Shown: positions 1-64,000 of the stretch, one piece after another
Numbering within the stretch: position 1 is the stretch's first letter
Layout: every line of letters begins with the position of its first letter
Source: Kribbella sp. VKM Ac-2568
GTDB lineage: Bacteria > Actinomycetota > Actinomycetes > Propionibacteriales > Kribbellaceae
Direction of reading: 5' to 3'
Assembly (NCBI RefSeq): GCF_004345365.1
Contig: NZ_SLVF01000005.1
Location: forward strand, 310,001-374,000
DNA: 64,000 nt
Translations under genes and position numbers: made by a program
Notes under the pieces: model-generated
Told to the model about the DNA's origin: nothing
The model's input: the letters and a program-made list of their open reading frames with translations, nothing else
Database searches by the model: none

Positions 1-775
1 TCTGCAGGGACTGCGGTTGCGGCGGCGGCGCGACGCCCAACTGGTCCGCCGACAGCGACTTGCCCTGCAGCACGTACGTCCGCAGGATCACCTGCACCGG
101 CCACTTCGCCGTGTCGTTGAGGTACAGCAGCGCGTTGAAGAACGCGTTCCAGAACCCGACCGCGTAGAACAGCCCGACCACGGCGATCACCGCCTTCGAC
201 AGTGGCATCACGATCCGCCGCAGGATGGTGAAGTCGCTCGCCCCGTCGATCCGCGCGCTCTCCAGGATCTCCTGCGGCACGTTCATGAAGAACGTCCGCA
301 TCACCACGAAGTTGAAGGCCCCCAGCGCACCGGGCAGGATCAGCGACCACAGGCTGTCGATCAGCCCGAGCTGCTTGACGATCAGGAACATCGGGATGAT
401 GCCCGGCGCGAACAGCAGGGTGAACAGCACCAGCAGCAGCACCGGACGCCCGAACAGCACCGGCCGCGAGGTGGCGTAGGCCAGCGCGATCGTGGTGGCA
501 AGGGCGATTGCAGTGCCGACCACCGTGACGAAGACGCTGACCATGATCGCGCGTCCCATCAGACCGCCGCTGAACAAGGTCTCGTAGGCCTTCACCGTCG
601 GGTGCGACGGCCACAGCACGTACCCGCCGGCGGAGATGATGTCCTGGTCGCTGGCCAGCGACGTCGACACCACGACCATGATCGGGATGATGATCGCGAG
701 CGCGAAGCCGCCGAGCACGACCGCCTTGATCGTCTGGTAGGCCGGCGACGGCCGCTCCTTCCAGATCGGCCTCAT
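1..775 (-). CDS. Carbohydrate ABC transporter permease (CUT1, MalG-like), 3' end outside window
   Basis: This is the second inner-membrane permease of a sugar importer. The 258 visible residues start MRPIWKERPSPAYQ and show a first hydrophobic helix (about residues 15-40), a periplasmic segment, more helices, and the cytoplasmic EAA loop near residue 185 (LESARIDGASDFTILRRIVMP), which docks onto the ATPase. The ATG overlaps the stop of the upstream permease by 4 bases (ATGA), so the two are translationally coupled. About 30-40 C-terminal residues lie beyond the left edge. No ATPase gene is visible, so a shared ATPase elsewhere is likely, as is usual for CUT1 systems in actinomycetes (inference). 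Confidence 0.93.
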   Translation of the reverse strand, partial: MRPIWKERPSPAYQTIKAVVLGGFALAIIIPIMVVVSTSLASDQDIISAGGYVLWPSHPTVKAYETLFSGGLMGRAIMVSVFVTVVGTAIALATTIALAYATSRPVLFGRPVLLLVLFTLLFAPGIIPMFLIVKQLGLIDSLWSLILPGALGAFNFVVMRTFFMNVPQEILESARIDGASDFTILRRIVMPLSKAVIAVVGLFYAVGFWNAFFNALLYLNDTAKWPVQVILRTYVLQGKSLSADQLGVAPPPQPQSLQ

Positions 776-1785
776 GACTGTCCCCTCTTCTGGAAGATGC
801 CGGGTTCGCCCAGCCGGTGGGCGATCGAGTTGGCGCCCCAGAGCAGCAACGCGCCGACGACTCCCTTGGCCAGACCGGCCGCGGCCCCGCTGCTCCAGTC
901 ACCGCCGACCACGCCGGCGTAGTACGTGAACGTGTCCAGTACTTCGGCCGCGCCCGGGCCGACCGAGTCGCGCTGCAGGATGAACTGCTCGAAGCCGACG
1001 CTGAGCACGTCGCCGATCCGCAGGATCAGCAGCAGCACGATGACGGTCCGCATCGACGGCAGGGTGATGTGCCAGAGGCGGCGCCACCGACCGGCACCGT
1101 CCGCGGCGGCCGCCTCGTACAGGGAGACGTCCACGGCGGACAGCGCGGCGAGGAAGATGATCATCGCCCAGCCGGCGTCCTTCCAGACCAGTTGCGCGAC
1201 CACCAGCAGCGGGAAGGTGTCCGGGTTCGTCATGAACGGGATCGGGTCGAGCCCGGCCTGCCGGAGCAGGTTGTTGACGAAGCCCGCACCACCGAGCGAC
1301 TGCTGGAACAGCGCGATCACCAGCACCCAGGACAGGAAGTGCGGGAGGTACGCGATGGTCTGGAACGCCCGTCGGGTCCGGTTGCTGACCAGGGAGTCCA
1401 CGATCAGCGCCATCGCCAGCGGCACCGGGAAGAACAGCACCAACTGGACGAACGCGAGCACCAGCGTGTTGCGCAACGCGTCCCAGAAGTCCGGGTTGGC
1501 GTACAGGTTGATGAAGTTCTGCACGCCGTTCCACTCGCTGTGCATGATCCCGAGGTACGGCTGGAAGTCCTGGAAGGCGACCACGTTGCCGAGCACCGGC
1601 ACGTAGAAGAACACCAGCAGGAACAGCACGCCGGGCACCATCAGCACCAGCATCTGCCAGTCCCGCCGCAACCGGACCCCGAACGGCAACTCCTGTCCGG
1701 TACTGCGCTGACGCCTGCCGCGCCGCCGCTTGGGCGTTTCCCTGACTGTCTTGGCGGAGTCCGGCCGCTCTGTCACCAGTGTCAT
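772..1785 (-). CDS. ABC transporter permease (LplB/MalF-like)
   Basis: First permease of the sugar importer, 337 residues. A basic cytoplasmic N-terminus (RRRGRRQRS around residue 20) is followed by about six membrane segments, beginning LVLMVPGVLFLLVFFYVPVLG near residue 46. The EAA loop near residue 225 reads SLYEAAAADGAGRWRRLWHI. The length is usual for LplB-type permeases, which carry complex oligosaccharides. It lies 8 bases downstream of the binding-protein gene and overlaps the next permease by 4 bases, giving one operon of binding protein, permease, permease. The substrate cannot be read from the sequence. Confidence 0.93.
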   Translation of the reverse strand: MTLVTERPDSAKTVRETPKRRRGRRQRSTGQELPFGVRLRRDWQMLVLMVPGVLFLLVFFYVPVLGNVVAFQDFQPYLGIMHSEWNGVQNFINLYANPDFWDALRNTLVLAFVQLVLFFPVPLAMALIVDSLVSNRTRRAFQTIAYLPHFLSWVLVIALFQQSLGGAGFVNNLLRQAGLDPIPFMTNPDTFPLLVVAQLVWKDAGWAMIIFLAALSAVDVSLYEAAAADGAGRWRRLWHITLPSMRTVIVLLLILRIGDVLSVGFEQFILQRDSVGPGAAEVLDTFTYYAGVVGGDWSSGAAAGLAKGVVGALLLWGANSIAHRLGEPGIFQKRGQS

Positions 1786-1793
1786 CGGCGGAC

Positions 1794-3437
1794 TCAGGAC
1801 GCGGTGACCGGAACGCCGGCGGGCAGCACGGCCTCGAACTCGCCGCGCATCTTGTCACCGCCGCCGGACTTCCAGCGCTTCAGCGCCTCGTCGTACGCGT
1901 CCATCTTCTGCCGGCCGGTGACGATGTCGATGATCGTGTCGCGGAACGCCTCGGTCAGCTTGGGTCCGACCTTGCTGCTGGTGTCGGAGTACGTGCCGGC
2001 GGTCGGGTTGCGCATCGCGTATTGCAGCAGCTTCTGCTCGGTCGCGTGCACCTTCCGGGTGTCCTCCGGATAGGCCGGGTTGAAGATCACGCTCTCCGGC
2101 GCGGTCATGATCTGCAGCGCGCTGACCAGACCGGGCGCCTGCTGGTTGCCGGCCTGGGTGAGCACCGGGTTCTTCTTGGCGTCCAGCGAGTACTGCTGGC
2201 CCGCGGTACCGAAGTTCTTCTGCAGGTACTCCTTGGTGCCGAAGGGCGCCGAGAGGTAGTTGACCAGGGCAAGGAGTTCGCGGATCCGGCCTTCGTCGGT
2301 CTTTTTGAACGGGGTGAACCCGACGGTGCCGTAGCCCATGTCGTAGACCGGCTTGGCCTTGCCGTCGTGGCCGAACGGGATCATCGTGTCGACGAACAGC
2401 GTCGGGTCGGCGGCCCGGAAGTCGGCGGTCGCCCGCGGTCCGACGGTGACCTGCGCGGCGATCTGGCCGTTCACCGTCTTCGGCGTCGCGTCGGCGAGGT
2501 TGAGGTCGGGGTAGAAGACCTTCGCCGCCCACAGCTTCGCGGCGTACTCGACCGCGGCCTTGTAGTTGTCGGTCTCGTAGAGGTGCGTCAGCGAGCGGTC
2601 CTGGTTGACCCGCCAGCTGTTCGGGGCGCCGAACCACTCGCCGAACATGTGCAGCATGTTCACGATCGCCGGCTCCAGCGCGTAGTTCGTGCCGCGGGTC
2701 AGCTCCTTGCACTTGGCAAAGAACTCGTCGGCCGTCTTGCACTGCAGACCGCCCACCTTGGCCCAGGTCTTAGGGTTGCCCATCATCACCTGGCCGAACG
2801 GCGTGGACGGGATCGGAGCGCCCCAGATCTTGCCGTTCACCACCGCGGTCCGCCAGGAGGCCGGCTTGAGCGCCGCGAGGTTCGGGTACTCCAGCACCGC
2901 GTCGCCGGCCAGGTACTTGGTCAGGTCCTGGAACTTCGCCTCCAGCATCGGGCCGATGTTCGGGATGCCCTGGTTCGGCGGCAGCCACATCAGGTCCGGC
3001 AGCGAGTCGCTGGCCAGCAGGGTGGCGAACTTCTCCGGGTAGCCGGGGTCGGTGCCGATGGTGAGCTTCAGGTCCGCGCCGAGCGCCTGGTTCAGCGCCT
3101 GCCACATCGGGTTGCTGCCCATCGGCGGCGGGGGCGTCGCGAACGTCTCGGTGAGCGCGGTCACCGCGTTCTTCAGCGGCGGCGCCTGCACGCTCGCAAT
3201 CGCGTTCTCGGGGAACTGCAGGAAGCCGGGCTCGAGACCGGACTCGGCGCCGGCCAGTTCGGGTCGCAGCCCCTCGAACGCCTTGTACGTCGGCAGTGCC
3301 ACGTCACTCGACGCCTTGGCGCCACCGCTCGCCGCGCCGCCGTCGCCACAACCAGCCAGCGTCGGGCCGAGAACGACCGCACCCAGCGCGGCACCACCCA
3401 GTCCCAGGAACCGCCTGCGCCCGTACCTGCTCTCCAT
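1794..3437 (-). CDS. Extracellular solute-binding lipoprotein of sugar ABC transporter
   Basis: High-affinity receptor that hands sugar to the two permeases downstream. The chosen ATG (3437) gives 547 residues. It is preceded by GGTGAGGTC and begins MESRYGRRRFLGLGGAALGA, a twin-arginine-like signal followed by a lipobox (LAGC, Cys about residue 30), so it is probably a Tat-exported lipoprotein. A longer reading frame begins 24 codons upstream but lacks a ribosome site. The size is large for a family-1 binding protein and matches the LplA/YtcQ class that pairs with LplB-like permeases. It is the first gene of the operon, and a LacI-type palindrome lies about 75 bases upstream of its start. Confidence 0.92.
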   Translation of the reverse strand: MESRYGRRRFLGLGGAALGAVVLGPTLAGCGDGGAASGGAKASSDVALPTYKAFEGLRPELAGAESGLEPGFLQFPENAIASVQAPPLKNAVTALTETFATPPPPMGSNPMWQALNQALGADLKLTIGTDPGYPEKFATLLASDSLPDLMWLPPNQGIPNIGPMLEAKFQDLTKYLAGDAVLEYPNLAALKPASWRTAVVNGKIWGAPIPSTPFGQVMMGNPKTWAKVGGLQCKTADEFFAKCKELTRGTNYALEPAIVNMLHMFGEWFGAPNSWRVNQDRSLTHLYETDNYKAAVEYAAKLWAAKVFYPDLNLADATPKTVNGQIAAQVTVGPRATADFRAADPTLFVDTMIPFGHDGKAKPVYDMGYGTVGFTPFKKTDEGRIRELLALVNYLSAPFGTKEYLQKNFGTAGQQYSLDAKKNPVLTQAGNQQAPGLVSALQIMTAPESVIFNPAYPEDTRKVHATEQKLLQYAMRNPTAGTYSDTSSKVGPKLTEAFRDTIIDIVTGRQKMDAYDEALKRWKSGGGDKMRGEFEAVLPAGVPVTAS

Positions 3438-3509
3438 AGCTGACCTCACCCTTTGCTCGATCTGACCGTTTGTGATCCGAATTTGCATCCAGCACTCACT
3501 AACGATCAC

Positions 3510-3521
3510 TTAAACGTTAAC
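3510..3521. promoter_or_regulatory. LacI-family-type operator upstream of the sugar ABC operon
   Basis: TTAAACGTTAAC is a near palindrome centred on AACGTT in an AT-rich pocket between the binding-protein gene (-) and the ACT-like gene (+). LacI-family operators in actinomycetes often have a central CG inside AAACGTTT-like arms. A LacI regulator gene lies 2.7 kb away, and that it binds here is inference. No clear -35/-10 pair was assigned. Confidence 0.45.
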
Positions 3522-3618
3522 CGGGACCGTAAACCCAGCCCTCCCGATCACGCAAGACCGAACCGAAGATTCACACCTCCGCAACAGCCGGGATACGCGG
3601 GTCCGCCAGCCTGGAGGC

Positions 3619-4509
3619 ATGGACAAGCTGCCCAGTTCAGACTTCTCCCGGCCTGACAGCTCCCGGCCTGACATCTCGCGGGCCGTCACCGCCGGTACGG
3701 CGTGCGACGTGTGCGGGCGGTTGCCCCATCCGGCTCGGCTCCGCCTGACCCTGGCCAAGCTCGCCGCGATCTTCCCGGTCGAACTAGCTCTGCACGCCCT
3801 GATCCTGCGGGTACACCCGCCTTACCTCGTCTCCGTCAGCCTGCTGGCCCTCATCACCACCGCGCTGGTGATCTGGGTGATCGAGCCGTCCACCATGCGG
3901 CTGCTCCGGACTTGGCTGCATGCCCCCGACCACCACGCCCGGCACCAGGCTCAGACCGGTCTTCGGCAGGCGCCGTCACTCTGGCGGATCAGGGTCACGC
4001 TGGAGGACCGGGCCGGCGAACTGGAACACCTCACCCACGGACTGGCCGAGGTCGACGCCAACATCCTCGGCCTGCACATCCACCCGGTCGCGGACGGCGT
4101 ACGGGATGAACTCGTGGTGTCCACTCCGGACACGGTTCGGCCGGAGGAGTTGCTGGACGTCATCACGGCTGCTGGTGGCCGGAACGCGCATCTGTGGCCG
4201 ACGACTGCACTCGCGCTCGTCGACGGGCAGACCAAGGCGCTGAGTCTGTCCGCGCAGGTCGTCGCCGATCCGGCGGAACTCCCGCACGCGGTGGCGGAAC
4301 TGCTCGGCGCGCAACAGGTCACCGATCCCAAGGCCTTCGAGGGACAGCAGTTGCCCAGCGACGGAACGATTCTGAAGATCCCGTCGCCGTGGAGTGGGCT
4401 GTATGTGTTCACGCGGCCGGGCGAACCGTTCACTCCGGCGGAGTCCGCCCGCGCCCATCGCCTCGCCCAGGTCGCCGAAGCATCCCGGGCGCTCAGCCCG
4501 GCGCGGTGA
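3619..4509 (+). CDS. Membrane-anchored protein with ACT-like domain
   Basis: 296 residues, with a good ribosome site (GGAGGC) just before the ATG. The N-terminus has a Cys pair (CDVCGR near residue 30), then two hydrophobic helices (about residues 50-95). From about residue 115 an ACT-like fold begins: LWRIRVTLEDRAGELEHLTH, with the DRAGELE signature of ACT domains. A second alpha/beta stretch follows. ACT domains usually bind small ligands such as amino acids, so a membrane-tethered sensor or regulator is plausible, but no substrate is evident. The gene faces the RNA methyltransferase gene; a stop-spanning repeat separates them. Confidence 0.7.
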   Translation: MDKLPSSDFSRPDSSRPDISRAVTAGTACDVCGRLPHPARLRLTLAKLAAIFPVELALHALILRVHPPYLVSVSLLALITTALVIWVIEPSTMRLLRTWLHAPDHHARHQAQTGLRQAPSLWRIRVTLEDRAGELEHLTHGLAEVDANILGLHIHPVADGVRDELVVSTPDTVRPEELLDVITAAGGRNAHLWPTTALALVDGQTKALSLSAQVVADPAELPHAVAELLGAQQVTDPKAFEGQQLPSDGTILKIPSPWSGLYVFTRPGEPFTPAESARAHRLAQVAEASRALSPAR

Positions 4510-4545
4510 TTAGCCGCGGTCAGTGGTGATCAGTCGCGGTTGGTG
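4506..4545. repeat. Two tandem 20-bp imperfect repeats covering both stop codons of convergent genes
   Basis: Copies 4506-4525 and 4526-4545 (GTGATTAGCCGCGGTCAGTG and GTGATCAGTCGCGGTTGGTG) match at 16 of 20 positions. The first contains the TGA of the ACT-like gene, and the second contains the reverse TGA of the methyltransferase gene. Similar stop-spanning repeats occur at 6034-6101 and 10364-10413. Confidence 0.75.
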
Positions 4546-5294
4546 ACTTCGAAGGCGACTACGGCCGCGGCGACAGCGACATTCAGGGACTCGACGCCGG
4601 CGTGCAGCGGGATCTGCAGGTCCTCGTCGGTGGCGACCGAGATGCCGTTCGTCTCGCCGCCGAGGACGAACACCGAGCGCGGTGCCAGTTCGGCCTTGAA
4701 GAGAGACTGCCGGGAGCGCGCGGACAGGCCGTAGATGCGATAACCGGCCTCGGTCAACAGATTCACGGCCGCCTTCGCGGTGGCGACGTTGACGATCGGG
4801 GCCTGGAACGCCACCCCGGCTGAGGCCTTGATCACCAGCGGCCCGACGTGCGGCGTACCGGCTTTCGGCAGGATGACGCCGTCGAAGCCGGCGCCGGTGG
4901 CGGTCCGCAGGATCATCCCGACGTTGCCCGGATTGGTCACGCCGTCGAGCAGGAAGACCTTGGTCGGCCGCTTGCCGCGAGCCCGGACGAACTCCGCCAG
5001 CGGAGTCATCCGGGGCGCGTTCACGTCGGCGACCACGCCCTGGTCGTGCTTGCCGTTGCCGGCCAGCCACTTCACCCGGGTCGCCGTCGCCCGCTCGACC
5101 GGCGTGCCGGTGCGGGCCGCGGCCTTCAGGATGTCGTCCAGCGAGTGCCCGCCGGCGTTGTCCGCGACGATGATCTTGGCGACCGACAGGGCGGGATCGT
5201 TGAGCGCCTCGAGCACCGGCTTCCGTCCGAAGATGGTGATCCACTTGTCCCGCGGCGACAACCGCTCCCGCTCCTCCGAGCCCTTCTGGTTCAC
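4530..5294 (-). CDS. TrmH/SpoU-family RNA 2'-O-methyltransferase
   Basis: 254-residue SAM-dependent methyltransferase of the knotted SPOUT class, acting on tRNA or 23S rRNA. All three SpoU motifs are visible: NPGNVGMILRTA (about residue 125), VFVLGGETNGIS (about residue 205), and IPLHAGVESLNVAVAAAVV at the C-terminus, which forms the knot. An N-terminal substrate-binding segment with FGRKPVLEAL resembles the RlmB/TrmH N-domain. The start is GTG at 5294. The exact target nucleotide cannot be told from sequence. It is monocistronic, convergent with the ACT-like gene. Confidence 0.9.
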   Translation of the reverse strand: MNQKGSEERERLSPRDKWITIFGRKPVLEALNDPALSVAKIIVADNAGGHSLDDILKAAARTGTPVERATATRVKWLAGNGKHDQGVVADVNAPRMTPLAEFVRARGKRPTKVFLLDGVTNPGNVGMILRTATGAGFDGVILPKAGTPHVGPLVIKASAGVAFQAPIVNVATAKAAVNLLTEAGYRIYGLSARSRQSLFKAELAPRSVFVLGGETNGISVATDEDLQIPLHAGVESLNVAVAAAVVAFEVTNRD

Positions 5295-5349
5295 CGCATC
5301 ACCGTACAGGCGTCGGCGCGGTGGGCGAACTTCCGCGTCAACAGAGTCC

Positions 5350-5406
5350 TTCCGATAGTTTCGGAATCGGATCGCGGAAAATTCCGGTTATAGTTCCGAT
5401 AGTTTC
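5350..5406. promoter_or_regulatory. Sugar-operator-like palindrome plus direct repeat
   Basis: TTCCGATAGTTTCGGAA (5350-5366) is a palindrome with TTCCGA/TCGGAA arms. The 13-mer TTCCGATAGTTTC recurs at 5394-5406, 44 bases later, just ahead of the truncated oxidoreductase gene. The pattern resembles CCGAAA-TTTCGG operators of sugar-responsive regulators in actinomycetes (established family pattern). The cognate regulator is unknown; LacI at 6170 is a candidate. Confidence 0.5.
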
Positions 5407-5441
5407 AGTGCTTCCTCCCCGGCGCTGCGAAGGAACCGTTC

Positions 5442-6047
5442 ATGATCGAACACGTGGTCCCGTTCCGCCAGGTCGATCTGCGACGACTGGCCGCCGACGC
5501 ACGCCTCGGCCGACCGATCGCAGCCACCTGTACTTCGCTGTGGTTCCGCCCCGACGCGTACTTCGGAGCGCGGCGCGCGGGCGAGGCGGAGTACGGGACT
5601 GTGCGTCAGGTCGAACTGCTGCTGAGCGTGCTCGGCGATTGGACCGAGGTGGTCGCGGTCGCCACGCGGCGGACCCGGCGGACCGCGATCGAGGAGTTGA
5701 CGGCGGCACTCGTGGTGTTCGCCGACGGCACCATCGCGACGGTGCTGAACAGTCTGCTCGCGGCGCGGGAGGTCGGCTGGTTCCGCTTCGACTTCGAGCA
5801 CGCGACGGTCGAGATCGACCAGCAGCAAGGGATTTGCAAGCTCAACGCGACCGCGGGCCGGGAGCAACCGGTCGTCCAGGCGTGGACGGAGAGCGTCAGC
5901 ACATCAACGGCAACTGAGGAAGTAGAGGCAGTCGATCGAACGGCGGGGCACGAGTTGCTTGCCGCGCTGCGCGAGGCGGCTCGGACCGGGCGGTCGGTGC
6001 GTCGGGGTGAGAGTCGCGATGAGAACGCCTTCACCGCGACCGGCTGA
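5442..6047 (+). pseudogene. Truncated Gfo/Idh/MocA-family oxidoreductase (C-terminal domain only)
   Basis: 201 residues resembling the C-terminal half of NAD(P)-dependent sugar oxidoreductases. GRPIAATCTSLWFRPDAYF matches the start of the substrate domain, LLSVLGDWTEVVAVATR the middle, and GTIATVLNSLLAAREVGWF the later beta-sheet. The N-terminal Rossmann domain (about 110 residues) is absent, and the loop that normally carries the EGGG and GHG-type catalytic residues has been lost (AYFGARRAGEAEYGTVRQ joins directly). A ribosome site (GAAGGAA) precedes the ATG, so a stable fragment could still be made. It is best called a remnant. It sits behind sugar-type operators and near LacI and the ABC operon, fitting a partly decayed sugar-use locus. 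Confidence 0.65.
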
Positions 6048-6101
6048 GAACCGCGACCGGCTGAGGACCGCGACCGGTTGAGGACCGCGACCGGTTGAGA
6101 T
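6034..6101. repeat. Four tandem 17-bp repeats starting at a stop codon
   Basis: Units 6034-6050, 6051-6067, 6068-6084 and 6085-6101 share CCGCGACCGGYTGAGRA. Unit 1 contains the TGA of the truncated oxidoreductase gene, and units 2-4 repeat the gene terminus downstream in the intergenic space before lacI. Identity is nearly perfect, with one or two changes per unit, so the expansion is recent. Confidence 0.95.
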
Positions 6102-6169
6102 CTGCGCGTGATTGAGATCTCTGGACAATCCCGGTAGACCCTTGAACCGACCTGGACTAAGGAGCTTGG

Positions 6170-7183
6170 GTGGCGACCGCTGACGGAGCCCGCATCACCA
6201 TCACCGACATCGCCCGCGAGGCCGGGGTCTCGGTGCCGACGGTGTCGCGCGTGCTGAACGGCCGCGCCGACGTGGCTCCCGGCACCCGCGCCAAGGTCGA
6301 GGGACTGCTCGAGCACCACGGGTACCGCCGCCGCGGCTCGCGGCAGACCGAGCGCGCCAACCTGATCGACCTGGTCTTCAACGACCTGGACAGCCCGTGG
6401 GCGGTCGAGATCATCCGCGGCGTCGAGGAGGTCGCGCACAGTTCGGGGATGGGCACGGTCGTGTCGGCGATCCACCGCCGGTCGACGTCGGCCCGGCAGT
6501 GGATGCAGAACCTGCAGGCCCGGACCTCCGACGGCGTCATCCTGGTCACCTCCGGCCTGGAGCCCAGACTGCAGGCGGAGTTGCGGCGACTGCAGGTGCC
6601 GAGCGTGGTGATCGACCCGGCCGGAGTGCCCAGCCTCGAGGTTCCGACCATCGGAGCGACGAACTGGGCCGGCGGGCTGAGCGCGACCGAGCACCTGATC
6701 AAGCACGGCCATCGGCGGATCGGGCTGATCGCCGGACCACCCCGGTTGCTCTGCAGCCGCGCCCGCCAGGACGGGTACAAGGCGGCGCTCGACGCTGCCG
6801 GGCTTTCCTGCGACGGCCTGATCTACGAGGGCGACTTCTACCACGAGTCGGGATTCGTCGGCGCCGGTGAACTGCTCGACCTGGCCGACCCGCCGACCGC
6901 GATCTTCGCCTCCAGTGACCAGATGGCCCTCGGTGTCTACGAGGCGGTCCGCCGTCGCGGGCTGCGGGTGCCGGACGATGTCAGCGTGGTCGGGTTCGAC
7001 GACCTGCCCGAGTCCCAGTGGGCGAGCCCGCCGCTGACCACGGTCCGCCAGCCGCTGGCCCAGATGGGCATGGTCGCAGCCCGTTCGGTCATCCGGCTGA
7101 TGAACGGCGAAGACCTCGAGAGCCCCAAGGTGGAACTGGCCACCGAACTCATCGTCCGCGACAGCACCTACGCCATCAGCTGA
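6170..7183 (+). CDS. LacI-family transcriptional regulator
   Basis: 337-residue sugar-responsive DNA-binding repressor, GTG start. The N-terminal HTH reads ITDIAREAGVSVPTVSRVLNGRADV (about residues 9-35), the canonical LacI motif, followed by the hinge helix. The rest is a periplasmic-binding-protein-like ligand domain of RbsB type with typical landmarks GHRRIGLIAGP and PDDVSVVGFDDLPESQW. It probably controls the upstream sugar locus: AACGTT- and TTTCGG-type palindromes lie at 3510 and 5350. It overlaps the convergent hydrolase gene by 16 bases at their 3' ends. Confidence 0.95.
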   Translation: MATADGARITITDIAREAGVSVPTVSRVLNGRADVAPGTRAKVEGLLEHHGYRRRGSRQTERANLIDLVFNDLDSPWAVEIIRGVEEVAHSSGMGTVVSAIHRRSTSARQWMQNLQARTSDGVILVTSGLEPRLQAELRRLQVPSVVIDPAGVPSLEVPTIGATNWAGGLSATEHLIKHGHRRIGLIAGPPRLLCSRARQDGYKAALDAAGLSCDGLIYEGDFYHESGFVGAGELLDLADPPTAIFASSDQMALGVYEAVRRRGLRVPDDVSVVGFDDLPESQWASPPLTTVRQPLAQMGMVAARSVIRLMNGEDLESPKVELATELIVRDSTYAIS

Positions 7184-7866
7184 TCGGTGGCAGCGGCAAC
7201 CAGGTCGGCGCGGAGTTCGTGGCCGCCGTCGAACTCGCGGTAGTCGACGTCGTAGCCCTCCTGGCGGAGTACCGGCACTAGCCGCCGGCTGCAGCGGTCG
7301 ATCGGCAGCACCTGGTCGCTGATGCCGTGTGAGACGAAGATCTTCGGCCGGCCCGGCCGTGGTCCCGAGACCACGAACCCCGGCGAGTAGGCGAGCACGT
7401 GGGTGAAGAGGTCACCGTTCACCAGCCCGAGGCTCAGGGCGTACGACGCGCCGTCGGAGAACCCTGCGATCCCCAAGCGAGCGGGATCGACCGCGAACCG
7501 CTCGAACGCCTCACGCAGGACCAGATCGAGCGGGCCGACGTCCGGGCCGAACCCGCCCCGGATCACGTCCCAGGTGTAGTCCTGCGATTTGGGTGCCAAC
7601 AGCAAGAATCCCCGCTGCCGCGCCTCGTCCTGCAGGTATGGCAGGGCGTGGCGCGGGTTCGAGGTCGCTCCGTGCAGCAGAACCACCAGCGGCACCGGAC
7701 CAGTGGGCAACTCCGGCGGCACCAGCAACGCGGCCGAGCGATCCTCGGCCCCGAGCCAGTGGAGCCCGGCCGCGAAGGACTCCCTGCTCGTCCCACCCGG
7801 CCTCGCATTCAGCATCCCGGACTGCCACCCCTGCCGCACCCCATCGGCCACCTCACGACCAGTCAT
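7168..7866 (-). CDS. Alpha/beta hydrolase (phospholipase/carboxylesterase-like)
   Basis: About 232 residues from the ATG at 7866. The reading frame is open further upstream but runs into the next gene, so the long start is rejected. It has an oxyanion region PLVVLLHGATSNP, nucleophile elbow GFSDGASYAL (Ser in G-F-S-D-G), acid region near SDQVLPID, and terminal His in DGGHEL: a full Ser-Asp-His set of an esterase/dienelactone-hydrolase type fold. No signal peptide is seen. It probably hydrolyses small esters in the cytoplasm; substrate unknown. The start is not backed by a strong ribosome site. Confidence 0.8.
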   Translation of the reverse strand: MTGREVADGVRQGWQSGMLNARPGGTSRESFAAGLHWLGAEDRSAALLVPPELPTGPVPLVVLLHGATSNPRHALPYLQDEARQRGFLLLAPKSQDYTWDVIRGGFGPDVGPLDLVLREAFERFAVDPARLGIAGFSDGASYALSLGLVNGDLFTHVLAYSPGFVVSGPRPGRPKIFVSHGISDQVLPIDRCSRRLVPVLRQEGYDVDYREFDGGHELRADLVAAATDQLMA

Positions 7867-7978
7867 CTGCAGACCATACCCAGCACAGCCCGCCGAGGTT
7901 GTCGGCGCCCAAGCCGGTACGCCGGGCCGCGCCGCGCGGGTTGACCAGCGCGGCGCGGGCGCACGCAGTACGAGGTGG

Positions 7979-8758
7979 TCAGGCTTGTTTCGGGGCTCGC
8001 CAGAGGAGGGAGTTGAGGGGATCGTCGGAGGGGCGTTCGACGCAGTTGTTGTGTTTCGGCTTGTCCGCGCGGCCCCAGGCGTCGTCACCGAACCAGGGCG
8101 GAACCCCGAACGGCAGATCGCGAAGCGGGACAGCGGCGTAGTCCGTCTCCAGGAACTTCGGGCCGTAGTTCGGCCCGGTCGCGTCGCCGTCGGGATCAGG
8201 CGCGACGATGTCGCGCAGGTCCGTCACGGCCTTGCGCCAACTGTCCAGCAGCACCTGCGGACTGCGGCTGGACGGATGCGGCACCTCGAAGACCGGCACG
8301 TCCGGTTTGCTGTCCCACAGCCGTACCGCGGTACGCGCCTGCGCGCCGAACGCCACGATCGCCTGGGTGTTCGGTCCGGTGATCAGGTCGAGCAGGGCGT
8401 TGCGCCAGCGCAGGTGGTCCTGCTCCGACAACAGCGGCGCCGCCTGCTGCGCGCGGGACGGTCTCAGCGCATAGGCGTAGGCGTTGACCAGCGCGTAGCT
8501 CGACGTCAGCCCGAGCTTGGTGAGGAAACCCTGCACCCGTTGGCCCGCGTCGCCGACCAGCGTCCGGCCTGCGATCCGCTCGGTCGGGCCGGGATCGGAC
8601 GCCACCCCGAGCAGCCGCGCCGACCGGTTCAGCCGGCCGCGGTAGAAGATCGGTCCCCAGTCGTACCAGAAATGGTCCCGGTATGCCGCATAGCTGGGCA
8701 GCGCGCCGAGATGCCGTGCCACCGCTGCCGGTGGACCCGCGTCGAATTCCACCATCAA
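7979..8758 (-). CDS. Uracil-DNA glycosylase superfamily protein
   Basis: 259 residues. LLGVASDPGPTER (about residue 48) matches the water-activating G-x-DPG motif of family 4/5-type uracil-DNA glycosylases. EVPHPSSRSPQVL (about residue 155) matches the H-P-S DNA-intercalation motif, and AIVAFGAQA the core strand between them. Those enzymes excise uracil from DNA. The long C-terminal tail (about 80 residues) with DTYAAVPLRDL-like sequence is not part of the core domain. It also lacks the Cys cluster of Fe-S family 4/5 enzymes, so it belongs to a divergent branch. It is divergently oriented to the amidohydrolase gene. Confidence 0.75.
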   Translation of the reverse strand: MMVEFDAGPPAAVARHLGALPSYAAYRDHFWYDWGPIFYRGRLNRSARLLGVASDPGPTERIAGRTLVGDAGQRVQGFLTKLGLTSSYALVNAYAYALRPSRAQQAAPLLSEQDHLRWRNALLDLITGPNTQAIVAFGAQARTAVRLWDSKPDVPVFEVPHPSSRSPQVLLDSWRKAVTDLRDIVAPDPDGDATGPNYGPKFLETDYAAVPLRDLPFGVPPWFGDDAWGRADKPKHNNCVERPSDDPLNSLLWRAPKQA

Positions 8759-8832
8759 ATGCCTCCCCCTGGAGGCTCAATAGCCTACGCTCGAAAACAG
8801 GGCCGGGGGGTCTTTGATCAGGGGAGGCGGCC

Positions 8833-10350
8833 ATGTTCGTTCTGCGCGGCACCGTTGTCACGTTGCGACCGGACGGGGAGGTGCTCAGCCGCGGCGCGGT
8901 CTATGTCGGCGACGACGGCCTGATCGCCGCGGTCACCCCCGGCGACGACGAGCCGCCCGGCTTCGAGAACGCGCCCCGGATCACCGCGGGCGGAGTGATC
9001 TATCCGGGGCTGATCGACCTGCACAACCACCTGATGTACAACAGCCTGCCGCTGTGGACCGAACCGGCGCGCAAGGTCCCCTGGACCTCGCACAACCAGT
9101 GGGGCGGCGCCCCGACGTACAGCGACACGATCAGCAAACCCGCCCGGCTGCTGGGCGCCGCGGCCGGACGAGCCCTGCTCCGGTACGTCGAAACGCGGGC
9201 CATCGTGGGCGGGACCACCTCGATCCAGGGCAACCCGCGCGGCGCCGTACCGCCGGACAACGACCTGATCCGCAACGTCGACTCGGAGAAGCTGGGCACC
9301 CGGGAGGACTTCATCCGGGTCAGCACACTCGTTGCCGACAGCACCGAAGCGCTCGCGTCGTACGTGACGGCGGTGCAGCAGGGGCGCGGCTTCATCGCGC
9401 ACACCGCGGAGGGCACGGATCCCAAGCTGCGCAAGGAGTTCCAGCTGCTCGACGACGTCGGGGTGGTGAAGCGGCAACTCGTCGCTATCCACGGCGGCGC
9501 GCTGACCGCGGAGGACTTCGCCAACCTGCAGGGCGGCGGCTCCAGCCTGGTCTGGTCGCCGTTCTCGAACTACTGGCTGTACGGCGCGACCGCGGATGTC
9601 ACCACGGCCAAGGCGAAGGGCGTCCGGCTCTGCATCGGCTCGGACTGGGGACCGTCGGGCACCCGCAACGTGCTCTGGGAGCTCAAGGTCGCCGATCTGT
9701 GGAACAAGACCCAGCCGCAGCGGGTGTTCACCGACGAGGAACTGGTGCGGATGGCCACCTCGAACCCCGGTGACGCCTTGTCCGGCGTCTGGCCGCATCC
9801 GGTCGGCCGGATCGAGAAGGGCGCACTGGCCGACCTGATCGTGGTTGGTCGCGGCCAGGACGACGTGCATCGCAATCTGATCGCCGCGACCGAGGCGGAC
9901 ATCCGGCTCGTTGTGGTCGGCGGCCGCGCGCGGTACGGACTACGGGCGCTGATGTCCACGCTCGCTCCCGCCGCGACCCGGATCAGCGTCGGCAGGCTCA
10001 GCCGAGCGATCGACTACGGCGACCCGGCCGTCACCTGGAAGTCCGTGGTCGGTGACCTGGAGAAGGTCCGAAAGAACCCGGAGCGCGCGGCCGAACGAGC
10101 GGTGGACGCCTTGACCGCACTGGCTGCCGACGGCGTGGCCGGCGAGGATTCGTTCGTGCTGCTGCCCGACATGCCGGCGCCCGAGGTGGACGTCGACGCA
10201 CGCCGCCGGAACGGCCCGGTCGCAGAGGCTCCCGCACCAGTCAAGGTGCCTCCGCCCGAGCCGCTCACCACCGGCGCGTCCTGGTTCGACGCCGTGGACG
10301 CGAACCCCTTCCACCAAGGACTGCTCTCCGGCCTCCGCGACTACGCCTGA
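8833..10350 (+). CDS. Amidohydrolase-family protein (cytosine deaminase/atrazine chlorohydrolase-like)
   Basis: 505-residue metal-dependent hydrolase with a strong ribosome site (GGGGAGG) 7 bases before ATG. The metal site is visible: GLIDLHNHLMYN (HxH motif, about residue 60), FIAHTAEG (His about residue 195), LVAIHGGAL (His about residue 220), and CIGSDWGPSG (Asp about residue 275). The C-terminal composite domain has GRIEKGALADLIVVG, typical of deaminases and imidazolonepropionase relatives. A proline-rich linker precedes the last 40 residues, which end in a segment not usual for the core fold. Substrate unknown. Confidence 0.88.
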   Translation: MFVLRGTVVTLRPDGEVLSRGAVYVGDDGLIAAVTPGDDEPPGFENAPRITAGGVIYPGLIDLHNHLMYNSLPLWTEPARKVPWTSHNQWGGAPTYSDTISKPARLLGAAAGRALLRYVETRAIVGGTTSIQGNPRGAVPPDNDLIRNVDSEKLGTREDFIRVSTLVADSTEALASYVTAVQQGRGFIAHTAEGTDPKLRKEFQLLDDVGVVKRQLVAIHGGALTAEDFANLQGGGSSLVWSPFSNYWLYGATADVTTAKAKGVRLCIGSDWGPSGTRNVLWELKVADLWNKTQPQRVFTDEELVRMATSNPGDALSGVWPHPVGRIEKGALADLIVVGRGQDDVHRNLIAATEADIRLVVVGGRARYGLRALMSTLAPAATRISVGRLSRAIDYGDPAVTWKSVVGDLEKVRKNPERAAERAVDALTALAADGVAGEDSFVLLPDMPAPEVDVDARRRNGPVAEAPAPVKVPPPEPLTTGASWFDAVDANPFHQGLLSGLRDYA

Positions 10351-10363
10351 TCACGCGGCGCCC

Positions 10364-10413
10364 GGATCTCACGCGGGCCGGACCTCACGCAAGCCTGGAC
10401 CTCACGCGGGCTT
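10364..10413. repeat. Three tandem 16-17-bp repeats between convergent genes, spanning a stop codon
   Basis: Units 10364-10379, 10380-10396 and 10397-10413 follow GGAYCTCACGCRRGCC(T). The last carries the reverse TGA of the DUF4287 gene. A partial unit (TGATCACGCGGCGCC) begins at the TGA of the amidohydrolase gene at 10348. It has the same architecture as the repeats at 4506 and 6034 but an unrelated sequence. Confidence 0.85.
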
Positions 10414-10692
10414 GGTGGCCTTGCCGTCGAGCCACAGGGTGTCGGACTCGTCGCGGTGGACGCCGGTGGTGCCGACGTGCTTGGTGCCGATCTTGGGTCC
10501 GTTCTTGATCACGTGCACCAGCGCCATCGCGTGTCCCCGGCCGAGGTCGTAGTCCTCCTTCAGCCAGTCCGCGACGGCTCCCGCCTTGGCGTCCGGCCCC
10601 TCGAACCCACGCTCCCGGGCCAGGTCGACCAACTCCCGCGGGGTCAGTCCGGTCTTCTCCTCGATCTTGTCCAGGTAGGCCTGAAACGACAT
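10402..10692 (-). CDS. DUF4287 domain protein
   Basis: 96 residues from the ATG at 10692, 8 bases after AAAGGG. An in-frame GTG three codons upstream is less likely. The sequence begins MSFQAYLDKIEEKTGLTPRE and continues with GRGHAMALVHVIKNG, the hallmark of DUF4287, which is often found alone or fused to DUF5655. Biochemical function is unknown. It is soluble with no signal peptide. It is convergent with the amidohydrolase gene, with only a repeat array between them. Confidence 0.85.
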   Translation of the reverse strand: MSFQAYLDKIEEKTGLTPRELVDLARERGFEGPDAKAGAVADWLKEDYDLGRGHAMALVHVIKNGPKIGTKHVGTTGVHRDESDTLWLDGKATKPA

Positions 10693-10850
10693 CCCGATCA
10701 CCCTTTCGCGAGCAGCCCCAGCGGCCGCCTCACCCCAGCGTCGAAGACCTCACCCCGAAATCGACACCAGCCGCTCGAGAAGTTTCCAGGGAAGGTTTGC
10801 GGGGGGATCGGTGTTGAGGAGGTGGCACAACTAGACAGAGGAGGCTGCTG

Positions 10851-10973
10851 ATGAAGGTTCGACGTTCATTGCGCGCGTTGAAGGCCAAGGACGGCGCCCA
10901 GGTGGTGAAGCGGGGCAAGAGGGTCTACGTCCTCAACCGCAAGAACCCCCGCCTGCAGGCCCGCCAGGGCTGA
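10851..10973 (+). CDS. rpmJ: Ribosomal protein bL36, zinc-independent (cysteine-free) form
   Basis: A 40-residue gene. It starts [20 protein letters not shown] and ends [12 protein letters not shown], the typical bL36 shape, but lacks the C-x2-C...C/H zinc ribbon of the standard form. This is the C-minus paralogue (ykgO-type) that replaces zinc-binding bL36 in the large ribosomal subunit when zinc is short. A strong ribosome site (GAGGAGG) lies 7 bases before the ATG. C-minus ribosomal proteins are usually repressed by Zur, but no obvious Zur box was seen upstream. A perfect terminator follows. Confidence 0.93.
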
Positions 10974-10996
10974 CCCAGCCCGCCTGAACTCCACGT

Positions 10997-11038
10997 GCGA
11001 CCCCCGGCTGTCACAACCGGGGGTCGCTTCCTGTCTTT
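10997..11038 (+). terminator. Rho-independent terminator after bL36
   Basis: Perfect 11-bp stem GCGACCCCCGG / CCGGGGGTCGC around a 9-base loop (10997-11027), then a T-rich tail (TTCCTGTCTTTCCT). It closes the bL36 transcript before ltrA. Confidence 0.85.
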
Positions 11039-11074
11039 CCTGACAAGGATCGGTAGACAGACAGGAGCAGGACC

Positions 11075-12286
11075 TTGGTGACCAGCAGGATCCGCGTGCG
11101 CATGCGGGCCCGGGCGATCGACGAACCGCACCGGGCCTCCAGCCAGCTCGAACTGCTGTTCGACCTGACCTTCGTGGTCGCGATCGCGGCCGTCACCGTG
11201 CAGTTCGCGCACAGCATCGCGGACGGTCACGCCCTGGACGGCCTGCCGCCGTTCCTCCAGGTCTTCTTCGCGATCTGGTGGGCGTGGATGAACTTCACCT
11301 GGTTCGCCTCGTCCTACGACACCGACGACGTCCCCTACCGGCTGCTGACGATGGTGCAGATGGCCGGCGTCCTGGTGCTCGCCGCGGGTGTCCCGGCCGC
11401 GGCCGACCACAGCGACTACATCGGTGTCACCTCCGGCTATCTGATCATGCGGATCGGCCTCGTCGCCCAGTGGTTGCGAGTCGCCGCCGAGGAGCCGGCG
11501 GACCGCCGTACTGCGCTGCGTTATGCGGGCGGGATCTCTGTCCTCCAAGTGGGCTGGATCCTGCGCGTCTTCCTGGTGGAGCAAGGCCTTCTGTCGTCGT
11601 CTGTCCAACTGCTCCTCGTCCTTGCCCTGGCGAGCCTGGAGCTGGCCGTACCGTGGTGGGCGGAGCGGACCCAGTCCACCAACTGGCACCCGCACCACAT
11701 CGCCGAACGGTACGGGTTGTTCACCATCATCCTGCTCGGCGAGAGCGTGCTCGCTGCGACGGCCGGAGCTCAACGGGCGCTGGAGGCCGGCGAGGTCACC
11801 TGGTCTCTCATCGTCATCTCGGCCGGCGGACTCGTCCTCCTGTTCGCCCTCTGGTGGCTGTACTTCCTGCAACCGGCCGGCGCGGGTCTCGCGGAGCGCC
11901 GCGATCGCTCGTACCTGTGGGGCTACGGGCACTACGGCATCTTCGCGTCCCTGGCTGCTCTCGGCGCCGGCCTGGAGGTTGCGGTCGAGCAGACCGGCCA
12001 CCACGCCGAGGCCTCCTCTGTCGCCGTCAGCTATGCCATCGCAGCACCGACCGGCGTGTTCCTGATGCTCGTGTGGGCAGTCCACGCCCCGCTCGTCTCG
12101 ACGCCGACGATCCCGGCGGCAGCCTCCTTCGCGAGCGTTCTCATCATCCTCCTGCTCCCGCTGGCGACACCATGGTTCGGCGTCCCCGGCACCACCGCCG
12201 CGACCGCAACCGTCTGCGCACTGCTGGTCGCCGTCACGATCGGATCAGCGCCCGTCGCTCGTGAGGCGCAGACCGCGGCGGGTTGA
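11075..12286 (+). CDS. ltrA: Low-temperature requirement protein A (LtrA) family membrane protein
   Basis: 403 residues with about ten hydrophobic helices. The LtrA signature is at the N-terminus: ELLFDLTFVVAIAAVT (about residue 27), then FFAIWWAWMNFTWFASSYD, and later ERYGLFTIILLGESVLA. The name comes from a Listeria gene needed for growth in the cold; molecular activity is unknown. The GTG start is preceded by AGGAGCAGG. It lies about 95 bases upstream of the MerR-type gene on the same strand. Confidence 0.92.
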   Translation: MVTSRIRVRMRARAIDEPHRASSQLELLFDLTFVVAIAAVTVQFAHSIADGHALDGLPPFLQVFFAIWWAWMNFTWFASSYDTDDVPYRLLTMVQMAGVLVLAAGVPAAADHSDYIGVTSGYLIMRIGLVAQWLRVAAEEPADRRTALRYAGGISVLQVGWILRVFLVEQGLLSSSVQLLLVLALASLELAVPWWAERTQSTNWHPHHIAERYGLFTIILLGESVLAATAGAQRALEAGEVTWSLIVISAGGLVLLFALWWLYFLQPAGAGLAERRDRSYLWGYGHYGIFASLAALGAGLEVAVEQTGHHAEASSVAVSYAIAAPTGVFLMLVWAVHAPLVSTPTIPAAASFASVLIILLLPLATPWFGVPGTTAATATVCALLVAVTIGSAPVAREAQTAAG

Positions 12287-12381
12287 CCCGGGGCAGGGAC
12301 CGGTCGGACAGCGGCGACCTTGGTCCGGGCGCTCCGTCAAAGGCCGCAGGCGGCCGGAAGCCGTGTCATCGTAGGTTGATC

Positions 12382-13248
12382 ATGGCAGCGGCGTCTCGAG
12401 GTGGAACACCTCCCGCGGTCTGGCCGGTCGGGCGGGTCGCGGCCATGCTCGGCGTGCCCGCGGTGACGATCCGGAGCTGGGAAGCCCGCTACGACATCGC
12501 GCCCCCGACCCGCTCCCCTGGCCGCCACCGGCGCTACAGCAGCGAGGACATCGCCCGCCTGCGCCGCATGCAACGTCTGATAGCCGCCGGTACTCCGGCC
12601 GCCGACGCCGCGCGCCTCAGCGCGATGGCGCCCGACCAATCCGATCCGCCGCCTGAGCTACCAGCAGCAGAACAGGTCGCCGCGCTGCTCGCCGATCTGG
12701 AGTCCTTCCGGATCGACGAGGCCGGTGCGAAGCTGGACGGTTGCCTCCGGCAGCGCGGACTTCAGCCCGCCTGGGAGGACGTGGTCGCTCCGGCATTGCG
12801 GCGGCTGCAGGACCGCTTCCAGGACAGTGCCGACTGCATCGACCTCGAGACTCTGCTCGCCGACGAAGCTGCCCGCGCGGTCGATCGCTACACGGGCGGC
12901 CGCCTGCTCGGTGAGACCGCCGACAGCCCGGTGTTGCTCGCCTGCTGCCCCGGCGAACGCCACTGGCTGCCGCTCAAGGTCCTGCAGGGCGTCCTCCTCG
13001 AACGAGGTACCCCCGCTGTGCTGCTGGCCCCCGACCTGCCGCTCGACGCAGTACTCCGGGCCGCCCGCCGCGCCTCACCCCGTGCGGTCGTGCTCTGGTC
13101 GCTCACCCCGCGCCCGGCCCAGGCGATCCTGCGCCGTCGCCTCATCGCCCGCGGCGAGCAAACCGTCGCCGCCGGCCCCGGCTGGTCCCCCAAAGTCGGC
13201 CCCCTGACCCACTTGGACGACGCCGTCCACCTCCTCTCCCGCCTCTGA
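12382..13248 (+). CDS. MerR-family regulator with B12-binding-like domain
   Basis: 288 residues from the ATG at 12382. The HTH reads VGRVAAMLGVPAVTIRSWEARYDI, with the wing PGRHRRYSSEDIARL (about residues 15-55). A helical spacer follows, then a Rossmann-like domain whose CCPGERHWLPLKVLQGVLLERG (about residue 195) resembles the GE-x-H-x-x-G start of the cobalamin-binding domain of CarH/LitR photoreceptor repressors. The full DxHxxG B12 ligand motif is not seen, so cofactor binding is uncertain. It lies downstream of ltrA on the same strand. A role in light or stress sensing is inference from the family. Confidence 0.82.
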   Translation: MAAASRGGTPPAVWPVGRVAAMLGVPAVTIRSWEARYDIAPPTRSPGRHRRYSSEDIARLRRMQRLIAAGTPAADAARLSAMAPDQSDPPPELPAAEQVAALLADLESFRIDEAGAKLDGCLRQRGLQPAWEDVVAPALRRLQDRFQDSADCIDLETLLADEAARAVDRYTGGRLLGETADSPVLLACCPGERHWLPLKVLQGVLLERGTPAVLLAPDLPLDAVLRAARRASPRAVVLWSLTPRPAQAILRRRLIARGEQTVAAGPGWSPKVGPLTHLDDAVHLLSRL

Positions 13249-13384
13249 GTCAGCCCCTTCCGCAGACCCGGGCCGATCTGGTACTGCCCGAACCACGTTC
13301 GAACCCGGCGTCGCTGCACCTCAGGGACAGTACAAACCGAACCTTGTCGCCGGTGTTACCAACAGTTACGGGCCGAAGTCTGTT

Positions 13385-13945
13385 TCAGCGGGGTGGCTTG
13401 GTGAACGGGACGGATCGAGAGTCGTGGACCAGTTCGATCTGGTCCGACAGGGCCCATTCGGCCACGCGAGAGACGGTGGCGGCCGGGATCAGGAGGCTGT
13501 GGCCCGGTGTTGCCGGGATGTTCGTGGTGGCGTGGGCGTCGTGCGGAAGCACCACCCGGTAGCCGAGGGACGACGCCGCCCGGGCGGTCGCGCTGACGCA
13601 CATCTCGGACATCAATCCACAGACCGCCACCGAGCGGACCCCTCGCGCTGTGAGCAGGTCGGCCAGATCGGTGCTGTCGAAGGCGTTGTCGCGCGGCTTC
13701 CGGATCACGCTCTCGCCGGCGTCGACCGGCAGGTGCAGCGCCCAGCCCGGGGTCCCGGGCTCGTCGGCCATCCCGGCCGCTCCGTCGTTCTGGACATGCA
13801 CGACCACCGTGCCGCTCGCGCGAGCCGCCGCCAGCAGGACCGCAGCACGGTCGACCAGGCGCTCCGCGTCCGGCACCGCGGCAAGGCTTCCCATCTGGAG
13901 ATCGATCAGCAGCAGGGCCTCGACAGGCGTCACGTTCTCCGGCAT
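13385..13945 (-). CDS. Isochorismatase-family cysteine hydrolase
   Basis: 186 residues. The catalytic triad of the family is visible: Asp in LLLIDLQMGS (about residue 14), Lys in SVIRKPRDNAF (about residue 82), and Cys in GLMSEMCVSATA (about residue 115) with a cis-peptide context. Such enzymes hydrolyse isochorismate, nicotinamide or other amides; the substrate cannot be chosen here. The ATG is preceded by GCGAGGA. No operon partner is on this strand. Confidence 0.9.
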   Translation of the reverse strand: MPENVTPVEALLLIDLQMGSLAAVPDAERLVDRAAVLLAAARASGTVVVHVQNDGAAGMADEPGTPGWALHLPVDAGESVIRKPRDNAFDSTDLADLLTARGVRSVAVCGLMSEMCVSATARAASSLGYRVVLPHDAHATTNIPATPGHSLLIPAATVSRVAEWALSDQIELVHDSRSVPFTKPPR

Positions 13946-14154
13946 GCTCGCGATCCTCGCCGCGCCCCTTCGGCTCGGTCAAACCGATTACTGTCCAGCG
14001 GACCCCGGACCGCCGTACGGCGAGGTGGTGGTGCAGGCTCGCTGCACAAGTTCAGGGCCTTCGACCCTGGTGGTTCAGGGGGTATCGGTCAAACTTGAAC
14101 CAGGTCGGACCGACGGGGTCCGGGGTGTGGACGAGAGATGCTCGGAGGTGTTTC

Positions 14155-14868
14155 GTGACCGATACCAGAGACGCGACGGCGGTCGACCTGGCCGAGGTGT
14201 TCGGCGAGCTGGCCATCGACCTGGAGGACGCCGCCGGGGTCGAGCCGACCGTCGGGACCGTGCTCGAGTTCGCCGTCGCCGCCTTCAAGTGCACCGACGC
14301 CGGCATCGTGCTGGTCGGACCCGGCGGCCGAAAGAACCTGCGCGTCGCCGAGGTCACGAATCCCGTGGTCGCCGAGCTCAACCAGTTGCAGATCGACGCC
14401 GGGAGCGGTCCACTGATCGAGGCCGCCGAAGGTTCGGAACCGGTCCTGGTCGACGACACCCGCGCGGAGTCGCGCTGGCCGGGCTGGGCCGAGCGCGCCG
14501 CCGGCCGGGGCATCGGCACGGTGCTGCACCACCCGATGCTGACGAAGACCCGCACCATCGGAGTACTGAGCTTCTACAGCGCCGATCCCGGCGCCTTCAC
14601 CGCGTACGACGAGGCGCTGGCGCAGATCCTCTGCCAGCACGCGACGGTGGCAGTGGCCTACGCCCGCAACGAGGAGACACTGGCCGAGGCCCTGGAAGCT
14701 CGTGCAGTTGTCGGCCAGGCGATCGGCATCCTGATGGAGCGCCACAACCTCACCGAACGCGGCGCTTTCAGCGTCCTCCGCCGCTACTCCCAGGACTACA
14801 ACGTCAAGCTCCGCAGCATCGCCGACCAACTGATCAGCAGCCGCTCGCTGCCTCCGCCGGCCAAGTAG
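14155..14868 (+). CDS. GAF and ANTAR domain protein (RNA-binding antiterminator)
   Basis: 237 residues. The GTG at 14155 follows GGAGGTG by 5 bases; the frame is open upstream but lacks a better site. A GAF domain spans about residues 20-165 (SGPLIEAAEG, DDTRAESRWPGWAERA, GIGTVLHHPMLT). An ANTAR domain follows: LEARAVVGQAIGILMERHNL (about residues 180-235). ANTAR domains bind paired RNA hairpins and prevent transcription termination; the GAF part senses a small ligand or redox signal. This pairing is widespread in actinomycetes. It is transcribed alone. Confidence 0.92.
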   Translation: MTDTRDATAVDLAEVFGELAIDLEDAAGVEPTVGTVLEFAVAAFKCTDAGIVLVGPGGRKNLRVAEVTNPVVAELNQLQIDAGSGPLIEAAEGSEPVLVDDTRAESRWPGWAERAAGRGIGTVLHHPMLTKTRTIGVLSFYSADPGAFTAYDEALAQILCQHATVAVAYARNEETLAEALEARAVVGQAIGILMERHNLTERGAFSVLRRYSQDYNVKLRSIADQLISSRSLPPPAK

Positions 14869-14990
14869 CGATCAGCCGTCTGTTACTCGTCGGCCGGCAG
14901 GTCGACGCCCACATCGGTGTGCCACTGGCGATGCGGGACCGACCATCCTGCGCCGACCCGCCGAACGGTCGCCACCGATTTACCCCGCCG

Positions 14991-15449
14991 TCAGAGGCGC
15001 TCGCGTTGGAGGAGGACGTGGGAGCGGGTGAAGCCGAGGCGGGCGTAGAACGGGAGGGCGGCATCGTTCGCGTCCACCGTGAGCTTCCGGATGCCTAGGT
15101 CGTCGGCGGTCTGGCATATCGCTTCCATGAGAAGTCGGCCGAGACCGTGGCCGCGATGCTCGGGCACGACGAAGACGCTCTGCACGTCGCCGGACAGCCG
15201 GTGCAGGTCACCTGGGTTGGGGACGCGGTCGAACACCTCGAGCCAGGCCATGCCGACCAGTTCGCCCTCCAGGACGGCGAGCTTGCAGACGGACGTGTCT
15301 CCCCGCTCCGCCATCCACTGGCCGAGGGCGGATCCGAACTCCCGCAGTTCGTCGGGCCGGGCGACTCTCTCCGAGCGCGCCCACCTCCACCGCAGGGCCG
15401 TGAGAGCGGGGAGGTCGCTGGGCGTCGCAGTACGAATCACAGCGCTCAT
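14991..15449 (-). CDS. GNAT-family N-acetyltransferase
   Basis: 152 residues. The acetyl-CoA site is VFVVPEHRGHGLGRLLMEAI (about residue 90, the R-x-x-G-x-G/A loop), followed by LTVDANDAALPFYARLGF, the typical last strand and helix. Substrate is unknown. It sits 33 bases downstream of the mini-protein gene on the same strand, so the two may be co-transcribed. Confidence 0.9.
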   Translation of the reverse strand: MSAVIRTATPSDLPALTALRWRWARSERVARPDELREFGSALGQWMAERGDTSVCKLAVLEGELVGMAWLEVFDRVPNPGDLHRLSGDVQSVFVVPEHRGHGLGRLLMEAICQTADDLGIRKLTVDANDAALPFYARLGFTRSHVLLQRERL

Positions 15450-15481
15450 CGGCCCACGATCGCACGCCCGGCGCGCGCAGA

Positions 15482-15706
15482 TCAGTCTTCCGGAGGTTCG
15501 GGTTGGGGTGAGGGGACCTGGGTCACCTCCAGAATGTTGATGCCGAGCATGTCGAGGTGGTTGAGGAGGCCGGCGAGGGCCGCCTGGTCGATCAGGTCGC
15601 CATGCAGGACGGTCTGGGCCGGCTCGGAGTCGGCCGTCAGAGTGGGGAACGCGTCCGTCAGCTCACGAGACAGCCGACCTTTGACACGGATCACGTAGTG
15701 GCCCAT
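15482..15706 (-). CDS. Mini-protein of recurring alpha/beta family (copy A)
   Basis: 74 residues from the ATG at 15706, preceded by GGAAAGGGGG. The longer open frame upstream has no ribosome site. It shares a pattern with the genes at 41970, 42888 and 43127: an N-terminal strand (YVIRVKGRLS), a helix, strands around TVLHGDLIDQ, a helix (QAALAGLLNHLDMLG), and a last strand (NILEVTQV), which suggests a beta-alpha-beta-beta-alpha-beta ferredoxin-like fold. No catalytic residues or membrane segments are seen. Function is unknown. The closest relatives here flank LAL regulators, whereas this copy is near the GAF-ANTAR gene. Confidence 0.85.
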   Translation of the reverse strand: MGHYVIRVKGRLSRELTDAFPTLTADSEPAQTVLHGDLIDQAALAGLLNHLDMLGINILEVTQVPSPQPEPPED

Positions 15707-15840
15707 GCGATGCCCCCTTTCCAGAGGCCCGTTACTACCGACTCTGATCCGCCTGAGGCCGGCAAGCATCATCCGTCTCGGGGGACCAACGACAGGCGCG
15801 GCGGGACCGGCTCTGCTCACCCACTCCGGGGGAGGCCCGC

Positions 15841-16515
15841 TCAGGTCAGGCCGGTGATCGCGTCGCCGGCCAGCTTCATCCCGATCACCAGGCAGAGCAC
15901 GGACATGATGACGGCGTTGTTGTGGCCCATCCACGCCTTGAGCCGACCCAGCAGATCGGCCGACCGCTCGCCCATCGCGAGGTACAGGACCACCGGCGCC
16001 CCGACGCCGAGGCTGCCGATGACCGCGAACGTCGCGTAGGCGACGGCCTGCTCACCGCCGCTGATCCCGGTCTGCGCGATCGCCACGGCGGCGGCGACGG
16101 CCAGCAGCAGGTTCTTGGGATTGAGGCCGGCCAGCACGGCACCGGCGCCCAGCGCCTGACCGGGACCGAACTTGTCGATCGCGCCCATCCACTTCGGCAG
16201 GGGCGCCTCGTCGCCCTCGTGCGGGCGGCCCCGGAACTGCCGCACCGCGACGAGCAGCAACAGCAGCCCGAGCACGAGCTTCAGCCAACTGGCCCAGGTC
16301 GCCGGCTCGCCGTTCTCACTCGCGTCGGCCGGGCTCGCGACGGCCAGGACGATCGCGCCGACCACGCCGAGCCCGAGCAGCCAGCCGACCACGAACGCGA
16401 TCCCGTTGGACCTCGCCCGTGGTGTGGTCAGCATCAGGACGACCGCGATGATCGGCACGGGGCTGAGTGCCACCCCGATCGCCAGCGGCAGCGCCTGCCC
16501 GATCGCCTCGCCCAT
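15841..16515 (-). CDS. GAP-family (Sap/SfLAP-like) membrane protein
   Basis: 224 residues with six predicted membrane helices, beginning QALPLAIGVALSPVPIIAVVLML. The GAP hallmark is LNPKNLLLAVAAAVAI near residue 130. Mycobacterial relatives help export glycolipids such as sulfolipid or glycopeptidolipid. Whether this organism makes a comparable lipid is unknown. It stands alone between the mini-protein gene and the SHOCT operon. Confidence 0.88.
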   Translation of the reverse strand: MGEAIGQALPLAIGVALSPVPIIAVVLMLTTPRARSNGIAFVVGWLLGLGVVGAIVLAVASPADASENGEPATWASWLKLVLGLLLLLVAVRQFRGRPHEGDEAPLPKWMGAIDKFGPGQALGAGAVLAGLNPKNLLLAVAAAVAIAQTGISGGEQAVAYATFAVIGSLGVGAPVVLYLAMGERSADLLGRLKAWMGHNNAVIMSVLCLVIGMKLAGDAITGLT

Positions 16516-16607
16516 GCTTGCCTCCGACCTGGCCGACTCGAGTCCACCCTCGCTCGCCGGCCGTACTCATCCCTCACCCCGCATGGATGAGTACGGCTCT
16601 CCCGGCG

Positions 16608-16988
16608 CTAGGCGAGGGCCTTCGCCTTCAAGGTGTCGAACTCGGCCTGCGTGATCGTGCCCGCGGTGAGCAACTCCTGCGCCTTCGCGATCTGCTCCGT
16701 GGGCGACGCCGAACTCCCGGCGACCGACTTGATGTACTCGTCCTGCGCGGCCCTCGCACTTCCCCACGCCGCCGACTGACGCTCGGCCATGCCCCGTCCG
16801 CGCGCTATCAGGTACACCAGGGCGGTCAGGAACGGGAAGATGATCAGGCAGATCACCCAGATCGCCTTGACCCACCCCGACACGTCCTTGTCGCGGAACA
16901 GGTCGGTGAGGATGTTGAACAGCACCATCAGGTACGCGATGAACGCGAAGCTGACGATGATGAACCAGATGATGTCCCAGAAACTCAT
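16608..16988 (-). CDS. PLDc_N / SHOCT domain membrane protein
   Basis: 126 residues. Two hydrophobic helices (IIWFIIVSFAFIAYLMVLF and KAIWVICLIIFPFLTALVYL) form a PLDc_N-type anchor. After a short linker the C-terminal SHOCT motif appears: EQIAKAQELLTAGTITQAEFDTLKAKAL (about residues 98-125). SHOCT domains are short oligomerisation or DNA-tethering modules. The start overlaps the upstream RDD gene stop by 4 bases (ATGA), making it the last gene of a three-gene operon. Confidence 0.9.
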   Translation of the reverse strand: MSFWDIIWFIIVSFAFIAYLMVLFNILTDLFRDKDVSGWVKAIWVICLIIFPFLTALVYLIARGRGMAERQSAAWGSARAAQDEYIKSVAGSSASPTEQIAKAQELLTAGTITQAEFDTLKAKALA

Positions 16989-17590
16989 GACTGCATCCCT
17001 TCGCTGTCGCGCCGATCAGTTGCGGTCGGCGACGAGTTGAACAGCTCGCCGCGCGTCGTGCGCGGGAGTTCGGCCGAGTCGCCCGTGGCGTTGGCTCGGA
17101 TCAGGAAGTCGGACAACGGGCCGGGGAGCTCGGCGGGCCGTTCACCCCAGTCGTAGACCACCGCGGTCCCGGCGATCAGGTCGTGCAGCGCGCGATGCTC
17201 ACGCTGGAACACGATCAGGACGAACCCGAGACCGAGCAGCAGCACGCTCAGCGGGAAGACACAGACGCGCAGGAAGGCCCGGCGGGGCCGAACCGTTCCG
17301 CCGTCGGCCCGCACGACCCTGAGCCCGACGATTGCTTTGCCCGGTGTTCGCGCGGTGATCGCGAGACAGCCGAACGCGTAACAGAAGGCCCAGACCAGCA
17401 GGGCCACCGTCGCCGCGGGTCCCGACGAGTCTTCCTTGATCGACTTGTCCAGGAAGGCCGTGGTCAGCAGATCCAGCCCCGCCAGCCCGAGCGTGAAGGA
17501 CGCGAACACGATCAGTACGTCGAGCACCGCGGCCGCGGCCCTGCTCACGGCGCCCGCGTAATGACCGGTGATGGTGAGGCGTCCGCTCAT
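16985..17590 (-). CDS. RDD-family membrane protein
   Basis: 201 residues from the ATG at 17590, preceded by GGAGGAG. The long in-frame upstream extension is rejected because it runs through the neighbouring gene. RDD signatures are AGAVSRAAAAVLDVLIVF (first helix), TPGKAIVGLRVVRADGG and QREHRALHDLIAGTAVVYD. RDD proteins are small polytopic membrane proteins, some implicated in transport. Both ends overlap neighbours by ATGA, so the operon is repeat protein, RDD, SHOCT. Confidence 0.92.
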   Translation of the reverse strand: MSGRLTITGHYAGAVSRAAAAVLDVLIVFASFTLGLAGLDLLTTAFLDKSIKEDSSGPAATVALLVWAFCYAFGCLAITARTPGKAIVGLRVVRADGGTVRPRRAFLRVCVFPLSVLLLGLGFVLIVFQREHRALHDLIAGTAVVYDWGERPAELPGPLSDFLIRANATGDSAELPRTTRGELFNSSPTATDRRDSEGMQS

Positions 17591-18150
17591 GCCTCCTCCA
17601 GAAGCAGCGGCGGTGCCGACGGCTGCGACGGCGTGTCCCTGCGCAGCAGGTGGTTGACCACCCTGGCGAGTACCGCGTCCAGCCCGGCGAGTTGCCTGCG
17701 GGCCAGGTCGAGCGCCGAGCCGGCCACCCGGCTGGTGCTCTGGGCAACGATGTCGGGTACTCCGGATCGCTGCACCAGCCCTTCGAGATCCACGTCCTGC
17801 AGCAGCGCGTCGAGATCCACGGTCGCGAGGATGCGGTTGAGGTCGATGCGCTCGATCAGCCGCTCCATGTCGATCCGGTCGATCAGCCGGTCCATGTCGA
17901 TCCGGTCGATCAGGTGTTCGAGGTCGATCCGGTCGATCAGCCGGTCGACCTCGATCCGATCCAGCAGGTGGTTCGCGTCCACCTTCGCCAGCAGCCGGTT
18001 GATGTCGATCCGGTCGACGAGCGCGTCGACATCGACGTGCTGGAGGATGATGTCCGGCTGCACCGTCTCGACGACCCGGCCCGTGACCTTGCCCGCGAGC
18101 CGGCCGAGTAACTGGCCAGGACCACCCGACGATTCGGCCGGAGCGCTCAT
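17587..18150 (-). CDS. 9-residue tandem repeat protein, first gene of RDD operon
   Basis: 187 residues. From about residue 32 to 130 the protein is built of consecutive 9-residue units of the form hydrophobic-D-R-L-I-D-R-I-D, for example VDRLIDRID, LEHLIDRID, MDRLIDRID, MERLIERID. Hydrophobic residues recur at positions 1, 4, 5 and 8, and acidic residues at 2 and 9. A helical tail (ALDLARRQLAGLDAVLARVVNHLLRR) ends the protein. No signal peptide is seen. The regular period suggests a rod- or solenoid-like scaffold. Comparable repeat proteins occur with RDD genes in actinomycetes (recalled, not checked). Function is unknown; partnership with the RDD protein is inferred from coupling. Confidence 0.85.
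   Translation of the reverse strand: MSAPAESSGGPGQLLGRLAGKVTGRVVETVQPDIILQHVDVDALVDRIDINRLLAKVDANHLLDRIEVDRLIDRIDLEHLIDRIDMDRLIDRIDMERLIERIDLNRILATVDLDALLQDVDLEGLVQRSGVPDIVAQSTSRVAGSALDLARRQLAGLDAVLARVVNHLLRRDTPSQPSAPPLLLEEA
17788..18057. repeat. Ten 27-bp coding repeats in the 9-residue repeat gene
   Basis: The DNA encoding residues 32-121 consists of ten 27-bp units, with repeated phrases such as GATCCGGTCGATCAGCCGGT on the + strand. The central units are nearly identical, so the array can expand or contract by slippage without breaking the frame. Confidence 0.85.
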
Positions 18151-18296
18151 CAGTGCTCCCTCCTGTCCGTCCGGTCCCGGCTCGACGCGGGCTGCGAGGT
18201 GGACCGTACGGCCGCTGCGGCCCCCACCGCATCACCCCCGGCGGGCGACGCCGTCACCAGGAACCAGCCTCACCACCCGTCACGGGTGACTCAGGG

Positions 18297-18458
18297 CTAG
18301 GCCAGCCAGATGACGATTCCGGTCAGGCCGTTCAGGACGCCGGCGACGCCGGCCCGGACGGCGGCCGCGGCGCGGGCGAGGGCGAAGGAGGCCGGGTCGT
18401 ACGTCGAGGACACGCCGAGCCCTCGCCGCGGAACGAGGCGCCGGTCCAAGTCGGGCAC
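18297..18458 (-). CDS. Small hypothetical protein, 53 residues
   Basis: A short frame from a GTG at 18458, starting MPDLDRRLVPRRGLG and ending AGVLNGLTGIVIWLA. Nearly every codon ends in G or C, as in true genes here, while the other frames of this stretch do not. The C-terminal half (SFALARAAAAVRAGVAGVL) is an Ala/Val-rich helix that could insert into or lie along a membrane. A CGAGGGG sequence 11-17 bases upstream is a fair ribosome site. No homologue is recognised. It lies between the DUF3892 gene and the repeat-protein operon on the same strand. Confidence 0.5.
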   Translation of the reverse strand: MPDLDRRLVPRRGLGVSSTYDPASFALARAAAAVRAGVAGVLNGLTGIVIWLA

Positions 18459-18557
18459 TCCCGTGCAGACCCCTCGTGCCCAGGAGACCTCGCAGCTGAC
18501 GCACTGACCCCGCCTAGGCTGGTGCGGCCCGTCTCCGGATTGTTGCTGACGGCCCCC

Positions 18558-18920
18558 TCAGCGCGAGCGGAACAGCCCTGGGCGACGGTGGTTGGGGCCT
18601 CGATGACTGTGGACGACCTGCCAGAACCGCGGCAGGTCCAGCAACGCGTCGGCGGATTCGTCGTCAGGGTTGCTGCACAGGTAGCGGTGGGAATCGACGC
18701 CGGCGACGAAGACCTTCGGCCCCCGAGTTCCGTCTGGCGCTTGGACATAGGCGCGGCCGCCGCCGGTGCTCAGCCAGCGGATGAGGTCGTCGGCCGAACT
18801 CTCCTCGGAGTCACCGGACGGGCACTCCCAGCGAACGGTCGCGATCCCGCGCAGGCCGTCCCAGCCTTCGGCCATGCCGATCGCCGTGATCGACAACGTC
18901 GTATAACTTGCCAGGCTCAT
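18558..18920 (-). CDS. DUF3892 domain protein
   Basis: 120 residues from the ATG at 18920. The upstream open frame is rejected because the domain begins at LSITAIGMAEGWDGLRGIAT. Family landmarks are the I-T-x-I start, ADDLIRWLSTGGGRAYVQAPDG and HRYLCSNPDDESADALLDLPRF. DUF3892 proteins are small and uncharacterised, often in stress-related neighbourhoods. A weak GAGGAAG lies 13 bases upstream of the start. Confidence 0.8.
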   Translation of the reverse strand: MSLASYTTLSITAIGMAEGWDGLRGIATVRWECPSGDSEESSADDLIRWLSTGGGRAYVQAPDGTRGPKVFVAGVDSHRYLCSNPDDESADALLDLPRFWQVVHSHRGPNHRRPGLFRSR

Positions 18921-19098
18921 CGATCGACGCACGCTTCCTCTAGCAACCGTCCTTCGCATACTGGCACTCACCCGGCCCACCCCGGAAGGGGTCAGCCATC
19001 GGTCCCGAGTACTGAGATTCGCCGCCGCGCCGACCACGCAGTACACCGGCACCGAGAGTGAACGAACCGGCACTCAGGCGGACCATTGAGCAGTCGTA

Positions 19099-19593
19099 TC
19101 AGCTGGCGAACATCTCGCGGAGGGCGGCTTCCTGCTCGTCCGACAGGTTGGACTGGATGAGTTGCGGCTTCTGGAGCCCGGTCGCCTGGAACGTGTCCCT
19201 GACCTTGTCCTGAACCACGTCACTCGACATCAGGAAGAGCGCCGAGGTCCCGGGGGTGATCTGATCGCGCGCAGCCTTGATGAACTCGTCGTCGATCCCC
19301 ACATCGGCCAGCGACCCCGCCAGCGCACCCGAGGCAGCTCCGATGGCAGCACCCGCGAGCGGCATCAGGAAGATCATCCCGAAGAGCATTCCCCAGAACA
19401 TCCCACCGATCGCACCGGCTCCGGTCAGATTGCGCAACTGCCGGGTCTTGGGCCTCCGCGCCTCCGGCTGCCACGACACCGACGCGGCATCATGCACCTT
19501 GATCAGCTCCTGCTTCGCCAACGCCTCCAAGGTGGCGATCGCCTGATTGGCCCCGTCCCAGCTCGCGAACTTCCAGACCGTCAGTGTCGCCAT
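19099..19593 (-). CDS. DUF1269-family membrane protein
   Basis: 164 residues from the ATG at 19593, preceded by GGGAGTGGGCG. The N-terminal alpha/beta part (LTVWKFASWDGANQAIATLE) is followed by a glycine-rich double helix (AIGGMFWGMLFGMIFLMPLAGAAIGAASGALAG) and a C-terminal alpha/beta half with ITPGTSALFLM, typical of DUF1269. Function is unknown; relatives are often induced by osmotic or general stress. Transcribed alone. Confidence 0.9.
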   Translation of the reverse strand: MATLTVWKFASWDGANQAIATLEALAKQELIKVHDAASVSWQPEARRPKTRQLRNLTGAGAIGGMFWGMLFGMIFLMPLAGAAIGAASGALAGSLADVGIDDEFIKAARDQITPGTSALFLMSSDVVQDKVRDTFQATGLQKPQLIQSNLSDEQEAALREMFAS

Positions 19594-19815
19594 CGCCCAC
19601 TCCCATCGCACGCACCTGTGATCAGTCCCAGGCTCCTGCCACGCCAACGCGCTCGCCTCACCCCGACTGGGTGACGCGTGGGTAGAACTAACCATGCCGC
19701 CGGGTTGCGTTGGATGGTTCTGCCGATGCGAGGGCGCCGCAGTACTTCCTAGCGTGAAGCCGTCAGATCCAGTTGAGCAACGACGGCCCGGGCCAGTCCT
19801 GGGTGGAGGGCTCCC

Positions 19816-20934
19816 ATGACGGCTACCAGCTCCGAACGCTTCGAGACCGTGGTCATCGGCGGCGGTCAGGCCGGCCTGGCCGTCGGGTACTACCTGGCGA
19901 AGCAAGACCAGTCCTTTGTCATCCTGGACGGCGGCGAGCGGCTCGGCGACCCCTGGCGCAACCGATGGGACTCCCTGCGGGTCTTCACACCCGCTCGCTA
20001 TGACGGGCTGCCCGGTTGGGCCTTCCCCGCGCCCGGCTGGTCGTACCCGGCCAAGGAGGAGGTGGCCGACTACCTCGAGTCGTACGCAACCCGCTTCCGG
20101 CTTCCTGTCCGCACCGGGACTCGCGTGGACGGTCTCTGGCGCGAGAACGACCGGTACGTCGTCACCTCCGGGCTGAGCCGGTACTACGCAGACAACGTGG
20201 TCGTGGCAACGGGCGGCTATCAGGCGCCGCGGATCCCCGCCTTCGCCGCTGAGCTCGATCGGGAGATCCTTCAGCTCCATTCGAGCCAGTACCGAAACCC
20301 TTCGCAGCTCCGGCAGGGCAGTGTCCTGGTGGTCGGCGCCGGCAACTCGGGTGCCGAGATCGCCGTCGAAGCCTCAGCGGAGCACCAGACCTGGCTGGCC
20401 GGACGGGACACGGGTCAGGAGCCGCTCCGCGCCGGGGCTCTCCTGGATCGATTCCTCACGCCGCCGTTCTGGTTCCTGCTCTCGCACGTGCTCACCGTGC
20501 GCACTCCGATCGGCCGAAAGGCCAGAGACCAACTCTCCAACCGAGGACTCCCTCTCGCACGAGTCAGGCGCCGGGATCTCACCCGAGCGGGGATCGAGCG
20601 CCTGCCCCGCGTCACCGCAGTACGCGACGGCCTGCCAATGACCGCCGACGGCAGAGTCCACGACGTCGCCAACGTGATCTGGTGCACCGGCTTCGTCCCC
20701 GACTTCCACTGGATGGACCTGCCTGTCCTCGACCAGGACGGCAAGCCGAAGCACACCCGCGGCGTAGTCCCCTCCCACCCCGGCCTCTACTTCACCGGCC
20801 TCTTCTTCCTCTCCACAGCCGCCTCCCCCCTGATCGGCGGCACCCCCAGAGACGCCCGCTACATCACCCACCACCTCGCCCACCGCCCAAAGCCCGCCAG
20901 AACACCCCAAACAGCCAAGCACCCGTCGGACTGA
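19816..20934 (+). CDS. Flavin-containing monooxygenase-like NAD(P)/FAD oxidoreductase
   Basis: 372 residues. The FAD fold starts VVIGGGQAGLAVGYYL (GxGxxG, about residue 12), and the NADPH fold has VVGAGNSGAEIAVE (about residue 170). DPWRNRWDSLRVFTP and the late ATG-type loop NVIWCTGFVPDFHWMDLPV match the CzcO/YpdA-like group. It likely oxidises a small organic substrate with NADPH and O2; substrate unknown. The ribosome site is GGAGGGCTCCC just before ATG. It appears monocistronic. Confidence 0.9.
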   Translation: MTATSSERFETVVIGGGQAGLAVGYYLAKQDQSFVILDGGERLGDPWRNRWDSLRVFTPARYDGLPGWAFPAPGWSYPAKEEVADYLESYATRFRLPVRTGTRVDGLWRENDRYVVTSGLSRYYADNVVVATGGYQAPRIPAFAAELDREILQLHSSQYRNPSQLRQGSVLVVGAGNSGAEIAVEASAEHQTWLAGRDTGQEPLRAGALLDRFLTPPFWFLLSHVLTVRTPIGRKARDQLSNRGLPLARVRRRDLTRAGIERLPRVTAVRDGLPMTADGRVHDVANVIWCTGFVPDFHWMDLPVLDQDGKPKHTRGVVPSHPGLYFTGLFFLSTAASPLIGGTPRDARYITHHLAHRPKPARTPQTAKHPSD

Positions 20935-21046
20935 CGCGTCTGCCGGACCGCAACCTTTGGGGCGTAGGCCGCATCGATCAAGGTATGAGACCAAAAGGAT
21001 CGATCGAGAGACCAACTGCGAGAGCGCTGGCACGCCAGTGACTCTG

Positions 21047-22009
21047 ATGCAGGCCGCTGATGTACTACCGGACGGGTACACGATCCGGGCTCCTGAGCCG
21101 GACGATGCCGAGGGGATCTTCGATCTCATCTCGGCCTACAACACGGCAGTCGCCGGAGTCGCCGACTGCACTCTGAACAGCGTCGCCGACCACCTCGTCG
21201 AGCCCGGCTTCGACCGCGAGACCGACGGCTTCCTGGTGCTCGCCGCAGACGGTCTGCCGGTCGGTTACGGAACCGCCTTCGCCAAGGGTGACCGGAAAGC
21301 GATCGAGATCGAGGTGGCGTCGCAGCAGCCGAAGATCGCTGCCTGGCTCTTCGACCGGACGCTGCGGCGCGCCCAGGAGATGGGCCGCGACGGCGGCCAT
21401 GCCGAGATCACCGTCGACATCTGCGTCTTCCGCGCCGACGAATCACTGCGCACTCTGCTGGCCGACCAGGACTTCACCACCGGTACGACGTACCACCAGA
21501 TGCGGATCGATCACACCCGACCGGTTGCCACCCCGGAGACACCCACAGGCGTCGTCGTACGCCGCGGTGCGTACGACGACGCCACCCGCAGGACAGCTCA
21601 CGAGATCGTCATCGAGTGCTTCAGCGGCCAGTACAACTTCACTCCTCGCCCGCACGACGAGTGGATCGAGTACTTCGAGGCCAGTTCTACCTTCGACTGG
21701 TCCCAGTTCACCCTGCTCGAGGTCGACGGGCGGGCAGTTGCCGTCCGCATCTGCAACGACGGGTTCGTCGAGCCAGAGAACTCCGGCTACATCGGCACGC
21801 TCGTCGTCCTCGAGGAGTTCCGTGGGCGTGGTCTGGCGAAGTTCCTGCTGCGCGACGCCTTCGCCCGCGATGCAACCGATGGGCGAGCCGGCACGATCCT
21901 GCACGTCGACACCAACAACCCCACCCCGGCCCTCGGCCTCTACCTGTCGGTCGGCATGGCCCCCACCCTCGTCTTCGACGGCTGGCGCAGCGTCATTCCA
22001 GTCACCTAG
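21047..22009 (+). CDS. Tandem-GNAT acetyltransferase
   Basis: About 320 residues (ATG at 21047; a GTG at 21038 is equally possible). There are two GNAT halves: an N-terminal degenerate one (YTIRAPEPDDAEGIFDLISAYN) and a C-terminal active-looking one with LVVLEEFRGRGLAKFLLRDAFARD (acetyl-CoA loop) and HVDTNNPTPALGLYLSVGM. Such two-domain GNATs include mycothiol synthase, but the specific motifs of MshD are not evident. A hairpin immediately follows the stop. Confidence 0.85.
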   Translation: MQAADVLPDGYTIRAPEPDDAEGIFDLISAYNTAVAGVADCTLNSVADHLVEPGFDRETDGFLVLAADGLPVGYGTAFAKGDRKAIEIEVASQQPKIAAWLFDRTLRRAQEMGRDGGHAEITVDICVFRADESLRTLLADQDFTTGTTYHQMRIDHTRPVATPETPTGVVVRRGAYDDATRRTAHEIVIECFSGQYNFTPRPHDEWIEYFEASSTFDWSQFTLLEVDGRAVAVRICNDGFVEPENSGYIGTLVVLEEFRGRGLAKFLLRDAFARDATDGRAGTILHVDTNNPTPALGLYLSVGMAPTLVFDGWRSVIPVT

Positions 22010-22016
22010 CGTCTAC

Positions 22017-22043
22017 GCAGCCCAGTCGGCCACCCTGGGCTGC
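22017..22043 (+). terminator. Hairpin terminator after GNAT gene
   Basis: Perfect 9-bp arms GCAGCCCAG / CTGGGCTGC around a 9-base loop, 8 bases after the stop codon. Only a weak T-rich tail (GTTGTTC) follows, so termination may need Rho or be partial. Confidence 0.55.
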
Positions 22044-22123
22044 GCCGGGTTGTTCACCAGTTGGTCAGGAAGGTGTTCTAGGTTCGCGGTACTGGGCCGT
22101 CGGGTGCTGAGGAGAACAGGTCG

Positions 22124-22366
22124 ATGAGTGGTGACGAGCACGAGCAGGGTCCGCTGCACCTCGAGGTCGGGAGGGGGCACCTGCCCGCGGTCGAGGCGAT
22201 CCCTGAGCTCGGCCTACCGGAAGGTGAAGAGGCTCTCGCCGAGGCCGAGGAGGAGGTCGGGTTCGACCTCGGGATCGACGTCGCCCAGCCACTGGTCCAG
22301 CCGGACGGTGAAAGCTTCGACATCGCCGTCGACCTCGCCTACGGCAACGACCCCCACGAATCCTGA
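22124..22366 (+). CDS. Small acidic hypothetical protein
   Basis: 80 residues, strongly acidic (LPEGEEALAEAEEEVGFDLGIDV in the middle). Codon third positions are almost all G or C, and AGGAGA lies 8 bases before ATG, so the gene is probably real. There is no signal peptide or membrane helix, and no recognised family. It ends 10 bases from the convergent end of the PIN-domain gene. It is not on that gene's strand, so it is not in the usual antitoxin position. Confidence 0.65.
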   Translation: MSGDEHEQGPLHLEVGRGHLPAVEAIPELGLPEGEEALAEAEEEVGFDLGIDVAQPLVQPDGESFDIAVDLAYGNDPHES

Positions 22367-22376
22367 GGGACGCCGG

Positions 22377-22772
22377 CTAGAACAGCACCTCGATAGAGGC
22401 CAGGGGCACGACTCCCTTCACTGCGCGGCTGAGCTCCTCGTCGAGTGTGATGAACGCGTCCGCCTGCAGTTGCGTCAGTGCGACGTACTCCGCGTCGAGG
22501 GTGTCAGCCCACCCGAGCTGATCAGCGATCTTCCAGGCGACGCTCTGAAGGACGCGGTCTCCGAGCAGCCGGAGTCGCAACGCACGCACATAGTTGAGCC
22601 GGCGACCTGCCTCCTTCTTGGTCAGCTCACCATCGCGTACGGCTTTGTACAGGGCCGACAGCATCTGTGAGCGAAGAAGCGTCGGCGCCAGAAGCTGATG
22701 CTCAGCGGCGATCACAGCCTCGTCACCGGCCAAGCGAAGCGCGACGTCAGGACCGATCACGTACCTCGCCAT
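22377..22772 (-). CDS. PIN-domain (VapC-like) protein without adjacent antitoxin
   Basis: 131 residues from the ATG at 22772, preceded by GAGAGGTGA. PIN-fold landmarks are YVIGPDVALRL (first Asp), LLAPTLLRSQMLSALYKAV (where many VapC proteins have Glu, here Gln), ADTLDAEYVALTQLQADAF (Asp and Glu) and ITLDEEL (last Asp). PIN proteins are Mg-dependent RNases, often toxins. No VapB-like gene lies upstream: only 23 bases separate it from the toroid-protein gene. So it is either an orphan toxin or a domesticated nuclease with a changed acidic residue. Confidence 0.78.
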   Translation of the reverse strand: MARYVIGPDVALRLAGDEAVIAAEHQLLAPTLLRSQMLSALYKAVRDGELTKKEAGRRLNYVRALRLRLLGDRVLQSVAWKIADQLGWADTLDAEYVALTQLQADAFITLDEELSRAVKGVVPLASIEVLF

Positions 22773-22795
22773 AGCTGTCACCTCTCTAGCTGACG

Positions 22796-23713
22796 TCAGC
22801 GCTGGTCGTACCAGCGGAGTACACGGAGAGCCCGGAGGGTGTTCCAACGGCTGGGGTTGCCTTCAGATTCGTCGAGGTCGAGCTGGGTTTCGCCCGGGTG
22901 GCGGTTCTCCAGGAGCCAGCGGCCGTCGTCGGTGCGTTTCTTCTCGACCAGTGCGACGGCCTCTTCCAGGCGCTCGTCCGGTACTGCGGACGCATCGCGG
23001 AGGTAGTCGAGGGCGCGGAGTACGTCGTAGAAGTAGTACGTCGGGAAGGAGAACTGCGACCAGTCCGGATCGATCACCTCGCCGGTGGACAGCCGGTGGA
23101 GGAGGCGGCGCTCGACGAGGTACGCCTGGCCCCGCAGGCGCGCGGCCGTCAGTTCCGGGGTGACGCCCGTCGCGCGCTCGTGCTCGAGGAGACCCTCGAG
23201 CACGCAGATCGTGCTGTGGAAGGACCCTCGGGTCGAGCCGCGCTCCTGCTCGCAGTTCCACCCGCCGTCGCTCAGCTGGTCGCCCAGGAGCCGGTCGACG
23301 ATCACCCGCACGTCCTGGCCGTAGTACGACCCGAGCGCCACCGCCAGACCGTTGATGCACGGCTCGACCTCGCCGTCGAAGAACGGCAGGTCGTCGTACT
23401 CCCACTTGGCGTTCTCGCGCACCGGAACCACCGCGCGCCGGGCTGGTTCGCTCCGCGGGTCGAGGCCGAGGTTGCGCAGGAGCGACAGGGTCCACGCCGT
23501 TGAAGTCCAGCTGGGGAAGTATGTCCCGCCACCCCACCGGCCGTCCGGTTCCTGCAACGCGAGCAGCTGGGCGCCCCAGCCTTCCACCGCAACCCGGGCA
23601 CGCTCGGCCGCGACCGCTTCGTCCCCAGCATCGGTCAGGTCGCGCATGACCTGCCAGCGGATCGACGGATCCGAGTCCAGCAACCACTCCACGACAGCCA
23701 CGGCTGCTCCCAT
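22796..23713 (-). CDS. Squalene-cyclase-like alpha/alpha-toroid protein
   Basis: 305 residues of repeated helical hairpins with QW-like repeats: LLALQEPDGRWGGGTYFPSWTSTAWTLSLLRNLG, LLGDQLSDGGWNCEQE and KKRTDDGRWLLENRHPGETQL. These match the terpene cyclase/prenyltransferase barrel. The DxDD catalytic motif of class II cyclases is not present and the length is about half of a squalene-hopene cyclase, so catalytic activity is doubtful. It is first of a likely two-gene unit with the PIN gene. Confidence 0.8.
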   Translation of the reverse strand: MGAAVAVVEWLLDSDPSIRWQVMRDLTDAGDEAVAAERARVAVEGWGAQLLALQEPDGRWGGGTYFPSWTSTAWTLSLLRNLGLDPRSEPARRAVVPVRENAKWEYDDLPFFDGEVEPCINGLAVALGSYYGQDVRVIVDRLLGDQLSDGGWNCEQERGSTRGSFHSTICVLEGLLEHERATGVTPELTAARLRGQAYLVERRLLHRLSTGEVIDPDWSQFSFPTYYFYDVLRALDYLRDASAVPDERLEEAVALVEKKRTDDGRWLLENRHPGETQLDLDESEGNPSRWNTLRALRVLRWYDQR

Positions 23714-23906
23714 CCCCAGGCTTCACTCCAGGTCGGGAGACTAGCCCGCGAGCGGTCGCTAACCCAGCTCCCAGAAGACAGCGATGTGGTACGCCGCGCA
23801 GATGTCGACGTCGAGGACGTACGGCGCGGGCCGCCCGCGGCGGATAGTCCGTCTCCAGGGCTGACTGCTGTCGACACCCGGCCGGGCTCTGCCCGATGAT
23901 CAGGTC

Positions 23907-24794
23907 GTGAGCTCCGGAGAAACCGCAGCGGAGTGGGCGCTCCGTCAGGTCGAGGCCGTGCGGGATCAACCGGCGGCTCGTCTTGAGCTGATCGCTCGCA
24001 CGTACCGCGGACCGACCGGCCGGGCACCTCGGCACCTACCCTTCCGCCGGTCGGCGATGAGCTTCATCCGCTGGCAGATCAACCGTGGCGTTCTGGCGCC
24101 ACTGACCGCAGACCCTCCAGGTAGTCCATGGTGGCGGGCGGTCAACGAGCGACTGCTGCGCGATGGCTGCGAGGCCGTCGCCCGCAGCGGCGGATTGAGC
24201 GGTACTCCGTCGTCCCACGCCGTCGAGCAGTGGATGGCGTTCGTCTCTGACCCAACCGCCGGCACGTGGTACCAGGCACACAACGCCAGCATCACCTCCG
24301 CCTACCTCGACCATCGTGACCTGGCGGACGCCGAAAGCCGTCCCGAGCGGTTCTTTCTGAACGTCGTACTGCTGCGGGTCCTCTACGCGCATGCCTTGGT
24401 CGAGGCGCCACGTCTCGCCCTCGGCCGACTCGCGTCCCTCGGACCGCTTCTCGGCGATCCCCGACTCTGGATCCCCGGAGTTTTCGTGTCGCTGTCGCGG
24501 GTTCTTCCCGACCGCTATCCGCTCGGCGACGAGGTCGCCGCGTACGTCGCCGCGGAGCGCAACATCGGCCAGATTCTGGACTACGGTCTCGTCAGACCCC
24601 GGCTGCAACAGCTCTACGGATGGTCCGCCCAGCAACTCGCCGAGCCGGCTCTCCTCGAGTGCATCCGCGAAGGCAGCCCCACCTATGCCTGGTCCTTCGC
24701 CGATCGGGCCGTCTGGCATCCCGCGCGACTTGCCCCGGCTGTCCGCGCAATCGAACGCGTCGCGCCACCGACCAACCACTGGGAGCAGCGATAA
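23907..24794 (+). CDS. Hypothetical protein, 295 residues
   Basis: No family recognised. The protein is largely helical with Arg-rich and aromatic stretches (FRRSAMSFIRWQINRGVL near residue 50; DPTAGTWYQAHNASITSAYLDH near residue 115; DRYPLGDEVAAYVAAERNIGQILDYG near residue 200). No signal peptide or clear membrane helix is seen. The GTG start is inferred from frame and codon usage. It lies ahead of a small helical-protein gene on the same strand (81 bases). Confidence 0.72.
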   Translation: MSSGETAAEWALRQVEAVRDQPAARLELIARTYRGPTGRAPRHLPFRRSAMSFIRWQINRGVLAPLTADPPGSPWWRAVNERLLRDGCEAVARSGGLSGTPSSHAVEQWMAFVSDPTAGTWYQAHNASITSAYLDHRDLADAESRPERFFLNVVLLRVLYAHALVEAPRLALGRLASLGPLLGDPRLWIPGVFVSLSRVLPDRYPLGDEVAAYVAAERNIGQILDYGLVRPRLQQLYGWSAQQLAEPALLECIREGSPTYAWSFADRAVWHPARLAPAVRAIERVAPPTNHWEQR

Positions 24795-24874
24795 GACCGT
24801 CGACACCGGCCGTGGCACGTGAACTCTTCGGTCTCGGTATTGCGCCACCGCACCAGCAGAGCAACGGTAGAAAC

Positions 24875-25081
24875 ATGAACCGCTCCGAGGAAGACCGTGC
24901 CATCGCTGAGGCCGTCGAGCGACTCATCAAAGCATTCCCCGGCCTCTCACCCGCCACCGTCGAACGCGCCGTGGCCGAGAGCCGCCCCGAGTTCGAAGGC
25001 AACCCGATCCGCGACTTCGTCCCGCTGTTCGTCGAGCGCTCCGCCAGGCACCGCCTACGCACCCTGACAACCGCCGGCTAA
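24875..25081 (+). CDS. Small three-helix-bundle-type protein
   Basis: 68 residues: MNRSEEDRAIAEAVERLIKA, then PGLSPATVERAVAESRPEF and IRDFVPLFVERSARHRL. Three amphipathic helices and the P-x-L-S-x-x-x-V pattern resemble the small actinomycete proteins annotated as three-helix bundle dimerisation domains (recalled family). Function is unknown. The ATG at 24875 has GGTAGAA upstream, a weak ribosome site. Longer frames upstream are shadows of the previous gene. Confidence 0.72.
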   Translation: MNRSEEDRAIAEAVERLIKAFPGLSPATVERAVAESRPEFEGNPIRDFVPLFVERSARHRLRTLTTAG

Positions 25082-25092
25082 GCCCCCAGCCG

Positions 25093-26328
25093 CTAGACCA
25101 GGACGTGGGCGGTCAGGGGGACTGACGTGTCCGCGAGCCGATCCGGGTCGACCTGTTGCCTGCCACGGATCAATTCCTGGACCGGCGCGATGCCGTCATC
25201 CCACAGGTTGACCTGCATCCCCGCCATCACCCGGTCATCTGCCAACCAGAACGCGTGGAACGCCTTGCCCTCGACATCCCCGCGGACGACCAGCCGGTCG
25301 TAGCCGTCCGGTCCGATCCACCCGGTGAACTCCATCCCGACGTCGTACTGGTCGGTGAAGAAGTAGGGAAGCCGGTCGTAGGCGACCTGCTGACCGAGCA
25401 TCGCCCTCGCGGCGACGGGTCCGCCGTTCAGCGCGTTGTCCCAGTGTTCGGTCCGCAGATGCCCGCTGTAGAAGGGATGGTACGAATTCGCCACGTCGCC
25501 GACCGCGTAGATGTCGGGGTCGTCGGTGCACAGCAACTCGTTGACGACAATTCCGTTGTGACAGGACAGGCCGGCCTGTTCGGCAAGCTCGATGTTCGGG
25601 CTCGCGCCGATCCCCACGATGACCGCGTCGGCCGCGAACTCGCTGCCGTCCTCGGTCAGCACGCCGGTCACCCGCTCGGTCCCCTGGAACGCCGTCACGT
25701 TGTGACTCAGCCGCAGATCGACACCGTTGCGCCGATGGAGCCCGGCGAAGAACGCGCCCATCTCAGTCCCGAGCGCAGCGAGCAGAGGTACCGGCTGCGG
25801 ATCGAGGACGGTCACGTCACAGCCGTACTCCCGAGCCGCCGCCGCGGTCTCCAGGCCGATCCACCCGGCACCCACGACGACGATCGGGCCGCCGGCCCGA
25901 ATCGCCTCGCGCAGCCGGTCCGAGTCCCCGACCCGGCGCAGGTAGTGGATGCCGTCGAGTTCCGCGCCCGGCAGCCGCAGCCGGCGTGGTGACGACCCTG
26001 TCGCCAGCAGCAGCTTCGCATAGCCGATGCGTTCGCCGGTGTCGAGTTCCACCTCGTGAGCAGCGCGGTCCAGCCTCGTCGCGCGTCTGCCGAGCAGCAG
26101 TTCCACCTGGTGTTCGTCGTACCAGGACTCTTCGTGGACGTAGATCTTCGCTCTTTCGTCCTTGCCCAGCAGGTAGCCCTTGGACAACGCGGGGCGCTCG
26201 TACGGGCGCTCACTCTCGTCGCCGATCAGGACGATCCGCCCCGCGAAGCCTTGCTCCCGCAAAGCCTGGGCCGCCTTCGCGCCCGCCAGACTCGCGCCCA
26301 CGATGACGTAGGTGGATTCCTTGTTCAT
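25093..26328 (-). CDS. NAD(P)/FAD-dependent ferredoxin/rubredoxin reductase-type oxidoreductase
   Basis: 411 residues from the ATG at 26328 (GGAAAGG 5 bases upstream; a GTG two codons earlier is less likely). The FAD site is YVIVGASLAGAKAAQALREQG and the NADH site is IVVVGAGWIGLETAAAAREYG. The second FAD contact is DDPDIYAVGDVANSY, and the C-terminal reductase domain contains MAGMQVNLWDD. The class passes electrons from NADH to ferredoxin for cytochrome P450s or dioxygenases. It is likely co-transcribed with the doxX-like gene upstream and controlled through the palindrome at 26816. Confidence 0.93.
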   Translation of the reverse strand: MNKESTYVIVGASLAGAKAAQALREQGFAGRIVLIGDESERPYERPALSKGYLLGKDERAKIYVHEESWYDEHQVELLLGRRATRLDRAAHEVELDTGERIGYAKLLLATGSSPRRLRLPGAELDGIHYLRRVGDSDRLREAIRAGGPIVVVGAGWIGLETAAAAREYGCDVTVLDPQPVPLLAALGTEMGAFFAGLHRRNGVDLRLSHNVTAFQGTERVTGVLTEDGSEFAADAVIVGIGASPNIELAEQAGLSCHNGIVVNELLCTDDPDIYAVGDVANSYHPFYSGHLRTEHWDNALNGGPVAARAMLGQQVAYDRLPYFFTDQYDVGMEFTGWIGPDGYDRLVVRGDVEGKAFHAFWLADDRVMAGMQVNLWDDGIAPVQELIRGRQQVDPDRLADTSVPLTAHVLV

Positions 26329-26373
26329 GATCACCTTTCCAGTACGGAAATCTCAGGGGCCCGTGCCTGCTGC

Positions 26374-26805
26374 TCAGGAGCTGTGCCGGGCCGGTGCGTA
26401 CTTGGCGGCGAGCCGGGACAGCGCCAAGGCGCCGACCAGGAGACCGAAGTCGCGCAGCGCGACGTCGTAGAAGTCCGGGATCGTCAGGAGGTTGACGATG
26501 ATGCCCGCGAGCCAGGCGGCGACGATCAGCGCGCCGTACCGCGGGATCAGGGCGACGGCCACGCCGGCGACGATCTCGACGACGCCGATCACGTACATCG
26601 CGTCCTGGCCGGACCCCGGAACGATGTCGTTGATCCACGGCGCCAGGTACTGCGGCCAGTCGGTCAACAGGTTCGCGAACTTGTCCAGCCCGAACAGGAC
26701 CGGCGCCACGGTGAACACGGTGCGCAACAACAGGAACGCCTGGTAGCCAGGATCCGACAGCGCTTCGCGGTCGACTAACCGGGTGGTCGGCTGGTGGGTG
26801 GTCAT
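26374..26805 (-). CDS. DoxX-family membrane protein
   Basis: 143 residues, four membrane helices (LLRTVFTVAPVLFGLDKF, MYVIGVVEIVAGVAVALI, GALIVAAWLAGIIVNLL, FGLLVGALALSRLAA). DoxX relatives in mycobacteria form a redox-stress complex with superoxide dismutase. Here the gene is first in an operon with a flavin reductase, 45 bases apart. The ATG has GAAGGAG upstream and begins 11 bases after the palindromic operator. Confidence 0.9.
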   Translation of the reverse strand: MTTHQPTTRLVDREALSDPGYQAFLLLRTVFTVAPVLFGLDKFANLLTDWPQYLAPWINDIVPGSGQDAMYVIGVVEIVAGVAVALIPRYGALIVAAWLAGIIVNLLTIPDFYDVALRDFGLLVGALALSRLAAKYAPARHSS

Positions 26806-26815
26806 GAGCTTCTCC

Positions 26816-26845
26816 TTCTAAAGTAGATGTGTTTTGACTTTAGAA
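26816..26845. promoter_or_regulatory. Palindromic operator between doxX operon and HTH regulator
   Basis: Perfect inverted repeat TTCTAAAG (26816-26823) / CTTTAGAA (26838-26845) with a 14-base spacer containing TTTTGACTT. A further half-site (GGCTTTAGAG, 26874-26883) lies just before the regulator's GTG. TTGACT at 26834 is a good -35 for the regulator. The low-GC islet in high-GC DNA marks it as regulatory. Binding by the divergent regulator is inference. Confidence 0.75.
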
Positions 26846-26883
26846 GCGGTCCAGGCTTTTCGTCAATGGGAGTTGGCTTTAGA

Positions 26884-27579
26884 GTGGAACTCGTGGACGA
26901 CTCCCGGGAGGCTCGGATCCTGGCCGTCGCCGCGTTGGAGGAGCCGACGCGGCGCCGGCTGTACGACCACGTCGTACGGCGGGTGGATCCGGTGACCCGG
27001 GACGAGGCCGCCACCGCCTTGGGTCTGCCCCGCACCACCGCGGCGTTCCATCTCGACAAACTGGCCGACGAGGGTCTGCTCGAGGTCGTCTACGAACGAC
27101 GCAACGGCCGATCCGGCCCCGGTGCAGGACGGCCGTCGAAGCTGTACCGTCGCGCCGCCCAGCACGTCGCCGTGTCGCTACCGGAGCACCGCTACGACCT
27201 GGCCGGAGGCCTGCTGGCGACAGCCATCGAAGACGCGGTAGCCACCGGTGAATCCCCGCGAGCGGCTCTCGACCGCCGCGCCCGCCAACTCGGTAACGAA
27301 CTCGCCCAGGCCGCCCGGGAAGAGGCAGACGGCCCCGACGTGATGCGCGTCCTCGAGGAACAAGGCTTCGAGCCGCGCACCGACGAGAACGCGATCGTCC
27401 TCGGCAACTGCCCCTTCCACGCGCTGGCCCAGGACCACACCGACCTGGTCTGCGAGATGAACCTCTGCCTCCTCGACGGCCTGCTGACAGGCCTGGGCAC
27501 TACCCACCTACAGGCTCACCTCAAGCCGACACCCGACACCTGCTGCGTCCGCCTAGAGCCAACGCCGGCGCCTGGCTGA
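26884..27579 (+). CDS. Winged-helix (COG2345-type) regulator with conserved C-terminal cysteines
   Basis: About 231 residues (GTG at 26884; GTG at 26893 is an alternative). The winged helix reads LEEPTRRRLYDHVVRR, DEAATALGLPRTTAAFHLDKLADEGLLE and GRPSKLYRR. The C-terminal domain has GNCPFHALAQDHTDLVCEMNLCLLDG and DTCCVRL. Cysteines spaced like this in SufR-like regulators bind an Fe-S cluster or metal. It is divergent from the doxX/reductase operon across a perfect palindrome, so it probably represses that operon and itself in response to redox state (inference). Confidence 0.87.
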   Translation: MELVDDSREARILAVAALEEPTRRRLYDHVVRRVDPVTRDEAATALGLPRTTAAFHLDKLADEGLLEVVYERRNGRSGPGAGRPSKLYRRAAQHVAVSLPEHRYDLAGGLLATAIEDAVATGESPRAALDRRARQLGNELAQAAREEADGPDVMRVLEEQGFEPRTDENAIVLGNCPFHALAQDHTDLVCEMNLCLLDGLLTGLGTTHLQAHLKPTPDTCCVRLEPTPAPG

Positions 27580-27583
27580 GACA

Positions 27584-29374
27584 TCAGCGGTAGGCGCGCG
27601 CCTGGAGGTTGAAGAGTTCTGCGTAGCGGGCGTCTGCTGCGAGGAGGTCTTCGTGGCTGCCTACCTCTTCCACGCGGCCGTTGTGCATCACCACGATGAG
27701 GTCGGCCATGCGTACGGTCGAGAAGCGGTGTGAGACCAGGACGGTTACGCCGCCGGTCTCGGCCGCGGCAATCCTGGCGGCTGCGGCGTACTGCTCGTAC
27801 AAGCGGTGCTCGGCTTCCGGGTCCAGCGCTGCGGTCGGCTCGTCGAGCAGCAACAGCAGTGGGCGTTCGCGCATGAATGCTCGTGCCAACGCGAGCCGCT
27901 GCCACTGGCCGCCGGACAGCTCGACACCATCGGTGAACTTCTTGCCCAGCTGCGTGTTCAGCCCGCGCGGCAGTCCGGCGACCACAGACTCCGCGTCACC
28001 CCGCGAGATCGCGGAGCGCACCGCCGCCTCGTCGGACTCCCGTTCGACGTCGCCGATCCCGACGACCTCACGCGCCGTCAGCTCGAACTTGACGAAGTCC
28101 TGGAACCCCGCCGAGAGCTGCGACCGCCAGGCGTCCGGTGAGATCGTCGCGAGGTCCACGCCGTCGACGAGGACGCGTCCGGTCGTCGGGTCGTACATCC
28201 GCGCGAGCAGCTTGACCAACGTCGTCTTGCCGGCGCCGTTCTCGCCCACCAACGCGACGGCCGAGCCCGCAGGCAGGACGAGGTTGACATCGCTGAGTAC
28301 GGCGGAATCCGTGCCAGGGTAGGAGAATCCGACATTGCGTAGCTCGATGCCGGACGTGATCCGCGCCGGCGCCGGCTCGACGCTCGTCTGCCACGCGTTG
28401 TCCTTCGCGTACTCCCGCAACCAGTCGTAGCGGCTGAAGCTCCGTACCACCTCGCCTATCCAGTAGACGTTGCGCGCGATCCCACCCGTCATCTGATCCA
28501 CCTGCGGTGCCAGCAACAGCACGAGTACTACGTCGCCGGCGGTCTGCTGCCCGTTGCGAGCGCGCGCGATCACCCAAACGATGGCCGCGGCGTACGCGAG
28601 GCCGAACGCCAGTCGCACCGACCCGTCGACTTTGCCACCCCAGCGAGCCGCCTCGACCCGGCGCCGGTACCGGTCTGTCTGCAACGAGAAGATCCTGTCC
28701 AGCAATACCTGCCCGAGCCCGAAGACCCGCAGCTCCAGCCCCGTCCGCGCGTCCTTCGCCACCTCGATCAGCCGGTCGACCAGCCGCTCCTGCGGCATCG
28801 AGTCCTCCCAGGCTTTGTGCTGCCGCGTGCTGCTCACGTACGCCGACCAGATCCGCGTCGCACCGAGCAACGGCAGCAACAGCAGCAGCGGATTCACGGA
28901 CCCGAGCAACCCGAGCACGGTCACCGTGTTGGCCACCGTCGCGAACGCCCACAGCAGTACCTCGGCGCCGACGCCCATCCGCCAAGCGCGTTCGCGGACC
29001 AGCTCCAGCCGGTCCGCGACGTCTGGCCGCTCGTGATGCGTGAGCCCTGGAATGCCCGTCGTCACGTCCAGCAGATCGGCGTGCACGCGGCCGGCCATGC
29101 GCTCCTGCGCGGTGTCCTGCAGTGGCCAGCCGATGACGTCGGCGACGAACGCAACCGCCAGACCACCGACGATGATGCCGATGCCCAGCGCGATCGTGCT
29201 CGACTTGTCGCTCGCGAGCCCTTCGATGAGCAGGCTGACGCCGTATGTCTGGGCCGGCGCCGTGATCGCGCGCGCCGCGACGAGGACCGCCGAGATCGTC
29301 ATCAGCAACGGGGCCGCACGGAATGACGTGGTCAGCCACAGCCAGGAGATCCGGAGGTTACGCATCGAAGGCAT
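27584..29374 (-). CDS. ABC exporter half-transporter B (membrane domain fused to ATPase)
   Basis: 596 residues: six-helix exporter domain in the N-terminal 330, then the ATPase. Walker A VALVGENGAGKTTLVKLL (about residue 385), signature VELSGGQWQRLALARAF (about residue 490), Walker B LLLLLDEPTAALD, and the H-loop in VTVLVSHRFSTV are all present. The gene overlaps the preceding half-transporter by 17 bases, so the two likely form a heterodimer. Substrate is unknown. No peptide or lantibiotic partner gene is nearby. Confidence 0.93.
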   Translation of the reverse strand: MPSMRNLRISWLWLTTSFRAAPLLMTISAVLVAARAITAPAQTYGVSLLIEGLASDKSSTIALGIGIIVGGLAVAFVADVIGWPLQDTAQERMAGRVHADLLDVTTGIPGLTHHERPDVADRLELVRERAWRMGVGAEVLLWAFATVANTVTVLGLLGSVNPLLLLLPLLGATRIWSAYVSSTRQHKAWEDSMPQERLVDRLIEVAKDARTGLELRVFGLGQVLLDRIFSLQTDRYRRRVEAARWGGKVDGSVRLAFGLAYAAAIVWVIARARNGQQTAGDVVLVLLLAPQVDQMTGGIARNVYWIGEVVRSFSRYDWLREYAKDNAWQTSVEPAPARITSGIELRNVGFSYPGTDSAVLSDVNLVLPAGSAVALVGENGAGKTTLVKLLARMYDPTTGRVLVDGVDLATISPDAWRSQLSAGFQDFVKFELTAREVVGIGDVERESDEAAVRSAISRGDAESVVAGLPRGLNTQLGKKFTDGVELSGGQWQRLALARAFMRERPLLLLLDEPTAALDPEAEHRLYEQYAAAARIAAAETGGVTVLVSHRFSTVRMADLIVVMHNGRVEEVGSHEDLLAADARYAELFNLQARAYR

Positions 29375-31223
29375 CGCCCTCAGGGCGTCCCCGGGCCTCG
29401 GACGTCACGTACCGCTCGGCCTGGAGGCGGAACATGGTCGCGTACGTTCCGCCCTTGTCCAGCAGCTGTTCGTGCGTACCGTCCTCCGTGATCCGCCCGT
29501 CGGCGAGCACGCAGATCCGGTCGGCGTTGCGGACCACCGAGAACCGGTGGGAGATGATCAAGGACGCCACCCCCGACGTCAGCTCGAGGTATCGCTCGAC
29601 CAGCTCAGCCTCTGCACGCACGTCAAGCGCCGCCGCCGGCTCGTCCAGCACGAGCACACCAGCCCCGGCATGTACGGCGAACAGCGCTCGCGCCAGCGCG
29701 ACTCGTTGCCACTCACCGCCGGACAGGTCGACGCCGCCGTCGAAGGTCTTGTCGAGCACCGTGTCCCAAGCGGCCGGCAGGCGGCGCACGACCTGGTCGA
29801 TACCGGACTCCCGCGCGACCTTGGCCAGCGCGACCTGGTCGTCGGCTCGTTCGACCGCGCCGAACACGACGTTGTCGGTCACCGACAAGGGGAAGCGCAG
29901 GAAGTCCTGCACGATCGCGGCGATGCGCCGTTGCCAGGCGGCCTGGTCGAGCTCGGAGAGGTCCACGCCGTCGACGGTGATCCGGCCCTCGGTCGGCTGG
30001 TACGCGCCGGCGAGCAGTTTCACCAGCGTGGACTTGCCCGCCCCGTTGACGCCGACAAGCGCGAGCGCTTCGTGCGCGCGGATCGTCAGGTCGAGGTCGC
30101 GGAGCACGTCGACGTCGGAGCCGGGGTACCGGAAGCTGACGTTCTCGAACCGGACCTCGCGCGCCGGCATGGTCTCCACCCGGTGCCTGCTCGTCGCGAC
30201 CGGCTCGGGGTGGCGCTCCGAGATCGTGCCGGGCAGCTTCTCCATCGCACGGTACGCCGACAACCCGCGCCGCACCTGGACGACGCCGTACCCGTTCATC
30301 GACACACCGATGGCGAGGATCGCCGGAACGGTGGTCGCGACCTCCGTGAGTGGCAGTTCGCCGGCCAGCGCAGCCCGGCCGACGAGCAGGATCGCGAGCC
30401 CGTTCGCAGCCAGATGCAGGCCGCCGGTGAGGATGGACCACTTCACGTTCTTGCGGCGCCGGTTCCAGACCGGGCGGAAGCCCGTGGTCCACTCCCGGAT
30501 GTACCGCTGCACCAGCCAGTCGTGCAGTCCGAAGACGCGAAGCTCCTTCGGTGCGTCGCGCATGCCCAGGTCGAACAGGTAGTCGGCCCGCCGCTGCTCC
30601 TCGGTGTTGCCCCACCAGACATCGATCTCGCGCTCGATGAGGCGGCCGCCGTACCACTCCAGCAGCAACGTCACCGCGACCAGCATCGCGGCGACCGGCC
30701 AGGAGAACATCACACCGACGATGACCGCGGAGCCGACCAGCGTGACCCGGCTGGCGAGCAGCCAGGGCAGATTCCCCAAGCCTTGCGCGAGATGGAACCC
30801 GCCCTTGCCCTTCGCCCGCTCCTGCACGTCCAGCACCACGGTGTCCTCGAGGTGCGCGATTCCGCTCGGCTGGAGCAACGGCTCGGTGATGCCGGTACCG
30901 ATCTGCCGAACGAGCGCCGCGTCCATGATCAGCGACGCCACCTGGTGGATCGCGGGCGTGAGGCTCTCCAGGACGAACACGAGCAGCAGCGCCCCCAGCA
31001 GCCAGCTGAACCCGGTGAGCGACATGGCTCCGGGGGCATCGTCGATCACACCTGGAACAGCCCCGACAACCTGGCCGGTGAGCAACGTGACCGCCATCCC
31101 CAGCACGGAGCCGAGCACAGCGAGGCCCATCGTCAGAACGGTGCTACCAGGTGAAGCACGAAACGCGTACCGAAGGAGAGTCAGCACCCGATCGACCGTA
31201 ACGGCGACCACCGACAAAAGCAT
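29358..31223 (-). CDS. ABC exporter half-transporter A
   Basis: 621 residues, same layout as its downstream partner. Membrane helices occupy roughly the first 330 residues. The ATPase has Walker A LALVGVNGAGKSTLVKLL, signature VDLSGGEWQRVALARALF and Walker B GVLVLDEPAAALD. All catalytic residues look present in both halves. The tight overlap with the next gene supports a coupled heterodimer. The start at 31223 is the longest frame; a start up to nine codons downstream is possible. Confidence 0.92.
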   Translation of the reverse strand: MLLSVVAVTVDRVLTLLRYAFRASPGSTVLTMGLAVLGSVLGMAVTLLTGQVVGAVPGVIDDAPGAMSLTGFSWLLGALLLVFVLESLTPAIHQVASLIMDAALVRQIGTGITEPLLQPSGIAHLEDTVVLDVQERAKGKGGFHLAQGLGNLPWLLASRVTLVGSAVIVGVMFSWPVAAMLVAVTLLLEWYGGRLIEREIDVWWGNTEEQRRADYLFDLGMRDAPKELRVFGLHDWLVQRYIREWTTGFRPVWNRRRKNVKWSILTGGLHLAANGLAILLVGRAALAGELPLTEVATTVPAILAIGVSMNGYGVVQVRRGLSAYRAMEKLPGTISERHPEPVATSRHRVETMPAREVRFENVSFRYPGSDVDVLRDLDLTIRAHEALALVGVNGAGKSTLVKLLAGAYQPTEGRITVDGVDLSELDQAAWQRRIAAIVQDFLRFPLSVTDNVVFGAVERADDQVALAKVARESGIDQVVRRLPAAWDTVLDKTFDGGVDLSGGEWQRVALARALFAVHAGAGVLVLDEPAAALDVRAEAELVERYLELTSGVASLIISHRFSVVRNADRICVLADGRITEDGTHEQLLDKGGTYATMFRLQAERYVTSEARGRPEGDAFDA

Positions 31224-31271
31224 CCGAGTTTCGGGAACGAGACCTCACAGTGAATGCTGCTGGCAACTAAA

Positions 31272-33863
31272 TCAGCCGGCCGGCTTGCTGACACAGTTGG
31301 TGGCCGTGGGGTGGGAGCGGATCAGCGGCTCGGCGCGGTGGCGGCCGAAGTTCCATTCCAGCCAGTCGTCGTCACTGGGCTCGTGGCCCGTCAGCGCGCA
31401 GCCGGCCACGTCGGCCGGGAGGGTGGCCAGGACCGGTACTGCGTCTGCCGAGAGCCCCTGCAGGTACTCCCAGTCGACCTCGCCGCTCGTCTCATACCTG
31501 TCCAGGTTGCGCTGCGCGATCCAAGCATCCGGATTGATCGCGGCCAGCAGGAAGAGGAAACCGGCCCCACTGAGTAGCGCGGCGCGGGGCAGCCAGCCGG
31601 CTTTGAGCGTCACGCCCGCCGCCATCACACCGAGGACGAGCAGTCCCAGCCAGCCTTCGAACACATCGACCAGAAGGCGAAGTTGAGTGAATCCGTACGC
31701 CTCTTGGTAGAGGTGCATCCGGTAGAGCGCGGAGGCGACCACGACCAAGGTCAGCACGCAGAGCAGACCGAGCGACCCACGCAGCCAGGCGAGATCCGCG
31801 GCCGTCGTACGCGGCGCCTTGCGAGCGGCTGCCCACACCACGAGCAGCGTGAGCGCTGTAGCCACAGTCAACTGACCGAAGCCCTGGTGGACGTACTCCG
31901 CGTAGGTGAGCCCCGTGATCCGCTCGAGGTAGTCGTGCCCACCGAAGTTGGCAGTGGCCTGTGCTGCCAGGAAGACCAGGAAGACGGCGTCCACGATCAG
32001 CACCGGCGCAAGCCACTCGTACCGGCGGGCGACCGGCCTCGTCGGGCCGGACCCGGTCTCGACGTCGGGCGGGTTCAGGCCGAGGTACGTCGCCGCCAGC
32101 ACGACACCTCCCACCGCGACGGTGATGAAGGCCCGCAGTACGAACGAATCGAGTTCGATGTCCGGGACGATCGCGCCCGCCCACTCGGCGAAGAGCGCGT
32201 CGGCCGAGGCGAACAGCACTCCGAAGACGAGCAACCCCAAGAGCGACCACAGGACCGTGCGCAGCGCGGCCGCACTTGCTCGCAAACCCTTGACAGCCTG
32301 AGCGGAGCGACCCAACCACGGAAGCCCCCGCAGCCCCGCGAGCGGCCAAGCGATCCCGGCGAGCACGAAGGCAGGCAGCGTGCGACCGTTCGCCAAGCCG
32401 GCCATGCAGACCGCGCCACCCGCCAACAGGCACAACACCACGATCCACTCCGCGTCCCGGACGACAACGGTCACGGCCAGGAGCAGGCAGAGCGCGGCAC
32501 AGGCCAGGGTGAAGCGGGACCGGCGGTTCACGCTGAATCCGAGGATCACTCCGCCCGCCGCCAGCAGTACTACGAACGTGCCGAGGCCGAGGTCGCGGTA
32601 CGGCAGGACGATGCCGGCCAGCAGGCCGACCCCCAAGCAGTACAGGACAGCACGCAGGTTGCCGGACAGGCCGGCCTCGCGCCAGAACTTGCCGAACATC
32701 ATGTCCATGCCCGACTCCGGCACCCGTGCCACAGCGGGCGCGGGCGGTACGGCGGGCTTCGGCGGTACGGCGGGTGTGGACCGTCCGGATGGTGTGGGAC
32801 TGTCGACCGGCTTCGTCATGAGTTGCTCCTGTGCCTTCCTGGTGACGGGAGTGGGTTGCAGTGGTTCGCGCGGCAGGTCGACGCGGACCCGGGCACCGGT
32901 ACTGCGCGGCGTGGGGTCGACGAAGTGGATGGCGCCGCCGTGGAGGTCGGTGACCCAGCGGGCGATCGCGAGGCCGAGGCCGGTGCCGCCGCCACCGTCG
33001 GCCTCCGCCAGCGTCCCGAACCGCTCGAAGACGCGGTCCCGGTCGGCGGCCGGGATCCCCGGCCCCTCGTCGGCGACCTCCAGCCGCCAACCGGTGCTCG
33101 TGGACTCGGCGGTGATCCGCACGACCCCACCGGCCGGACTGTGCCGGGAAGCGTTGTCGAGCAGGTTGCCGATCAACTGGTGGAGCCGGGCCGGGTCTGC
33201 CGGGACAGTGAGGTCCGGCGGCGTGACCAGTACGTCGTACTGCACCTCGCGACTGCTCACTTGCGCTTCGGCGACGGCGCGCTCCAGCAACTCCAGGACG
33301 GGCACCTGCGTGGTGGACAGCCGGACTTCACCCGCATCCACGCGGGCGAGGTCGAGCAGGTCGGAGGCAAGGGCGGACAGCCGCTCTGCCTGATCGAGCG
33401 CCGTTCGCAGGGTCACCGGATCCGGCTCGGCGACTCCGTCGACGAGGTTCTCGAGCACCGCGCAGAGGGCGGCGAGTGGAGTACGAAGCTCGTGACTCAC
33501 GTTCGCCACCAACTCGCGGCGCTGGCGGTCGACGGCAGCCAGGTCCTCGGCCATCCGGTTGAAGGCCCTGGCGAGCTCTCCCACCTCGTCGCTCGAGCTC
33601 GCCGTGACCCGGGCGGAGTAATCGCCGCGCGCCATCCCCCGTGCTGCGGCGGTCATCTCGCGCAGCGGCGAGGTCATACCGACCGCCAGCAACTGGGTCA
33701 CGCCTAGGGCCAGGGCCACCGTGACCGGAATGCTCAGCCACAAGGGCACAGTGCCGACCGCGCCAACCGCCGCGAGGATCGAAGCCACAGTGACGCTGAC
33801 AGCGACGAGCAAACCGAGCTTGACCTTGACCGACGTGACCTGGTCCAGCAGCGGGCTACTCAC
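31272..33863 (-). CDS. Sensor histidine kinase fused to a DUF4173-like membrane domain
   Basis: 863 residues in one open frame. Residues 1-340 are a classical kinase: two helices, HAMP (PLREMTAAARGMARGDYSARV), HisKA with phospho-His in LVANVSHELRTPLA, HATPase boxes LIGNLLDNASRHS, VADEGPGIP and GGGGTGLGLAIARWV. After a proline-rich linker (from about 370) come about 12 membrane helices and a soluble tail (YLQGLSADAVPVLATLP, DWLEWNFGRHRAEPL), the pattern of DUF4173 proteins, normally a separate gene. Inside the frame an ATG (MTKPVDSPTPSG, 32817) is preceded by AGGAGCAACTC, a strong ribosome site. It overlaps the response regulator by 4 bases. Confidence 0.85.
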   Translation of the reverse strand: MSSPLLDQVTSVKVKLGLLVAVSVTVASILAAVGAVGTVPLWLSIPVTVALALGVTQLLAVGMTSPLREMTAAARGMARGDYSARVTASSSDEVGELARAFNRMAEDLAAVDRQRRELVANVSHELRTPLAALCAVLENLVDGVAEPDPVTLRTALDQAERLSALASDLLDLARVDAGEVRLSTTQVPVLELLERAVAEAQVSSREVQYDVLVTPPDLTVPADPARLHQLIGNLLDNASRHSPAGGVVRITAESTSTGWRLEVADEGPGIPAADRDRVFERFGTLAEADGGGGTGLGLAIARWVTDLHGGAIHFVDPTPRSTGARVRVDLPREPLQPTPVTRKAQEQLMTKPVDSPTPSGRSTPAVPPKPAVPPAPAVARVPESGMDMMFGKFWREAGLSGNLRAVLYCLGVGLLAGIVLPYRDLGLGTFVVLLAAGGVILGFSVNRRSRFTLACAALCLLLAVTVVVRDAEWIVVLCLLAGGAVCMAGLANGRTLPAFVLAGIAWPLAGLRGLPWLGRSAQAVKGLRASAAALRTVLWSLLGLLVFGVLFASADALFAEWAGAIVPDIELDSFVLRAFITVAVGGVVLAATYLGLNPPDVETGSGPTRPVARRYEWLAPVLIVDAVFLVFLAAQATANFGGHDYLERITGLTYAEYVHQGFGQLTVATALTLLVVWAAARKAPRTTAADLAWLRGSLGLLCVLTLVVVASALYRMHLYQEAYGFTQLRLLVDVFEGWLGLLVLGVMAAGVTLKAGWLPRAALLSGAGFLFLLAAINPDAWIAQRNLDRYETSGEVDWEYLQGLSADAVPVLATLPADVAGCALTGHEPSDDDWLEWNFGRHRAEPLIRSHPTATNCVSKPAG

Positions 33864-34559
33864 GCCGTACTCCCGGGCTCGAGGGCGTAGCCGACGCCAT
33901 GTACCGTCCGCACCCGGTCCGCGCCGATCTTGGCTCGCAGCGCCTTCACGTGGCTGTCGACCGTTCGGGTCCCGGAGGCACCCGGCCAGCCCCAGACCTC
34001 GGCGTACAGATTCTCCCGGGTCAGCACGACGCCCGGGCTGGCGGCGAGACAGAGCAGCAGGTCGAACTCGGTAGGCGTCAGGTGGACCTCGGTGTCGTCG
34101 ACCCAGGCTCGGCGAGCGGCCGCGTCGACCCGCAGGTCGCCCAGCTCGGTGGGTGACCGGACAGCCAGTTCAGCTGCCCGGTCAACCCGTCGGAGAAGGG
34201 CGGCGACCCGGGCCACCAGTTCCCGCATCCGGAAGGGCTTCGTGAGGTAGTCGTCGGCGCCGACGCCCAATCCCACCAGGATGTCCGCCTCGGTCGTCGC
34301 GCGCGGTCAGCATCAGCACGGGCACCGGTCGCCCGGCTTGGATCTGCCGGCACACCTCATGCCCGTCGAACCCGGGAAGCATCACGTCCAGCAGAACCAG
34401 ATCCGGCGCGGTCTCGGCGAACCGTGCGACGGCACCCGGCCCGTCCCAGGCCTGAACAACCTCGTACCCCGAACCGCGCAGCCGGTCGGTCACCGCCTGG
34501 TTGATCACCGGCTCGTCCTCAACCACAAGGATCCTGCGGCCTACTCCGCTGACTGACAT
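33860..34559 (-). pseudogene. OmpR-type response regulator split by a one-base frameshift
   Basis: Partner of the downstream kinase. The first frame (from the ATG at 34559) has RRILVVEDEPVINQAV, the phospho-acceptor LVLLDVMLPG and VLMLTARDD, then loses sense. The next frame resumes EADILVGLGVGADDYLTKPFRMRELV and continues through a complete winged-helix output domain (HLTPTEFDLLLCLAASPGVV, SHVKALRAKIG, VHGVGYALEPG). Deleting one G at 34292 or 34293 restores one continuous protein. Either a real mutation or an assembly error in a GC-rich stretch (GGTCGTCGCGCGCGG). Confidence 0.92.
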
Positions 34560-34632
34560 AGCCCGACCCTAGGAGCCACCCTGGTCAGAAAGAGCGCCCA
34601 ACTCGTGAAGGTTCTGTGCAGGTTGTGGTCGG

Positions 34633-35256
34633 TCAGCCGACGGTGGGGCTCGACCAGATCGTGCGTAGTGGCGCCATGCCGTCCTCGACGTACTCGGCGA
34701 TCGGGCGCACGCCACCGTCGAGGTACCACTGCTCGAGCGCGGCGAAGTAGCCGAACACGAGCGCGTTCGCCGCGACGCGCGCCTGGGTCTCGGTCAGCTC
34801 GCCGCGGCCGGCCATCATCGGGGCGATCCGCTGACTCGCCCTGTCGAGCGCCGCGCAGGCGGCCATCCGCACCGACGGCTCTTGGAAGAAGTAGCGCACC
34901 CGGCGCCAAGGGCTCTTCTCCCTCTGCGAGCCGCGTGGCCCTTCCTCGGGCTCGGGTGTTTGCTCCGCCGTTGATTCGTACTCGCGCACGATCCGCAGCA
35001 GGCTGCCGACGGGATCATCCAGATCCAGGATCTCGTCCAGCGCCTCCTGGCTCATGCTGTCGAACTCGTCGGCGACCAGGAGCCCTTCCTTGGTTCCGAA
35101 GTACCGGTAGACCGACGACGGCGACACCTCCGCCGCGGCGGCGATCTCCTCGATCGTGACCGCGTCGAACCCTCGCTCGTCGAACAGGTCGAGTGCCCGC
35201 TCCTGGATGGTGTGCCTGGCTTTGACTCGCCAGCGTTCCCGTAGACCGGATGCCAT
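34633..35256 (-). CDS. TetR-family regulator
   Basis: 207 residues from the ATG at 35256. The HTH reads IEEIAAAAEVSPSSVYRYFGTKEGLL (about residues 34-60), the classic TetR motif. The C-terminal ligand domain is unremarkable, with an acidic stretch TPEPEEG. It is divergent from a small membrane-protein gene (35345). The shared 88-base region carries long inverted arms, so it probably represses that gene and itself. Confidence 0.92.
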   Translation of the reverse strand: MASGLRERWRVKARHTIQERALDLFDERGFDAVTIEEIAAAAEVSPSSVYRYFGTKEGLLVADEFDSMSQEALDEILDLDDPVGSLLRIVREYESTAEQTPEPEEGPRGSQREKSPWRRVRYFFQEPSVRMAACAALDRASQRIAPMMAGRGELTETQARVAANALVFGYFAALEQWYLDGGVRPIAEYVEDGMAPLRTIWSSPTVG

Positions 35257-35285
35257 TCGCCGATTATAGACAGCCACACTCTTCA

Positions 35286-35358
35286 GCAAGTGACTTCCTC
35301 AAACCCTTTGACTTGCCGCGCGAGTCGTTCGTACAGTCACTTGCATGAGACAGTCACT
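35286..35358. promoter_or_regulatory. TetR operator arms and leaderless promoter
   Basis: Inverted arms GCAAGTGACT (35286-35295) and AGTCACTTGC (35335-35344) are perfect, and a further AGTCACT lies at 35352. On the + strand, TTGACT (35308) and TACAGT (35332), 18 bases apart, make a good promoter. Transcription would begin at or next to the ATG at 35345, giving a leaderless message. The TetR protein presumably binds the AGTCACT sites. Confidence 0.65.
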
Positions 35359-35824
35359 ATCTGAAAACCCGGTCGGCCCGACGGCGGCGACCGCTGGCCG
35401 GCGCTCGGCCGGGTACGCCGTCCTGGTGGCGGTCGCCTTGTCGGTTGTCCTCGCGGTGGCGGCGATCGTCGACCAGACCGGCGGCCACACCCTCAGCGAT
35501 CACGCCGATGCCGTGTACGCGTCGTCCGGCAAGCAGCCGTCCGCGAGCCTGCTCTACGGCCTCGTGTACGCCGTCGCCACCGTCAATGCCTTGTTGTGGC
35601 TATTCGTACTGCGCGTCGCGCGCTCACGCCGCCGGGCGGCGGCGGTCCTGGCCGTGATCGTCGCCGCGGTCACCGCAGGCCTCGCCGTACTCCTCCTCGT
35701 TTCTTCCGAGTACGACGCACGGATCTTCCCCCCACTCTGGGGCGTCCTGGCGATCCTGCCGGCGGTCCCGGGCATCCTCGCGACCGCGCTCCTCCTCCGC
35801 CAGGATTCAGGGCAGGTTCTGTAG
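35345..35824 (+). CDS. Small four-helix membrane protein
   Basis: 159 residues with four hydrophobic helices (GYAVLVAVALSVVLAVAAIV, LLYGLVYAVATVNALLWLFVL, AAAVLAVIVAAVTAGLAVLLL, WGVLAILPAVPGILATALLL). There is no family signature I can name; TetR-controlled four-helix proteins of this size are common and uncharacterised. There is no ribosome site, but a promoter sits so close that the message is probably leaderless. It overlaps the convergent SDR gene by 18 bases. Confidence 0.85.
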   Translation: MRQSLSENPVGPTAATAGRRSAGYAVLVAVALSVVLAVAAIVDQTGGHTLSDHADAVYASSGKQPSASLLYGLVYAVATVNALLWLFVLRVARSRRRAAAVLAVIVAAVTAGLAVLLLVSSEYDARIFPPLWGVLAILPAVPGILATALLLRQDSGQVL

Positions 35825-36571
35825 CCCGGCAGCGGTGAGCAGGTACTCCGGAGCGGTGGTCGCCGGGTCTGCGCGCACCAGGTCGACCAGGGCGGATCCG
35901 GCGATCTCGGGTGTCAGCAGGTCCCCTAGTTCCTTCAGGTACTCCTCATCGCTCTGGCCGCTGCGACCCGCGTACGCCCGAATCCCCCGCCTGCCTACGT
36001 CTCCGTACGGCGTCATCGTCGGCATCACCGCGGTGACGGTGATGTCCAGCCCGGCACGGCGCGACTCGTCTCGGGCGTACCCCGTGATGAATCGCTGCGT
36101 GGCCTTCGCACCGGCGTACCCACCACTGAGCGGCGAACCGTTGCGGTTGATCGCCGCACCGCTGCTGACCACGACCACCCTGGTCCCGGGCCGCAGCGGC
36201 GCGAGCAAAGCCTCCCGCAGCCAGTGGAACGCGATCCGGACATCGGTGTGCCAGTTGACCGAGAACGTCTCCCACGTCTGCTGGTGCAGCGGACGCATGT
36301 GCGGGCCGGCGCCGGCCACCAGAATGACGACCTCCGGCTCGTAGCGATCGAGAAGGTCGGCGGCCACGGTGGCGTCACCGGCGTCGGCGACCTCCGGCTG
36401 GATGGTGCCGACGGTGGTGGTGGTGGTGGTGGCCAGCTCGGCCAACGCCGCCGCAGTACGGGCGACCGCGACCACCGGGGCGCCGGCCTCGGCGAAGGCC
36501 GTTGCAATCCCGCGGCCCAGGCCACGGCTCGCACCGACGACGATCGTTGTCCTGCCAGACAGGTCGCTCAT
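35807..36571 (-). CDS. SDR-family oxidoreductase
   Basis: 254 residues from the ATG at 36571 (GGGAGGAATC). The nucleotide site is TTIVVGASRGLGRGIATAFAE. The active site region is VVVVSSGAAINRNGSPLSGGYAGAKATQRF (Ser and Y-x-x-x-K). A run of six Thr (residues near 50) is encoded by six ACC codons. It is likely co-transcribed with the upstream SDR gene (15 bases between stop and start). Substrate is unknown. Confidence 0.92.
   Translation of the reverse strand: MSDLSGRTTIVVGASRGLGRGIATAFAEAGAPVVAVARTAAALAELATTTTTTVGTIQPEVADAGDATVAADLLDRYEPEVVILVAGAGPHMRPLHQQTWETFSVNWHTDVRIAFHWLREALLAPLRPGTRVVVVSSGAAINRNGSPLSGGYAGAKATQRFITGYARDESRRAGLDITVTAVMPTMTPYGDVGRRGIRAYAGRSGQSDEEYLKELGDLLTPEIAGSALVDLVRADPATTAPEYLLTAAGLQNLP
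36413..36430. repeat. (GGT)6 microsatellite inside the SDR gene
   Basis: Six perfect GGT units (ACC on the coding strand) encode a Thr6 run. Changes in units of three would alter loop length without frameshift. Confidence 0.9.
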
Positions 36572-36585
36572 GATTCCTCCCGCGC

Positions 36586-37311
36586 TCATGAGCTGATCGG
36601 CTCTGCTTGTACGAACGCCGCCATCTGGCGTTCGAGCGCCTTGGACGCACTGTCGCGCCAACCTTCCGCCATGGAGGCCGACAGGGGATCGGGGAAGATC
36701 TCCTCGTCCCCGTTCTCCACGGCGTCGAGGATGGCTAGCGCGACGGACTCCACCGAGGCCTTCGGGATATCGATCCTCGGGCCCATATCGGTGTCGACGG
36801 GGCCGGACAGGACGGCATGTACCGCCACGCCTCGTCCGGCCAAGGCGGCGCGCAGCGACTGTGTGAGGGAGAACGCCGCGGCCTTGGAGATCGAGTACGT
36901 CGGATCGAGCGGCACGGGCGCCAAGGCCGCCAGCGACAGCACGTTGACGATGGTTCCCCGGGAACGAGTCAGCAGCGGCAGGAAGGCCTGGGTCGTGTCA
37001 TAGCTGCCGAAAAGGTTGACGGCGAGGTGCTGCTCGAGGGCGGCGCGATCGCTGAGGTCCGCGTAGAGCCCCACACCGGCATTGTTGATGAGGACATCGA
37101 GAGACGCGACACTCTCCACAGCCGCCTGGATCTGCGCGGCATCGGTCACGTCCAAGGTCAGCGGCGTGACGCGCTCGTCCGGATGGGCGAGAGGTGGACG
37201 CGTCCCGGCATAGACCCGCTTCGCCCCTCTCCTCAAGGCTTCCTCGACCAACGCCTGCCCGATACCGCGATTGGCCCCGGTCACCAGAACTGATCTGTCT
37301 GCGAATGTCAT
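36586..37311 (-). CDS. SDR-family oxidoreductase
   Basis: 241 residues. SVLVTGANRGIGQALVEEAL (TGxxxGxG nucleotide site), DVLINNAGVG (NNAG), and YSISKAAAFSL (catalytic Tyr and Lys) mark a classical SDR. The catalytic Ser lies in NVLSLAALAPV. It forms a unit with the next SDR and is divergent from the sigma-factor gene at 37461. The N-terminus follows immediately on the ATG. Confidence 0.93.
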   Translation of the reverse strand: MTFADRSVLVTGANRGIGQALVEEALRRGAKRVYAGTRPPLAHPDERVTPLTLDVTDAAQIQAAVESVASLDVLINNAGVGLYADLSDRAALEQHLAVNLFGSYDTTQAFLPLLTRSRGTIVNVLSLAALAPVPLDPTYSISKAAAFSLTQSLRAALAGRGVAVHAVLSGPVDTDMGPRIDIPKASVESVALAILDAVENGDEEIFPDPLSASMAEGWRDSASKALERQMAAFVQAEPISS

Positions 37312-37404
37312 GCATACCCCTAGCTAGCGCTTCCGACCTGTCGAAAATGCAGACATCGCGATCTCGAGAAACTGGGCGCGCGCACTCCGCCCAGTTCTCG
37401 GCCC

Positions 37405-37431
37405 GGCCGGTGTCAATACTGGAGACCGGCC
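37405..37431 (+). promoter_or_regulatory. Conserved element upstream of first SigX5-type sigma gene
   Basis: GGCCGGTGTCAATACTGGA (37405-37423) matches 16 of 19 positions with an element at the same distance (37-38 bases) before the second sigma gene. Here it is also flanked by inverted arms GGCCGGT/ACCGGCC. Likely an autoregulated promoter (inference). Confidence 0.6.
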
Positions 37432-37460
37432 AGGAGTGAGCTACATGACGCGAGGGTGGA

Positions 37461-38465
37461 GTGGTGACGACAAACCTGATCACGAGGGCGCGGGCCGGAG
37501 ACGGCAGCGCGTTCCGGGAGCTGACCGAGCCGTACCACCGGGAGCTCCAGGTGCACTGCTATCGGATGCTCGGATCCTTCCAGGACGCGGAGGATGTCCT
37601 CCAGGACACGCTGCTGGCTGCCTGGCAAGGTCTCGCAGGATTCGAGGGACGCGCCTCGATCCGCACCTGGCTGTACCGGATCGCCACCAACCGGTGCATC
37701 AACGCGCTTCGCTCCGCCAAGCGACGCCAGGCCAAGGAGTGGGACGCGCCCGAAATTCAGCCACCTGAGCCGACCGGACTCTCGGAGGTCGTCTGGCTCG
37801 AGCCCTATCCCGACGCCCTACTCGAGGGTGCGATCGACGGACCGCCCGGACCGGAGACACGCTACGAACAGACTGAAGCGATCTCCCTGGCCTTCGTGAC
37901 CGCACTGCAGGTCCTACCCGCTCGCCAGCGCGCCGTACTCATCCTGCGCGAGGTTCTCGGATACCACGCGAGCGAGGTGGCAGACATGCTCGACTCGTCG
38001 GTCGAGTCGGTCAACAGTGCGCTCAAACGGGCCCGCGTGGGTCTGCAGCGCCGCCTGCCGCCGACAGGCGAGCAGCCCCCCGCTCCCGACTCACCCGCCG
38101 AGCAGGCGCTCGTGGAGAAGTTCGTCCGCGCGTACCAGTCCGGCAATGTCAACGCGCTGGTCGCCTTGCTCACCGAGGACGTCCGCGTCTCGATGCCGCC
38201 CGTTCCCCTCGAGTACTACGGCCGCGATGCCGTGCACGGCTTCTACACCAGCGTCATGCGTCCGGATCGCCTGTACGACCTCGTGCCGACGCGGGCGAAC
38301 GGCCAGCCGGCCTTCGGCACCTACCTACGAACCTCCATCGATGGCGTCCGCCGCGGGACGGGCCTCCTCGTCCTCACGCTCACTGGCGACCAGGTCAGCG
38401 CTGCCACCCGCTTCGACAACAGCGCCCTCCCCTGGTTCGGCCTCCCCCGATCGCTCCCCGGCTGA
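37461..38465 (+). CDS. ECF sigma factor, SigX5/SigG-like, with C-terminal SnoaL-like domain (copy 1)
   Basis: 334 residues. Region 2: FRELTEPYHRELQVHCYRMLGSFQDAEDVLQDTLLAAWQGL. Region 4: LPARQRAVLILREVLGYHASEVADMLDSSVESVNSALKRARVGL. A C-terminal NTF2/SnoaL-like domain (residues about 215-330: FVRAYQSGNVNALVALLTEDVRVSMPP) is fused, as in the TIGR02960 class; in related factors it tunes activity without a separate anti-sigma. GTG start. It is 64% or more similar by eye to the copy at 39288. Confidence 0.93.
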   Translation: MVTTNLITRARAGDGSAFRELTEPYHRELQVHCYRMLGSFQDAEDVLQDTLLAAWQGLAGFEGRASIRTWLYRIATNRCINALRSAKRRQAKEWDAPEIQPPEPTGLSEVVWLEPYPDALLEGAIDGPPGPETRYEQTEAISLAFVTALQVLPARQRAVLILREVLGYHASEVADMLDSSVESVNSALKRARVGLQRRLPPTGEQPPAPDSPAEQALVEKFVRAYQSGNVNALVALLTEDVRVSMPPVPLEYYGRDAVHGFYTSVMRPDRLYDLVPTRANGQPAFGTYLRTSIDGVRRGTGLLVLTLTGDQVSAATRFDNSALPWFGLPRSLPG

Positions 38466-38516
38466 CCGTGAGCTCACTCGGCGCGCTCCACCTCGGTACT
38501 GGCCAGACGCGACGAG

Positions 38517-38556
38517 CCTCCACCCTTCGCGCGTGGTGGGGCGCGAAGGGTGGAGG
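38517..38556. terminator. Bidirectional terminator between convergent genes
   Basis: Perfect 16-bp arms CCTCCACCCTTCGCGC / GCGCGAAGGGTGGAGG around an 8-base loop, between the sigma-factor stop (38465) and the DHFR-like stop (38566). Confidence 0.85.
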
Positions 38557-38565
38557 GCGCGGTCG

Positions 38566-39138
38566 TCAGGCGTCCCGGACGACCTCGTAGGTGAGCAGGA
38601 CGAGGGCGTCACCGACGGCCTGGGTATCGACCAGCCGCGTGGATTTCGTGTCACCGATCTCGCCGAAGAGGCGCTCGCCGGCCCCGAGCACGACCGGGTA
38701 GACCATCAGCCGCAGTTCGTCGACGAGGTCGTGATCCATCAGGGTGCGCGCGAGCTGACCGCTGGCGTAGACGACGATGTCCCCGGCCAGTTCCTGCTTC
38801 AGCTTCGAGACCTCATCCAGCGGCTCCCCCTTCAGGACCGTCGAGTTGTTCCAGTCAGGATCTTCGAGCGTCGAGGACACGACGTACTTGGGCAGGTTCC
38901 TCAATCTGTCCGCCCACTCTCCAGTCCGGGTTGCCCACCGGGGGGCGAACCACTCGTAGCTCCGCCGACCCAGCAGCAGGGCCTCGGCGCCCAGCGCCTC
39001 GGCGTACTCGGTCTTGGCCCACTCTTCCCCGGCCCGTTCGAAGTCGAACCAGCCGCCTTGTTTGAAGCCCTCGTCACCGGTCGGGTCCTGGACGACCCCA
39101 TCGAGCGTGACGTTCACGCTGACGACGATCTTTCCCAT
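38566..39138 (-). CDS. Dihydrofolate reductase-family (RibD C-terminal-like) protein
   Basis: 190 residues: KIVVSVNVTLDGVVQDPTGDE (family start), EALLLGRRSYEWFAP, KYVVSSTLEDPDWNNSTVLKG, DIVVYASGQLARTLMDHDLVDELRLMVYPVVLGAGERLF. These small reductases use NADPH; substrate is undetermined and probably not dihydrofolate. It is divergent from the second sigma gene and likely within its regulatory reach, as DHFR-like and YCII proteins often accompany these sigma factors. Confidence 0.93.
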   Translation of the reverse strand: MGKIVVSVNVTLDGVVQDPTGDEGFKQGGWFDFERAGEEWAKTEYAEALGAEALLLGRRSYEWFAPRWATRTGEWADRLRNLPKYVVSSTLEDPDWNNSTVLKGEPLDEVSKLKQELAGDIVVYASGQLARTLMDHDLVDELRLMVYPVVLGAGERLFGEIGDTKSTRLVDTQAVGDALVLLTYEVVRDA

Positions 39139-39232
39139 CTCGATCTCCTTTGTTGGCGTTGTCGGCTACCACTGATCTAGACACCGCGACATCGGGAAAG
39201 GGGGCTCTGGTCAATCGACCCCTTCGGCACTC

Positions 39233-39251
39233 GGCCGGCGTCCATACAGGA
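39233..39251 (+). promoter_or_regulatory. Conserved element upstream of second SigX5-type sigma gene
   Basis: GGCCGGCGTCCATACAGGA, 37 bases before the GTG. Sixteen of 19 positions match the element at 37405. It is likely a promoter recognised by the encoded sigma factors (inference). Confidence 0.6.
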
Positions 39252-39287
39252 TGGAAGGGCGACAAAGCGCAGAGAGAGGTGGCGAGA

Positions 39288-40301
39288 GTGGAGTTGGTGA
39301 GAGCCGACCTGATCAGCAGGGCGCGGGCCGGGGACGGCGAGGCGTTCCGGGCGCTGACCGAGCCGCACCGCCGCGAGCTACAAGTGCACTGCTACCGGAT
39401 GCTCGGATCGTTCCAGGACGCCGAGGATGCCCTCCAGGACACCCTGTTGGGCGCCTGGCGGGGTCTCGGCGGGTTCGACGGCCGCGCGTCGCTCCGGACC
39501 TGGCTCTACCGGATCGCCACCAACCGGTGCCTCAGCGCACTTCGCTCGGCCAGCCGACGCCCGGCCAAGGAGTGGGACATCCCCGGGGTCGAACCGCCCG
39601 AACCGACCCGGCTCGGCGAAGTCGTCTGGCTCGAGCCGTACCCCGACGCCCTCTTCGACGGTGCGATCAATCTGCCGCTCGGCCCGGAGGCCCGCTATGA
39701 GCAGACCGAATCCATCTCTTTGGCCTTCGTGACCGCCCTGCAGGTACTGCCGCCTCGCCAGCTCGCCGTACTCATCCTGCGCGACGTCCTCGGATTCCAC
39801 GCGAACGAGGTGGCCGACATGTTGGACACGACCGTCGATTCGGTCAAGAGCGCCCTCAAACGGGCGCGCGCCGGCCTCGAACGCCGACGGTCGACGGCCG
39901 CCGACCGCGAACCGCCTCCCGCCGCCGACTCGACCACCGAGGATGCGATCGTGGCGAAGTTCGTCAGCGCGTGGCAGTCCGCCGATATCGACGCGCTGGT
40001 GGACCTGCTGACCGACGACGTCTTCATGTCCATGCCACCACTGCCCCTCGAATACGAGGGCCGAGACGTCGTAGCCCACTTCTGCGCCACCCTCTTCGGC
40101 GCAGGCCGCAGATTCGACCTCGTGCCGACGCGAGCCAACGGCCAGCCGGCGTTCGGCGCCTACCTGCGCACTCCCACCGGCATCCGCCACGGCACCGGCC
40201 TCTACGTCCTCACCCTCGCAGGCAACCACATCTGCGCCCTGACCCGCTTCGAAAACACCGCGCTCCCATCCTTCGGCCTACCCCGATCACTCCCTCGCTG
40301 A
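39288..40301 (+). CDS. ECF sigma factor, SigX5/SigG-like, with C-terminal SnoaL-like domain (copy 2)
   Basis: 337 residues from the GTG at 39288 (GAGAGG upstream). The reading frame is open to 39150 but the extra part has no family match. It has the same architecture as copy 1: region 2 with HCYRMLGSFQDAEDALQDTLLGAWRGL, region 4 with LPPRQLAVLILRDVLGFHANEVADMLDTTVDSVKSALKRARAGL, then a SnoaL-like domain with FVSAWQSADIDALVDLLTDDVFMSMPP. Tandem copies 1.8 kb apart with a matching upstream motif point to duplication. Confidence 0.93.
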   Translation: MELVRADLISRARAGDGEAFRALTEPHRRELQVHCYRMLGSFQDAEDALQDTLLGAWRGLGGFDGRASLRTWLYRIATNRCLSALRSASRRPAKEWDIPGVEPPEPTRLGEVVWLEPYPDALFDGAINLPLGPEARYEQTESISLAFVTALQVLPPRQLAVLILRDVLGFHANEVADMLDTTVDSVKSALKRARAGLERRRSTAADREPPPAADSTTEDAIVAKFVSAWQSADIDALVDLLTDDVFMSMPPLPLEYEGRDVVAHFCATLFGAGRRFDLVPTRANGQPAFGAYLRTPTGIRHGTGLYVLTLAGNHICALTRFENTALPSFGLPRSLPR

Positions 40302-40482
40302 CCAGCTGATCAGACCTCGCCCGCCAGGTACCACGTCCAGCCGAAAGGCGAGGCCGCCGCTCGGCGCCGCGACGATCGCACCGACGAGAACCTCGATGCC
40401 GGTCGCCCTGACGTTCCACCGCGAGACCGGCTGATAATGACAGGACGTCCGAACCGGACCGTCCCTGTCCCGAGGAGAGACC

Positions 40483-41169
40483 ATGTCGTCATCCGGGAGC
40501 CAACCTCCGGCGGAACCGACCCCCGCGCCCGCGGCCGTGCCGCAGGCAGTCCGGGCATCTCTGCTCGCTACCGAGCACTGGAGCCTGCTCGGGACCCGAG
40601 GCACAGTCTGGTCGGAGGTGATGAGCCGGATCTCCATCCACCTCACGGTCGCCTCCGCATCGCTGGTGGTGATCGCCCTGGTGACGCAGGCGTCCGGGTT
40701 CGGCACCGCCTTCAAGGTCCTCTCGATCGGCCTGAGCTCGGCGGTGCTGGTGCTCGGCACGCTCACCGCCATCCGGGTGCACAACGCGAGCGTGGACGAC
40801 ACGGTGCTCGTCATCGGGATGAACCGGCTGCGCGCTGCCTATCTCGAGATGGACCCGACGCTGGCGGACTACTTCGTCACGTCGTGGCACGACGACCAGG
40901 CCGGAGTGATGAGGACCTACACCATGGGAACCCGCCCAGCCATGAGCCACAGCCTGGGCAGCACGACGATGTTCGTGAACATCGTCAACACGATGGTCGC
41001 GGGCACGCTCGGGTCCCTGATCTCGAACGCCGCTGGGGCGGGGCCGACCGTGGTCGTCATCGTCGGCACGATCAGTGGTCTGGCGTACCTGGCGGCCACG
41101 ATCGAGGCCGCCAGGCGGACCTTCGCCAGACCCCCCGTCATGGCACACTTCCCGTCTCCGGCGGACTGA
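40483..41169 (+). CDS. Hypothetical membrane protein, 228 residues
   Basis: A Pro-rich N-terminus precedes EHWSLLGTRGTVWSEVMSRISIHLTVASASLVVIALV. Two membrane helices sit near residues 50-95, a soluble loop follows (NRLRAAYLEMDPTLADYFVTSWHDD), then two more helices (MFVNIVNTMVAGTLG and VVVIVGTISGLAYLAATIE). No family recognised. The layout resembles small four-helix SLATT-like or DUF-type proteins. The ribosome site is GAGGAGAGACC before ATG. Confidence 0.8.
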   Translation: MSSSGSQPPAEPTPAPAAVPQAVRASLLATEHWSLLGTRGTVWSEVMSRISIHLTVASASLVVIALVTQASGFGTAFKVLSIGLSSAVLVLGTLTAIRVHNASVDDTVLVIGMNRLRAAYLEMDPTLADYFVTSWHDDQAGVMRTYTMGTRPAMSHSLGSTTMFVNIVNTMVAGTLGSLISNAAGAGPTVVVIVGTISGLAYLAATIEAARRTFARPPVMAHFPSPAD

Positions 41170-41252
41170 CCGGCTCAGCTACCTGGCACACCTCGAGACC
41201 GGCATAGGGTGCACTCGACGCGACGTACACGACGCAGGGACGGCGGCAGAAT

Positions 41253-41930
41253 ATGGGCAACGGCACCCGCGACGAGCTGCTCAGTCGCCTGGCGGAGGCG
41301 GTCGGATCCGTCACGATCGCACACCCGACGCGGGTCGCCGTCGACGGACCGCCCGCCGCCGGCAAGACCACGCTGGCTGACGAGCTCGCCGTCGTCCTGC
41401 GCGCGCAAGGCCGCGAAGTCATCCGCGCGACGATCGAAGACTTCCTCACCCCCCGGTCACAGCGCTATCGGCGCGGCGAGGACTCTGCCGAAGGCTGCTA
41501 TCACGACAGCTTCGACTTCGACGCGCTGCACCGGGTTCTGCTCGATCCGCTGGGCCCGGCCGGAGACCGAAGGTTCCAGCAGGCGGTCTACGACAGGGTC
41601 ACGGACACCGCACTGTCCCAGCCGGTCAAGACGGCACCCGCCGACGCCGTGCTGCTCTTCGACGGCGTGTTCCTCCTGCGCCCGGAGCTGATTGACCGGT
41701 GGGACCTGCGCATCTTCGTGTCCGCCGCTTTCGAGAAGACCCTGGATCGCGCCCGGACCCGAGACCAGACCCCGTTTAGACCCGCCACCGAGGTCGAGCG
41801 ACGCTACCGCAGCCGCTACATACCCTCCCAGCAGTTCTACTTCGACACGACCCGCCCGACCGCTCACGCCGACATCATCGTGCACAACGACGAGCCCCAC
41901 GAGCCGGCCTGGGAGGCCCGACCACGCTGA
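41253..41930 (+). CDS. Uridine kinase-like P-loop NTPase
   Basis: 225 residues. P-loop VAVDGPPAAGKTTLADELA (about residues 30-48), DFLTPRSQRYRRGEDSAEGCYHDSFDF (substrate loop with the Y-x-D-F pattern of uridine kinases), and AVLLFDGVFLLRPELIDRWDLRIFV (Walker B strand). It probably phosphorylates a nucleoside or small alcohol; the acceptor is uncertain. It is transcribed alone, convergent with the mini-protein gene at 41970. Confidence 0.9.
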   Translation: MGNGTRDELLSRLAEAVGSVTIAHPTRVAVDGPPAAGKTTLADELAVVLRAQGREVIRATIEDFLTPRSQRYRRGEDSAEGCYHDSFDFDALHRVLLDPLGPAGDRRFQQAVYDRVTDTALSQPVKTAPADAVLLFDGVFLLRPELIDRWDLRIFVSAAFEKTLDRARTRDQTPFRPATEVERRYRSRYIPSQQFYFDTTRPTAHADIIVHNDEPHEPAWEARPR

Positions 41931-41969
41931 TCAGATACACAGGAACTGGCAACTACCCTCTCGTGGCAT

Positions 41970-42239
41970 TCACTCGCTCCCGTCGTCTCCCTCTCCAGGC
42001 TCGACGGCGACCCATTCGGTCGATGCCGACGTCGTCGCATCTGGTACTCGGCGAATCTCGACGACTTCGATGTTCAGGGCCCGGAGTCGTGACAGCAGGC
42101 CATAGAGGGCCGACTGATCCGGGATGCCGTAGACGATGGTGTTCACCTGATCGACCGCCAGTGTCACGGCGCCCAGATCTCGAAGGTCTTGCTCCGGTAC
42201 GGCGCCCGCCACGCGCAGCTCGTACGTCGCATCCTCCAT
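41970..42239 (-). CDS. Mini-protein of recurring alpha/beta family (copy B)
   Basis: 89 residues from the ATG at 42239, preceded by GGAGTGGG; a GTG three codons earlier is less likely. It has the shared pattern ATYELRVAGAV, TIVYGIPDQSALYGLLSRLRALN and IEVVEIRRV, then an acidic tail. The same fold plan as copies A, C and D. It lies 0.65 kb from copies C and D on the opposite strand and about 3.8 kb from the start of the large LuxR gene. Function is unknown. Confidence 0.83.
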   Translation of the reverse strand: MEDATYELRVAGAVPEQDLRDLGAVTLAVDQVNTIVYGIPDQSALYGLLSRLRALNIEVVEIRRVPDATTSASTEWVAVEPGEGDDGSE

Positions 42240-42887
42240 CGAACCCACTCCGTCCCAACGTGTGCGTCGACGGTCGCAAGGACGACGTCACGCGGCTTCA
42301 TCCCGGTGGGGTGAATTGCCGGGCTCGAACCGGGCCTGCTGGACATATCGAGGTCGCGCCGTCTTCGATTGCCCGGCATTCGGACGTCAACCGGCGGTCG
42401 GCGCCGCGACGTACGGACGAGCGCTGCTCGGATCGGGCGATCGCGACGCCAATCTGACTGCAGCTGCACGCAGATCCCGACCTACGGGCCCGGGCCCAGT
42501 CGCATCACCCGGCACGGATGATTCGCCACTGTGGATGCTGGTGATCCTCGTTCTGTTCCTCCGGCGTGGTCGGCCCGTGGCCATGCCCGCCGACCACACT
42601 CACGAGCTATCAGCTGACCGCTCGGCGCCACCTTCGGCGTCATACTCGCCGACCACGGGGACCGCCTGGATGAGGTCGGTGGATGGCTGCACCTGACCGG
42701 TCTCGATCGCCTACGACGATTCGACGACCTGGATCGTCGAGCGCCCCGTGACTGACAAGTCTGCGGTCATACGTCAGGGATGACGACAGATCCGCGAACC
42801 AACGGTCCGATGGTGGCAACGAAAACCACACGGTGCCGCGAGATTCGCTTCATGACTCGTGGAGGACGACACCGGAGGGAGGCGCAG
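42240..42887. other. Intergenic gap between mini-protein genes
   Basis: 648 bases with no gene I can support. Around 42315-42350 is a sequence resembling the TpsiC arm and acceptor of a tRNA (GGTTCGAGC-type loop with a partial stem), but the rest of a tRNA is missing. Near 42646-42754 a frame reads like coding sequence (ILADHGDRLDEVGGWLHL) but begins right after a stop with no start codon, so it may be gene debris. Confidence 0.55.
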
Positions 42888-43130
42888 ATGGCACTGACAA
42901 CCTACGAGATCCGCATTGTCGGCCCGGTGTCGGCCGGGCTTCTCGCCCAGCTCGGCGACGTCACAGCCGTGGAACTGGAGCTGAGGACAGTGCTGACCGG
43001 CAGGTTCATCGATCAGGCTGCGTTGCACGGGTTCTTGCAGCGCCTGCGTGCACTCGGTCTCGACCTCGTGGAAGTGCGATCGGTGGCCTCACCCGAAGAC
43101 GACGAGCCACAGGGCGAGGAGTCACCATGA
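42888..43130 (+). CDS. Mini-protein of recurring alpha/beta family (copy C)
   Basis: 80 residues from the ATG at 42888 (GGAGGGAGG upstream). MALTTYEIRIVGPVSAGLLAQ, TVLTGRFIDQAALHGFLQRL and LDLVEVRSV show the family pattern best of the four copies. The acidic tail is EDDEPQGEESP. Its stop overlaps the start of copy D by 4 bases, so the two are made together. It stands next to the convergent end of the LAL regulator gene at 43400. Confidence 0.88.
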   Translation: MALTTYEIRIVGPVSAGLLAQLGDVTAVELELRTVLTGRFIDQAALHGFLQRLRALGLDLVEVRSVASPEDDEPQGEESP

Positions 43131-43357
43131 TCGAGCACCGGTGCGGTACGGCGTACGAGTTCACCGTCGCCGGCCCGATGGGTCCGTTGTTGCGCGCCGC
43201 GTTCCCCGGACAGCGATTCGCCGCGATCGAGGCGTGCACGGTCATCCGGATGCAGGTCCCTCCTGACCGCGACCTGGATCTGGTGGATCTGGTCGGCCTC
43301 TTCGAATCTGCGGGGGTATTCGTCCAGGACCTCTATCGGGTCAGCCCGCCGGCCTAG
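43127..43357 (+). CDS. Mini-protein of recurring alpha/beta family (copy D, divergent)
   Basis: 76 residues coupled by ATGA overlap to copy C. The outline is kept (TAYEFTVAGPMGPLLRAAF; VDLVGLFESAG; VFVQDLYRV), but the DQAALHG helix start is replaced by DRDLDLVDL, so it is the most diverged member. No catalytic motif. The stop lies 43 bases from the convergent stop of the large LuxR gene. Confidence 0.82.
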   Translation: MIEHRCGTAYEFTVAGPMGPLLRAAFPGQRFAAIEACTVIRMQVPPDRDLDLVDLVGLFESAGVFVQDLYRVSPPA

Positions 43358-43399
43358 CGAGGGGCAGCGTCGACCTGGGTGCGCGACGGAATCGGCTGA

Positions 43400-46087
43400 C
43401 TACTCGGCCAGGAGTCCGAGTTCGCGGGCCCGGTGGACGGCCTGCCGACGGGTGCCGACGTCGAGCTTCCGATGGATCCGCTTGAGATGTGCCTTCACCG
43501 TGTTGACAGATACGTACAGCTCCGACGCGATCTCCGCGTTCGTCATCATCGTCGGCAGGTACCGGAGAACAATCAATTCACGGTCGGTCAGCGGTTCGGC
43601 CGGTACGCCGGCTGGTGCGCCGGGTGACCTGAGGAGGCCCATGTCGACCAGGAGTTCGTCCGCGAAGTCGGTGAGATCTGGCCCCGAGTGCTCCAGCCAG
43701 GTCAACAGACGAGGTAGCTGCTCGGGGTCCAGGACGAGGAACGGTCTTCGGATCCCCTCCGGTCGAGCGGCCTCCAGCGCGCGGCCGAGCGCCTCCGCGG
43801 CGCGATTGTCTTCACGCAACCGGCCGGCCACCAAGGTCGTCAGGAGCCACACCTCGACGACGGCACTGCGCTCGACCGACTCGTCACGAAGGCGCGCGAG
43901 AATCTCCTCGGCCCGGTGTGGCGCTCCGCGGGCCAGAAACGCTCGCGCAAGGCAGACCTGCTCGCGAGCGAACGGCGTCGTCCGGCCGGCGGGAGACCCG
44001 AACCTGGTCAGGGCGGTGCCCGGGTCACCGGCCGCGAGGTCGATCTCGGCCTCGGTGATCGCGAGCCATCGTGCGATGAAGACCGGCGGCGCCCACTCGG
44101 CGAACTCGTTCCTCAGGCGGGACAACTCCTCTCGTGCGGCGTCCACTCTGCCGACAGAGGCGTCCAGTCGAGCTTGTGCAAGGCCGATCGCGTACGTGGA
44201 AGCGACTTCCGCCGAAGCCCTCCGACCCTCGCCCAGCAATCTGCGGGCGTCGTCGAGGTTGTTCCACTGGAAGTGGACCATGGCCAGGGCCAGGTATGCG
44301 GTCGCCGCCTGTGGCATCGGCGCCCAGCCGCGAGCTTCGACGACCGCGACTGCCTGAGCGGCGAACCCGAAGGCCTGCTGCAGGCGACCTGATGAAGCGG
44401 CAAGCAGCCCGAGATGCGCCAGTACGTTGATCCGGGCAACGTCCAAACGGGTCGCTTCGGCAACGCGAAGGCCATCCAGCAGACACGCTTCGGCGTCGGC
44501 CAGGCGACCGGACCAGAGCAACGCAGTACCAAGGTTTCCCAGCGCGACGGCCCGGTACTGGTCCGCGGCCGGTATAGACAGACCCGGCCCGGCGAGCGCG
44601 TCGCAGGCGTCCGAGGCGGCCGACACCACGGCCGCGATGTCGCCACGTGCCCGTGCGGGAGGCAGCGAAAGCATCCGGATCGCGATGTACGTGGGGGTCC
44701 GTGACTCCGGACTGGTTGTGTCCAATCGCGCCTGAGCGAAGTCGATCTGCCGTTGCATGTCTTCGTGACGGCCGGCGAACATCAGGCGCCCAGCGGCGCA
44801 CAGCGCCATCTCCGGGCCGTCAGCGAAGAGGTGGCTGGGGATGCGAGCCAGGATGGCGTCAAGCTCCGTCCGTTCGGACGAAACCAGCAAATGCATGGCT
44901 TGCCTGACGAACAGACGGCCCAGCAGCTGCCAGTCGGCCGCCTCGGCAGCTTGCCGCAGCGCCTCCAGCGGGTGTCCGTTCTCAGCGAACCAGAGGGCCG
45001 CGCGCCGGTGCAGGCCGGGCAGGCGCTCCGGTTCGTCGACCGCCAGCCGATGGTGCAGCATCTCGCGAAGCATCGGGTGGTACCGGTACCACTGCCGATC
45101 CGGGCCGAGGCCGACCACGAAAGCGTTGGATTTCTCGAGCATCTCCAGGAACTGCAGACCGCGAGGCTCGTCGGACAACACCTCGGCCAGTCCGCTGTTC
45201 AGCCGCTCCGCGACGGAGGTCCGCAGCAGGAACCTCCGCAGCTCAGGTGGCTGGCTCTCGAACACCTCCGCGGCCAGGTAGTCGGAAACCGCTTGGTCGT
45301 CGCCGGCGAAGTCCGCCGGGGTCCGGCCTGGCTCCAGCCCGTTGAGGAAGAACGCGGCCAACCGCAGCCCGGCCGGCCACCCTTCGGTGCGGTCGACGAG
45401 TAACTGGGCCTCGTGGGGAGCTACCAGGACACCCTCCGCGGCAAGCAGCGAGGACGCCTCGGCGACGCTGAACGCGAGATCCGGGGATCGGATCTCGGCG
45501 AGATCTTCCGTCATCCTGAGCCGGTGCAGGGGCAGGGCGGGATCTGCCCGTGTCAGGAGCACCAGCCGCAACTGGGGCGGCGGGTGCCGCAGCAGCTCGG
45601 ACAGGCGCGAGAGCACGACCGGTTCATGAAGGACCTGGAAGTCGTCGAGAACGATGACGACCGGCGCGCGCAGCCCGGTCAGGCCCGCGCGGAGCAGGCG
45701 GAAGTGCTCGTCCTCGCTGCCGAGTCCCGGCGCCAGCTCGGCCAGTGGGTTGCCGCGGGGAATCAGCACCGCGCTGCGGATGGCCGTCACCAGATAGGTC
45801 CAGAACGCCACTGGATTGTTGTCGCTCTCGTCCAAGGAGAACCAGACCACTGGGCCGGCAGTAGGTCCGGAGGCCGCCCAGGAAGCCGTTGCCAGCGTCT
45901 TCCCCCAGCCCGCGCCGGCGCTCACGACCGTCATCGGCCTGCAGGTTCCGGCATCCAGCAAGCGATTGATCTGTGGGCGGGCGACATACGAGGACGGCAC
46001 TCGTGGTCGTGCCAGCTTCGTCGCCAGCAACTCGAAGTCAGCCGCCTCCGGACGCAGCGGTAGACGTCCTGCCGCACCGATTGCCAT
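43400..46087 (-). CDS. LAL-type (MalT-like) LuxR-family transcriptional regulator 1
   Basis: 895 residues from the ATG at 46087; a longer frame is open for 38 codons. An N-terminal ATPase module has Walker A VVSAGAGWGKTLATASW (about residue 57) and Walker B VVIVLDDFQVLHEP. A long helical TPR-like region follows (residues 400-800), then the LuxR HTH LTDRELIVLRYLPTMMTNAEIASELYVSVNTVKAHLKRIHRKLDVGTR at the end. Such LAL regulators bind ATP and an inducer, oligomerise and activate transcription. The ligand is unknown. It is divergent from the transporter gene. Confidence 0.92.
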   Translation of the reverse strand: MAIGAAGRLPLRPEAADFELLATKLARPRVPSSYVARPQINRLLDAGTCRPMTVVSAGAGWGKTLATASWAASGPTAGPVVWFSLDESDNNPVAFWTYLVTAIRSAVLIPRGNPLAELAPGLGSEDEHFRLLRAGLTGLRAPVVIVLDDFQVLHEPVVLSRLSELLRHPPPQLRLVLLTRADPALPLHRLRMTEDLAEIRSPDLAFSVAEASSLLAAEGVLVAPHEAQLLVDRTEGWPAGLRLAAFFLNGLEPGRTPADFAGDDQAVSDYLAAEVFESQPPELRRFLLRTSVAERLNSGLAEVLSDEPRGLQFLEMLEKSNAFVVGLGPDRQWYRYHPMLREMLHHRLAVDEPERLPGLHRRAALWFAENGHPLEALRQAAEAADWQLLGRLFVRQAMHLLVSSERTELDAILARIPSHLFADGPEMALCAAGRLMFAGRHEDMQRQIDFAQARLDTTSPESRTPTYIAIRMLSLPPARARGDIAAVVSAASDACDALAGPGLSIPAADQYRAVALGNLGTALLWSGRLADAEACLLDGLRVAEATRLDVARINVLAHLGLLAASSGRLQQAFGFAAQAVAVVEARGWAPMPQAATAYLALAMVHFQWNNLDDARRLLGEGRRASAEVASTYAIGLAQARLDASVGRVDAAREELSRLRNEFAEWAPPVFIARWLAITEAEIDLAAGDPGTALTRFGSPAGRTTPFAREQVCLARAFLARGAPHRAEEILARLRDESVERSAVVEVWLLTTLVAGRLREDNRAAEALGRALEAARPEGIRRPFLVLDPEQLPRLLTWLEHSGPDLTDFADELLVDMGLLRSPGAPAGVPAEPLTDRELIVLRYLPTMMTNAEIASELYVSVNTVKAHLKRIHRKLDVGTRRQAVHRARELGLLAE

Positions 46088-46303
46088 ATCCCCCCGACCC
46101 TGTCGACCGCCCGCTCCCTGCTCGAGCTGCTGTCGCCAGACAGGTCGGGTCGCGGGTGCTGCTGCCGATCGCCAGTCCCGCACAGTTAGGCCGGACCGCA
46201 CGCCCCAGGATCAGCCAGATCGGTACACATGTTACGTGAGGTCCACCGAATACCACCCGTAACGGGCCAGGCCGCTTCGGGCGGCTCGGTTCACGATGAT
46301 GGC

Positions 46304-47569
46304 GTGACCTTCCGAGTCAGAGGTGGCGGTCGGCCGATCATCGCGACCTGCATCGCCAACGCCATCGAGTGGTACGACTTCGCGGTCTACGGGGCACTCG
46401 CGTCGGTCCTCGTCGCCGTCCTGCTACGGCCGGGCCCCGGAGACGGCGGGCTGACCGCGATCTTCGCCGTGTTCGCGACGTCCTTCCTGGCGCGACCGGT
46501 CGGTGCATTGCTGGTCGGAATGCGTGCGGACCAGGTCGGGCGACGCCGCCTGCTGGCCGCCACGATCCTGCTGATGGCCGGCGCCACCGCTGCGATCGGG
46601 CTGCTGCCACCCTGGTCAGCGGTCGGAGTCCTGGCACCGATGTGCCTCGTGGTCCTCCGCCTGGTGCAGGGATTCGCGTCCGGAGGCGAGATCAGCGTAT
46701 CCATCGCCTACCTGCTCGAATCGTCACCTCCGCGTCGTTGGGGCTACTACGGAGGCTGGCACACGGCGACCATCGCGCTGGGGTTCACCGCAGGCCTGAC
46801 GGCCGCCGCGGTCGTCTCGGCCACGCTGTCGACGGCCGATCTCGAGCGTTGGGGATGGCGGATCCCGTTTCTCGTCGCTCTTCCACTGGGTCTGGCCGGC
46901 CTCTACATCCGCTTACGCCTTCGCGAGACGACCCCGTTCGAGCAGGCCGGCAGGAGTGCAGACAGGAGCGCGGCGACCATCCAGACCGCCTGGCGCGAGC
47001 ACGCTCCGGCTGTCTGGACGGGCTTCGCCCTGGTGAGCGTTCTCTCCGGCACATTCAACATCTGGTTCGTGTTCCTGCCGTCGCATCTCGTCGCGGAGGA
47101 CATCCACGACCTGCCCGTGGCCTTGGCCTGCGCGGTAGCTGGGCTGGCGGCGGCCGCAGTAGCGGCACCGCTGTTGGGGCTACTGTCCGACCGGATCGGG
47201 AGACGCCCGTTACTGGTGGCCGGCACCTCGCTCCTGTGCCTGCTCGCAGTGCCTCTGTACGAGCTGGTGCTCCAGGGCTCGATGCTTCGACTGCTCGTGG
47301 CCGACCTTGCGATCGGGATCCTTCTCGGCACGCTGGTGATCTCCGCGCACATCGCGGAGCGGTTCCCCGTCACCGTCCGTGCGAGCGGCATCGCGCTGAC
47401 GTACGGCTTGGCGACGGCGCTGATCGGCGGCACGGCCCCCGTCGTCGCCAGCCTGCTGACCGAGCACGGATTCTCCGTCTGCGTCCCCCTCTACTTGCTC
47501 GGCCTCAGCGCGGCCGGACTCACCGCGGCCCTGCACTCCCCACCGGTCGTGGCCTCGGGGGGCACCTGA
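46304..47569 (+). CDS. MFS transporter, metabolite:H+ symporter (MHS) family
   Basis: 421 residues from the GTG at 46304; an ATG at 46229 is an alternative with a poor ribosome site. MHS hallmark near the start: CIANAIEWYDFAVYGALASVLVAVL. Further on are RADQVGRRRLLA (MFS loop 2-3), GWRIPFLVALPLGLAGLYIRLRLRETTPF and SDRIGRRPLLVAG. Relatives import organic acids, osmolytes or aromatic acids. It sits between two LAL regulators, which probably control it. A promoter would lie in the 216 bases shared with LAL regulator 1. Confidence 0.9.
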   Translation: MTFRVRGGGRPIIATCIANAIEWYDFAVYGALASVLVAVLLRPGPGDGGLTAIFAVFATSFLARPVGALLVGMRADQVGRRRLLAATILLMAGATAAIGLLPPWSAVGVLAPMCLVVLRLVQGFASGGEISVSIAYLLESSPPRRWGYYGGWHTATIALGFTAGLTAAAVVSATLSTADLERWGWRIPFLVALPLGLAGLYIRLRLRETTPFEQAGRSADRSAATIQTAWREHAPAVWTGFALVSVLSGTFNIWFVFLPSHLVAEDIHDLPVALACAVAGLAAAAVAAPLLGLLSDRIGRRPLLVAGTSLLCLLAVPLYELVLQGSMLRLLVADLAIGILLGTLVISAHIAERFPVTVRASGIALTYGLATALIGGTAPVVASLLTEHGFSVCVPLYLLGLSAAGLTAALHSPPVVASGGT

Positions 47570-47655
47570 ACCAGCGACACCCGGATCGGGTGATGCCGTC
47601 GGTCGAGCGCCGCGAGATGGTAGATCCCACGGCGCCACGAGGAAGTCTGGTGGGG

Positions 47656-50352
47656 ATGATGGATGCGATGCGATCTGCCGCGAGGGTCGCCGAGGGGGAC
47701 GCGGACGACCCTCTGCTGGCGGTGAGGTTTGCGATCCCGGGGCCTCCGAGGGCGTACGTCGAACGCCGGCGACTGACGGCGCGGCTGGATCGCGGTGCCG
47801 AGCTCCCGCTCACCCTGGTCAGCGCTCCCGCCGGCAGTGGAAAGACCGCATTGGTCGCCTCTTGGGCGACGAAGCGCCAAGCGCCCGGCGGCACGGGGTG
47901 GATCACCTTCGAGGAGCGGGATACGCCGGCCACGGCGTTCTGGCCGCACGTCCATGAATCGCTCCGCCAGCTAGGCGTGGCCCTGCCGGTCGCGCGCTAC
48001 GACACCCCGCGCGCACACTCCCGGATGCTCACCAGGCTCGCCGGTGCGCTCGCCGGGCAGACCCATCCGGTGACCCTCGTACTCGACGGCTACGAGCTCG
48101 CAACCACGGAGGAGTCGAACGATATCGACTTCCTCTTGCGACACACTGGTGAGCGCCTGCGGGTCGTGCTCCTGACCCGTGTCGACCCGGTGCTCCCACT
48201 GCACCGCTATCGGTTGGCCGAGATGATGACCGAGGTGCGGATGGCGGATCTCGCGTTCACCGAGGAGGAGACGTCGCGCCTGGTGCGGCAGTCGGGGATC
48301 AGTCTGAGCGCGACTTCGATCAGTGCACTCACCCATCGCACCAGAGGCTGGGCCGCGGGTCTGCGCTTCGCGAGCATGTTCCTCGAGCGGAGCCACACTC
48401 CGGACGAGGCCGTCGACCAGCTGGCCGGCGACACTGGCAACATCGCTGAATACCTCATGTCCGAGGTGCTGCAGACACAGCCCGGGCGGGTGCGGGCATT
48501 GCTGCTGCGCACCAGCGTCGTCGACGTCCTTCAGCCCGGGCTGATCGAGGAGCTCGCCGGACGGTCGGCAGGACGCACGCTCGCCTCGCTGGCACGGGGC
48601 AACATGCTTGTCGAGGCGCTGTCGGATCACCCTGGCTGGTATCGCTACCACCCTCTCCTGCGTGACCTCCTGCGCGCCGAGCTCGTCCATCGATCACCCC
48701 GCGGCCAGGTCCGCCTGCACAAGAAGGCCGCTCAGTGGTATGCCCGGCAGGGATTCCTCCGCTCCGCCGTGGGCCTGGCTGCAGCCGTCGGGGCTTGGAG
48801 CGATGCTTCGGCGTACGTCATCGACGACCTCGCCATCGGGAAGGTTCTGCTGGGCAACGACCCTAGCGGTCTGGACGACGACCTCAGGAAGATGCCTCGC
48901 GACGTCAAAGATCCCGCCGCGTCGGTCGTCAGGGCTGCGCTGGCGCTGGCTGACCACAAAACCGATCGCTGCGCGGAGGAACTGGGGCGTATCGGCGAGA
49001 CAGCTGCACCAGAGTCGGCCCACAGTCGCGCTGTCGAGCTGTCAGCCGACATCGTCGAGACCGTCAGATCAGGTCTGCTCGACGATCCGGAGACCGTCGC
49101 CCACGCCGACCTGGCGCAAGAGGAGCTCGGCAGGCTGGAGCGCGAGAAGGTCGTCGCACACCCCGAGCTGACCGCGCTCGTCCAGGCCAGCAAGGGAATG
49201 GCGCTGCTGCGCGACGGCAAGATCGACGATGCGCGGGAGTCCCTCGCGTCGGCGGCCCGCCTGCGGGCACCGGGATGTGACGCGTTGACGGTGTCGTGCC
49301 TCGGCTATCTGGCCCTGATCGAATCTCACCAAGGTCAGCTTCGTCGTGCCCAGGACTGGGCGTCGCAGTCGAGGTCCGTCGCCCAACAGACCGGTCTCCC
49401 GTCGGTGGGTTGGCCTCCGGCGGCAGAGATAGCTCTTGCCCTGGTGAGCGCAGAACGCTACGACCTCCGTGCCAGTCGCGAACACCTCAGAGCAGCACTC
49501 CGTTCGTACGACGTGAGCGAGGACCCGGTGATTCAGGCGTCGTCGGCCATCGTTCAAGCCCGCCTGCTCCGCGCCCGCGGGGAAGAGGATCAGGCGATCG
49601 ACCTGCTCGAGACGATCGGCACTCGATCGCAAGGCAAGGCCGGCTGGCCGGGCGAGATCCTCCAGCTCGAAATGGCGATGCTCAAGGTCGTGCGGGGCGA
49701 ACCCGAGGTCGCAGTGCGAATGATCGACCAGCCGAGTGACCGGGATGAGGCCAGCAGGTCGCTGGTCCTCGGTCACGCACAGGTGGAACTGGAAGACTGG
49801 GTCGGCGTGGAGAAGTCGGTGTCCGCGATCCTGGACCACGACGACAAGGAGATCCCGCTTAAAACCCTCGTGGGTGGGCGACTGCTGGAAGTCGCCTACG
49901 AGCTGCACCGTCGACAGCCAGGACGGGCGAGGATCGCGCTCAACCGCTCTCTGCGCCTTGCAGGCCCGGAGGACCTGCGCCGGCCGTTCCGTGAGGCTCC
50001 TCCGGCCGTCCGGCGATTCCTGGAAACCGATGCAGCGCCGTCCGATCAAAAGGCATTGCTCGGATCCGTTGTCGACTCCGGTCGCGAGGTTCTCACCCAG
50101 CGAAGCACTCCGGCGGGAAGTAGCACCAACGAGATGCGCGACGAGGGCTATCTCGCGCCACTCACGGTGAAGGAGCTGGAAGTGCTCGGTCACTTGTCCG
50201 AGTTGCTGACCACTGAGGAGATCGCGACGGTGATGTTCATCTCGGTGAACACCGTCCGTTCGCACGTCCGCAACATCCTTCGCAAACTAGCGGTCTCACG
50301 CCGGAACGAGGCCGTGCGACGTGCCCGTGATCTCAGCCTGATTCCCGGCTGA
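47656..50352 (+). CDS. LAL-type (MalT-like) LuxR-family transcriptional regulator 2
   Basis: 898 residues from the ATG at 47656 (GAGGAAG upstream); an ATG at 47593 is possible. The open frame to 46369 is a shadow inside the transporter gene. P-loop TLVSAPAGSGKTALVASWAT (about residue 55), Walker B VTLVLDGYELA, a sensor-type LTRVDPVLPLHRYRL, a long TPR-like middle, and the HTH LTVKELEVLGHLSELLTTEEIATVMFISVNTVRSHVRNILRKLAV. It is only moderately similar to regulator 1. It is 86 bases downstream of the transporter on the same strand. Confidence 0.92.
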   Translation: MMDAMRSAARVAEGDADDPLLAVRFAIPGPPRAYVERRRLTARLDRGAELPLTLVSAPAGSGKTALVASWATKRQAPGGTGWITFEERDTPATAFWPHVHESLRQLGVALPVARYDTPRAHSRMLTRLAGALAGQTHPVTLVLDGYELATTEESNDIDFLLRHTGERLRVVLLTRVDPVLPLHRYRLAEMMTEVRMADLAFTEEETSRLVRQSGISLSATSISALTHRTRGWAAGLRFASMFLERSHTPDEAVDQLAGDTGNIAEYLMSEVLQTQPGRVRALLLRTSVVDVLQPGLIEELAGRSAGRTLASLARGNMLVEALSDHPGWYRYHPLLRDLLRAELVHRSPRGQVRLHKKAAQWYARQGFLRSAVGLAAAVGAWSDASAYVIDDLAIGKVLLGNDPSGLDDDLRKMPRDVKDPAASVVRAALALADHKTDRCAEELGRIGETAAPESAHSRAVELSADIVETVRSGLLDDPETVAHADLAQEELGRLEREKVVAHPELTALVQASKGMALLRDGKIDDARESLASAARLRAPGCDALTVSCLGYLALIESHQGQLRRAQDWASQSRSVAQQTGLPSVGWPPAAEIALALVSAERYDLRASREHLRAALRSYDVSEDPVIQASSAIVQARLLRARGEEDQAIDLLETIGTRSQGKAGWPGEILQLEMAMLKVVRGEPEVAVRMIDQPSDRDEASRSLVLGHAQVELEDWVGVEKSVSAILDHDDKEIPLKTLVGGRLLEVAYELHRRQPGRARIALNRSLRLAGPEDLRRPFREAPPAVRRFLETDAAPSDQKALLGSVVDSGREVLTQRSTPAGSSTNEMRDEGYLAPLTVKELEVLGHLSELLTTEEIATVMFISVNTVRSHVRNILRKLAVSRRNEAVRRARDLSLIPG

Positions 50353-50428
50353 CGCCTGGACACCTACGACATCCGGCAGCTGGGCCAGAACATCCTCACT
50401 GGTCCGCCGCCGGCTGTTACCGTTTGGC

Positions 50429-51220
50429 ATGGCAGATCAGCCGCGGGGCCGGAAGTCGTTGCCATACTGGGGATTCGGGGTCGTCGTCATCGTGTACCTG
50501 GCGATCATCCAGGGCGGCGGGATCCTCGTCGAACACGTTGGCGACCATGACGATACGGCCACGACAACCGAAGGCGTGATCTACAACCTCTGGATCCCGC
50601 TCGGAGCGGCCCTCGTCTTCACCTACGCCGTCGTCGCCGTACTGGGCTGGTGGCGCCCGGTACTCCGAGACGATCGACCAGTACGGCGATGGGTCTGGGC
50701 AGTGCCGATCATCTTCGCCTTGTGCAGTCTGGCCGCCATCGACTACGCCGCACTCGGCGACAAGACCGCGGGATATGTCCTCGCGCTGTTCATCGCCACC
50801 CAGTTCGTCGGCTGGGGCGAGGAAGGCATGTTCCGCGGCATCGGCGTCACCACTCTCCGGTCGCACGGCCTGACCGAAGGCAAGGTCGCGTTCTGGTCCA
50901 GCGTCATCTTCGGCGCAGTGCACCTGTCCAACTCCCTCACCCACGGCGCACAAGCGATCCCCCAGGCTCTCGCCGTCAGTTGCGCCGGCTACTTCTTCTA
51001 CCTGACCCGCCGGGTCGCCGGCACCAACGCCGTCAACTCGATCCTGCACGGCCTCTTCGACTTCTCGATCCTCACCGGCACCGTCGTCCTCGTCGACCAG
51101 AACCCGTACGCCGGAGCAGCCGCCGCGATCCTCGCCTACCTCATCGTGGCCGCCCTCCTCCTGGTCCGCCGCCACCACATCGAGGCCCCAACTCCAGCCC
51201 CAGCCGCAGCCACCGACTGA
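50429..51220 (+). CDS. CPBP-family intramembrane metalloprotease
   Basis: 263 residues, about eight membrane helices. The protease motifs are WGEEGMFRGIGVTTLR (EExxxR), FGAVHLSNSL (FxxxH) and NSILHGLFDFS (last His). CPBP/Abi proteins cleave in the membrane; relatives process prenylated proteins or bacteriocin-like peptides. No target peptide gene is seen. It has no obvious operon partner. Confidence 0.92.
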   Translation: MADQPRGRKSLPYWGFGVVVIVYLAIIQGGGILVEHVGDHDDTATTTEGVIYNLWIPLGAALVFTYAVVAVLGWWRPVLRDDRPVRRWVWAVPIIFALCSLAAIDYAALGDKTAGYVLALFIATQFVGWGEEGMFRGIGVTTLRSHGLTEGKVAFWSSVIFGAVHLSNSLTHGAQAIPQALAVSCAGYFFYLTRRVAGTNAVNSILHGLFDFSILTGTVVLVDQNPYAGAAAAILAYLIVAALLLVRRHHIEAPTPAPAAATD

Positions 51221-51240
51221 ATCGTCGACCTGGGCGGGAT

Positions 51241-51357
51241 GGATTCACGCAGCAGGACGCAGTCGACAGGCTCGGCTGGAAGAAGACACGACTCAGTCTC
51301 ATCGAAACTCCTCCGAACCAGCGACGAATCTGGACGCTGATATCGGCAATCAGTTGA
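51241..51357 (+). pseudogene. Fragment of XRE-family HTH regulator
   Basis: A 38-residue fragment reading GFTQQDAVDRLGWKKTRLSLIE, which fits the helix-turn-helix of Scr1/HTH_31-type regulators (typical form: LTQEEAADRLGWSKSKLSRIE). No start and no C-terminal domain are present; the frame runs to TGA at 51355. It lies between the CPBP gene and the tRNA-like repeat. Confidence 0.6.
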
Positions 51358-51404
51358 GTAAGTTTGAGTTGGGCCTCTGAAGTTCATCACCCCAGAGGCA
51401 TACT

Positions 51405-51473
51405 GCCTGGCTAGAGCCGACGAGGGGACCCGAACCCCCAACCACCGCATTCTGAGCACTCGCCTTTCGTTGC
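51405..51473 (-). repeat. tRNA-3'-end-like repeat, copy A
   Basis: On the - strand it reads like an anticodon loop CTCAGAA, then GCGGTGGTTG, a TpsiC arm GGGGGTTCGGGTCCCCT, and an acceptor strand CGTCGGCTC. The 5' half of a tRNA is missing. It is about 85% identical over 69-71 bases to 61566-61636, in the same orientation. Likely an attachment-site relic of integration at a tRNA gene (inference). Confidence 0.7.
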
Positions 51474-51487
51474 GACCGACGACGGCT

Positions 51488-52207
51488 TCAGCGTCCAAAC
51501 GCCCAGGCCACCATCAGCGGGAACTCGGCTTGCCAGAACGGGTCGCCGTGGTTTCCGATCCGCTCGGTCATCACGACGTCCGCATCGGCATCTCGCAGTG
51601 CGTCCGCCCACCGGGTCGCGTTCTCGAGGAACCACGGCTCCAGCGTTCCGGCGACGAGGTAGGTGCGCGGAAGAAGGCTTGGCATCACGGCAGGCGGGCG
51701 GTAGCCGCCGCCGGGCGAGGCGGAGAAGACCGCGCCGTAGACGCCCGGATGCCGAAGCCCCATGGCGAGCGCGAGCTCTCCACTCGCCGACACCCCGCAC
51801 ACCGCAGTACGTTCGGCCGGCAACGCGACGCTGAAGCGCGAGCGCACCCAGCTGCGGACGTCCTCGACGAAGAAGCTCTCGTGGGCCGCGAACCGTTCCT
51901 GGTCGAACGTTGGTGAGTACTCGTGGATGCGCACCATCTCATCCTCATCGTCCGTGCGGTAGGCACCGACGATCATCGTGGGCGGTACGTCGGCCGCCTC
52001 GAGGTACCCGCCCCACTGCGAGATCAGCTGGCCGTCACCGGCGAATACGACTGCCTCAGGCGGATCCGGCGGCACGTACACCGTGACCTGCCGGCCGCCG
52101 TCGTACTCGAACGTCTCGGTGACGAGCTCTCCCGCTATCGGATCAGCACGAGCTGGTTCCGGCGCCGATCCGGCACCACCGGGGCCGACGACTGCTTGGT
52201 CATCCAT
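51488..52207 (-). CDS. Alpha/beta-hydrolase esterase (enterochelin-esterase-like)
   Basis: 239 residues from the ATG at 52207 (GAGGTG upstream). Nucleophile elbow TAVCGVSASGELALAMG (G-V-S-A-S), oxyanion/blade YVPPDPPEAVVFAGDG, acid/His region TYLVAGTLEP and RIGNHGDPFW. It resembles Fes/esterase D-like hydrolases. Soluble, no signal peptide. It is on the same strand as the TetR gene, 64 bases downstream. Confidence 0.85.
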   Translation of the reverse strand: MDDQAVVGPGGAGSAPEPARADPIAGELVTETFEYDGGRQVTVYVPPDPPEAVVFAGDGQLISQWGGYLEAADVPPTMIVGAYRTDDEDEMVRIHEYSPTFDQERFAAHESFFVEDVRSWVRSRFSVALPAERTAVCGVSASGELALAMGLRHPGVYGAVFSASPGGGYRPPAVMPSLLPRTYLVAGTLEPWFLENATRWADALRDADADVVMTERIGNHGDPFWQAEFPLMVAWAFGR

Positions 52208-52271
52208 TGGTCGCACCTCGACCTTTCATGGTCGTGACCCTTGCGAAGCGGGCCGCATCTGTGAGTTTGGA

Positions 52272-52925
52272 CTACGTGAGGCTGTTGCCTATGAAGGCCA
52301 GGGTGAGGGCCTCGATCCGGCGGAGCTCGGTTTCGGGGGCATCGCGGAGCGGGCCTTGGCCGGTGAGCACGGCGGTTCCGTGGACGACAGACCAGATAGG
52401 GTATTCGATGCCTTCGCGTCGTTGCGGATCGAGGACGCCGGCTTCCATTAGTTCGTCCAACGCGGCACGCAACAGCCCCAGAGGGGTGCGATCCGATTCG
52501 CCCTTCGCCTCGCCGCGGTCCGCGTAAGCATGCTGCTGCGGCACAGCGAACGCAGTTGCGAACAGGCCGGGTTCATCGTGGGCGAACTTCAGGTAGGCCG
52601 ACCCGATCGAGCCCAGCCGGCGGCGAGCCGCGACCGGGTTGCCGCGTTTGCCGCTGACACGAGCGATGTCCGCGGCCATGCGGTCGGCCAGCTCCTTCAT
52701 CGCCGCAGCGCAGACCTCGGCGAGTAGCTCGTCGCGGTCGGCGAAGTGCCGGTAGGCAGCGTTGGGAACGACGCCGACCATACGGGTGGCTTCGCGAAGC
52801 ACCACGGCGTCAGGCCCCCCGGTGCGAGCCAGTTCGACTCCGGCAGCGACCAGGCCCGCGCGTACGTCGCCACGCGGGCGTCGTCGCCGCGACCGTGGTG
52901 CTTCCTCTGCTGCCGCTTCGCCCAT
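52272..52925 (-). CDS. TetR-family regulator with WHG-type C-terminal domain
   Basis: 217 residues from the ATG at 52925. HTH: DAVVLREATRMVGVVPNAAYRHFADRDELLAEV. The C-terminal domain with GLFATAFAVPQQ and YPIWSVVHGTAVLTGQGPLR fits the WHG domain class. The divergent gene at 53015 encodes an epoxide-hydrolase-like protein. Two matching palindromes lie in the shared 89-base promoter region. Confidence 0.92.
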   Translation of the reverse strand: MGEAAAEEAPRSRRRRPRGDVRAGLVAAGVELARTGGPDAVVLREATRMVGVVPNAAYRHFADRDELLAEVCAAAMKELADRMAADIARVSGKRGNPVAARRRLGSIGSAYLKFAHDEPGLFATAFAVPQQHAYADRGEAKGESDRTPLGLLRAALDELMEAGVLDPQRREGIEYPIWSVVHGTAVLTGQGPLRDAPETELRRIEALTLAFIGNSLT

Positions 52926-52948
52926 GCTCACGCGGTCAGGATAACAAT

Positions 52949-52992
52949 GTGGACACCGTCCACTAAACCGAGCTAATGTGGACAGTGTCCAC
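52949..52992. promoter_or_regulatory. Twin TetR operators
   Basis: GTGGACACCGTCCAC (52949-52963) and GTGGACAGTGTCCAC (52978-52992) are 15-bp palindromes 29 bases apart, each in the context AAT...TAA. The second overlaps the promoter area of the hydrolase gene. Confidence 0.85.
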
Positions 52993-53014
52993 TAACTGTG
53001 AGGAAGGGCCTCTG

Positions 53015-54061
53015 ATGGAGGAGAAGACGAAGCCAGACATGCGCCGCGGCGATCTGGTGCGGGTGACCGCGGACGCCTGGTTCGCAGGCGGACAGCGGAT
53101 TTGGTACGACGCGACGTCTGCAGATGTACTGCCCGACGACGAGGCCGCCGCGAGACCCGGCGTACTGAAGGTCTTCGAGCGCACGACGACCGCAGGGACG
53201 GACGCTGACGCCGTGTGGCTGACGATGCTGCCCGGGTTTCCGGACGGTTCCTACGGCTGGGCTCAAGTGGATCGTCTGCTCCCCGCCGGGCTCGGTCCGC
53301 GGCTGTACGTCGAGCCCGTCGGTCAGGGCGATTCGGACAAGCCCAAGCGCTACCCGCATTCGACATACGGACGAGCCGATCTCGTCGAGGCCTTGTGGCG
53401 GCACCACGGCGTCGGTCGTACTGTCGTGGTCAGTTTCGACTACGGCTCGCTGACGCTGCTGGAACTTCTTCGCCGCCAGGTGGTGGAGCCTGATCGGATC
53501 GCGCCGTCGATCGCGGCGGGCTTCATGGTGAATGGTGGTTTGTTCGCCGACGCGCATTCGCACCCATGGCAGGGAACTCCGATGCTCAGGTCTCCGCTTG
53601 GTGCCCTTGGTGCGCGGGGTTCGCAACACTCGTCGGCGTCGTTCATCCGGGGATGGAAGCAGGCCCGGATGTACTCGCGCGACTACCACCCGAGCCAGAC
53701 CGAACTCGTCGAACTGTGGTCGGCATTGGTCCGCCGGGGCGGAGCAATGTTCCTCCATGACGGTGCCGGCTTCGTCAAGGAACATCGCCGCAACGCGACG
53801 CGCTGGAACTTGGCCGCGCTCGCACGAGAACTGAACGGCACGGTGCCGTTGTACGTCGGCGGCAGCGACGAGGACCCCTACGAGCATCGCCAGCTCACGG
53901 CGGCCCGCGAACGAGTACCCGAAGCCCAGATCATCACCTTCCCAGGCGGCCACCTGACCACCAGCGAGCACCCAAACCTCCTGGCCGATGCGATCACTGA
54001 CATCGCGTCCCGGCACGGAGTAGGCCCCGGTACGCCGACCGCAGACGAGACGAGCGTCTGA
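53015..54061 (+). CDS. Alpha/beta hydrolase (epoxide hydrolase/haloalkane dehalogenase-like)
   Basis: 348 residues from the ATG at 53015 (AGGAAGGG). Landmarks: TMLPGFPDGSYGWAQV (HGFP-type oxyanion turn, here LPGFP), YVEPVGQGDSDKP, and VVVSFDYGSLTLLELL, where the nucleophile is Asp in the S-F-D-Y-G elbow, as in dehalogenase/epoxide-hydrolase enzymes. The terminal His is in FPGGHLTTSEHP. The gene is divergent from the TetR gene and controlled by two palindromes. Confidence 0.9.
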   Translation: MEEKTKPDMRRGDLVRVTADAWFAGGQRIWYDATSADVLPDDEAAARPGVLKVFERTTTAGTDADAVWLTMLPGFPDGSYGWAQVDRLLPAGLGPRLYVEPVGQGDSDKPKRYPHSTYGRADLVEALWRHHGVGRTVVVSFDYGSLTLLELLRRQVVEPDRIAPSIAAGFMVNGGLFADAHSHPWQGTPMLRSPLGALGARGSQHSSASFIRGWKQARMYSRDYHPSQTELVELWSALVRRGGAMFLHDGAGFVKEHRRNATRWNLAALARELNGTVPLYVGGSDEDPYEHRQLTAARERVPEAQIITFPGGHLTTSEHPNLLADAITDIASRHGVGPGTPTADETSV

Positions 54062-54259
54062 CATGCGAGTCGCGGCGTCAATGCTCTTCTGCTGTGGTTG
54101 ATTTCCACGGGCTCGGAACATTTCGCCGCACGCCTTCAGATCCAGAACTTCTGGCCGGCGCTCATCGGTGGGGTGATCGCGACCACGGTCTCGCTCGTCC
54201 TGCACGCGGCGCTGCCGGCTGCCAAGAACTATCGTTCACTCACGGAGGAAATGGCATGA
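54062..54259 (+). pseudogene. Remnant of phage-holin-family (PF04020-like) membrane protein
   Basis: After the hydrolase stop the same frame continues with NALLLWLISTGSEHFAARLQ and FWPALIGGVIATTVSLVLH to a TGA overlapping the methyltransferase ATG. This is the C-terminal half of a small membrane protein of the PF04020 type (NALxLWL..., F-WPALIGAxVxSxVS...). The first 60 residues are missing and no start codon is usable. Confidence 0.65.
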
Positions 54260-55065
54260 ACGACACCGCAATTCCGTCCCAGTACGTGACGACGACGTCC
54301 CGGGCCGACATCGAGCAGGCCCTTGTTGCCGCAGGCAAAGACCTGGACAGGCTTCAGGCCGCAGATCTCGCGATGATGGAGGACTACCACACCGGCGGAC
54401 GAATCGCGACCGGGCAGCTCGTCGACTTGGTCGACATCACGCCGGACAGTGAGGTGCTGGACGCCGGCGCGGGCATCGGAGGAACCGCGCGCTATCTCGC
54501 AGCCCGTTTCGGGTGCGCAGTGGCAGCTGTCGACCTCTCTGACGAGTACTGCGAGACTGCCCGCTGGCTCAACCGTCTCGTAGGCCTGGATGACCGGATC
54601 GTCGTACGTCAGGGGGACGTGACCACGCTGCCCTTCGACGATTCCTCGTTCGACGTCGTGTTCAGCCAGCACGTCCAAATGAACGTGGCCGACAAGGACG
54701 GTCTCTATCAGGAGGCGAGGCGAGTCCTGAAGGCCGGCGGCCAACTCGCCCTGTGGGACATCACCGCCGGCAACGGACGCGAACTCGACTACCCGTTGCC
54801 GTGGGCCGACGTACCCGACCACACCCATCTCAGCACACCAGCAGCCGTGCGTGCCGCCATCGAGGCTGCCGGATTCACCGTCAAGCACTGGAGGGATTTG
54901 ACCGAGGAAGTCGGCACCATGATGCGAACGATGGGATCACTTCCACCCAGTCCGCTCGGGCTTCACGCGTTCGTCCCCAACTTCCGCGAGCGCGTGAAGA
55001 ACCTCAGCGAAGCCTTGACCGACGGCCGCCTTCAAGCCATCCAAGCGGTCGCCCTAGCACGCTAG
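54256..55065 (+). CDS. SAM-dependent class I methyltransferase
   Basis: 269 residues from the ATG at 54256 (GGAGG 8 bases upstream). The SAM site is VLDAGAGIGGTARYLAARFG (motif I), with AAVDLSDEYCETA, VRQGDVTTLPFDDSSFDVVFSQHVQMNV (motif II) and LKAGGQLALWDI. It resembles the small-molecule methyltransferases of the methyltransferase-11/sarcosine-dimethylglycine type. It ends near a hairpin. Substrate is unknown. Confidence 0.92.
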   Translation: MNDTAIPSQYVTTTSRADIEQALVAAGKDLDRLQAADLAMMEDYHTGGRIATGQLVDLVDITPDSEVLDAGAGIGGTARYLAARFGCAVAAVDLSDEYCETARWLNRLVGLDDRIVVRQGDVTTLPFDDSSFDVVFSQHVQMNVADKDGLYQEARRVLKAGGQLALWDITAGNGRELDYPLPWADVPDHTHLSTPAAVRAAIEAAGFTVKHWRDLTEEVGTMMRTMGSLPPSPLGLHAFVPNFRERVKNLSEALTDGRLQAIQAVALAR

Positions 55066-55097
55066 CCAGCGCGTCCGCCGCTGGATGGAGCCGAGGT

Positions 55098-55122
55098 GCC
55101 GCCGCCGGTGACCGGCGGCGGC
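55098..55122. terminator. GC-rich hairpin between convergent genes
   Basis: GCCGCCGCCGGT (55098-55109) and ACCGGCGGCGGC (55111-55122) are perfect 12-bp arms with a single centre base. It probably terminates transcription of the methyltransferase gene. Confidence 0.6.
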
Positions 55123-55271
55123 CCGGGGCGCAGTCGTCCGGGGCGATCGCCAACGGCATCCGGTCGTGGATCCGGCCGATACCGTCCGTCGCGGTGGGAT
55201 TCCCACCCACCTGGGCTGTGCCCTTGCCGAAAACAGCGCCCGCTATCCCGCCCGGCCGAGGCCGGTTGGGA

Positions 55272-56750
55272 TCAGTGCTCGGCGCCGGCTCGGGCGGTCT
55301 TGGGGAGCAGGAAGCCGACCGCGAAGGCGAGCAGGATCCCGCCGACGGTGGCGAGGAGCGCCGCCTGGGTGCCGTCGAGTGCGGCCAGGGCGCGGGTCGC
55401 GGGCGTGGCGTGGGCGACCTTGCCCATGAAGATGGTGCCGATCACCGCGATACCGAGCGCGATACCCACCTGCTCGAGCGAGCCCAGCATTCCCGTGGCC
55501 GAGCCGACCTCCTCGTCCCGGACGCCGCTCAGGATGATGTCGAACAGCGGGACGAAGACCATGCCCATACCGGCTCCGCCGATCAGGTTGGGGACCACGA
55601 GATCCCAGTGCCCGACGTTCAGGCCGGTCAGCGCCAACACGCCGTACAGTCCGATCAGTCCAGTCGCCATCAGCGCCAGGCCGATGTGAAGCAGCTTGCG
55701 ACCGTACTTCTGCATCGCGATCCCGGAGACCGCCGAGCCGATCAGCGCCCCGAAGGCCCAGGGCGCCATCGCCAGGCTCGCGCGGATCGGGGTGTAGCCG
55801 AGGCCGACCTGGAGGAACATGCCCAGGACGAACGTGCCGGCCATCGCACCGAAGAAGACCACCGCGAAGAGCACGCCGGACAGGTACGAGCGGCTCCGCA
55901 GCAGCCGCGGCTCGATCAGCGGGGTCGCGCCGCTGCGCTGCCGGCGGGACTGGTAGACACCGAACCCGGCGAGCACCGGTACCGAGGCGACCAGCAGCGC
56001 CTTCGACCACAGCGGCCAGCCGATCTCGTGACCCTGCACCAGCGGGTAGACGAGGGCAACCAGGCCGGTGCCGGCGATCAGCAGTCCGGGAATGTCCAGC
56101 GAGATCCGGCGGCCAGTGGGCCGGGAGTTCGGCAGGTACTTGGCCGCGACGATGAAGGTGAAGATGCCGACCGGGATGTTCACCAGGAAGATCGCCCGCC
56201 AGCCGGTACCCATCAGGTCCGCGTCGAGCAGCGTGCCGCCGACGATCGGGCCGATCACCGCGGACAGACCCATCACCGGACCGAAGAACCCGAACGCCTT
56301 GGCTCGCTCGCCCGGTTCGAACAGGTCTCGGGCCAGTCCGAAGCCCTGCGGCAACATGATCGCGGCGAACGAGCCCTGGGCCACGCGCGCGGCGATCAGC
56401 ATCTCCGACGACACCGCGAGGCCGCACAGGAACGAGGTCACGGCGAACCCGCCGACGCCGATCAGCAGCGCCTGCTTCCGGCCGACCAGGTCACCGAGGC
56501 GGCCGCCGACGAGGAGCAGGACGGCCAGAGCCATCGTGTACCCGGCGGCCATCCACTGAAGGCTCGCGTAGGAGCCGCCGAGGTCGGCGCGTATGGCGGG
56601 GGCGGCGACGTTCATCACAGTCGAGTCGAGCAGGTCCATCACCGACGCGCTGATGACCGCGGAGAAGGCGAGCCAGCGCTTGCGACGGCGCCGCGGGGCG
56701 GCCTCGACGGCGGCGGCTGCGCTGCGGGGGAGTTCTACGACTGCGGTCAT
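55272..56750 (-). CDS. MFS multidrug transporter, DHA2 (EmrB/QacA) family
   Basis: About 492 residues with 14 helices. ASVMDLLDSTVMNVAAPAIRADLGGSYASLQW is the DHA2 motif D1 with the LD-S-T-xNVA pattern, and GGRLGDLVGRKQALLIG is the loop motif A. It begins at an ATG at 56750 or 56753, both near GGAG; the longer frame from a TTG at 56792 is rejected since it overlaps the operator. It is divergent from a TetR gene, a common efflux arrangement. Confidence 0.93.
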   Translation of the reverse strand: MTAVVELPRSAAAAVEAAPRRRRKRWLAFSAVISASVMDLLDSTVMNVAAPAIRADLGGSYASLQWMAAGYTMALAVLLLVGGRLGDLVGRKQALLIGVGGFAVTSFLCGLAVSSEMLIAARVAQGSFAAIMLPQGFGLARDLFEPGERAKAFGFFGPVMGLSAVIGPIVGGTLLDADLMGTGWRAIFLVNIPVGIFTFIVAAKYLPNSRPTGRRISLDIPGLLIAGTGLVALVYPLVQGHEIGWPLWSKALLVASVPVLAGFGVYQSRRQRSGATPLIEPRLLRSRSYLSGVLFAVVFFGAMAGTFVLGMFLQVGLGYTPIRASLAMAPWAFGALIGSAVSGIAMQKYGRKLLHIGLALMATGLIGLYGVLALTGLNVGHWDLVVPNLIGGAGMGMVFVPLFDIILSGVRDEEVGSATGMLGSLEQVGIALGIAVIGTIFMGKVAHATPATRALAALDGTQAALLATVGGILLAFAVGFLLPKTARAGAEH

Positions 56751-56770
56751 CATCGACTCCAAGCTCGAAC

Positions 56771-56815
56771 GGAACGAACTGTTCTGTTCCAACTCTAGCG
56801 GAACAGAGCATTCCG
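56771..56815. promoter_or_regulatory. Twin operators of the TetR/MFS divergent pair
   Basis: GGAACGAACTGTTCTGTTCC (56771-56790) and CGGAACAGAGCATTCCG (56799-56815) are inverted repeats built of GGAAC/GTTCC half-sites between the transporter and the TetR gene. Confidence 0.75.
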
Positions 56816-56837
56816 TTCAAGTGGTAGGCTGGGTGAC

Positions 56838-57473
56838 ATGACGAAAGCTCTCAGTGGCCGGAAGGCGCAGGCGGCCCGCAACGACGAAGTGATCCTGGCC
56901 GCCGCCCGGGCGGTGTTCATCGCCGATCCCGGCGCCCCGATCTCCGCGGTGGCGGAGCGCGCGGGTGTCGGCATCAGCGCGCTCTACCGGCGGTACGCGA
57001 GCAAGGAGGAGTTGCTCCGCAAGCTCTGCAGCGACGGGCTGGCCCGGTACATCGAGGAGTCGGAGAAGGCGCTCGCCGACGACCGCGAGCCGTGGGTTGC
57101 GTTCGGAGCGTTCCTCCAGGCGCTGGTCGACGCTGACACCAACTCACTGACCCAGCGGCTGGCGGGAACGTTCACGCCGACGCCAGACCTCTGGCAGGAC
57201 GCCGCCCGGGCGGCTGAGCTGAACCAGGCCATCTACGCGCGGACGAAGGAGCACCTCCGGCCGGGGATCGTGGTCGAGGACTTCGGAGTGATCCTGGAGC
57301 AGATCACGTCGATCAAGCTCGGCGACGAGGCTCGGACGAACCAGCTCCGGCATCGGTACCTCACCCTGATGCTGGAGGCGATGCACCGGCCCGGGGAACG
57401 ACCGGGCGGCGGTTCGGAACTCCCGGGACCGCCGCCTAGCAATGACGAACTGACCGACCGCTGGCGGGCCTGA
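56838..57473 (+). CDS. TetR-family regulator of the MFS efflux pump
   Basis: 211 residues. The HTH is AVAERAGVGISALYRRYASKEELLRKL. The C-terminal helices are of the TetR_C_33-like kind. The ATG is 88 bases from the transporter's start, and the interval contains GGAAC/GTTCC palindromes, so it likely represses both genes and responds to a compound exported by the pump. Confidence 0.92.
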   Translation: MTKALSGRKAQAARNDEVILAAARAVFIADPGAPISAVAERAGVGISALYRRYASKEELLRKLCSDGLARYIEESEKALADDREPWVAFGAFLQALVDADTNSLTQRLAGTFTPTPDLWQDAARAAELNQAIYARTKEHLRPGIVVEDFGVILEQITSIKLGDEARTNQLRHRYLTLMLEAMHRPGERPGGGSELPGPPPSNDELTDRWRA

Positions 57474-57666
57474 CTGGTGGGGCGGCCGAGTCAAGGAGGT
57501 GCTCGTTCCCCGCGGTCGGCACGGTGAAGGGCCAGAGTTCGGCGGCGGAGATCTGTTTTGTGCCCTTCGCAGGTCGGACCGGTTAGGCTCCGGCTTAGGG
57601 CGCCGGGCGCAATATGCTTTCGAGGAAGTACCGCCCCTGGCTTTGCTGGACATCAAGGGGGATCGC

Positions 57667-58041
57667 ATGACGGAACCGTCCACAGGCTGGCAGCTCGACG
57701 CCATCACGTACTCCGGAGGCACGCAGGACGGGCCGCGCGCCAACGTGAAGCTCTCCCGGGCTGGTGAACCGGTGCACGGTGAGGGTTCTGGCACCGGGCT
57801 CATCGACGCGGTGTGCCATTCGATCTCGCTGGCGACGGGCGTGGAAGCGCGGGTAGTCGCGTTCCGGGCGTACTCAGTCGGCCCGGGCAGCGAGGCTGTC
57901 GGAGAGGTCGAGCTCGAGGTGGAGCTGCCGGGCCGCAGGGTTGCGGTCCGGGCGTCGTCCTCGGATGTCGTGGAGGCCGCCGGGCTAGCCCTCGTCGCGG
58001 CCCTCAACCAGTACAACGCGAAGCGGCCGGCACGAGGCTGA
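57667..58041 (+). CDS. Free-standing LeuA regulatory (allosteric) domain protein
   Basis: 124 residues from the ATG at 57667 (AAGGGGATCGC). The body matches the leucine-binding C-terminal domain of 2-isopropylmalate synthase (PF08502): VHGEGSGTGLIDAVCHSIS, ARVVAFRAYSVGPGSEAVGEV and DVVEAAGLALVAALNQYN. No synthase TIM barrel is attached, and none is visible nearby. It could regulate or titrate a synthase, or sense a branched-chain amino acid in another role. The longer open frame upstream is rejected. Confidence 0.82.
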   Translation: MTEPSTGWQLDAITYSGGTQDGPRANVKLSRAGEPVHGEGSGTGLIDAVCHSISLATGVEARVVAFRAYSVGPGSEAVGEVELEVELPGRRVAVRASSSDVVEAAGLALVAALNQYNAKRPARG

Positions 58042-58338
58042 GTCCAGTGAGCTGACCGTGGTCCGATGAGCGCGAGCGCCGCCGCCCGCTGCGGTGGGTG
58101 AGTCCCAGGACTGTGGCTCGGTCGGGACCGGCGGAATGCGGCAGATGAGTGCGGTTGCGCTACTCGCAGCCGGTGGCAGGGCGGATGATGTCCGCGAATA
58201 GGGGACATGGCGCCTGCGCGGGGCCGAACGGCGGAGGTCCCGTGAAAACTCTTGCCGATAGCCTGTCGGATCCACCGGACGCCGTTCGTAGCGTAGGTGG
58301 AGGCGGACAGCGGGTCCGCCCGAGCCGAAGGAGCAGAC

Positions 58339-58698
58339 ATGCCCGAGTACCTCATCTACTTCAACCAACAGTGGGTGGGTGAGCACACCGAGGAGTGGTT
58401 CCGCGGGCGCGGGCCACTCGCCATGGCGGTCGTGGACGAGATGAAGGCTGCCGGCGCTTACGTCTTCGCCGGAGGGCTGGAGGAGGAGGACGGCCCGGTC
58501 TACAGCGCCGACCCCACCAGTGGCGACGTGTTGATCACCGACGGACCATACGTCGAGACCAAGGAGTTTCTGGGCGGGTTCGCTCTGGTGGACGTGGCCG
58601 ATGACGAGGCCGCCAAGATGTGGGCGGGCAAGGTCGCGGAGGCATGCGGTTGGCCGCATGAGGTTCGCCGCTTCAAGCCGCAGCCTCAGGCCAAGTGA
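58339..58698 (+). CDS. YCII/DGPF-family protein
   Basis: 119 residues from the ATG at 58339 (AAGGAG). MPEYLIYFNQQWVGEHTEEW, DGPVYSADP, VLITDGPYVETKEFLGGFALVDV and the His/Arg end VRRFKPQP match YciI-like (DGPF) proteins. Family function is unclear; these often accompany SigX5/ECF41-type sigma factors, two of which are 18 kb away. No neighbour shares its strand closely. Confidence 0.9.
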   Translation: MPEYLIYFNQQWVGEHTEEWFRGRGPLAMAVVDEMKAAGAYVFAGGLEEEDGPVYSADPTSGDVLITDGPYVETKEFLGGFALVDVADDEAAKMWAGKVAEACGWPHEVRRFKPQPQAK

Positions 58699-58867
58699 CT
58701 CCATCGCCCGGCTCGGTCCAAAATGGTGAGGAACATCGGCGCGGCTCTCTTGCGTGCTGTATGGACCACCAGCAGCAGTACCTCGCGAAGAAACCTCGTT
58801 CGGGTACCACTGCCACGCCAACACCGGGCGTGCGCTTCTCCGAGACCGCCTGACGCCTAATGGTCGA

Positions 58868-58914
58868 CCGCGATCTCATCGTGGAACGGCTGCCGTTCCA
58901 CGATGAGATCGCGG
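58868..58914. repeat. Perfect 22-bp inverted repeat with 3-base loop
   Basis: Left arm 58868-58889 and right arm 58893-58914 are exact reverse complements, beginning CCGCGATCTC and ending GAGATCGCGG, separated by CTG. No T-run follows, and no gene ends here, so a terminator is not obvious. It could be a DNA- or RNA-level hairpin of a mobile or regulatory element. Confidence 0.95.
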
Positions 58915-59156
58915 AATGCTCGGAACTCGAACCGTCGCAGCTACTGACGTCTCTGGCGTTCGTTGGACACCTGTCGCTGAAGATGCGGCGTAGTGCATAC
59001 ATCGACATGGTCGTCGCCGCGGGCGTGCGCATCCGCCGCTTGCCGAGCGCGCGTGGTCTCGGCAGCGCAAAGACCTGACCGATCGGTTCCCCGACGTCGC
59101 CGCGGCGGCGCCGCAGGATTCGCGTCCGCGGAGGCACCGAGGCGGGATCTCGACAG

Positions 59157-59199
59157 ACGTTGGGAGCAGGGACTTTGCGCACATCCCAGCTCCCAACGT
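59157..59199 (-). terminator. Hairpin 3' of the beta-propeller gene
   Basis: 11-bp arms ACGTTGGGAGC / GCTCCCAACGT close a 21-base loop that contains an inner GGGA/TCCC pair. It begins 7 bases past the stop of the - strand gene. No clear T-run. Confidence 0.6.
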
Positions 59200-59205
59200 G
59201 CTGTC

Positions 59206-61314
59206 TCAGGTGCGACGGACAGCGAGACCGTCGATCTGGTAAATCTTGCCGGTCACCCTGGTGGTGAGGAGGACCGACCCGGTCAGGAAGGTCGCCGGCA
59301 CCGGGAGCGGCACCACGGCTTGGTACTCGGTCGTCGCCTTGTAGAGGTTCACCACGCCCACGTACTTGCCGTTGTAGTAGACGTTCAGGCTGCCGCAGGT
59401 CACGCATTTCGTTGCGATCAGGAACAGCCGCTTCGCCTGCACACCTTGGGAGACGGAGATGCTCTTCGCCTTGGTGACGGTCGCGGTTCCGAGGTAGTAG
59501 GCGGGATGGGCTGCCCGGACCCAGCCCTTGGCCGCGCCCATCCGGCGGTCGTCCGACGGTCGGGAGAAGCACTTGTCGGCGGTCCAGGCCGACAGGTTGC
59601 CGGCGATGTCACGCGCCCGGACCGACACGCAGTACTCGTAGCCCGCGGCAACGCCGATCGCCACGGAGCTGGCCGTCGTACCGGACTTGATCGTGGCGTA
59701 GGCGCCGAAGTTCGCCGCGGTGGACGCGATCCGCCACCGGACGTCGTACGAGCCGATGCCGCTGTTATCCGTCCCGGAGTAGGTGACCCTCGCGGTGGCC
59801 AGCTTCGTCACGTCGAACGTCGGTCCCGTGATCCGGACACTCGGCACGGCGGTGTCGACGGTCAGCCAGCGGACAGCTTCGGTACCGCGTCCGCCGGCCT
59901 CGACGGCCCAGACCCGCAGCACGTGCGTGCCGGCCGCGACACCGGCTTTCTGGAACGGCGATGCCGGGCATGGCGCCGTCTTCACACCGTCGAACTCGCA
60001 GCTCACGTAGGGATTTGCCAGTCCGGTGGTGTCGAAGGGCACCGACAGATTCGGCCCCACGGCAGCCGCGGTCGGCTTGATTGTGATCCGCGGGCCCTGC
60101 CAGACGGCCGACTCGACCAGTTCCCCGGCCGGCGGGTCGAACAGTTGCGCGTTCACGTACGGTCGTCCGTCGTTGACCGGCACCTGCTGGAGGGTGCTTC
60201 CGCTCTCTGTTCGACGAGCGACGAGCAAGAGGTTGGATCTCGCCCAACTGATCGACTCTCCACTCGTACCGAACGGGTAAGCCGGTACGGGAGTGCCGCC
60301 ACCGACCGGGATCACGTTCACCGAGGTGTTCTTGAAGTAGGCGATCCACAGACCGTTCGGTGACGCGACCGGGTGCTGCGCCAACTCGGTACCGGCGTAG
60401 GTGGTCAGGACCACACCGCCGGCCTTTGCCTGGACGCGTTGCAGCTTCCCTGTCACCTGGTCCTTGACGATCAGCGCCTGGTTGTCGGGCAGCCAGGACG
60501 GCGCGGCCAGGTTGCAGCCGACCCGGATCGGTGCGCCGCCGGTCGCACCGATGACCTCGACACAGGAGGTACCGTCCTGTTCCCGTTCGAAGGCGATCCG
60601 GGTGCCGTCCGGGGACCAGGACTTCGCCGTGATCCCACTCGACCCGTCGAGGATCTTCACCGGCTGGGCGTGCGGGACGACCGCCGAGACCGTCCACAGG
60701 CTCGTCTTGGCCTGCGAGAAGACGACCTGCCGCCCGTCGGCCGACGCCGCGATGGCCTTGTCGACCTGCTGCGTCGGGCCAGAGGCGGCGATCGGAATGA
60801 CGTGGGTTGCCCCCTGGACGGCGATCTGGCCGAGGAACGTGCGGCTGACGCCGCCTGTCGTCACGGTGTGAGCGACGGTGATGGCATCGGTCGGGTCGGC
60901 GACAGTGGCACCCGGTACGGTGTCGGCCGGGCCGGGAGTGCTGGACGGTCCCTCACCGTCGGCGTTCACCGCAGCGACGGAGTACGTCGCCTTGGGGAGC
61001 CGCTCGGTGTCCTGCCAGGTGAAGGTGGTGACCGCCGTTCGCGGCACGGTGTAGGCGGTCTCGGTCCCGTTCACGGACCGGCGAACGACGAAGCCGGTCA
61101 CCCCGTCGACGGTCCCTTCGTCCGCCGGAAGGTTCCAGGCCAGGTCGATCCCGGTGAAGGTGCCCTTCACTCGCACCCCGAGCGGCACCGACGGAACCGA
61201 CGCCGCCTGCTGGGTCGACGTGGTGAAACCGGTGACCGCCGTTGCCGGGACAGCCGCAGTCAGGAAGACGGCCGACAGAGCCATCGGCGTGGCGAAGCGC
61301 AGGAACGTGCGCAA
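59206..61314 (-). CDS. Secreted fibronectin-III / PD40 beta-propeller protein
   Basis: 702 residues with a Sec signal peptide (MRTFLRFATPMALSAVFLTA, cleavage near AVPATA). A fibronectin-III-like domain follows (VPLGVRVKGTFTGIDLAWNLP ... GFVVRRSVNG ... YSVAAVNADGEG), then a TolB/PD40-like propeller (AASADGRQVVFSQ, SWSPDGTRIAFER, ASPNGLWIAYFK), and a C-terminal Ig-like region plus a final domain with KCVTCGSLNVYYNGKYVG. It is probably cell-surface or secreted and binds polysaccharide or protein. It stands alone. Confidence 0.87.
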   Translation of the reverse strand: MRTFLRFATPMALSAVFLTAAVPATAVTGFTTSTQQAASVPSVPLGVRVKGTFTGIDLAWNLPADEGTVDGVTGFVVRRSVNGTETAYTVPRTAVTTFTWQDTERLPKATYSVAAVNADGEGPSSTPGPADTVPGATVADPTDAITVAHTVTTGGVSRTFLGQIAVQGATHVIPIAASGPTQQVDKAIAASADGRQVVFSQAKTSLWTVSAVVPHAQPVKILDGSSGITAKSWSPDGTRIAFEREQDGTSCVEVIGATGGAPIRVGCNLAAPSWLPDNQALIVKDQVTGKLQRVQAKAGGVVLTTYAGTELAQHPVASPNGLWIAYFKNTSVNVIPVGGGTPVPAYPFGTSGESISWARSNLLLVARRTESGSTLQQVPVNDGRPYVNAQLFDPPAGELVESAVWQGPRITIKPTAAAVGPNLSVPFDTTGLANPYVSCEFDGVKTAPCPASPFQKAGVAAGTHVLRVWAVEAGGRGTEAVRWLTVDTAVPSVRITGPTFDVTKLATARVTYSGTDNSGIGSYDVRWRIASTAANFGAYATIKSGTTASSVAIGVAAGYEYCVSVRARDIAGNLSAWTADKCFSRPSDDRRMGAAKGWVRAAHPAYYLGTATVTKAKSISVSQGVQAKRLFLIATKCVTCGSLNVYYNGKYVGVVNLYKATTEYQAVVPLPVPATFLTGSVLLTTRVTGKIYQIDGLAVRRT

Positions 61315-61565
61315 AGGGAACCCCCAGAAGTCAGAGCGGCAGAAAGATGGCCGCGCCCCCCTATCGGCTACGGCAGCCGAACGTTACATCGGCAGCTCCG
61401 CACCTTTAGGCGACCCGGATGGCGGTCCGAGGCCGCCGGCGCGCGATGCCGTGTGGGCGCCGTCTGAACCGTCTGCACTATCGCCCTGTCGAGCGTCGCC
61501 TTCCTGTGCCGGCTCTGCCCGCCATTGACAGACCGTCTGCGATCCCGGCTACAGGGAGTAGTAAC

Positions 61566-61636
61566 GCCTGGTCAGAGAGCCGACGAGGGGACTCGAACCC
61601 CTAACCACCGCTTTCTGAGCCCAGGCCTCTCGTTGC
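61566..61636 (-). repeat. tRNA-3'-end-like repeat, copy B
   Basis: On the - strand the sequence has the loop CTCAGAA followed by AGCGGTGGTT, TpsiC arm AGGGGTTCGAGTCCCCT and acceptor strand CGTCGGCTC. The CCGCT needed to form the anticodon stem is absent upstream, so the tRNA 5' half is missing. It is better preserved than copy A. A decayed DUF932 gene begins about 150 bases away. Confidence 0.75.
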
Positions 61637-61785
61637 CTGCCATCAATCCGCACAAGCACTCATGACCTGGGCTTATGCCTAACCGAGCATGTCGCCGACG
61701 CTCAAGAATTCTCACTCTCTGCCGCTGATTCACGTGAGTTAAGACGTGAGTGCCCCCGCGGGTCCGGTGTGCGCCAAGACGCCCT

Positions 61786-62339
61786 CGAGTAACCGGCGAC
61801 GACCGGTCGTTCCTCGTCCGTACCTTCCGTGGAGCGAGGGCTCCGGGCTGGCCCGGGCCGCTGCTGTCGGACAAGTTCAAGCTGATCGACAACCTGGACG
61901 CCCTCACCGCGACCCTCGACGGTGTCCGCGCTGCCGGCGTACCGATCGACATCCGAGGTTGCGACCTGACCCGACTCCCGCATGTGCGTCCGGATCCAGG
62001 CCGAAGAGGTTGCAGCGTTCGCACCCTAGCTGCTGAAGGGCTACCGCTCACGGTTCACCGGCGCCACGGCGCCACCGGCGCCACCGGCGCCGAAAACCCC
62101 ACCGTGTTCGCCGGGTTCATCATCTCCCGCAGCGAGGTCGGCGCGGAGCGTTCACCATCACTCCCCATCTGGTCGTGCAGGTCTGCGTCAACGGCATGAC
62201 GATCACCAAGGACGTACAGCGCGCCGTGCACGTCGGCAGCCGGGTGGCCGACGGACTGATCCGGTGGTCCGACGACGCCCGCGAGAAGGAGATCGCCCTC
62301 ATCCGGGCGCGCACCAAGGATGCACTGGGTTGTCGTTGA
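61786..62339 (+). pseudogene. Decayed DUF932 gene (plasmid/phage-type), several frameshifts
   Basis: Consecutive pieces in different frames fit DUF932: LLSDKFKLIDNLDALTATLD and GVRAAGVPIDIRGCDLT in frame one; MCVRIQAEEVAAFAP-stop-LLKGYRSRFTGA in frame two; ENPTVFAGFIISRSEVG back in frame one; FTITPHLVVQVCVNGMTITK and RWSDDAREKEIALIRARTKDAL in another frame. At least one stop codon and three frameshifts. DUF932 genes are typical of plasmids, phages and integrative elements, fitting the nearby tRNA-like repeat. Confidence 0.8.
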
Positions 62340-62475
62340 AGTTCTCGACGATCTCGTTGGTGACGAGGAGGAAGTCGCGTACTCGCGTCGCGCGAGTGCG
62401 CGCAAGCACCCTGTCCCTGGGTAGGGTCTGCTTTCGGCCGGACGAGCGAGTCCGGCGGGGACGAAGGAACACCAG

Positions 62476-63201
62476 ATGATGCGTGCCGGTTTTGCCCTGC
62501 TTGCTGTGCCACTGCTGGTCAGCTGCGGCGGCTCCTCCGAGCAGAGTGCGCCGCCACCGACGACGGTCTCGGCGATAACTTCGGTGACTCCCGCACCACG
62601 GGCGTCGGCTCCTGCGGCGACACCGTCACGAGCCGTATCGCCGCGGCCGACCGCGCCGACTGCCACGCCACGGCAGGTCGATCTCGCGCGGCTGGTGGTC
62701 CGATCCGCCACCTTCACTCGAAGGTCGCCCCGGGACTGGGATCGGCAACGGGTCGGTGCGTTCGACGTGGAGCGGTTCGTCAGCAAGTTGTCCGGGACCC
62801 CGCAGGAGGATCGCCAGCTGCTCGCCCGGACCGGATTCGTCCGCGGGTACGTCAGCATCCGCATGTCGTCCGACGACCGACGACTGGCGGTCTATCTGTA
62901 CCGGTTCCGTTCTCACGAGGGCGCGGTGACGCTCCAGAACCGTTTCTGGGGACAGTACGAGCACGGCGACACGTTCACGGTCCGGGGCATCTCGCGCACC
63001 TGGACGGATTCAGGACTGACAAAGAAGTCGTCTCCCACGCGCTTCACGGCAGGTGCGAACGTGAATTTTGTCGTCGGCAACGTCCTCGCCCAAGTAACGG
63101 TGACCGAGTCAAGCCAGACCATCGACGGCCTCCGCCCCGACACCCGGCTGGCCGCCGCCATTTCGAACCTCCAGCAGGATCTCCTCAAGGCCGCCGGCTG
63201 A
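62476..63201 (+). CDS. Secreted lipoprotein, 241 residues
   Basis: Signal peptide MMRAGFALLAVPLLVSC with lipobox LVSC (Cys 17). A Pro/Thr/Ala-rich linker (residues 25-65) is followed by a globular domain (LVVRSATFTRRSPRDWDRQRVGAF ... FVVGNVLAQVTVTESSQTIDGLRP). It is a surface-tethered protein of unknown role. The ATG is preceded by GAAGGA; a second ATG follows directly. No family recognised. Confidence 0.82.
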   Translation: MMRAGFALLAVPLLVSCGGSSEQSAPPPTTVSAITSVTPAPRASAPAATPSRAVSPRPTAPTATPRQVDLARLVVRSATFTRRSPRDWDRQRVGAFDVERFVSKLSGTPQEDRQLLARTGFVRGYVSIRMSSDDRRLAVYLYRFRSHEGAVTLQNRFWGQYEHGDTFTVRGISRTWTDSGLTKKSSPTRFTAGANVNFVVGNVLAQVTVTESSQTIDGLRPDTRLAAAISNLQQDLLKAAG

Positions 63202-63226
63202 TCCGTCACCCCAGCGATACCAACGC

Positions 63227-63257
63227 CAGGCTCCACGCCGATCGTGCGCGGAGCCTG
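63227..63257 (+). terminator. Hairpin after lipoprotein gene
   Basis: CAGGCTCC / GGAGCCTG arms (8 bp) around a 15-base loop, 25 bases past the stop. No T-run. Confidence 0.45.
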
Positions 63258-63487
63258 CCGGAACTACCAGATGAGCTTCGAGGGCGGTAGGTGGGAGATG
63301 TAGGGGGCAGGCCGGACCGGGCTTCTGCCAGCGCCTCGACGCAACCGTCGATGACCAGGACAGCCTTATCAGTGCACGTTGGGACGGCTCCAACGACAGC
63401 GACCGGGTCGGGCCGCTGGGCGGGCGGGGGTGCCGGAAGCTTGCGCGACGGCGGGGACGACGTCCGGGCAGCCTTCGAAGCCGAAAA

Positions 63488-63799
63488 TTAGGTAGCTGTG
63501 CTGGGAAGCCCGTGGCGGTCTGGCAGCTCTTGATAAGCCAGTCCACCCACACCGTTGTGTAGCCGGAGGACTTCGGCAGTTCGATGTACAAGCAGTACTG
63601 TCCGTTCGGGATGTGGGTCGTTCGAGCCTGCCAGCGGGCGGATGCCTTTGAGCCTCCCGGCGTCGAGGAAGTGCCGATTGTTGAACTTGTAGGGGATGGC
63701 AGCGGCCACCCGGCGCTGGGCCTCCCCAGCGCCCAGCAACCCGTAGCCGACGACAGACCGCTTCTGTTCACGAATCACCGTTTGGCCGCGCTTACCCAT
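63488..63799 (-). pseudogene. Broken hypothetical gene at right edge
   Basis: From an ATG at 63799 the frame reads MGKRGQTVIREQKRSVVGYG and IPYKFNNRHFLDAGRLKGIRPLA, then the plausible continuation shifts by one base near 63630: RTTHIPNGQYCLYIELPKSS, YTTVWVDWLIKSCQT. Joining the two gives a longer, protein-like sequence with no family I can name. Either a frameshifted relic or an assembly error. Confidence 0.5.
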
Positions 63800-64000
63800 C
63801 TGTGCCCTGCTCAGGGCCCGAGTCCGGGCCGGGGGCATCGGCCGAGTCCGGATCCGGACCGGGCGTTGCAGGTGCTCGGCGCCGAGTCGTCCCAGGCCGC
63901 AACGAACCAGCCAGCAACCCGGTCAGGATCGACACCGAGCAGCTGCAGGTCAGCGTCGGCAACCGAACTCGCTGACCAGGCGGTCGAGCCCGGCGGCGTA

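Follow-up and report, generated by a model that had tools for sequence, protein, structure and literature searches.

A conserved dyad accompanies a predicted four-cysteine regulator, distantly related to SufR, at doxX and folE loci of Actinobacteria

Between the divergent doxX and winged-helix regulator genes of Kribbella sp. VKM Ac-2568 lies a perfect palindrome, TTCTAAAG-N14-CTTTAGAA, and the question raised by this locus is whether the palindrome is an operator of the neighboring regulator and, if so, what that regulator might sense. The locus (Table 1) is part of a 64,000-nucleotide stretch of the genome, here called the window. The initial annotation had described a redox operon of doxX and a flavin reductase gene, controlled by a SufR-like factor with cysteine motifs NCPF, VCEM, and DTCC through this palindrome and an extra half-site. 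Both the palindrome and the cysteine motifs are present as quoted, and the assignment of doxX stands, its relatives (57 to 87% identical) lying beside homologous regulators; the second gene, however, encodes not a flavin reductase but a flavoprotein of the ferredoxin/rubredoxin-reductase type (Pyr_redox_2 plus Reductase_C). An alternative GTG start for the reductase gene lies at 26334.

Table 1. Features of the doxX-regulator locus, in window positions
Feature	Position	Strand	Basis or remark
Winged-helix regulator, 228 aa	26893..27579	+	Probable GTG start, probably leaderless; N-terminal HTH_20, C-terminal four-Cys domain
doxX, 143-aa membrane protein	26374..26805	-	Pfam DoxX 21.8 bits, slightly below the cut-off of 23.6
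FAD/NAD(P)H reductase, ferredoxin-reductase type, 411 aa	25093..26328	-	Pfam Pyr_redox_2 234 bits and Reductase_C 58.5 bits
Dyad O1, TTCTAAAGTAGATGTGTTTTGACTTTAGAA	26816..26845	.	Sequence, genome and class-wide pattern searches
Dyad O2, degenerate 30-mer GCTTTTCGTCAATGGGAGTTGGCTTTAGAG	26855..26884	.	Weight matrix trained on the same loci
Putative doxX promoter, TTGACG (26861-26866), N18, TAAAGT (26837-26842)	26837..26866	-	Sigma70-like match
Putative regulator -10, TAGAGT	26880..26885	+	Conserved spacing to start at homologous loci
C173 codon (NCPF)	27409..27411	+	Cys in 127/127 homologues
C187 codon (VCEM)	27451..27453	+	Cys in 127/127; aligned with a SufR Cys
C217 and C218 codons (CC)	27541..27546	+	Cys in 127/127; C217 aligned with a SufR Cys

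We found that TTCTAAAG occurs twice in the window, compared with 0.08 copies expected from shuffles, and the genome search suggested in the initial annotation returned a single TTCTAAAG-N10-18-CTTTAGAA in the 8,875,416 bases of this strain. A search of the same genome for TTCTAAAGT-N12-ACTTTAGAA with up to three mismatches found no place besides the known site. The broader pattern TTCTA-N20-TAGAA has one exact match there, and one mismatch added 14 further places, fewer than the 25 given by the reversed control. The palindrome is one version of this 30-bp dyad, designated O1, which stands upstream of homologous regulators across Actinobacteria. An exact copy was found within about 230 nt on the upstream side of the match at 63 of 112 loci and in none of 4,000 background windows of 250 nt; one mismatch added 9 loci, with 4 of the 4,000 background windows matching. 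The 72 sites analyzed, 67 of them distinct, come from mutually related loci, a few of which represent the same species twice (e.g., L019 and L067). A chance palindrome is excluded by the window shuffles, the own-genome searches, and the background windows.

Joining the promoter to the palindrome (TTGAC-N14-20-TTCTA-N20-TAGAA), we searched 394 genomes of the class blindly and obtained 17 sites in 17 genomes. All 17 adjoin a regulator homologue (44 to 100% identical), 16 upstream of it and 1 (L165) just downstream, so that the cysteine-rich winged-helix regulator is indeed tied to the palindrome, as would be expected of a local repressor with a dyad operator. A homologue at E<=1e-40 was present in 82 of the 394 genomes, including all 17 with a site, an overlap with a chance of 6e-13 if the two were independent. 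The remaining 312 genomes had no match to the pattern, and 65 of the 82 with a homologue lack its exact form; the reversed control matched in five genomes (G120, G196, G204, G234, and G304), none of them among the 82. At the next 29 homologue loci, O1 with at most one mismatch stood upstream in 19, and the proportion was 9/18 for those lying in genomes without a promoter-palindrome site.

If the dyads instead belonged to another, global regulator, and the adjacent regulator gene were merely one of its targets, sites away from the regulator would be informative. Three such sites were found, one at doxX in a Saccharothrix metagenome-assembled genome (MAG) and one at a universal stress protein gene in each of two MAGs; since all are in MAGs, binning errors are possible. 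In the Saccharothrix MAG the regulator faces folE, and doxX, on another contig, has O1, a second 30-mer, and TTGACG-N18-TAAAGT. Against this explanation, which we regard as scarcely credible, O1-type sites usually number one per genome, at the regulator (the reversed control matched in 2 of 8 genomes at up to three mismatches and in 1 of 16 at two), and both the adjacency of every class-wide site to a homologue and the 312 site-free genomes argue for the local regulator. Genome G008 carries a second doxX; the only site listed by the search of that genome is the one at the regulator.

The genes around the regulator also recur. At least one of DoxX, GTP cyclohydrolase I (FolE), and the ferredoxin-reductase-type flavoprotein was encoded within 4.5 kb at 75 of 80 named loci and in the fetched stretch at 26 of the next 29 homologue loci. 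O1 was kept while the target changed, being present at all 47 loci with a divergent doxX nearest and at 16 of 20 with a divergent folE nearest. The target is not doxX and the flavoprotein operon only, as originally proposed: in relatives the operon also has folE, or folE replaces it. The conserved site pair beside the regulator and the recurring redox and pterin genes makes the palindrome look like a real, widespread control element. We found no description of this regulator or of a DoxX-FolE regulon in the titles and abstracts searched, most subscription journals lying outside that search.

How would the dyads act on the two promoters? The putative doxX promoter is the only sigma70-like match between 26700 and 27000 (shuffles, mean 0.0, standard deviation 0.1). 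Judged from this consensus, its -10 falls within the right arm of O1, the left arm of which abuts the doxX Shine-Dalgarno sequence AGAAGGAG (minus strand, by eye). The extra half-site of the initial annotation exists (CTTTAGAG, 26877-26884) and is kept in close relatives, but rather than standing alone it forms the right arm of another dyad, O2, and also overlaps the regulator -10, so the palindrome is not the sole dyad. O2 shares the frame of O1, 39 bp further on, and contains the doxX -35. Since its matrix was trained on the same loci, O2 scores are descriptive; the matrix chose O1 in L045, L047, L071, and L097 and scored below 1 in L003, L010, L012, L054, L069, and L085. In the Kribbella B group and at codirectional loci, O1 is absent and an O2-type dyad alone is left. 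GTCAAC-N4-GTTGNC, derived from the Kribbella B group, was rejected as the operator by itself, since a wider set of loci revealed that it forms the core of the O2 30-mer.

The regulator's TAGAGT ends 7 nt before GTG 26893. A -10-like hexamer was TANNNT at 93 of the 104 homologous loci scored, and at 83 of the 104 it ended 6 or 7 nt 5' of an in-frame ATG or GTG; on the strength of this conserved spacing, we take GTG 26893 (228 aa) as the probable start of the regulator in preference to 26827 (250 aa).

The two arms of O1 share base preferences. Position 6 pairs in 52 of the 67 distinct sites, compared with 31.6 in column shuffles, and pairing at positions 7 to 9, but not 10 to 15, also exceeded the shuffles. 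On the tree, eight symmetric same-branch arm changes occurred at positions 6 to 8, against seven over fifteen slid comparisons. We therefore rejected strict arm covariation, and the claim is limited to shared preferences, not strict co-change. Pairing between the arms could also reflect a hairpin in the RNA of the doxX leader, masking the ribosome site: the doxX-strand stretch folds to a 10-bp hairpin (-10.1 kcal/mol, z -2.59), and the mismatched arm cells comprise 99 A.C on the plus strand (a wobble on the doxX strand), 27 G.T, and 89 others. However, with the -10 of the sole promoter match located in the upstream arm, the 5' arm of the hairpin would not be transcribed; position 7 pairs in only 39 of the 67 sites; and another dyad in the 30-bp frame of the first is present at O2, where the gene is probably leaderless. 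We consider such a hairpin very improbable and retain the dyads as candidate DNA operators.

The protein has an N-terminal HTH_20 domain (PF12840; 41.1 bits, gathering cut-off 27), and C173, C187, C217, and C218 are cysteine in all 127 homologues. Profile alignment reveals a distant homology with SufR over both domains (hhalign probability 95.6, E 1.2e-8, 195 columns, 27% identity): like the SufR proteins of Mycobacterium, Streptomyces, Corynebacterium, and cyanobacteria, the regulator has an N-terminal winged helix and a C-terminal Cys domain. The SufR-like label thus holds as distant homology with three cysteine positions aligned, but the protein is not SufR itself. With the SufR model TIGR02702, it is not among the 11 own-genome places at E<=0.01; the best of these, L133 (78.4 bits, itself below the cyanobacterial cut-off of 178.8), is the SufR of this genome and lies on another contig directly before sufB, which was recognized by eye from the sequence. 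SufR adjoins suf genes, whereas our regulator adjoins doxX and the reductase gene. According to PMC6034842, C203, C216, and C244 of Mycobacterium tuberculosis SufR are required for function, and PMC11995493 gives the presumed four Fe-S ligands of Corynebacterium glutamicum SufR as C-X3-C-X12-C-X27-C. Our regulator has C-X13-C-X26-30-CC, with an invariant CC pair, and the first SufR cysteine is present in only 1 of 127 homologues.

An AF2 model of the regulator (pLDDT 89.5) has a DNA-binding half like that of ArsR/SmtB sensors (best chain 6j05, Z 12.5, 82 residues); the regulator differs from them in carrying about 130 further residues as a C-terminal domain, and the ArsR/SmtB family model NF033788 gave 24.8 bits against a cut-off of 55. 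Modeled alone (residues 96 to 228, pLDDT 91.1), the C-terminal domain has a predicted fold that may resemble V4R/Bet3/H-NOX domains. The top VIA-align rows were nearly all MopR, PoxR, DmpR, and TRAPP (Z 8 to 9.2, 114 to 128 residues), with TRAPP Bet3/TPC6 and, lower, H-NOX also aligning; the match to MopR covered 122 of 133 residues (Z 9.2, rmsd 3.8), although middling Z values are common. The V4R sensors MopR, PoxR, and DmpR have DNA-binding and activation modules different from those of our regulator. Might the domain nevertheless be a small-molecule pocket of the V4R type, for phenol, quinone, or pterin, with structural cysteines? A likeness to these phenol sensors and the presence of FolE, a pterin enzyme, would fit, but Pfam V4R (PF02830) gave a match in one member out of 59, at E 0.12, and none in the window protein; Foldseek found nothing for the domain model at E<=0.001; a sequence search of the domain against the PDB found nothing significant; and the putative pocket has no known ligand. 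We think this unlikely.

A rather less improbable alternative, though still an unlikely one, keeps the regulator and its dyads and makes the four cysteines a structural zinc site or a thiol-disulfide switch responding to an oxidant or electrophile. The precedent is YodB of Bacillus subtilis, a Cys-containing winged-helix repressor that controls a DoxX-family gene (CatD). Such a protein at a DoxX-family gene is what YodB/CatDE and our locus share, but YodB/CatDE has another protein architecture and another operator and lacks FolE and the reductase. The invariant CC pair, the missing first SufR cysteine (126 of 127 homologues), and a possible likeness to V4R sensors, in which zinc sites are known, speak for zinc or thiol chemistry; the SufR alignment, which puts three cysteines on Fe-S ligand positions, speaks against it.

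We favor, as reasonably probable, a reading in which the regulator, SufR-like in body, serves its own locus as a dedicated repressor with two dyads, and damage to or loss of a cofactor frees both promoters; we infer binding, repression rather than activation, the cofactor, and the signal. The N-terminal winged helices, presumably as a dimer, would bind the two 30-bp dyads. O1 would cover the doxX -10 and start region, and O2 the -35 of doxX together with the -10 of the regulator, from which we propose that the regulator also represses itself. The two predicted sites may be likened to the high-affinity site on the target and low-affinity site on itself of Synechocystis SufR described in PMC6034842. 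C173, C187, and C217/C218 in the C-terminal domain would bind a cofactor, for which an Fe-S cluster is the best candidate, with Zn or thiol chemistry possible. As with SufR, an oxidant, nitric oxide, or a lack of iron would damage or remove this cofactor, and the protein would then leave its sites and permit synthesis of DoxX, of the ferredoxin-reductase-type flavoprotein, and, in relatives, of FolE.

DoxX proteins are a common and poorly understood group, and their link to GTP cyclohydrolase I has no obvious reason. The conserved dyad, the conserved regulator, and a small recurring gene set suggest that Streptomyces, Amycolatopsis, Rhodococcus, Kribbella, and other genera have a defined regulon, testable in a tractable strain, with the 30-bp motif as a specific probe for further targets and the four-cysteine domain as a variant of the SufR sensor for comparison with Fe-S and zinc sites. 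More tentatively, and with considerable doubt, the protein may represent a separate, undescribed four-cysteine sensor class on a V4R/H-NOX-like fold, linking FolE pterin supply to a membrane redox module of DoxX and the ferredoxin-reductase-type flavoprotein, and in some lineages to a universal stress protein, in an Actinobacteria-wide stress regulon. If so, candidate signals would be nitric oxide or oxygen damage, and even a pterin.

In the 8.9-Mb genome of Kribbella sp. VKM Ac-2568 (G000), the window occupies G000:C5:310001-374000, and the feature under study in it consists of a winged-helix regulator gene, a doxX-reductase pair and two 30-bp dyads, O1 and O2. The initial annotation named a flavin reductase as part of the target, a reading that its domains did not bear out: with Pyr_redox_2 plus Reductase_C, the enzyme is by sequence of the oxygenase/ferredoxin-reductase type, and its top NCBIfam models, AndAa and HcaD, both scored under their cut-offs.

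Features of the regulator locus (positions in the window)
Feature	Position	Strand	Description
reductase	25093-26328	minus	Pfam Pyr_redox_2 and Reductase_C
doxX	26374-26805	minus	Pfam DoxX, score slightly below cut-off
O1	26816-26845		30-bp dyad of the TTCTA-N20-TAGAA type
O2	26855-26884		degenerate second 30-bp dyad
regulator	26893-27579	plus	Pfam HTH_20; divergent from doxX and reductase

Genome-wide pattern searches for the palindrome already noticed in the initial annotation found O1 (TTCTAAAGTAGATGTGTTTTGACTTTAGAA) as the sole site in its own genome. Homologues of the regulator were detected in 51 of 58 relatives (E≤0.001) and at 80 named loci, and the 30-bp frame of O1 recurs upstream of many of them with differing arms: many Streptomyces have TTCTATCG/CGATAGAA, Lentzea and others TTCTAACG/CGTTAGAA, and Kribbella TTCTAAAG/CTTTAGAA. 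An exact TTCTA-N20-TAGAA lay upstream at 63 of 112 loci and a version with one mismatch at 9 more (background windows, 0 and 4 of 4000). O2 is a weaker 30-mer, placed 38 to 41 bp beyond O1 in most loci having both dyads. At 83 of the 104 loci scored, a gap of 6 or 7 nt separates the −10-like hexamer of O2 from a following in-frame start codon (ATG or GTG), which argues that the regulator gene is probably leaderless. The sole σ70-type promoter match places the −35 element of doxX within O2 and its −10 element within O1. Taken together, the O2 frame, the −10 spacing and this promoter geometry, which is evident in the sequence, account for the “extra half-site” described before the regulator start: the sequence is there, not as a separate half-site but as the right arm of O2 and the regulator −10 simultaneously.

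The linkage of dyad and regulator was put to a blind test in which promoter plus palindrome were searched for as a bare DNA pattern in 394 genomes of the class, with the reversed pattern as a control. The pattern found 17 sites in 17 genomes and the control found 5. A regulator homologue (44 to 100% identity) adjoined all 17 sites, the window's own included, with the site on its upstream side in 16 and just downstream in 1; DoxX and/or FolE were also encoded in the fetched flanks (≤1.5 kb) at 16 of the 17. In the exceptional locus, L165 (814-1551), promoter and O1-type dyad lie ~60 nt 3′ of the regulator gene rather than 5′. Homologues at E≤1e-40 occurred in 82 of the 394 genomes, including all 17 with sites (chance overlap 6e-13, assuming independence) and none of the 5 control genomes. 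The exact pattern was absent from 65 of the 82, many with homologues 41 to 50% identical. Of the 29 homologue loci ranking next, 19 had O1 upstream with at most one mismatch. The blind pattern had matched the genomes in which 11 of these 29 loci lie, and 9 of the remaining 18 have O1 at this stringency.

Among the best 80 of 523 loci encoding a regulator relative, 75 had DoxX, FolE or the reductase (≥45% identity, ≤4.5 kb): DoxX at 51, FolE at 41 (the query coming from L067, itself one of the 80) and the reductase at 25. None of the three was found within 4.5 kb at the other 5 (L054, L069, L085, L090 and L095), and transaldolase was present at 4 of the 80. Pfam matches of two members identify the FolE cluster as GTP cyclohydrolase I. 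In two Kribbella relatives (L145 and L146), doxX, folE and reductase form a run, the L145 folE lying in two frames. In the genome of the window, folE is missing from the window locus and sits on contig 15, facing a second regulator (L151) that is 62% identical to the first and keeps only an O2-type dyad. Judged by eye, proteins of the Hen1/Pnkp RNA-repair kind appear to be encoded beyond folE there, and the gene following the second regulator looks YbaK-like. At L143 (6355-7280), the reductase matches are spread over at least two reading frames, which points to either a disrupted gene or a sequencing error. Five Geodermatophilus and Blastococcus loci (L089, L091, L099, L109 and L111) are codirectional, the regulator being followed by doxX, folE or reductase; before the regulator, no dyad other than one of O2 type was found.

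Sites away from the regulator were sought in 26 genomes, chosen for a differing gene order or for the lack of an observed linked doxX; 11 of them had been covered by earlier searches with other patterns. Of 14 sites in 13 genomes, 11 were at a regulator with FolE. In a Saccharothrix MAG, where the regulator faces folE, another site lay upstream of a doxX on a separate contig. The last 2, in one MAG each (L189 and L190), preceded a gene for a universal stress protein, the first identified by Pfam Usp and the second by its near-identical start. These unlinked sites are all in MAGs, and binning error is possible, although motif and doxX promoter spacing agree. The Saccharothrix doxX locus (L163, 2280-2370) has two tandem 30-bp dyads, an O1/O2-like pair with no adjoining regulator gene within the fetched 5 kb. 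In the two MAGs with the stress protein sites, the regulator (L054 and L069) stands without DoxX, FolE or reductase in its neighborhood; at L054 (6668-8113), a GTP cyclohydrolase II-RibD_C fusion follows it. The earlier searches gave matches in 10 of 16 genomes, each at the regulator locus by coordinates or sequence, and in 8 of 8 genomes, two with extra weaker matches, one of which is the unlinked doxX site.

In the protein, C173, C187, C217 and C218 are Cys in all 127 homologues, which had been recruited with patterns from parts other than the Cys motif or by searching with whole proteins or motif DNA; the spacing is X13, then X29 in 107 and X26 to X30 in the rest. The proposed likeness to SufR held in part: profile comparison with the genome's own SufR (L133, directly 5′ of a sufB-like gene) gave 95.6% probability with three Cys aligned, but only 1 of the 127 has the SufR Cys that lies four residues further upstream. 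Mycobacterium tuberculosis SufR depends on C203, C216 and C244, and C242 is dispensable (PMC6034842). A third SufR-like gene (~28 to 33% identical to the window regulator; own copy, G000:C22:45229-45855) adjoins the cluster in several Kribbella relatives (L144, L146, L147, L149 and L150). In some of these, genes for a MarR regulator, a DUF488 protein and a DUF2249 protein that matches hemerythrin weakly lie near it. AF2 modeled the regulator monomer confidently (pLDDT 89.5; C-terminal domain alone, 91.1). For the modeled C-terminal domain, the best alignments were to V4R phenol sensors and to Bet3/TRAPP chains, with H-NOX ranking below them (Z≤9.2; best Foldseek E, 0.011), a likeness that we take as a tentative lead to its fold, not its function.

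No description of the regulator, the dyad or a DoxX-FolE regulon was found in the literature searched, most subscription journals being outside its reach. The sequences themselves show the conservation, the link between dyad and regulator and the promoter geometry; for DNA binding, the sign of regulation, the cofactor and the signal, we infer the following: the protein would most likely be a local, autoregulated repressor, bound to O1 and O2 while a Cys-bound cofactor is intact, and damage to the cofactor would release it from both. There is at most a hint that the signal may be nitric oxide or oxygen stress, because the SufR-like gene adjoins the cluster in several Kribbella relatives and the DUF2249 gene does so in four of them, and because in two MAGs O1 precedes the gene for a universal stress protein.

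Follow-up and report, generated by a model that had tools for sequence, protein, structure and literature searches.

Two tRNA 3′-end-like repeats in Kribbella sp. VKM Ac-2568 as probable att junctions in a tandem array of integrative elements at tRNA-Thr(UGU)

Actinomycete integrative and conjugative elements (AICEs) are defined by modules encoding an integrase, an excisionase, RepSA and FtsK (PMC3218068), and their accretion and decay have been described (PMC9513070). In Streptomyces and Frankia, such accretion takes place at tRNA genes, as seen for Sav3708/Sav3728 in tRNA-Arg and Fean5518/Fean5534 in tRNA-Lys (PMC9513070; PMC3218068). Furthermore, tRNA-Thr is an insertion hotspot of ICEs and AICEs in Streptomyces (PMC6722414, Fig. 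3; PMC9513070), a genus in which gain and loss at the scale of genes have also been documented (PMC6722414). In Streptococcus salivarius, CIMEs are found in tandem with ICEs/IMEs, and the most decayed blocks are located farthest from the target gene (PMC7563491). The locus described here is a genomic island of this known kind, present in a Kribbella soil bacterium.

The window, meaning the whole stretch of 64,000 nt that was analyzed, is part of contig C5 of Kribbella sp. VKM Ac-2568 and contains two repeats, A and B. An earlier note, made from the sequence alone, had claimed that these are two tRNA-3′-end-like copies in the same orientation about 10.2 kb apart. This was confirmed, as A and B form a direct repeat (51413-51473 and 61576-61636) on the same strand with a spacing of 10,163 bp. 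The similarity, given before as about 85% over 70 bases, was measured as 89% identity over 61 nt. On the reverse strand both copies correspond to the tRNA from position 37 up to its 3′ end, in line with the claimed extent from the anticodon loop to the acceptor without the 5′ half. Within the window, no intact tRNA was predicted by ARAGORN and no Rfam family reached the threshold. The features of the window are summarized in Table 1.

Table 1. Features of the island and of block A-B, with positions in the window.
Feature	Position	Strand	Basis and remarks
Left border of island	3364..3400	.	Backbone common with congeners ends here (window 3362-3364)
Integrase relic by A	51241..51309	+	Xre-type HTH piece of AICE integrase, 65% over 23 aa, tblastn E 5e-4 (short match)
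Integrase 3′ end remnant and att-adjacent arm	51310..51411	+	103 nt at 90% to corresponding region beside copy D
att copy A	51413..51473	-	Diverged 3′ part of tRNA-Thr(UGU), core 33/36 versus intact gene, then ~20 nt element arm
Cargo module 1, putative esterase (CDS 51488-52216)	51479..52261	-	PF00756; 92% identical to unlinked loci in three congeners
Cargo module 2, TetR regulator, alpha/beta hydrolase and methyltransferase	52272..55076	.	Pfam; 77-85% identical pieces in G032, G009
Cargo module 3, divergent MFS transporter and TetR regulator	55252..57490	.	Pfam; 91-95% at other loci in three congeners
Cargo module 4, stand-alone LeuA dimerisation domain gene (CDS 57667-58041)	57511..58146	+	PF08502
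Cargo module 5, YCII-family gene (CDS 58339-58698)	58156..58751	+	PF03795
Cargo module 6, PD40 repeat protein	59206..61335	-	PF07676; 84% identical in G002
att copy B	61566..61636	-	61566-61614 (49 nt) 100% identical to intact tRNA-Thr 3′ part and 3′ flank, then element arm
Left arm of next element	61617..62040	.	86% over 427 nt to arm beside copy C; also beside C10 copy

A search of the 8.9-Mb genome of the strain itself revealed five same-strand copies of the repeat on C5 with E-values from 9e-16 to 7e-47, located at 361.4 (A), 371.6 (B), 408.2 (C), 442.3 (D) and 464.05 kb, all of them within 103 kb. The fifth copy corresponds to the 3′ half of a tRNA-Thr(TGT) gene that is intact (C5:464057-464130, minus strand; ARAGORN) and located outside the window, which answers the earlier suggestion to look for the intact tRNA elsewhere in the genome. 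A and B are ~103 and ~93 kb away from this gene and are the two most distal of at least five junctions. That A and B are att copies stands, while the notion that they bracket one self-contained element near its tRNA does not. The 36-nt core is complete (36/36) in B, C, D and tRNA-Thr, and A, the copy farthest from tRNA-Thr, is the sole one changed inside it; as background, no other same-strand site exceeds 23/36, and among 200 shuffled probes the highest score is 27/36. On C5, the stretch from 313 to 361 kb yielded no extra att copies above the shuffled background.

An alignment of all copies showed that A to D match tRNA-Thr from position 37 to the 3′ end. C and D match the tRNA-Thr locus well past the 3′ end (D has 58 nt in common with it at 100%), and in A and B this match is shorter or contains changes. 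Upstream of the core, the isolated copies read CAGAAAGCGG (A: CAGAATGCGG) and tRNA-Thr reads TGTAAAGCGG, so that CAGA is present in the isolated copies where the anticodon region of tRNA-Thr reads TGTA. Since all four isolated copies have element sequence and not that of the tRNA upstream of the core, they are predicted to be element-element junctions of a tandem array; they carry the element half, as expected for attP-like junctions between tandem elements. A truncated repeat copy is located on C10 (C10:35735-36429) together with ~700 nt of left arm of the B/C type (90%), and may either stem from insertion at a secondary site or be the broken end of a related element located elsewhere. Independently of this array, tRNA-Ala(TGC) has a diverged 3′-end copy ~0.7 kb downstream (C6:181456-181480 and 182154-182186), which probably represents a further small att scar.

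Directly left of A, C and D, integrase remains are present in the same orientation as the intact gene described below. They comprise 164 aa at 62% beside C and the 3′ end of the gene beside D. The relic beside A, which is also 81% identical at the DNA level to 64 nt of the integrase fragment adjoining C, has the same orientation and place relative to its att copy as the intact gene. Therefore, the debris that had been noticed just outside A is real and is this relic, and the search for an integrase pseudogene succeeded at three copies. The debris is explained as the terminal part of a decayed element located left of A; it belongs to that element and not to block A-B. These arms and relics also bear on the idea that the copies are tRNA pseudogenes which arose when tRNA-Thr was duplicated in the ordinary way, without involvement of mobile elements. 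The missing 5′ half and the fact that the copies are not predicted as tRNAs would fit such an origin. However, the same non-tRNA sequence begins at the same breakpoint in all copies, the sequence past the tRNA 3′ end is common to them as well, and next to the copies there are integrase ends or element arms. The shared arms and the integrase relics contradict duplication, which is considered highly improbable.

The block between D and tRNA-Thr harbors the intact integrase. This tyrosine integrase of 490 aa (C5:462558-464030; PF00589 and PF22022) ends 27 bp from tRNA-Thr and is convergent with it. It is preceded by an HTH_17 excisionase (62 aa), RepSA (PF20199, E 1.5e-148) and an FtsK/SpoIIIE-type transfer protein of 278 aa (PF01580, E 4e-18). 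With an integrase beside att, RepSA, an FtsK-type protein and direct-repeat att sites, one of them in a tRNA gene, the block has the gene set of an AICE and is, as predicted from its genes, a complete AICE and the sole complete block of the array. Its cargo (C5:442387-454491) includes a type II restriction-modification pair, a Fic protein, a NACHT-type protein with a possible role in defence, and purC (SAICAR synthetase). An excisionase-like match at window 12421-12576 was rejected, as it corresponds to a MerR regulator.

Within the integrase, an Xre-type HTH (PF13560, residues 332-394) is inserted between the catalytic boxes. A profile built from 22 relatives of the genus matches solved integrases outside the HTH, among them 6en0 ‘Int protein’ and 1z1b ‘Integrase’, and inside the HTH region it matches the Xre regulator of ICEBs1 (7t8i). 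The predicted structure (mean pLDDT 76.6) displays five helices at residues 328-401. The family retains the catalytic R, H-x-x-R and Y, and the usual second His is mostly Gln. As a conjecture, the inserted Xre domain may allow the integrase to bind its own arm or promoter sites. A literature search yielded no description of such an HTH insertion in an integrase; as evidence of absence this is weak.

Relatives of this integrase are present in 33 of 38 Kribbella genomes, one of them in the Kribbella steppae record NZ_SLWN01000003.1, and tRNA-Thr(TGT) or tRNA-Lys adjoins the integrase in the majority of the 30 best loci. In seven genomes with a collinear arrangement, the distance from tRNA-Thr to the left backbone, obtained by subtraction of positions, amounts to 12.9 (G011), 23.4 (G010), 34.9 (G002), 43.4 (G007), 82.8 (G012), 111.7 (G005) and 150.7 kb (Kribbella sp. 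VKM Ac-2568). G003, G004, G008 and G009, in which backbone and tRNA-Thr have other relative orientations or distances, were left out. Additional tRNA-Thr 3′ copies are found on the same side of the tRNA in G002, G004, G007, G008, G010 and G012. In the genomes with inspected flanks, no fully empty tRNA-Thr site was found, and the gap was never below 12.9 kb. According to this genome comparison, tRNA-Thr is an insertion hotspot in the congeners. The earlier note had named as a counter-argument one block syntenic in all relatives and without a tRNA match; what was found is a variable hotspot with tRNA-Thr as the matching gene. Roughly a dozen or more Kribbella genomes lend themselves to a comparison of this hotspot, which opens a view on the decay of AICEs into att-bounded remnants.

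In Kribbella sp. VKM Ac-2568 the island comprises ~151 kb, and its left border is at 313.4 kb on C5. No att copy was found at this border, which suggests that the outermost junction has been lost or was made another way. Since the island starts near window position 3.4 kb, most of the window is inside it; this affects how the other genes of the window should be read. Left of A, for example, LuxR-type ATPase regulators (window 43400-46201 and 47629-50352) flank an MFS transporter, with Pfam support for the second regulator and the transporter.

Taken together, A and B are very probably att junctions of integrative elements that target the 3′ end of tRNA-Thr(UGU), located in a tandem array in which block A-B is a CIME-like remnant. 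The att-copy interpretation of the earlier note is supported by the intact tRNA-Thr, the adjoining intact integrase, the relics at three copies and the hotspot in congeners. Mechanistically, a tyrosine integrase of the AICE type would recombine the attP of an element with the 3′ half of tRNA-Thr. The incoming element would supply a replacement 3′ end and push the old one outward as a copy, which would explain why tRNA-Thr stays intact. Repeated integration would then stack at least four att-bounded blocks in tandem, preceded on the left of A by one more decayed element. The blocks have sizes of 10.1 kb (A-B), 36.6 kb (B-C), 34.0 kb (C-D) and 21.7 kb (D-tRNA). If accretion was followed by decay as in described AICEs, the oldest blocks would be those farthest from tRNA-Thr. 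Two puzzling repeats thereby become a readable stack of insertions, with the att copies giving the boundaries of the blocks.

Block A-B is flanked by att copies in direct orientation. Comparison of the proteins of the intact element with 361.5-371.5 kb of C5 and Pfam analysis of the main called genes revealed no integrase, rep or tra gene in it, and the arms left inside the block amount to ~20-25 nt at A and ~11 nt at B. It is best read as a putative att-bounded, CIME-like remnant, that is att-flanked and without mobility genes of its own, in which the genes for integration, replication and transfer would have disappeared along with almost all arm sequence, so that gene-sized cargo remains. 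We infer that it was once an element of the AICE family of the tRNA-proximal integrase, as we infer the order of insertion and excision. The missing integrase, rep and tra genes and the short arms make its descent from a specific AICE putative only.

Alternatively, block A-B might be a CIME that is still mobile and is excised by recombination of A with B through the integrase of the neighboring AICE. This would fit the core kept at A and B and the apparently intact integrase within the array, and tandem and decayed AICEs have been reported or proposed to move in this way (PMC9513070, PMC3218068). Nevertheless, A differs from the tRNA-Thr core at 3/36 positions and both arms are almost gone, so that the arm sites for integrase and excisionase are probably missing. 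Present mobility of the block is considered unlikely.

The cargo consists of six unrelated modules, which bears out the earlier statement that the block holds unrelated short operons. Composition does not mark it, as had been proposed for checking: its GC content is 67.6% versus 68.1-68.5% in the backbone, and its tetranucleotide distance of 0.117 is the top of the backbone range. As a whole, block A-B is present in no relative among the 38 genomes searched, own genome included. The six modules match congeners at 77-97%, at different unlinked loci and with abutting borders. The MFS/TetR module is found in six different contexts in six congeners, and G026 has this module but nothing else of ~15 kb in common with five congeners. 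In the own genome there is an empty site (C18:49668-49760) at the place where G026 holds the module, which fits either direction of movement. Module borders are 0-20 nt from stop codons at 6/8 gene ends. In a seven-copy alignment of the MFS/TetR module, homology stops at the two stop codons and no shared terminal motif is apparent by eye. An integron cassette array was rejected for the cargo, since gene orientations are mixed and no repeat family is present at the module borders. As a separate observation, the LeuA allosteric (dimerisation) domain gene has no synthase part and has relatives in several congeners.

In the simplest reading, the cargo was gained as small units on many independent occasions, and selection trimmed these to the coding unit. 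A further possibility is that A and B are true att junctions and the 10-kb block was never one transferred element, its original cargo having been lost and single genes of the accessory pool of the genus inserted one by one. The scattered nearest relatives of the modules with their abutting borders, the six contexts of the MFS/TetR module and the empty site on C18 speak for it. On the other hand, an element may acquire such genes before it integrates, and the gains are undated relative to integration. Piecemeal filling is therefore given a little less than an even chance. A more far-reaching idea is that att-bounded blocks gather single transcription units by an unrecognised, genus-wide relocation of gene-sized units, for which the island would be one sink; it is based on modules that are bordered at stop codons and differently placed in each species, and is regarded as quite improbable. 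Elsewhere, about a dozen pieces of 0.2-1.3 kb in G044:C5:471001-486000 match unlinked loci of the own genome at 80-96% while the core flanks remain collinear, and accessory genes are seemingly shuffled singly between Kribbella species.

With respect to the known systems, the preferred reading of A and B as junctions of an accreted array places the locus closest to the AICE arrays of Streptomyces and Frankia. Both consist of tandem elements split by direct repeats of a tRNA 3′ end, with intact, defective and remnant elements adjacent to each other and with RepSA, FtsK, a tyrosine integrase and an excisionase. In contrast to these arrays, the target in Kribbella is tRNA-Thr(UGU), at least five junctions are spread over 103 kb, and no block other than the tRNA-proximal one is complete. 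Block A-B resembles the CIMEs of S. salivarius (PMC7563491), which are att-flanked cargo without recombination or transfer genes and follow the same decay gradient. However, the latter derive from ICEs/IMEs of Firmicutes, and cis-mobilisation of block A-B is putative only. As in the Streptomyces hotspot, different elements are located at a tRNA-Thr gene in different strains; here the genus is another one, and the likeness is one of target type.
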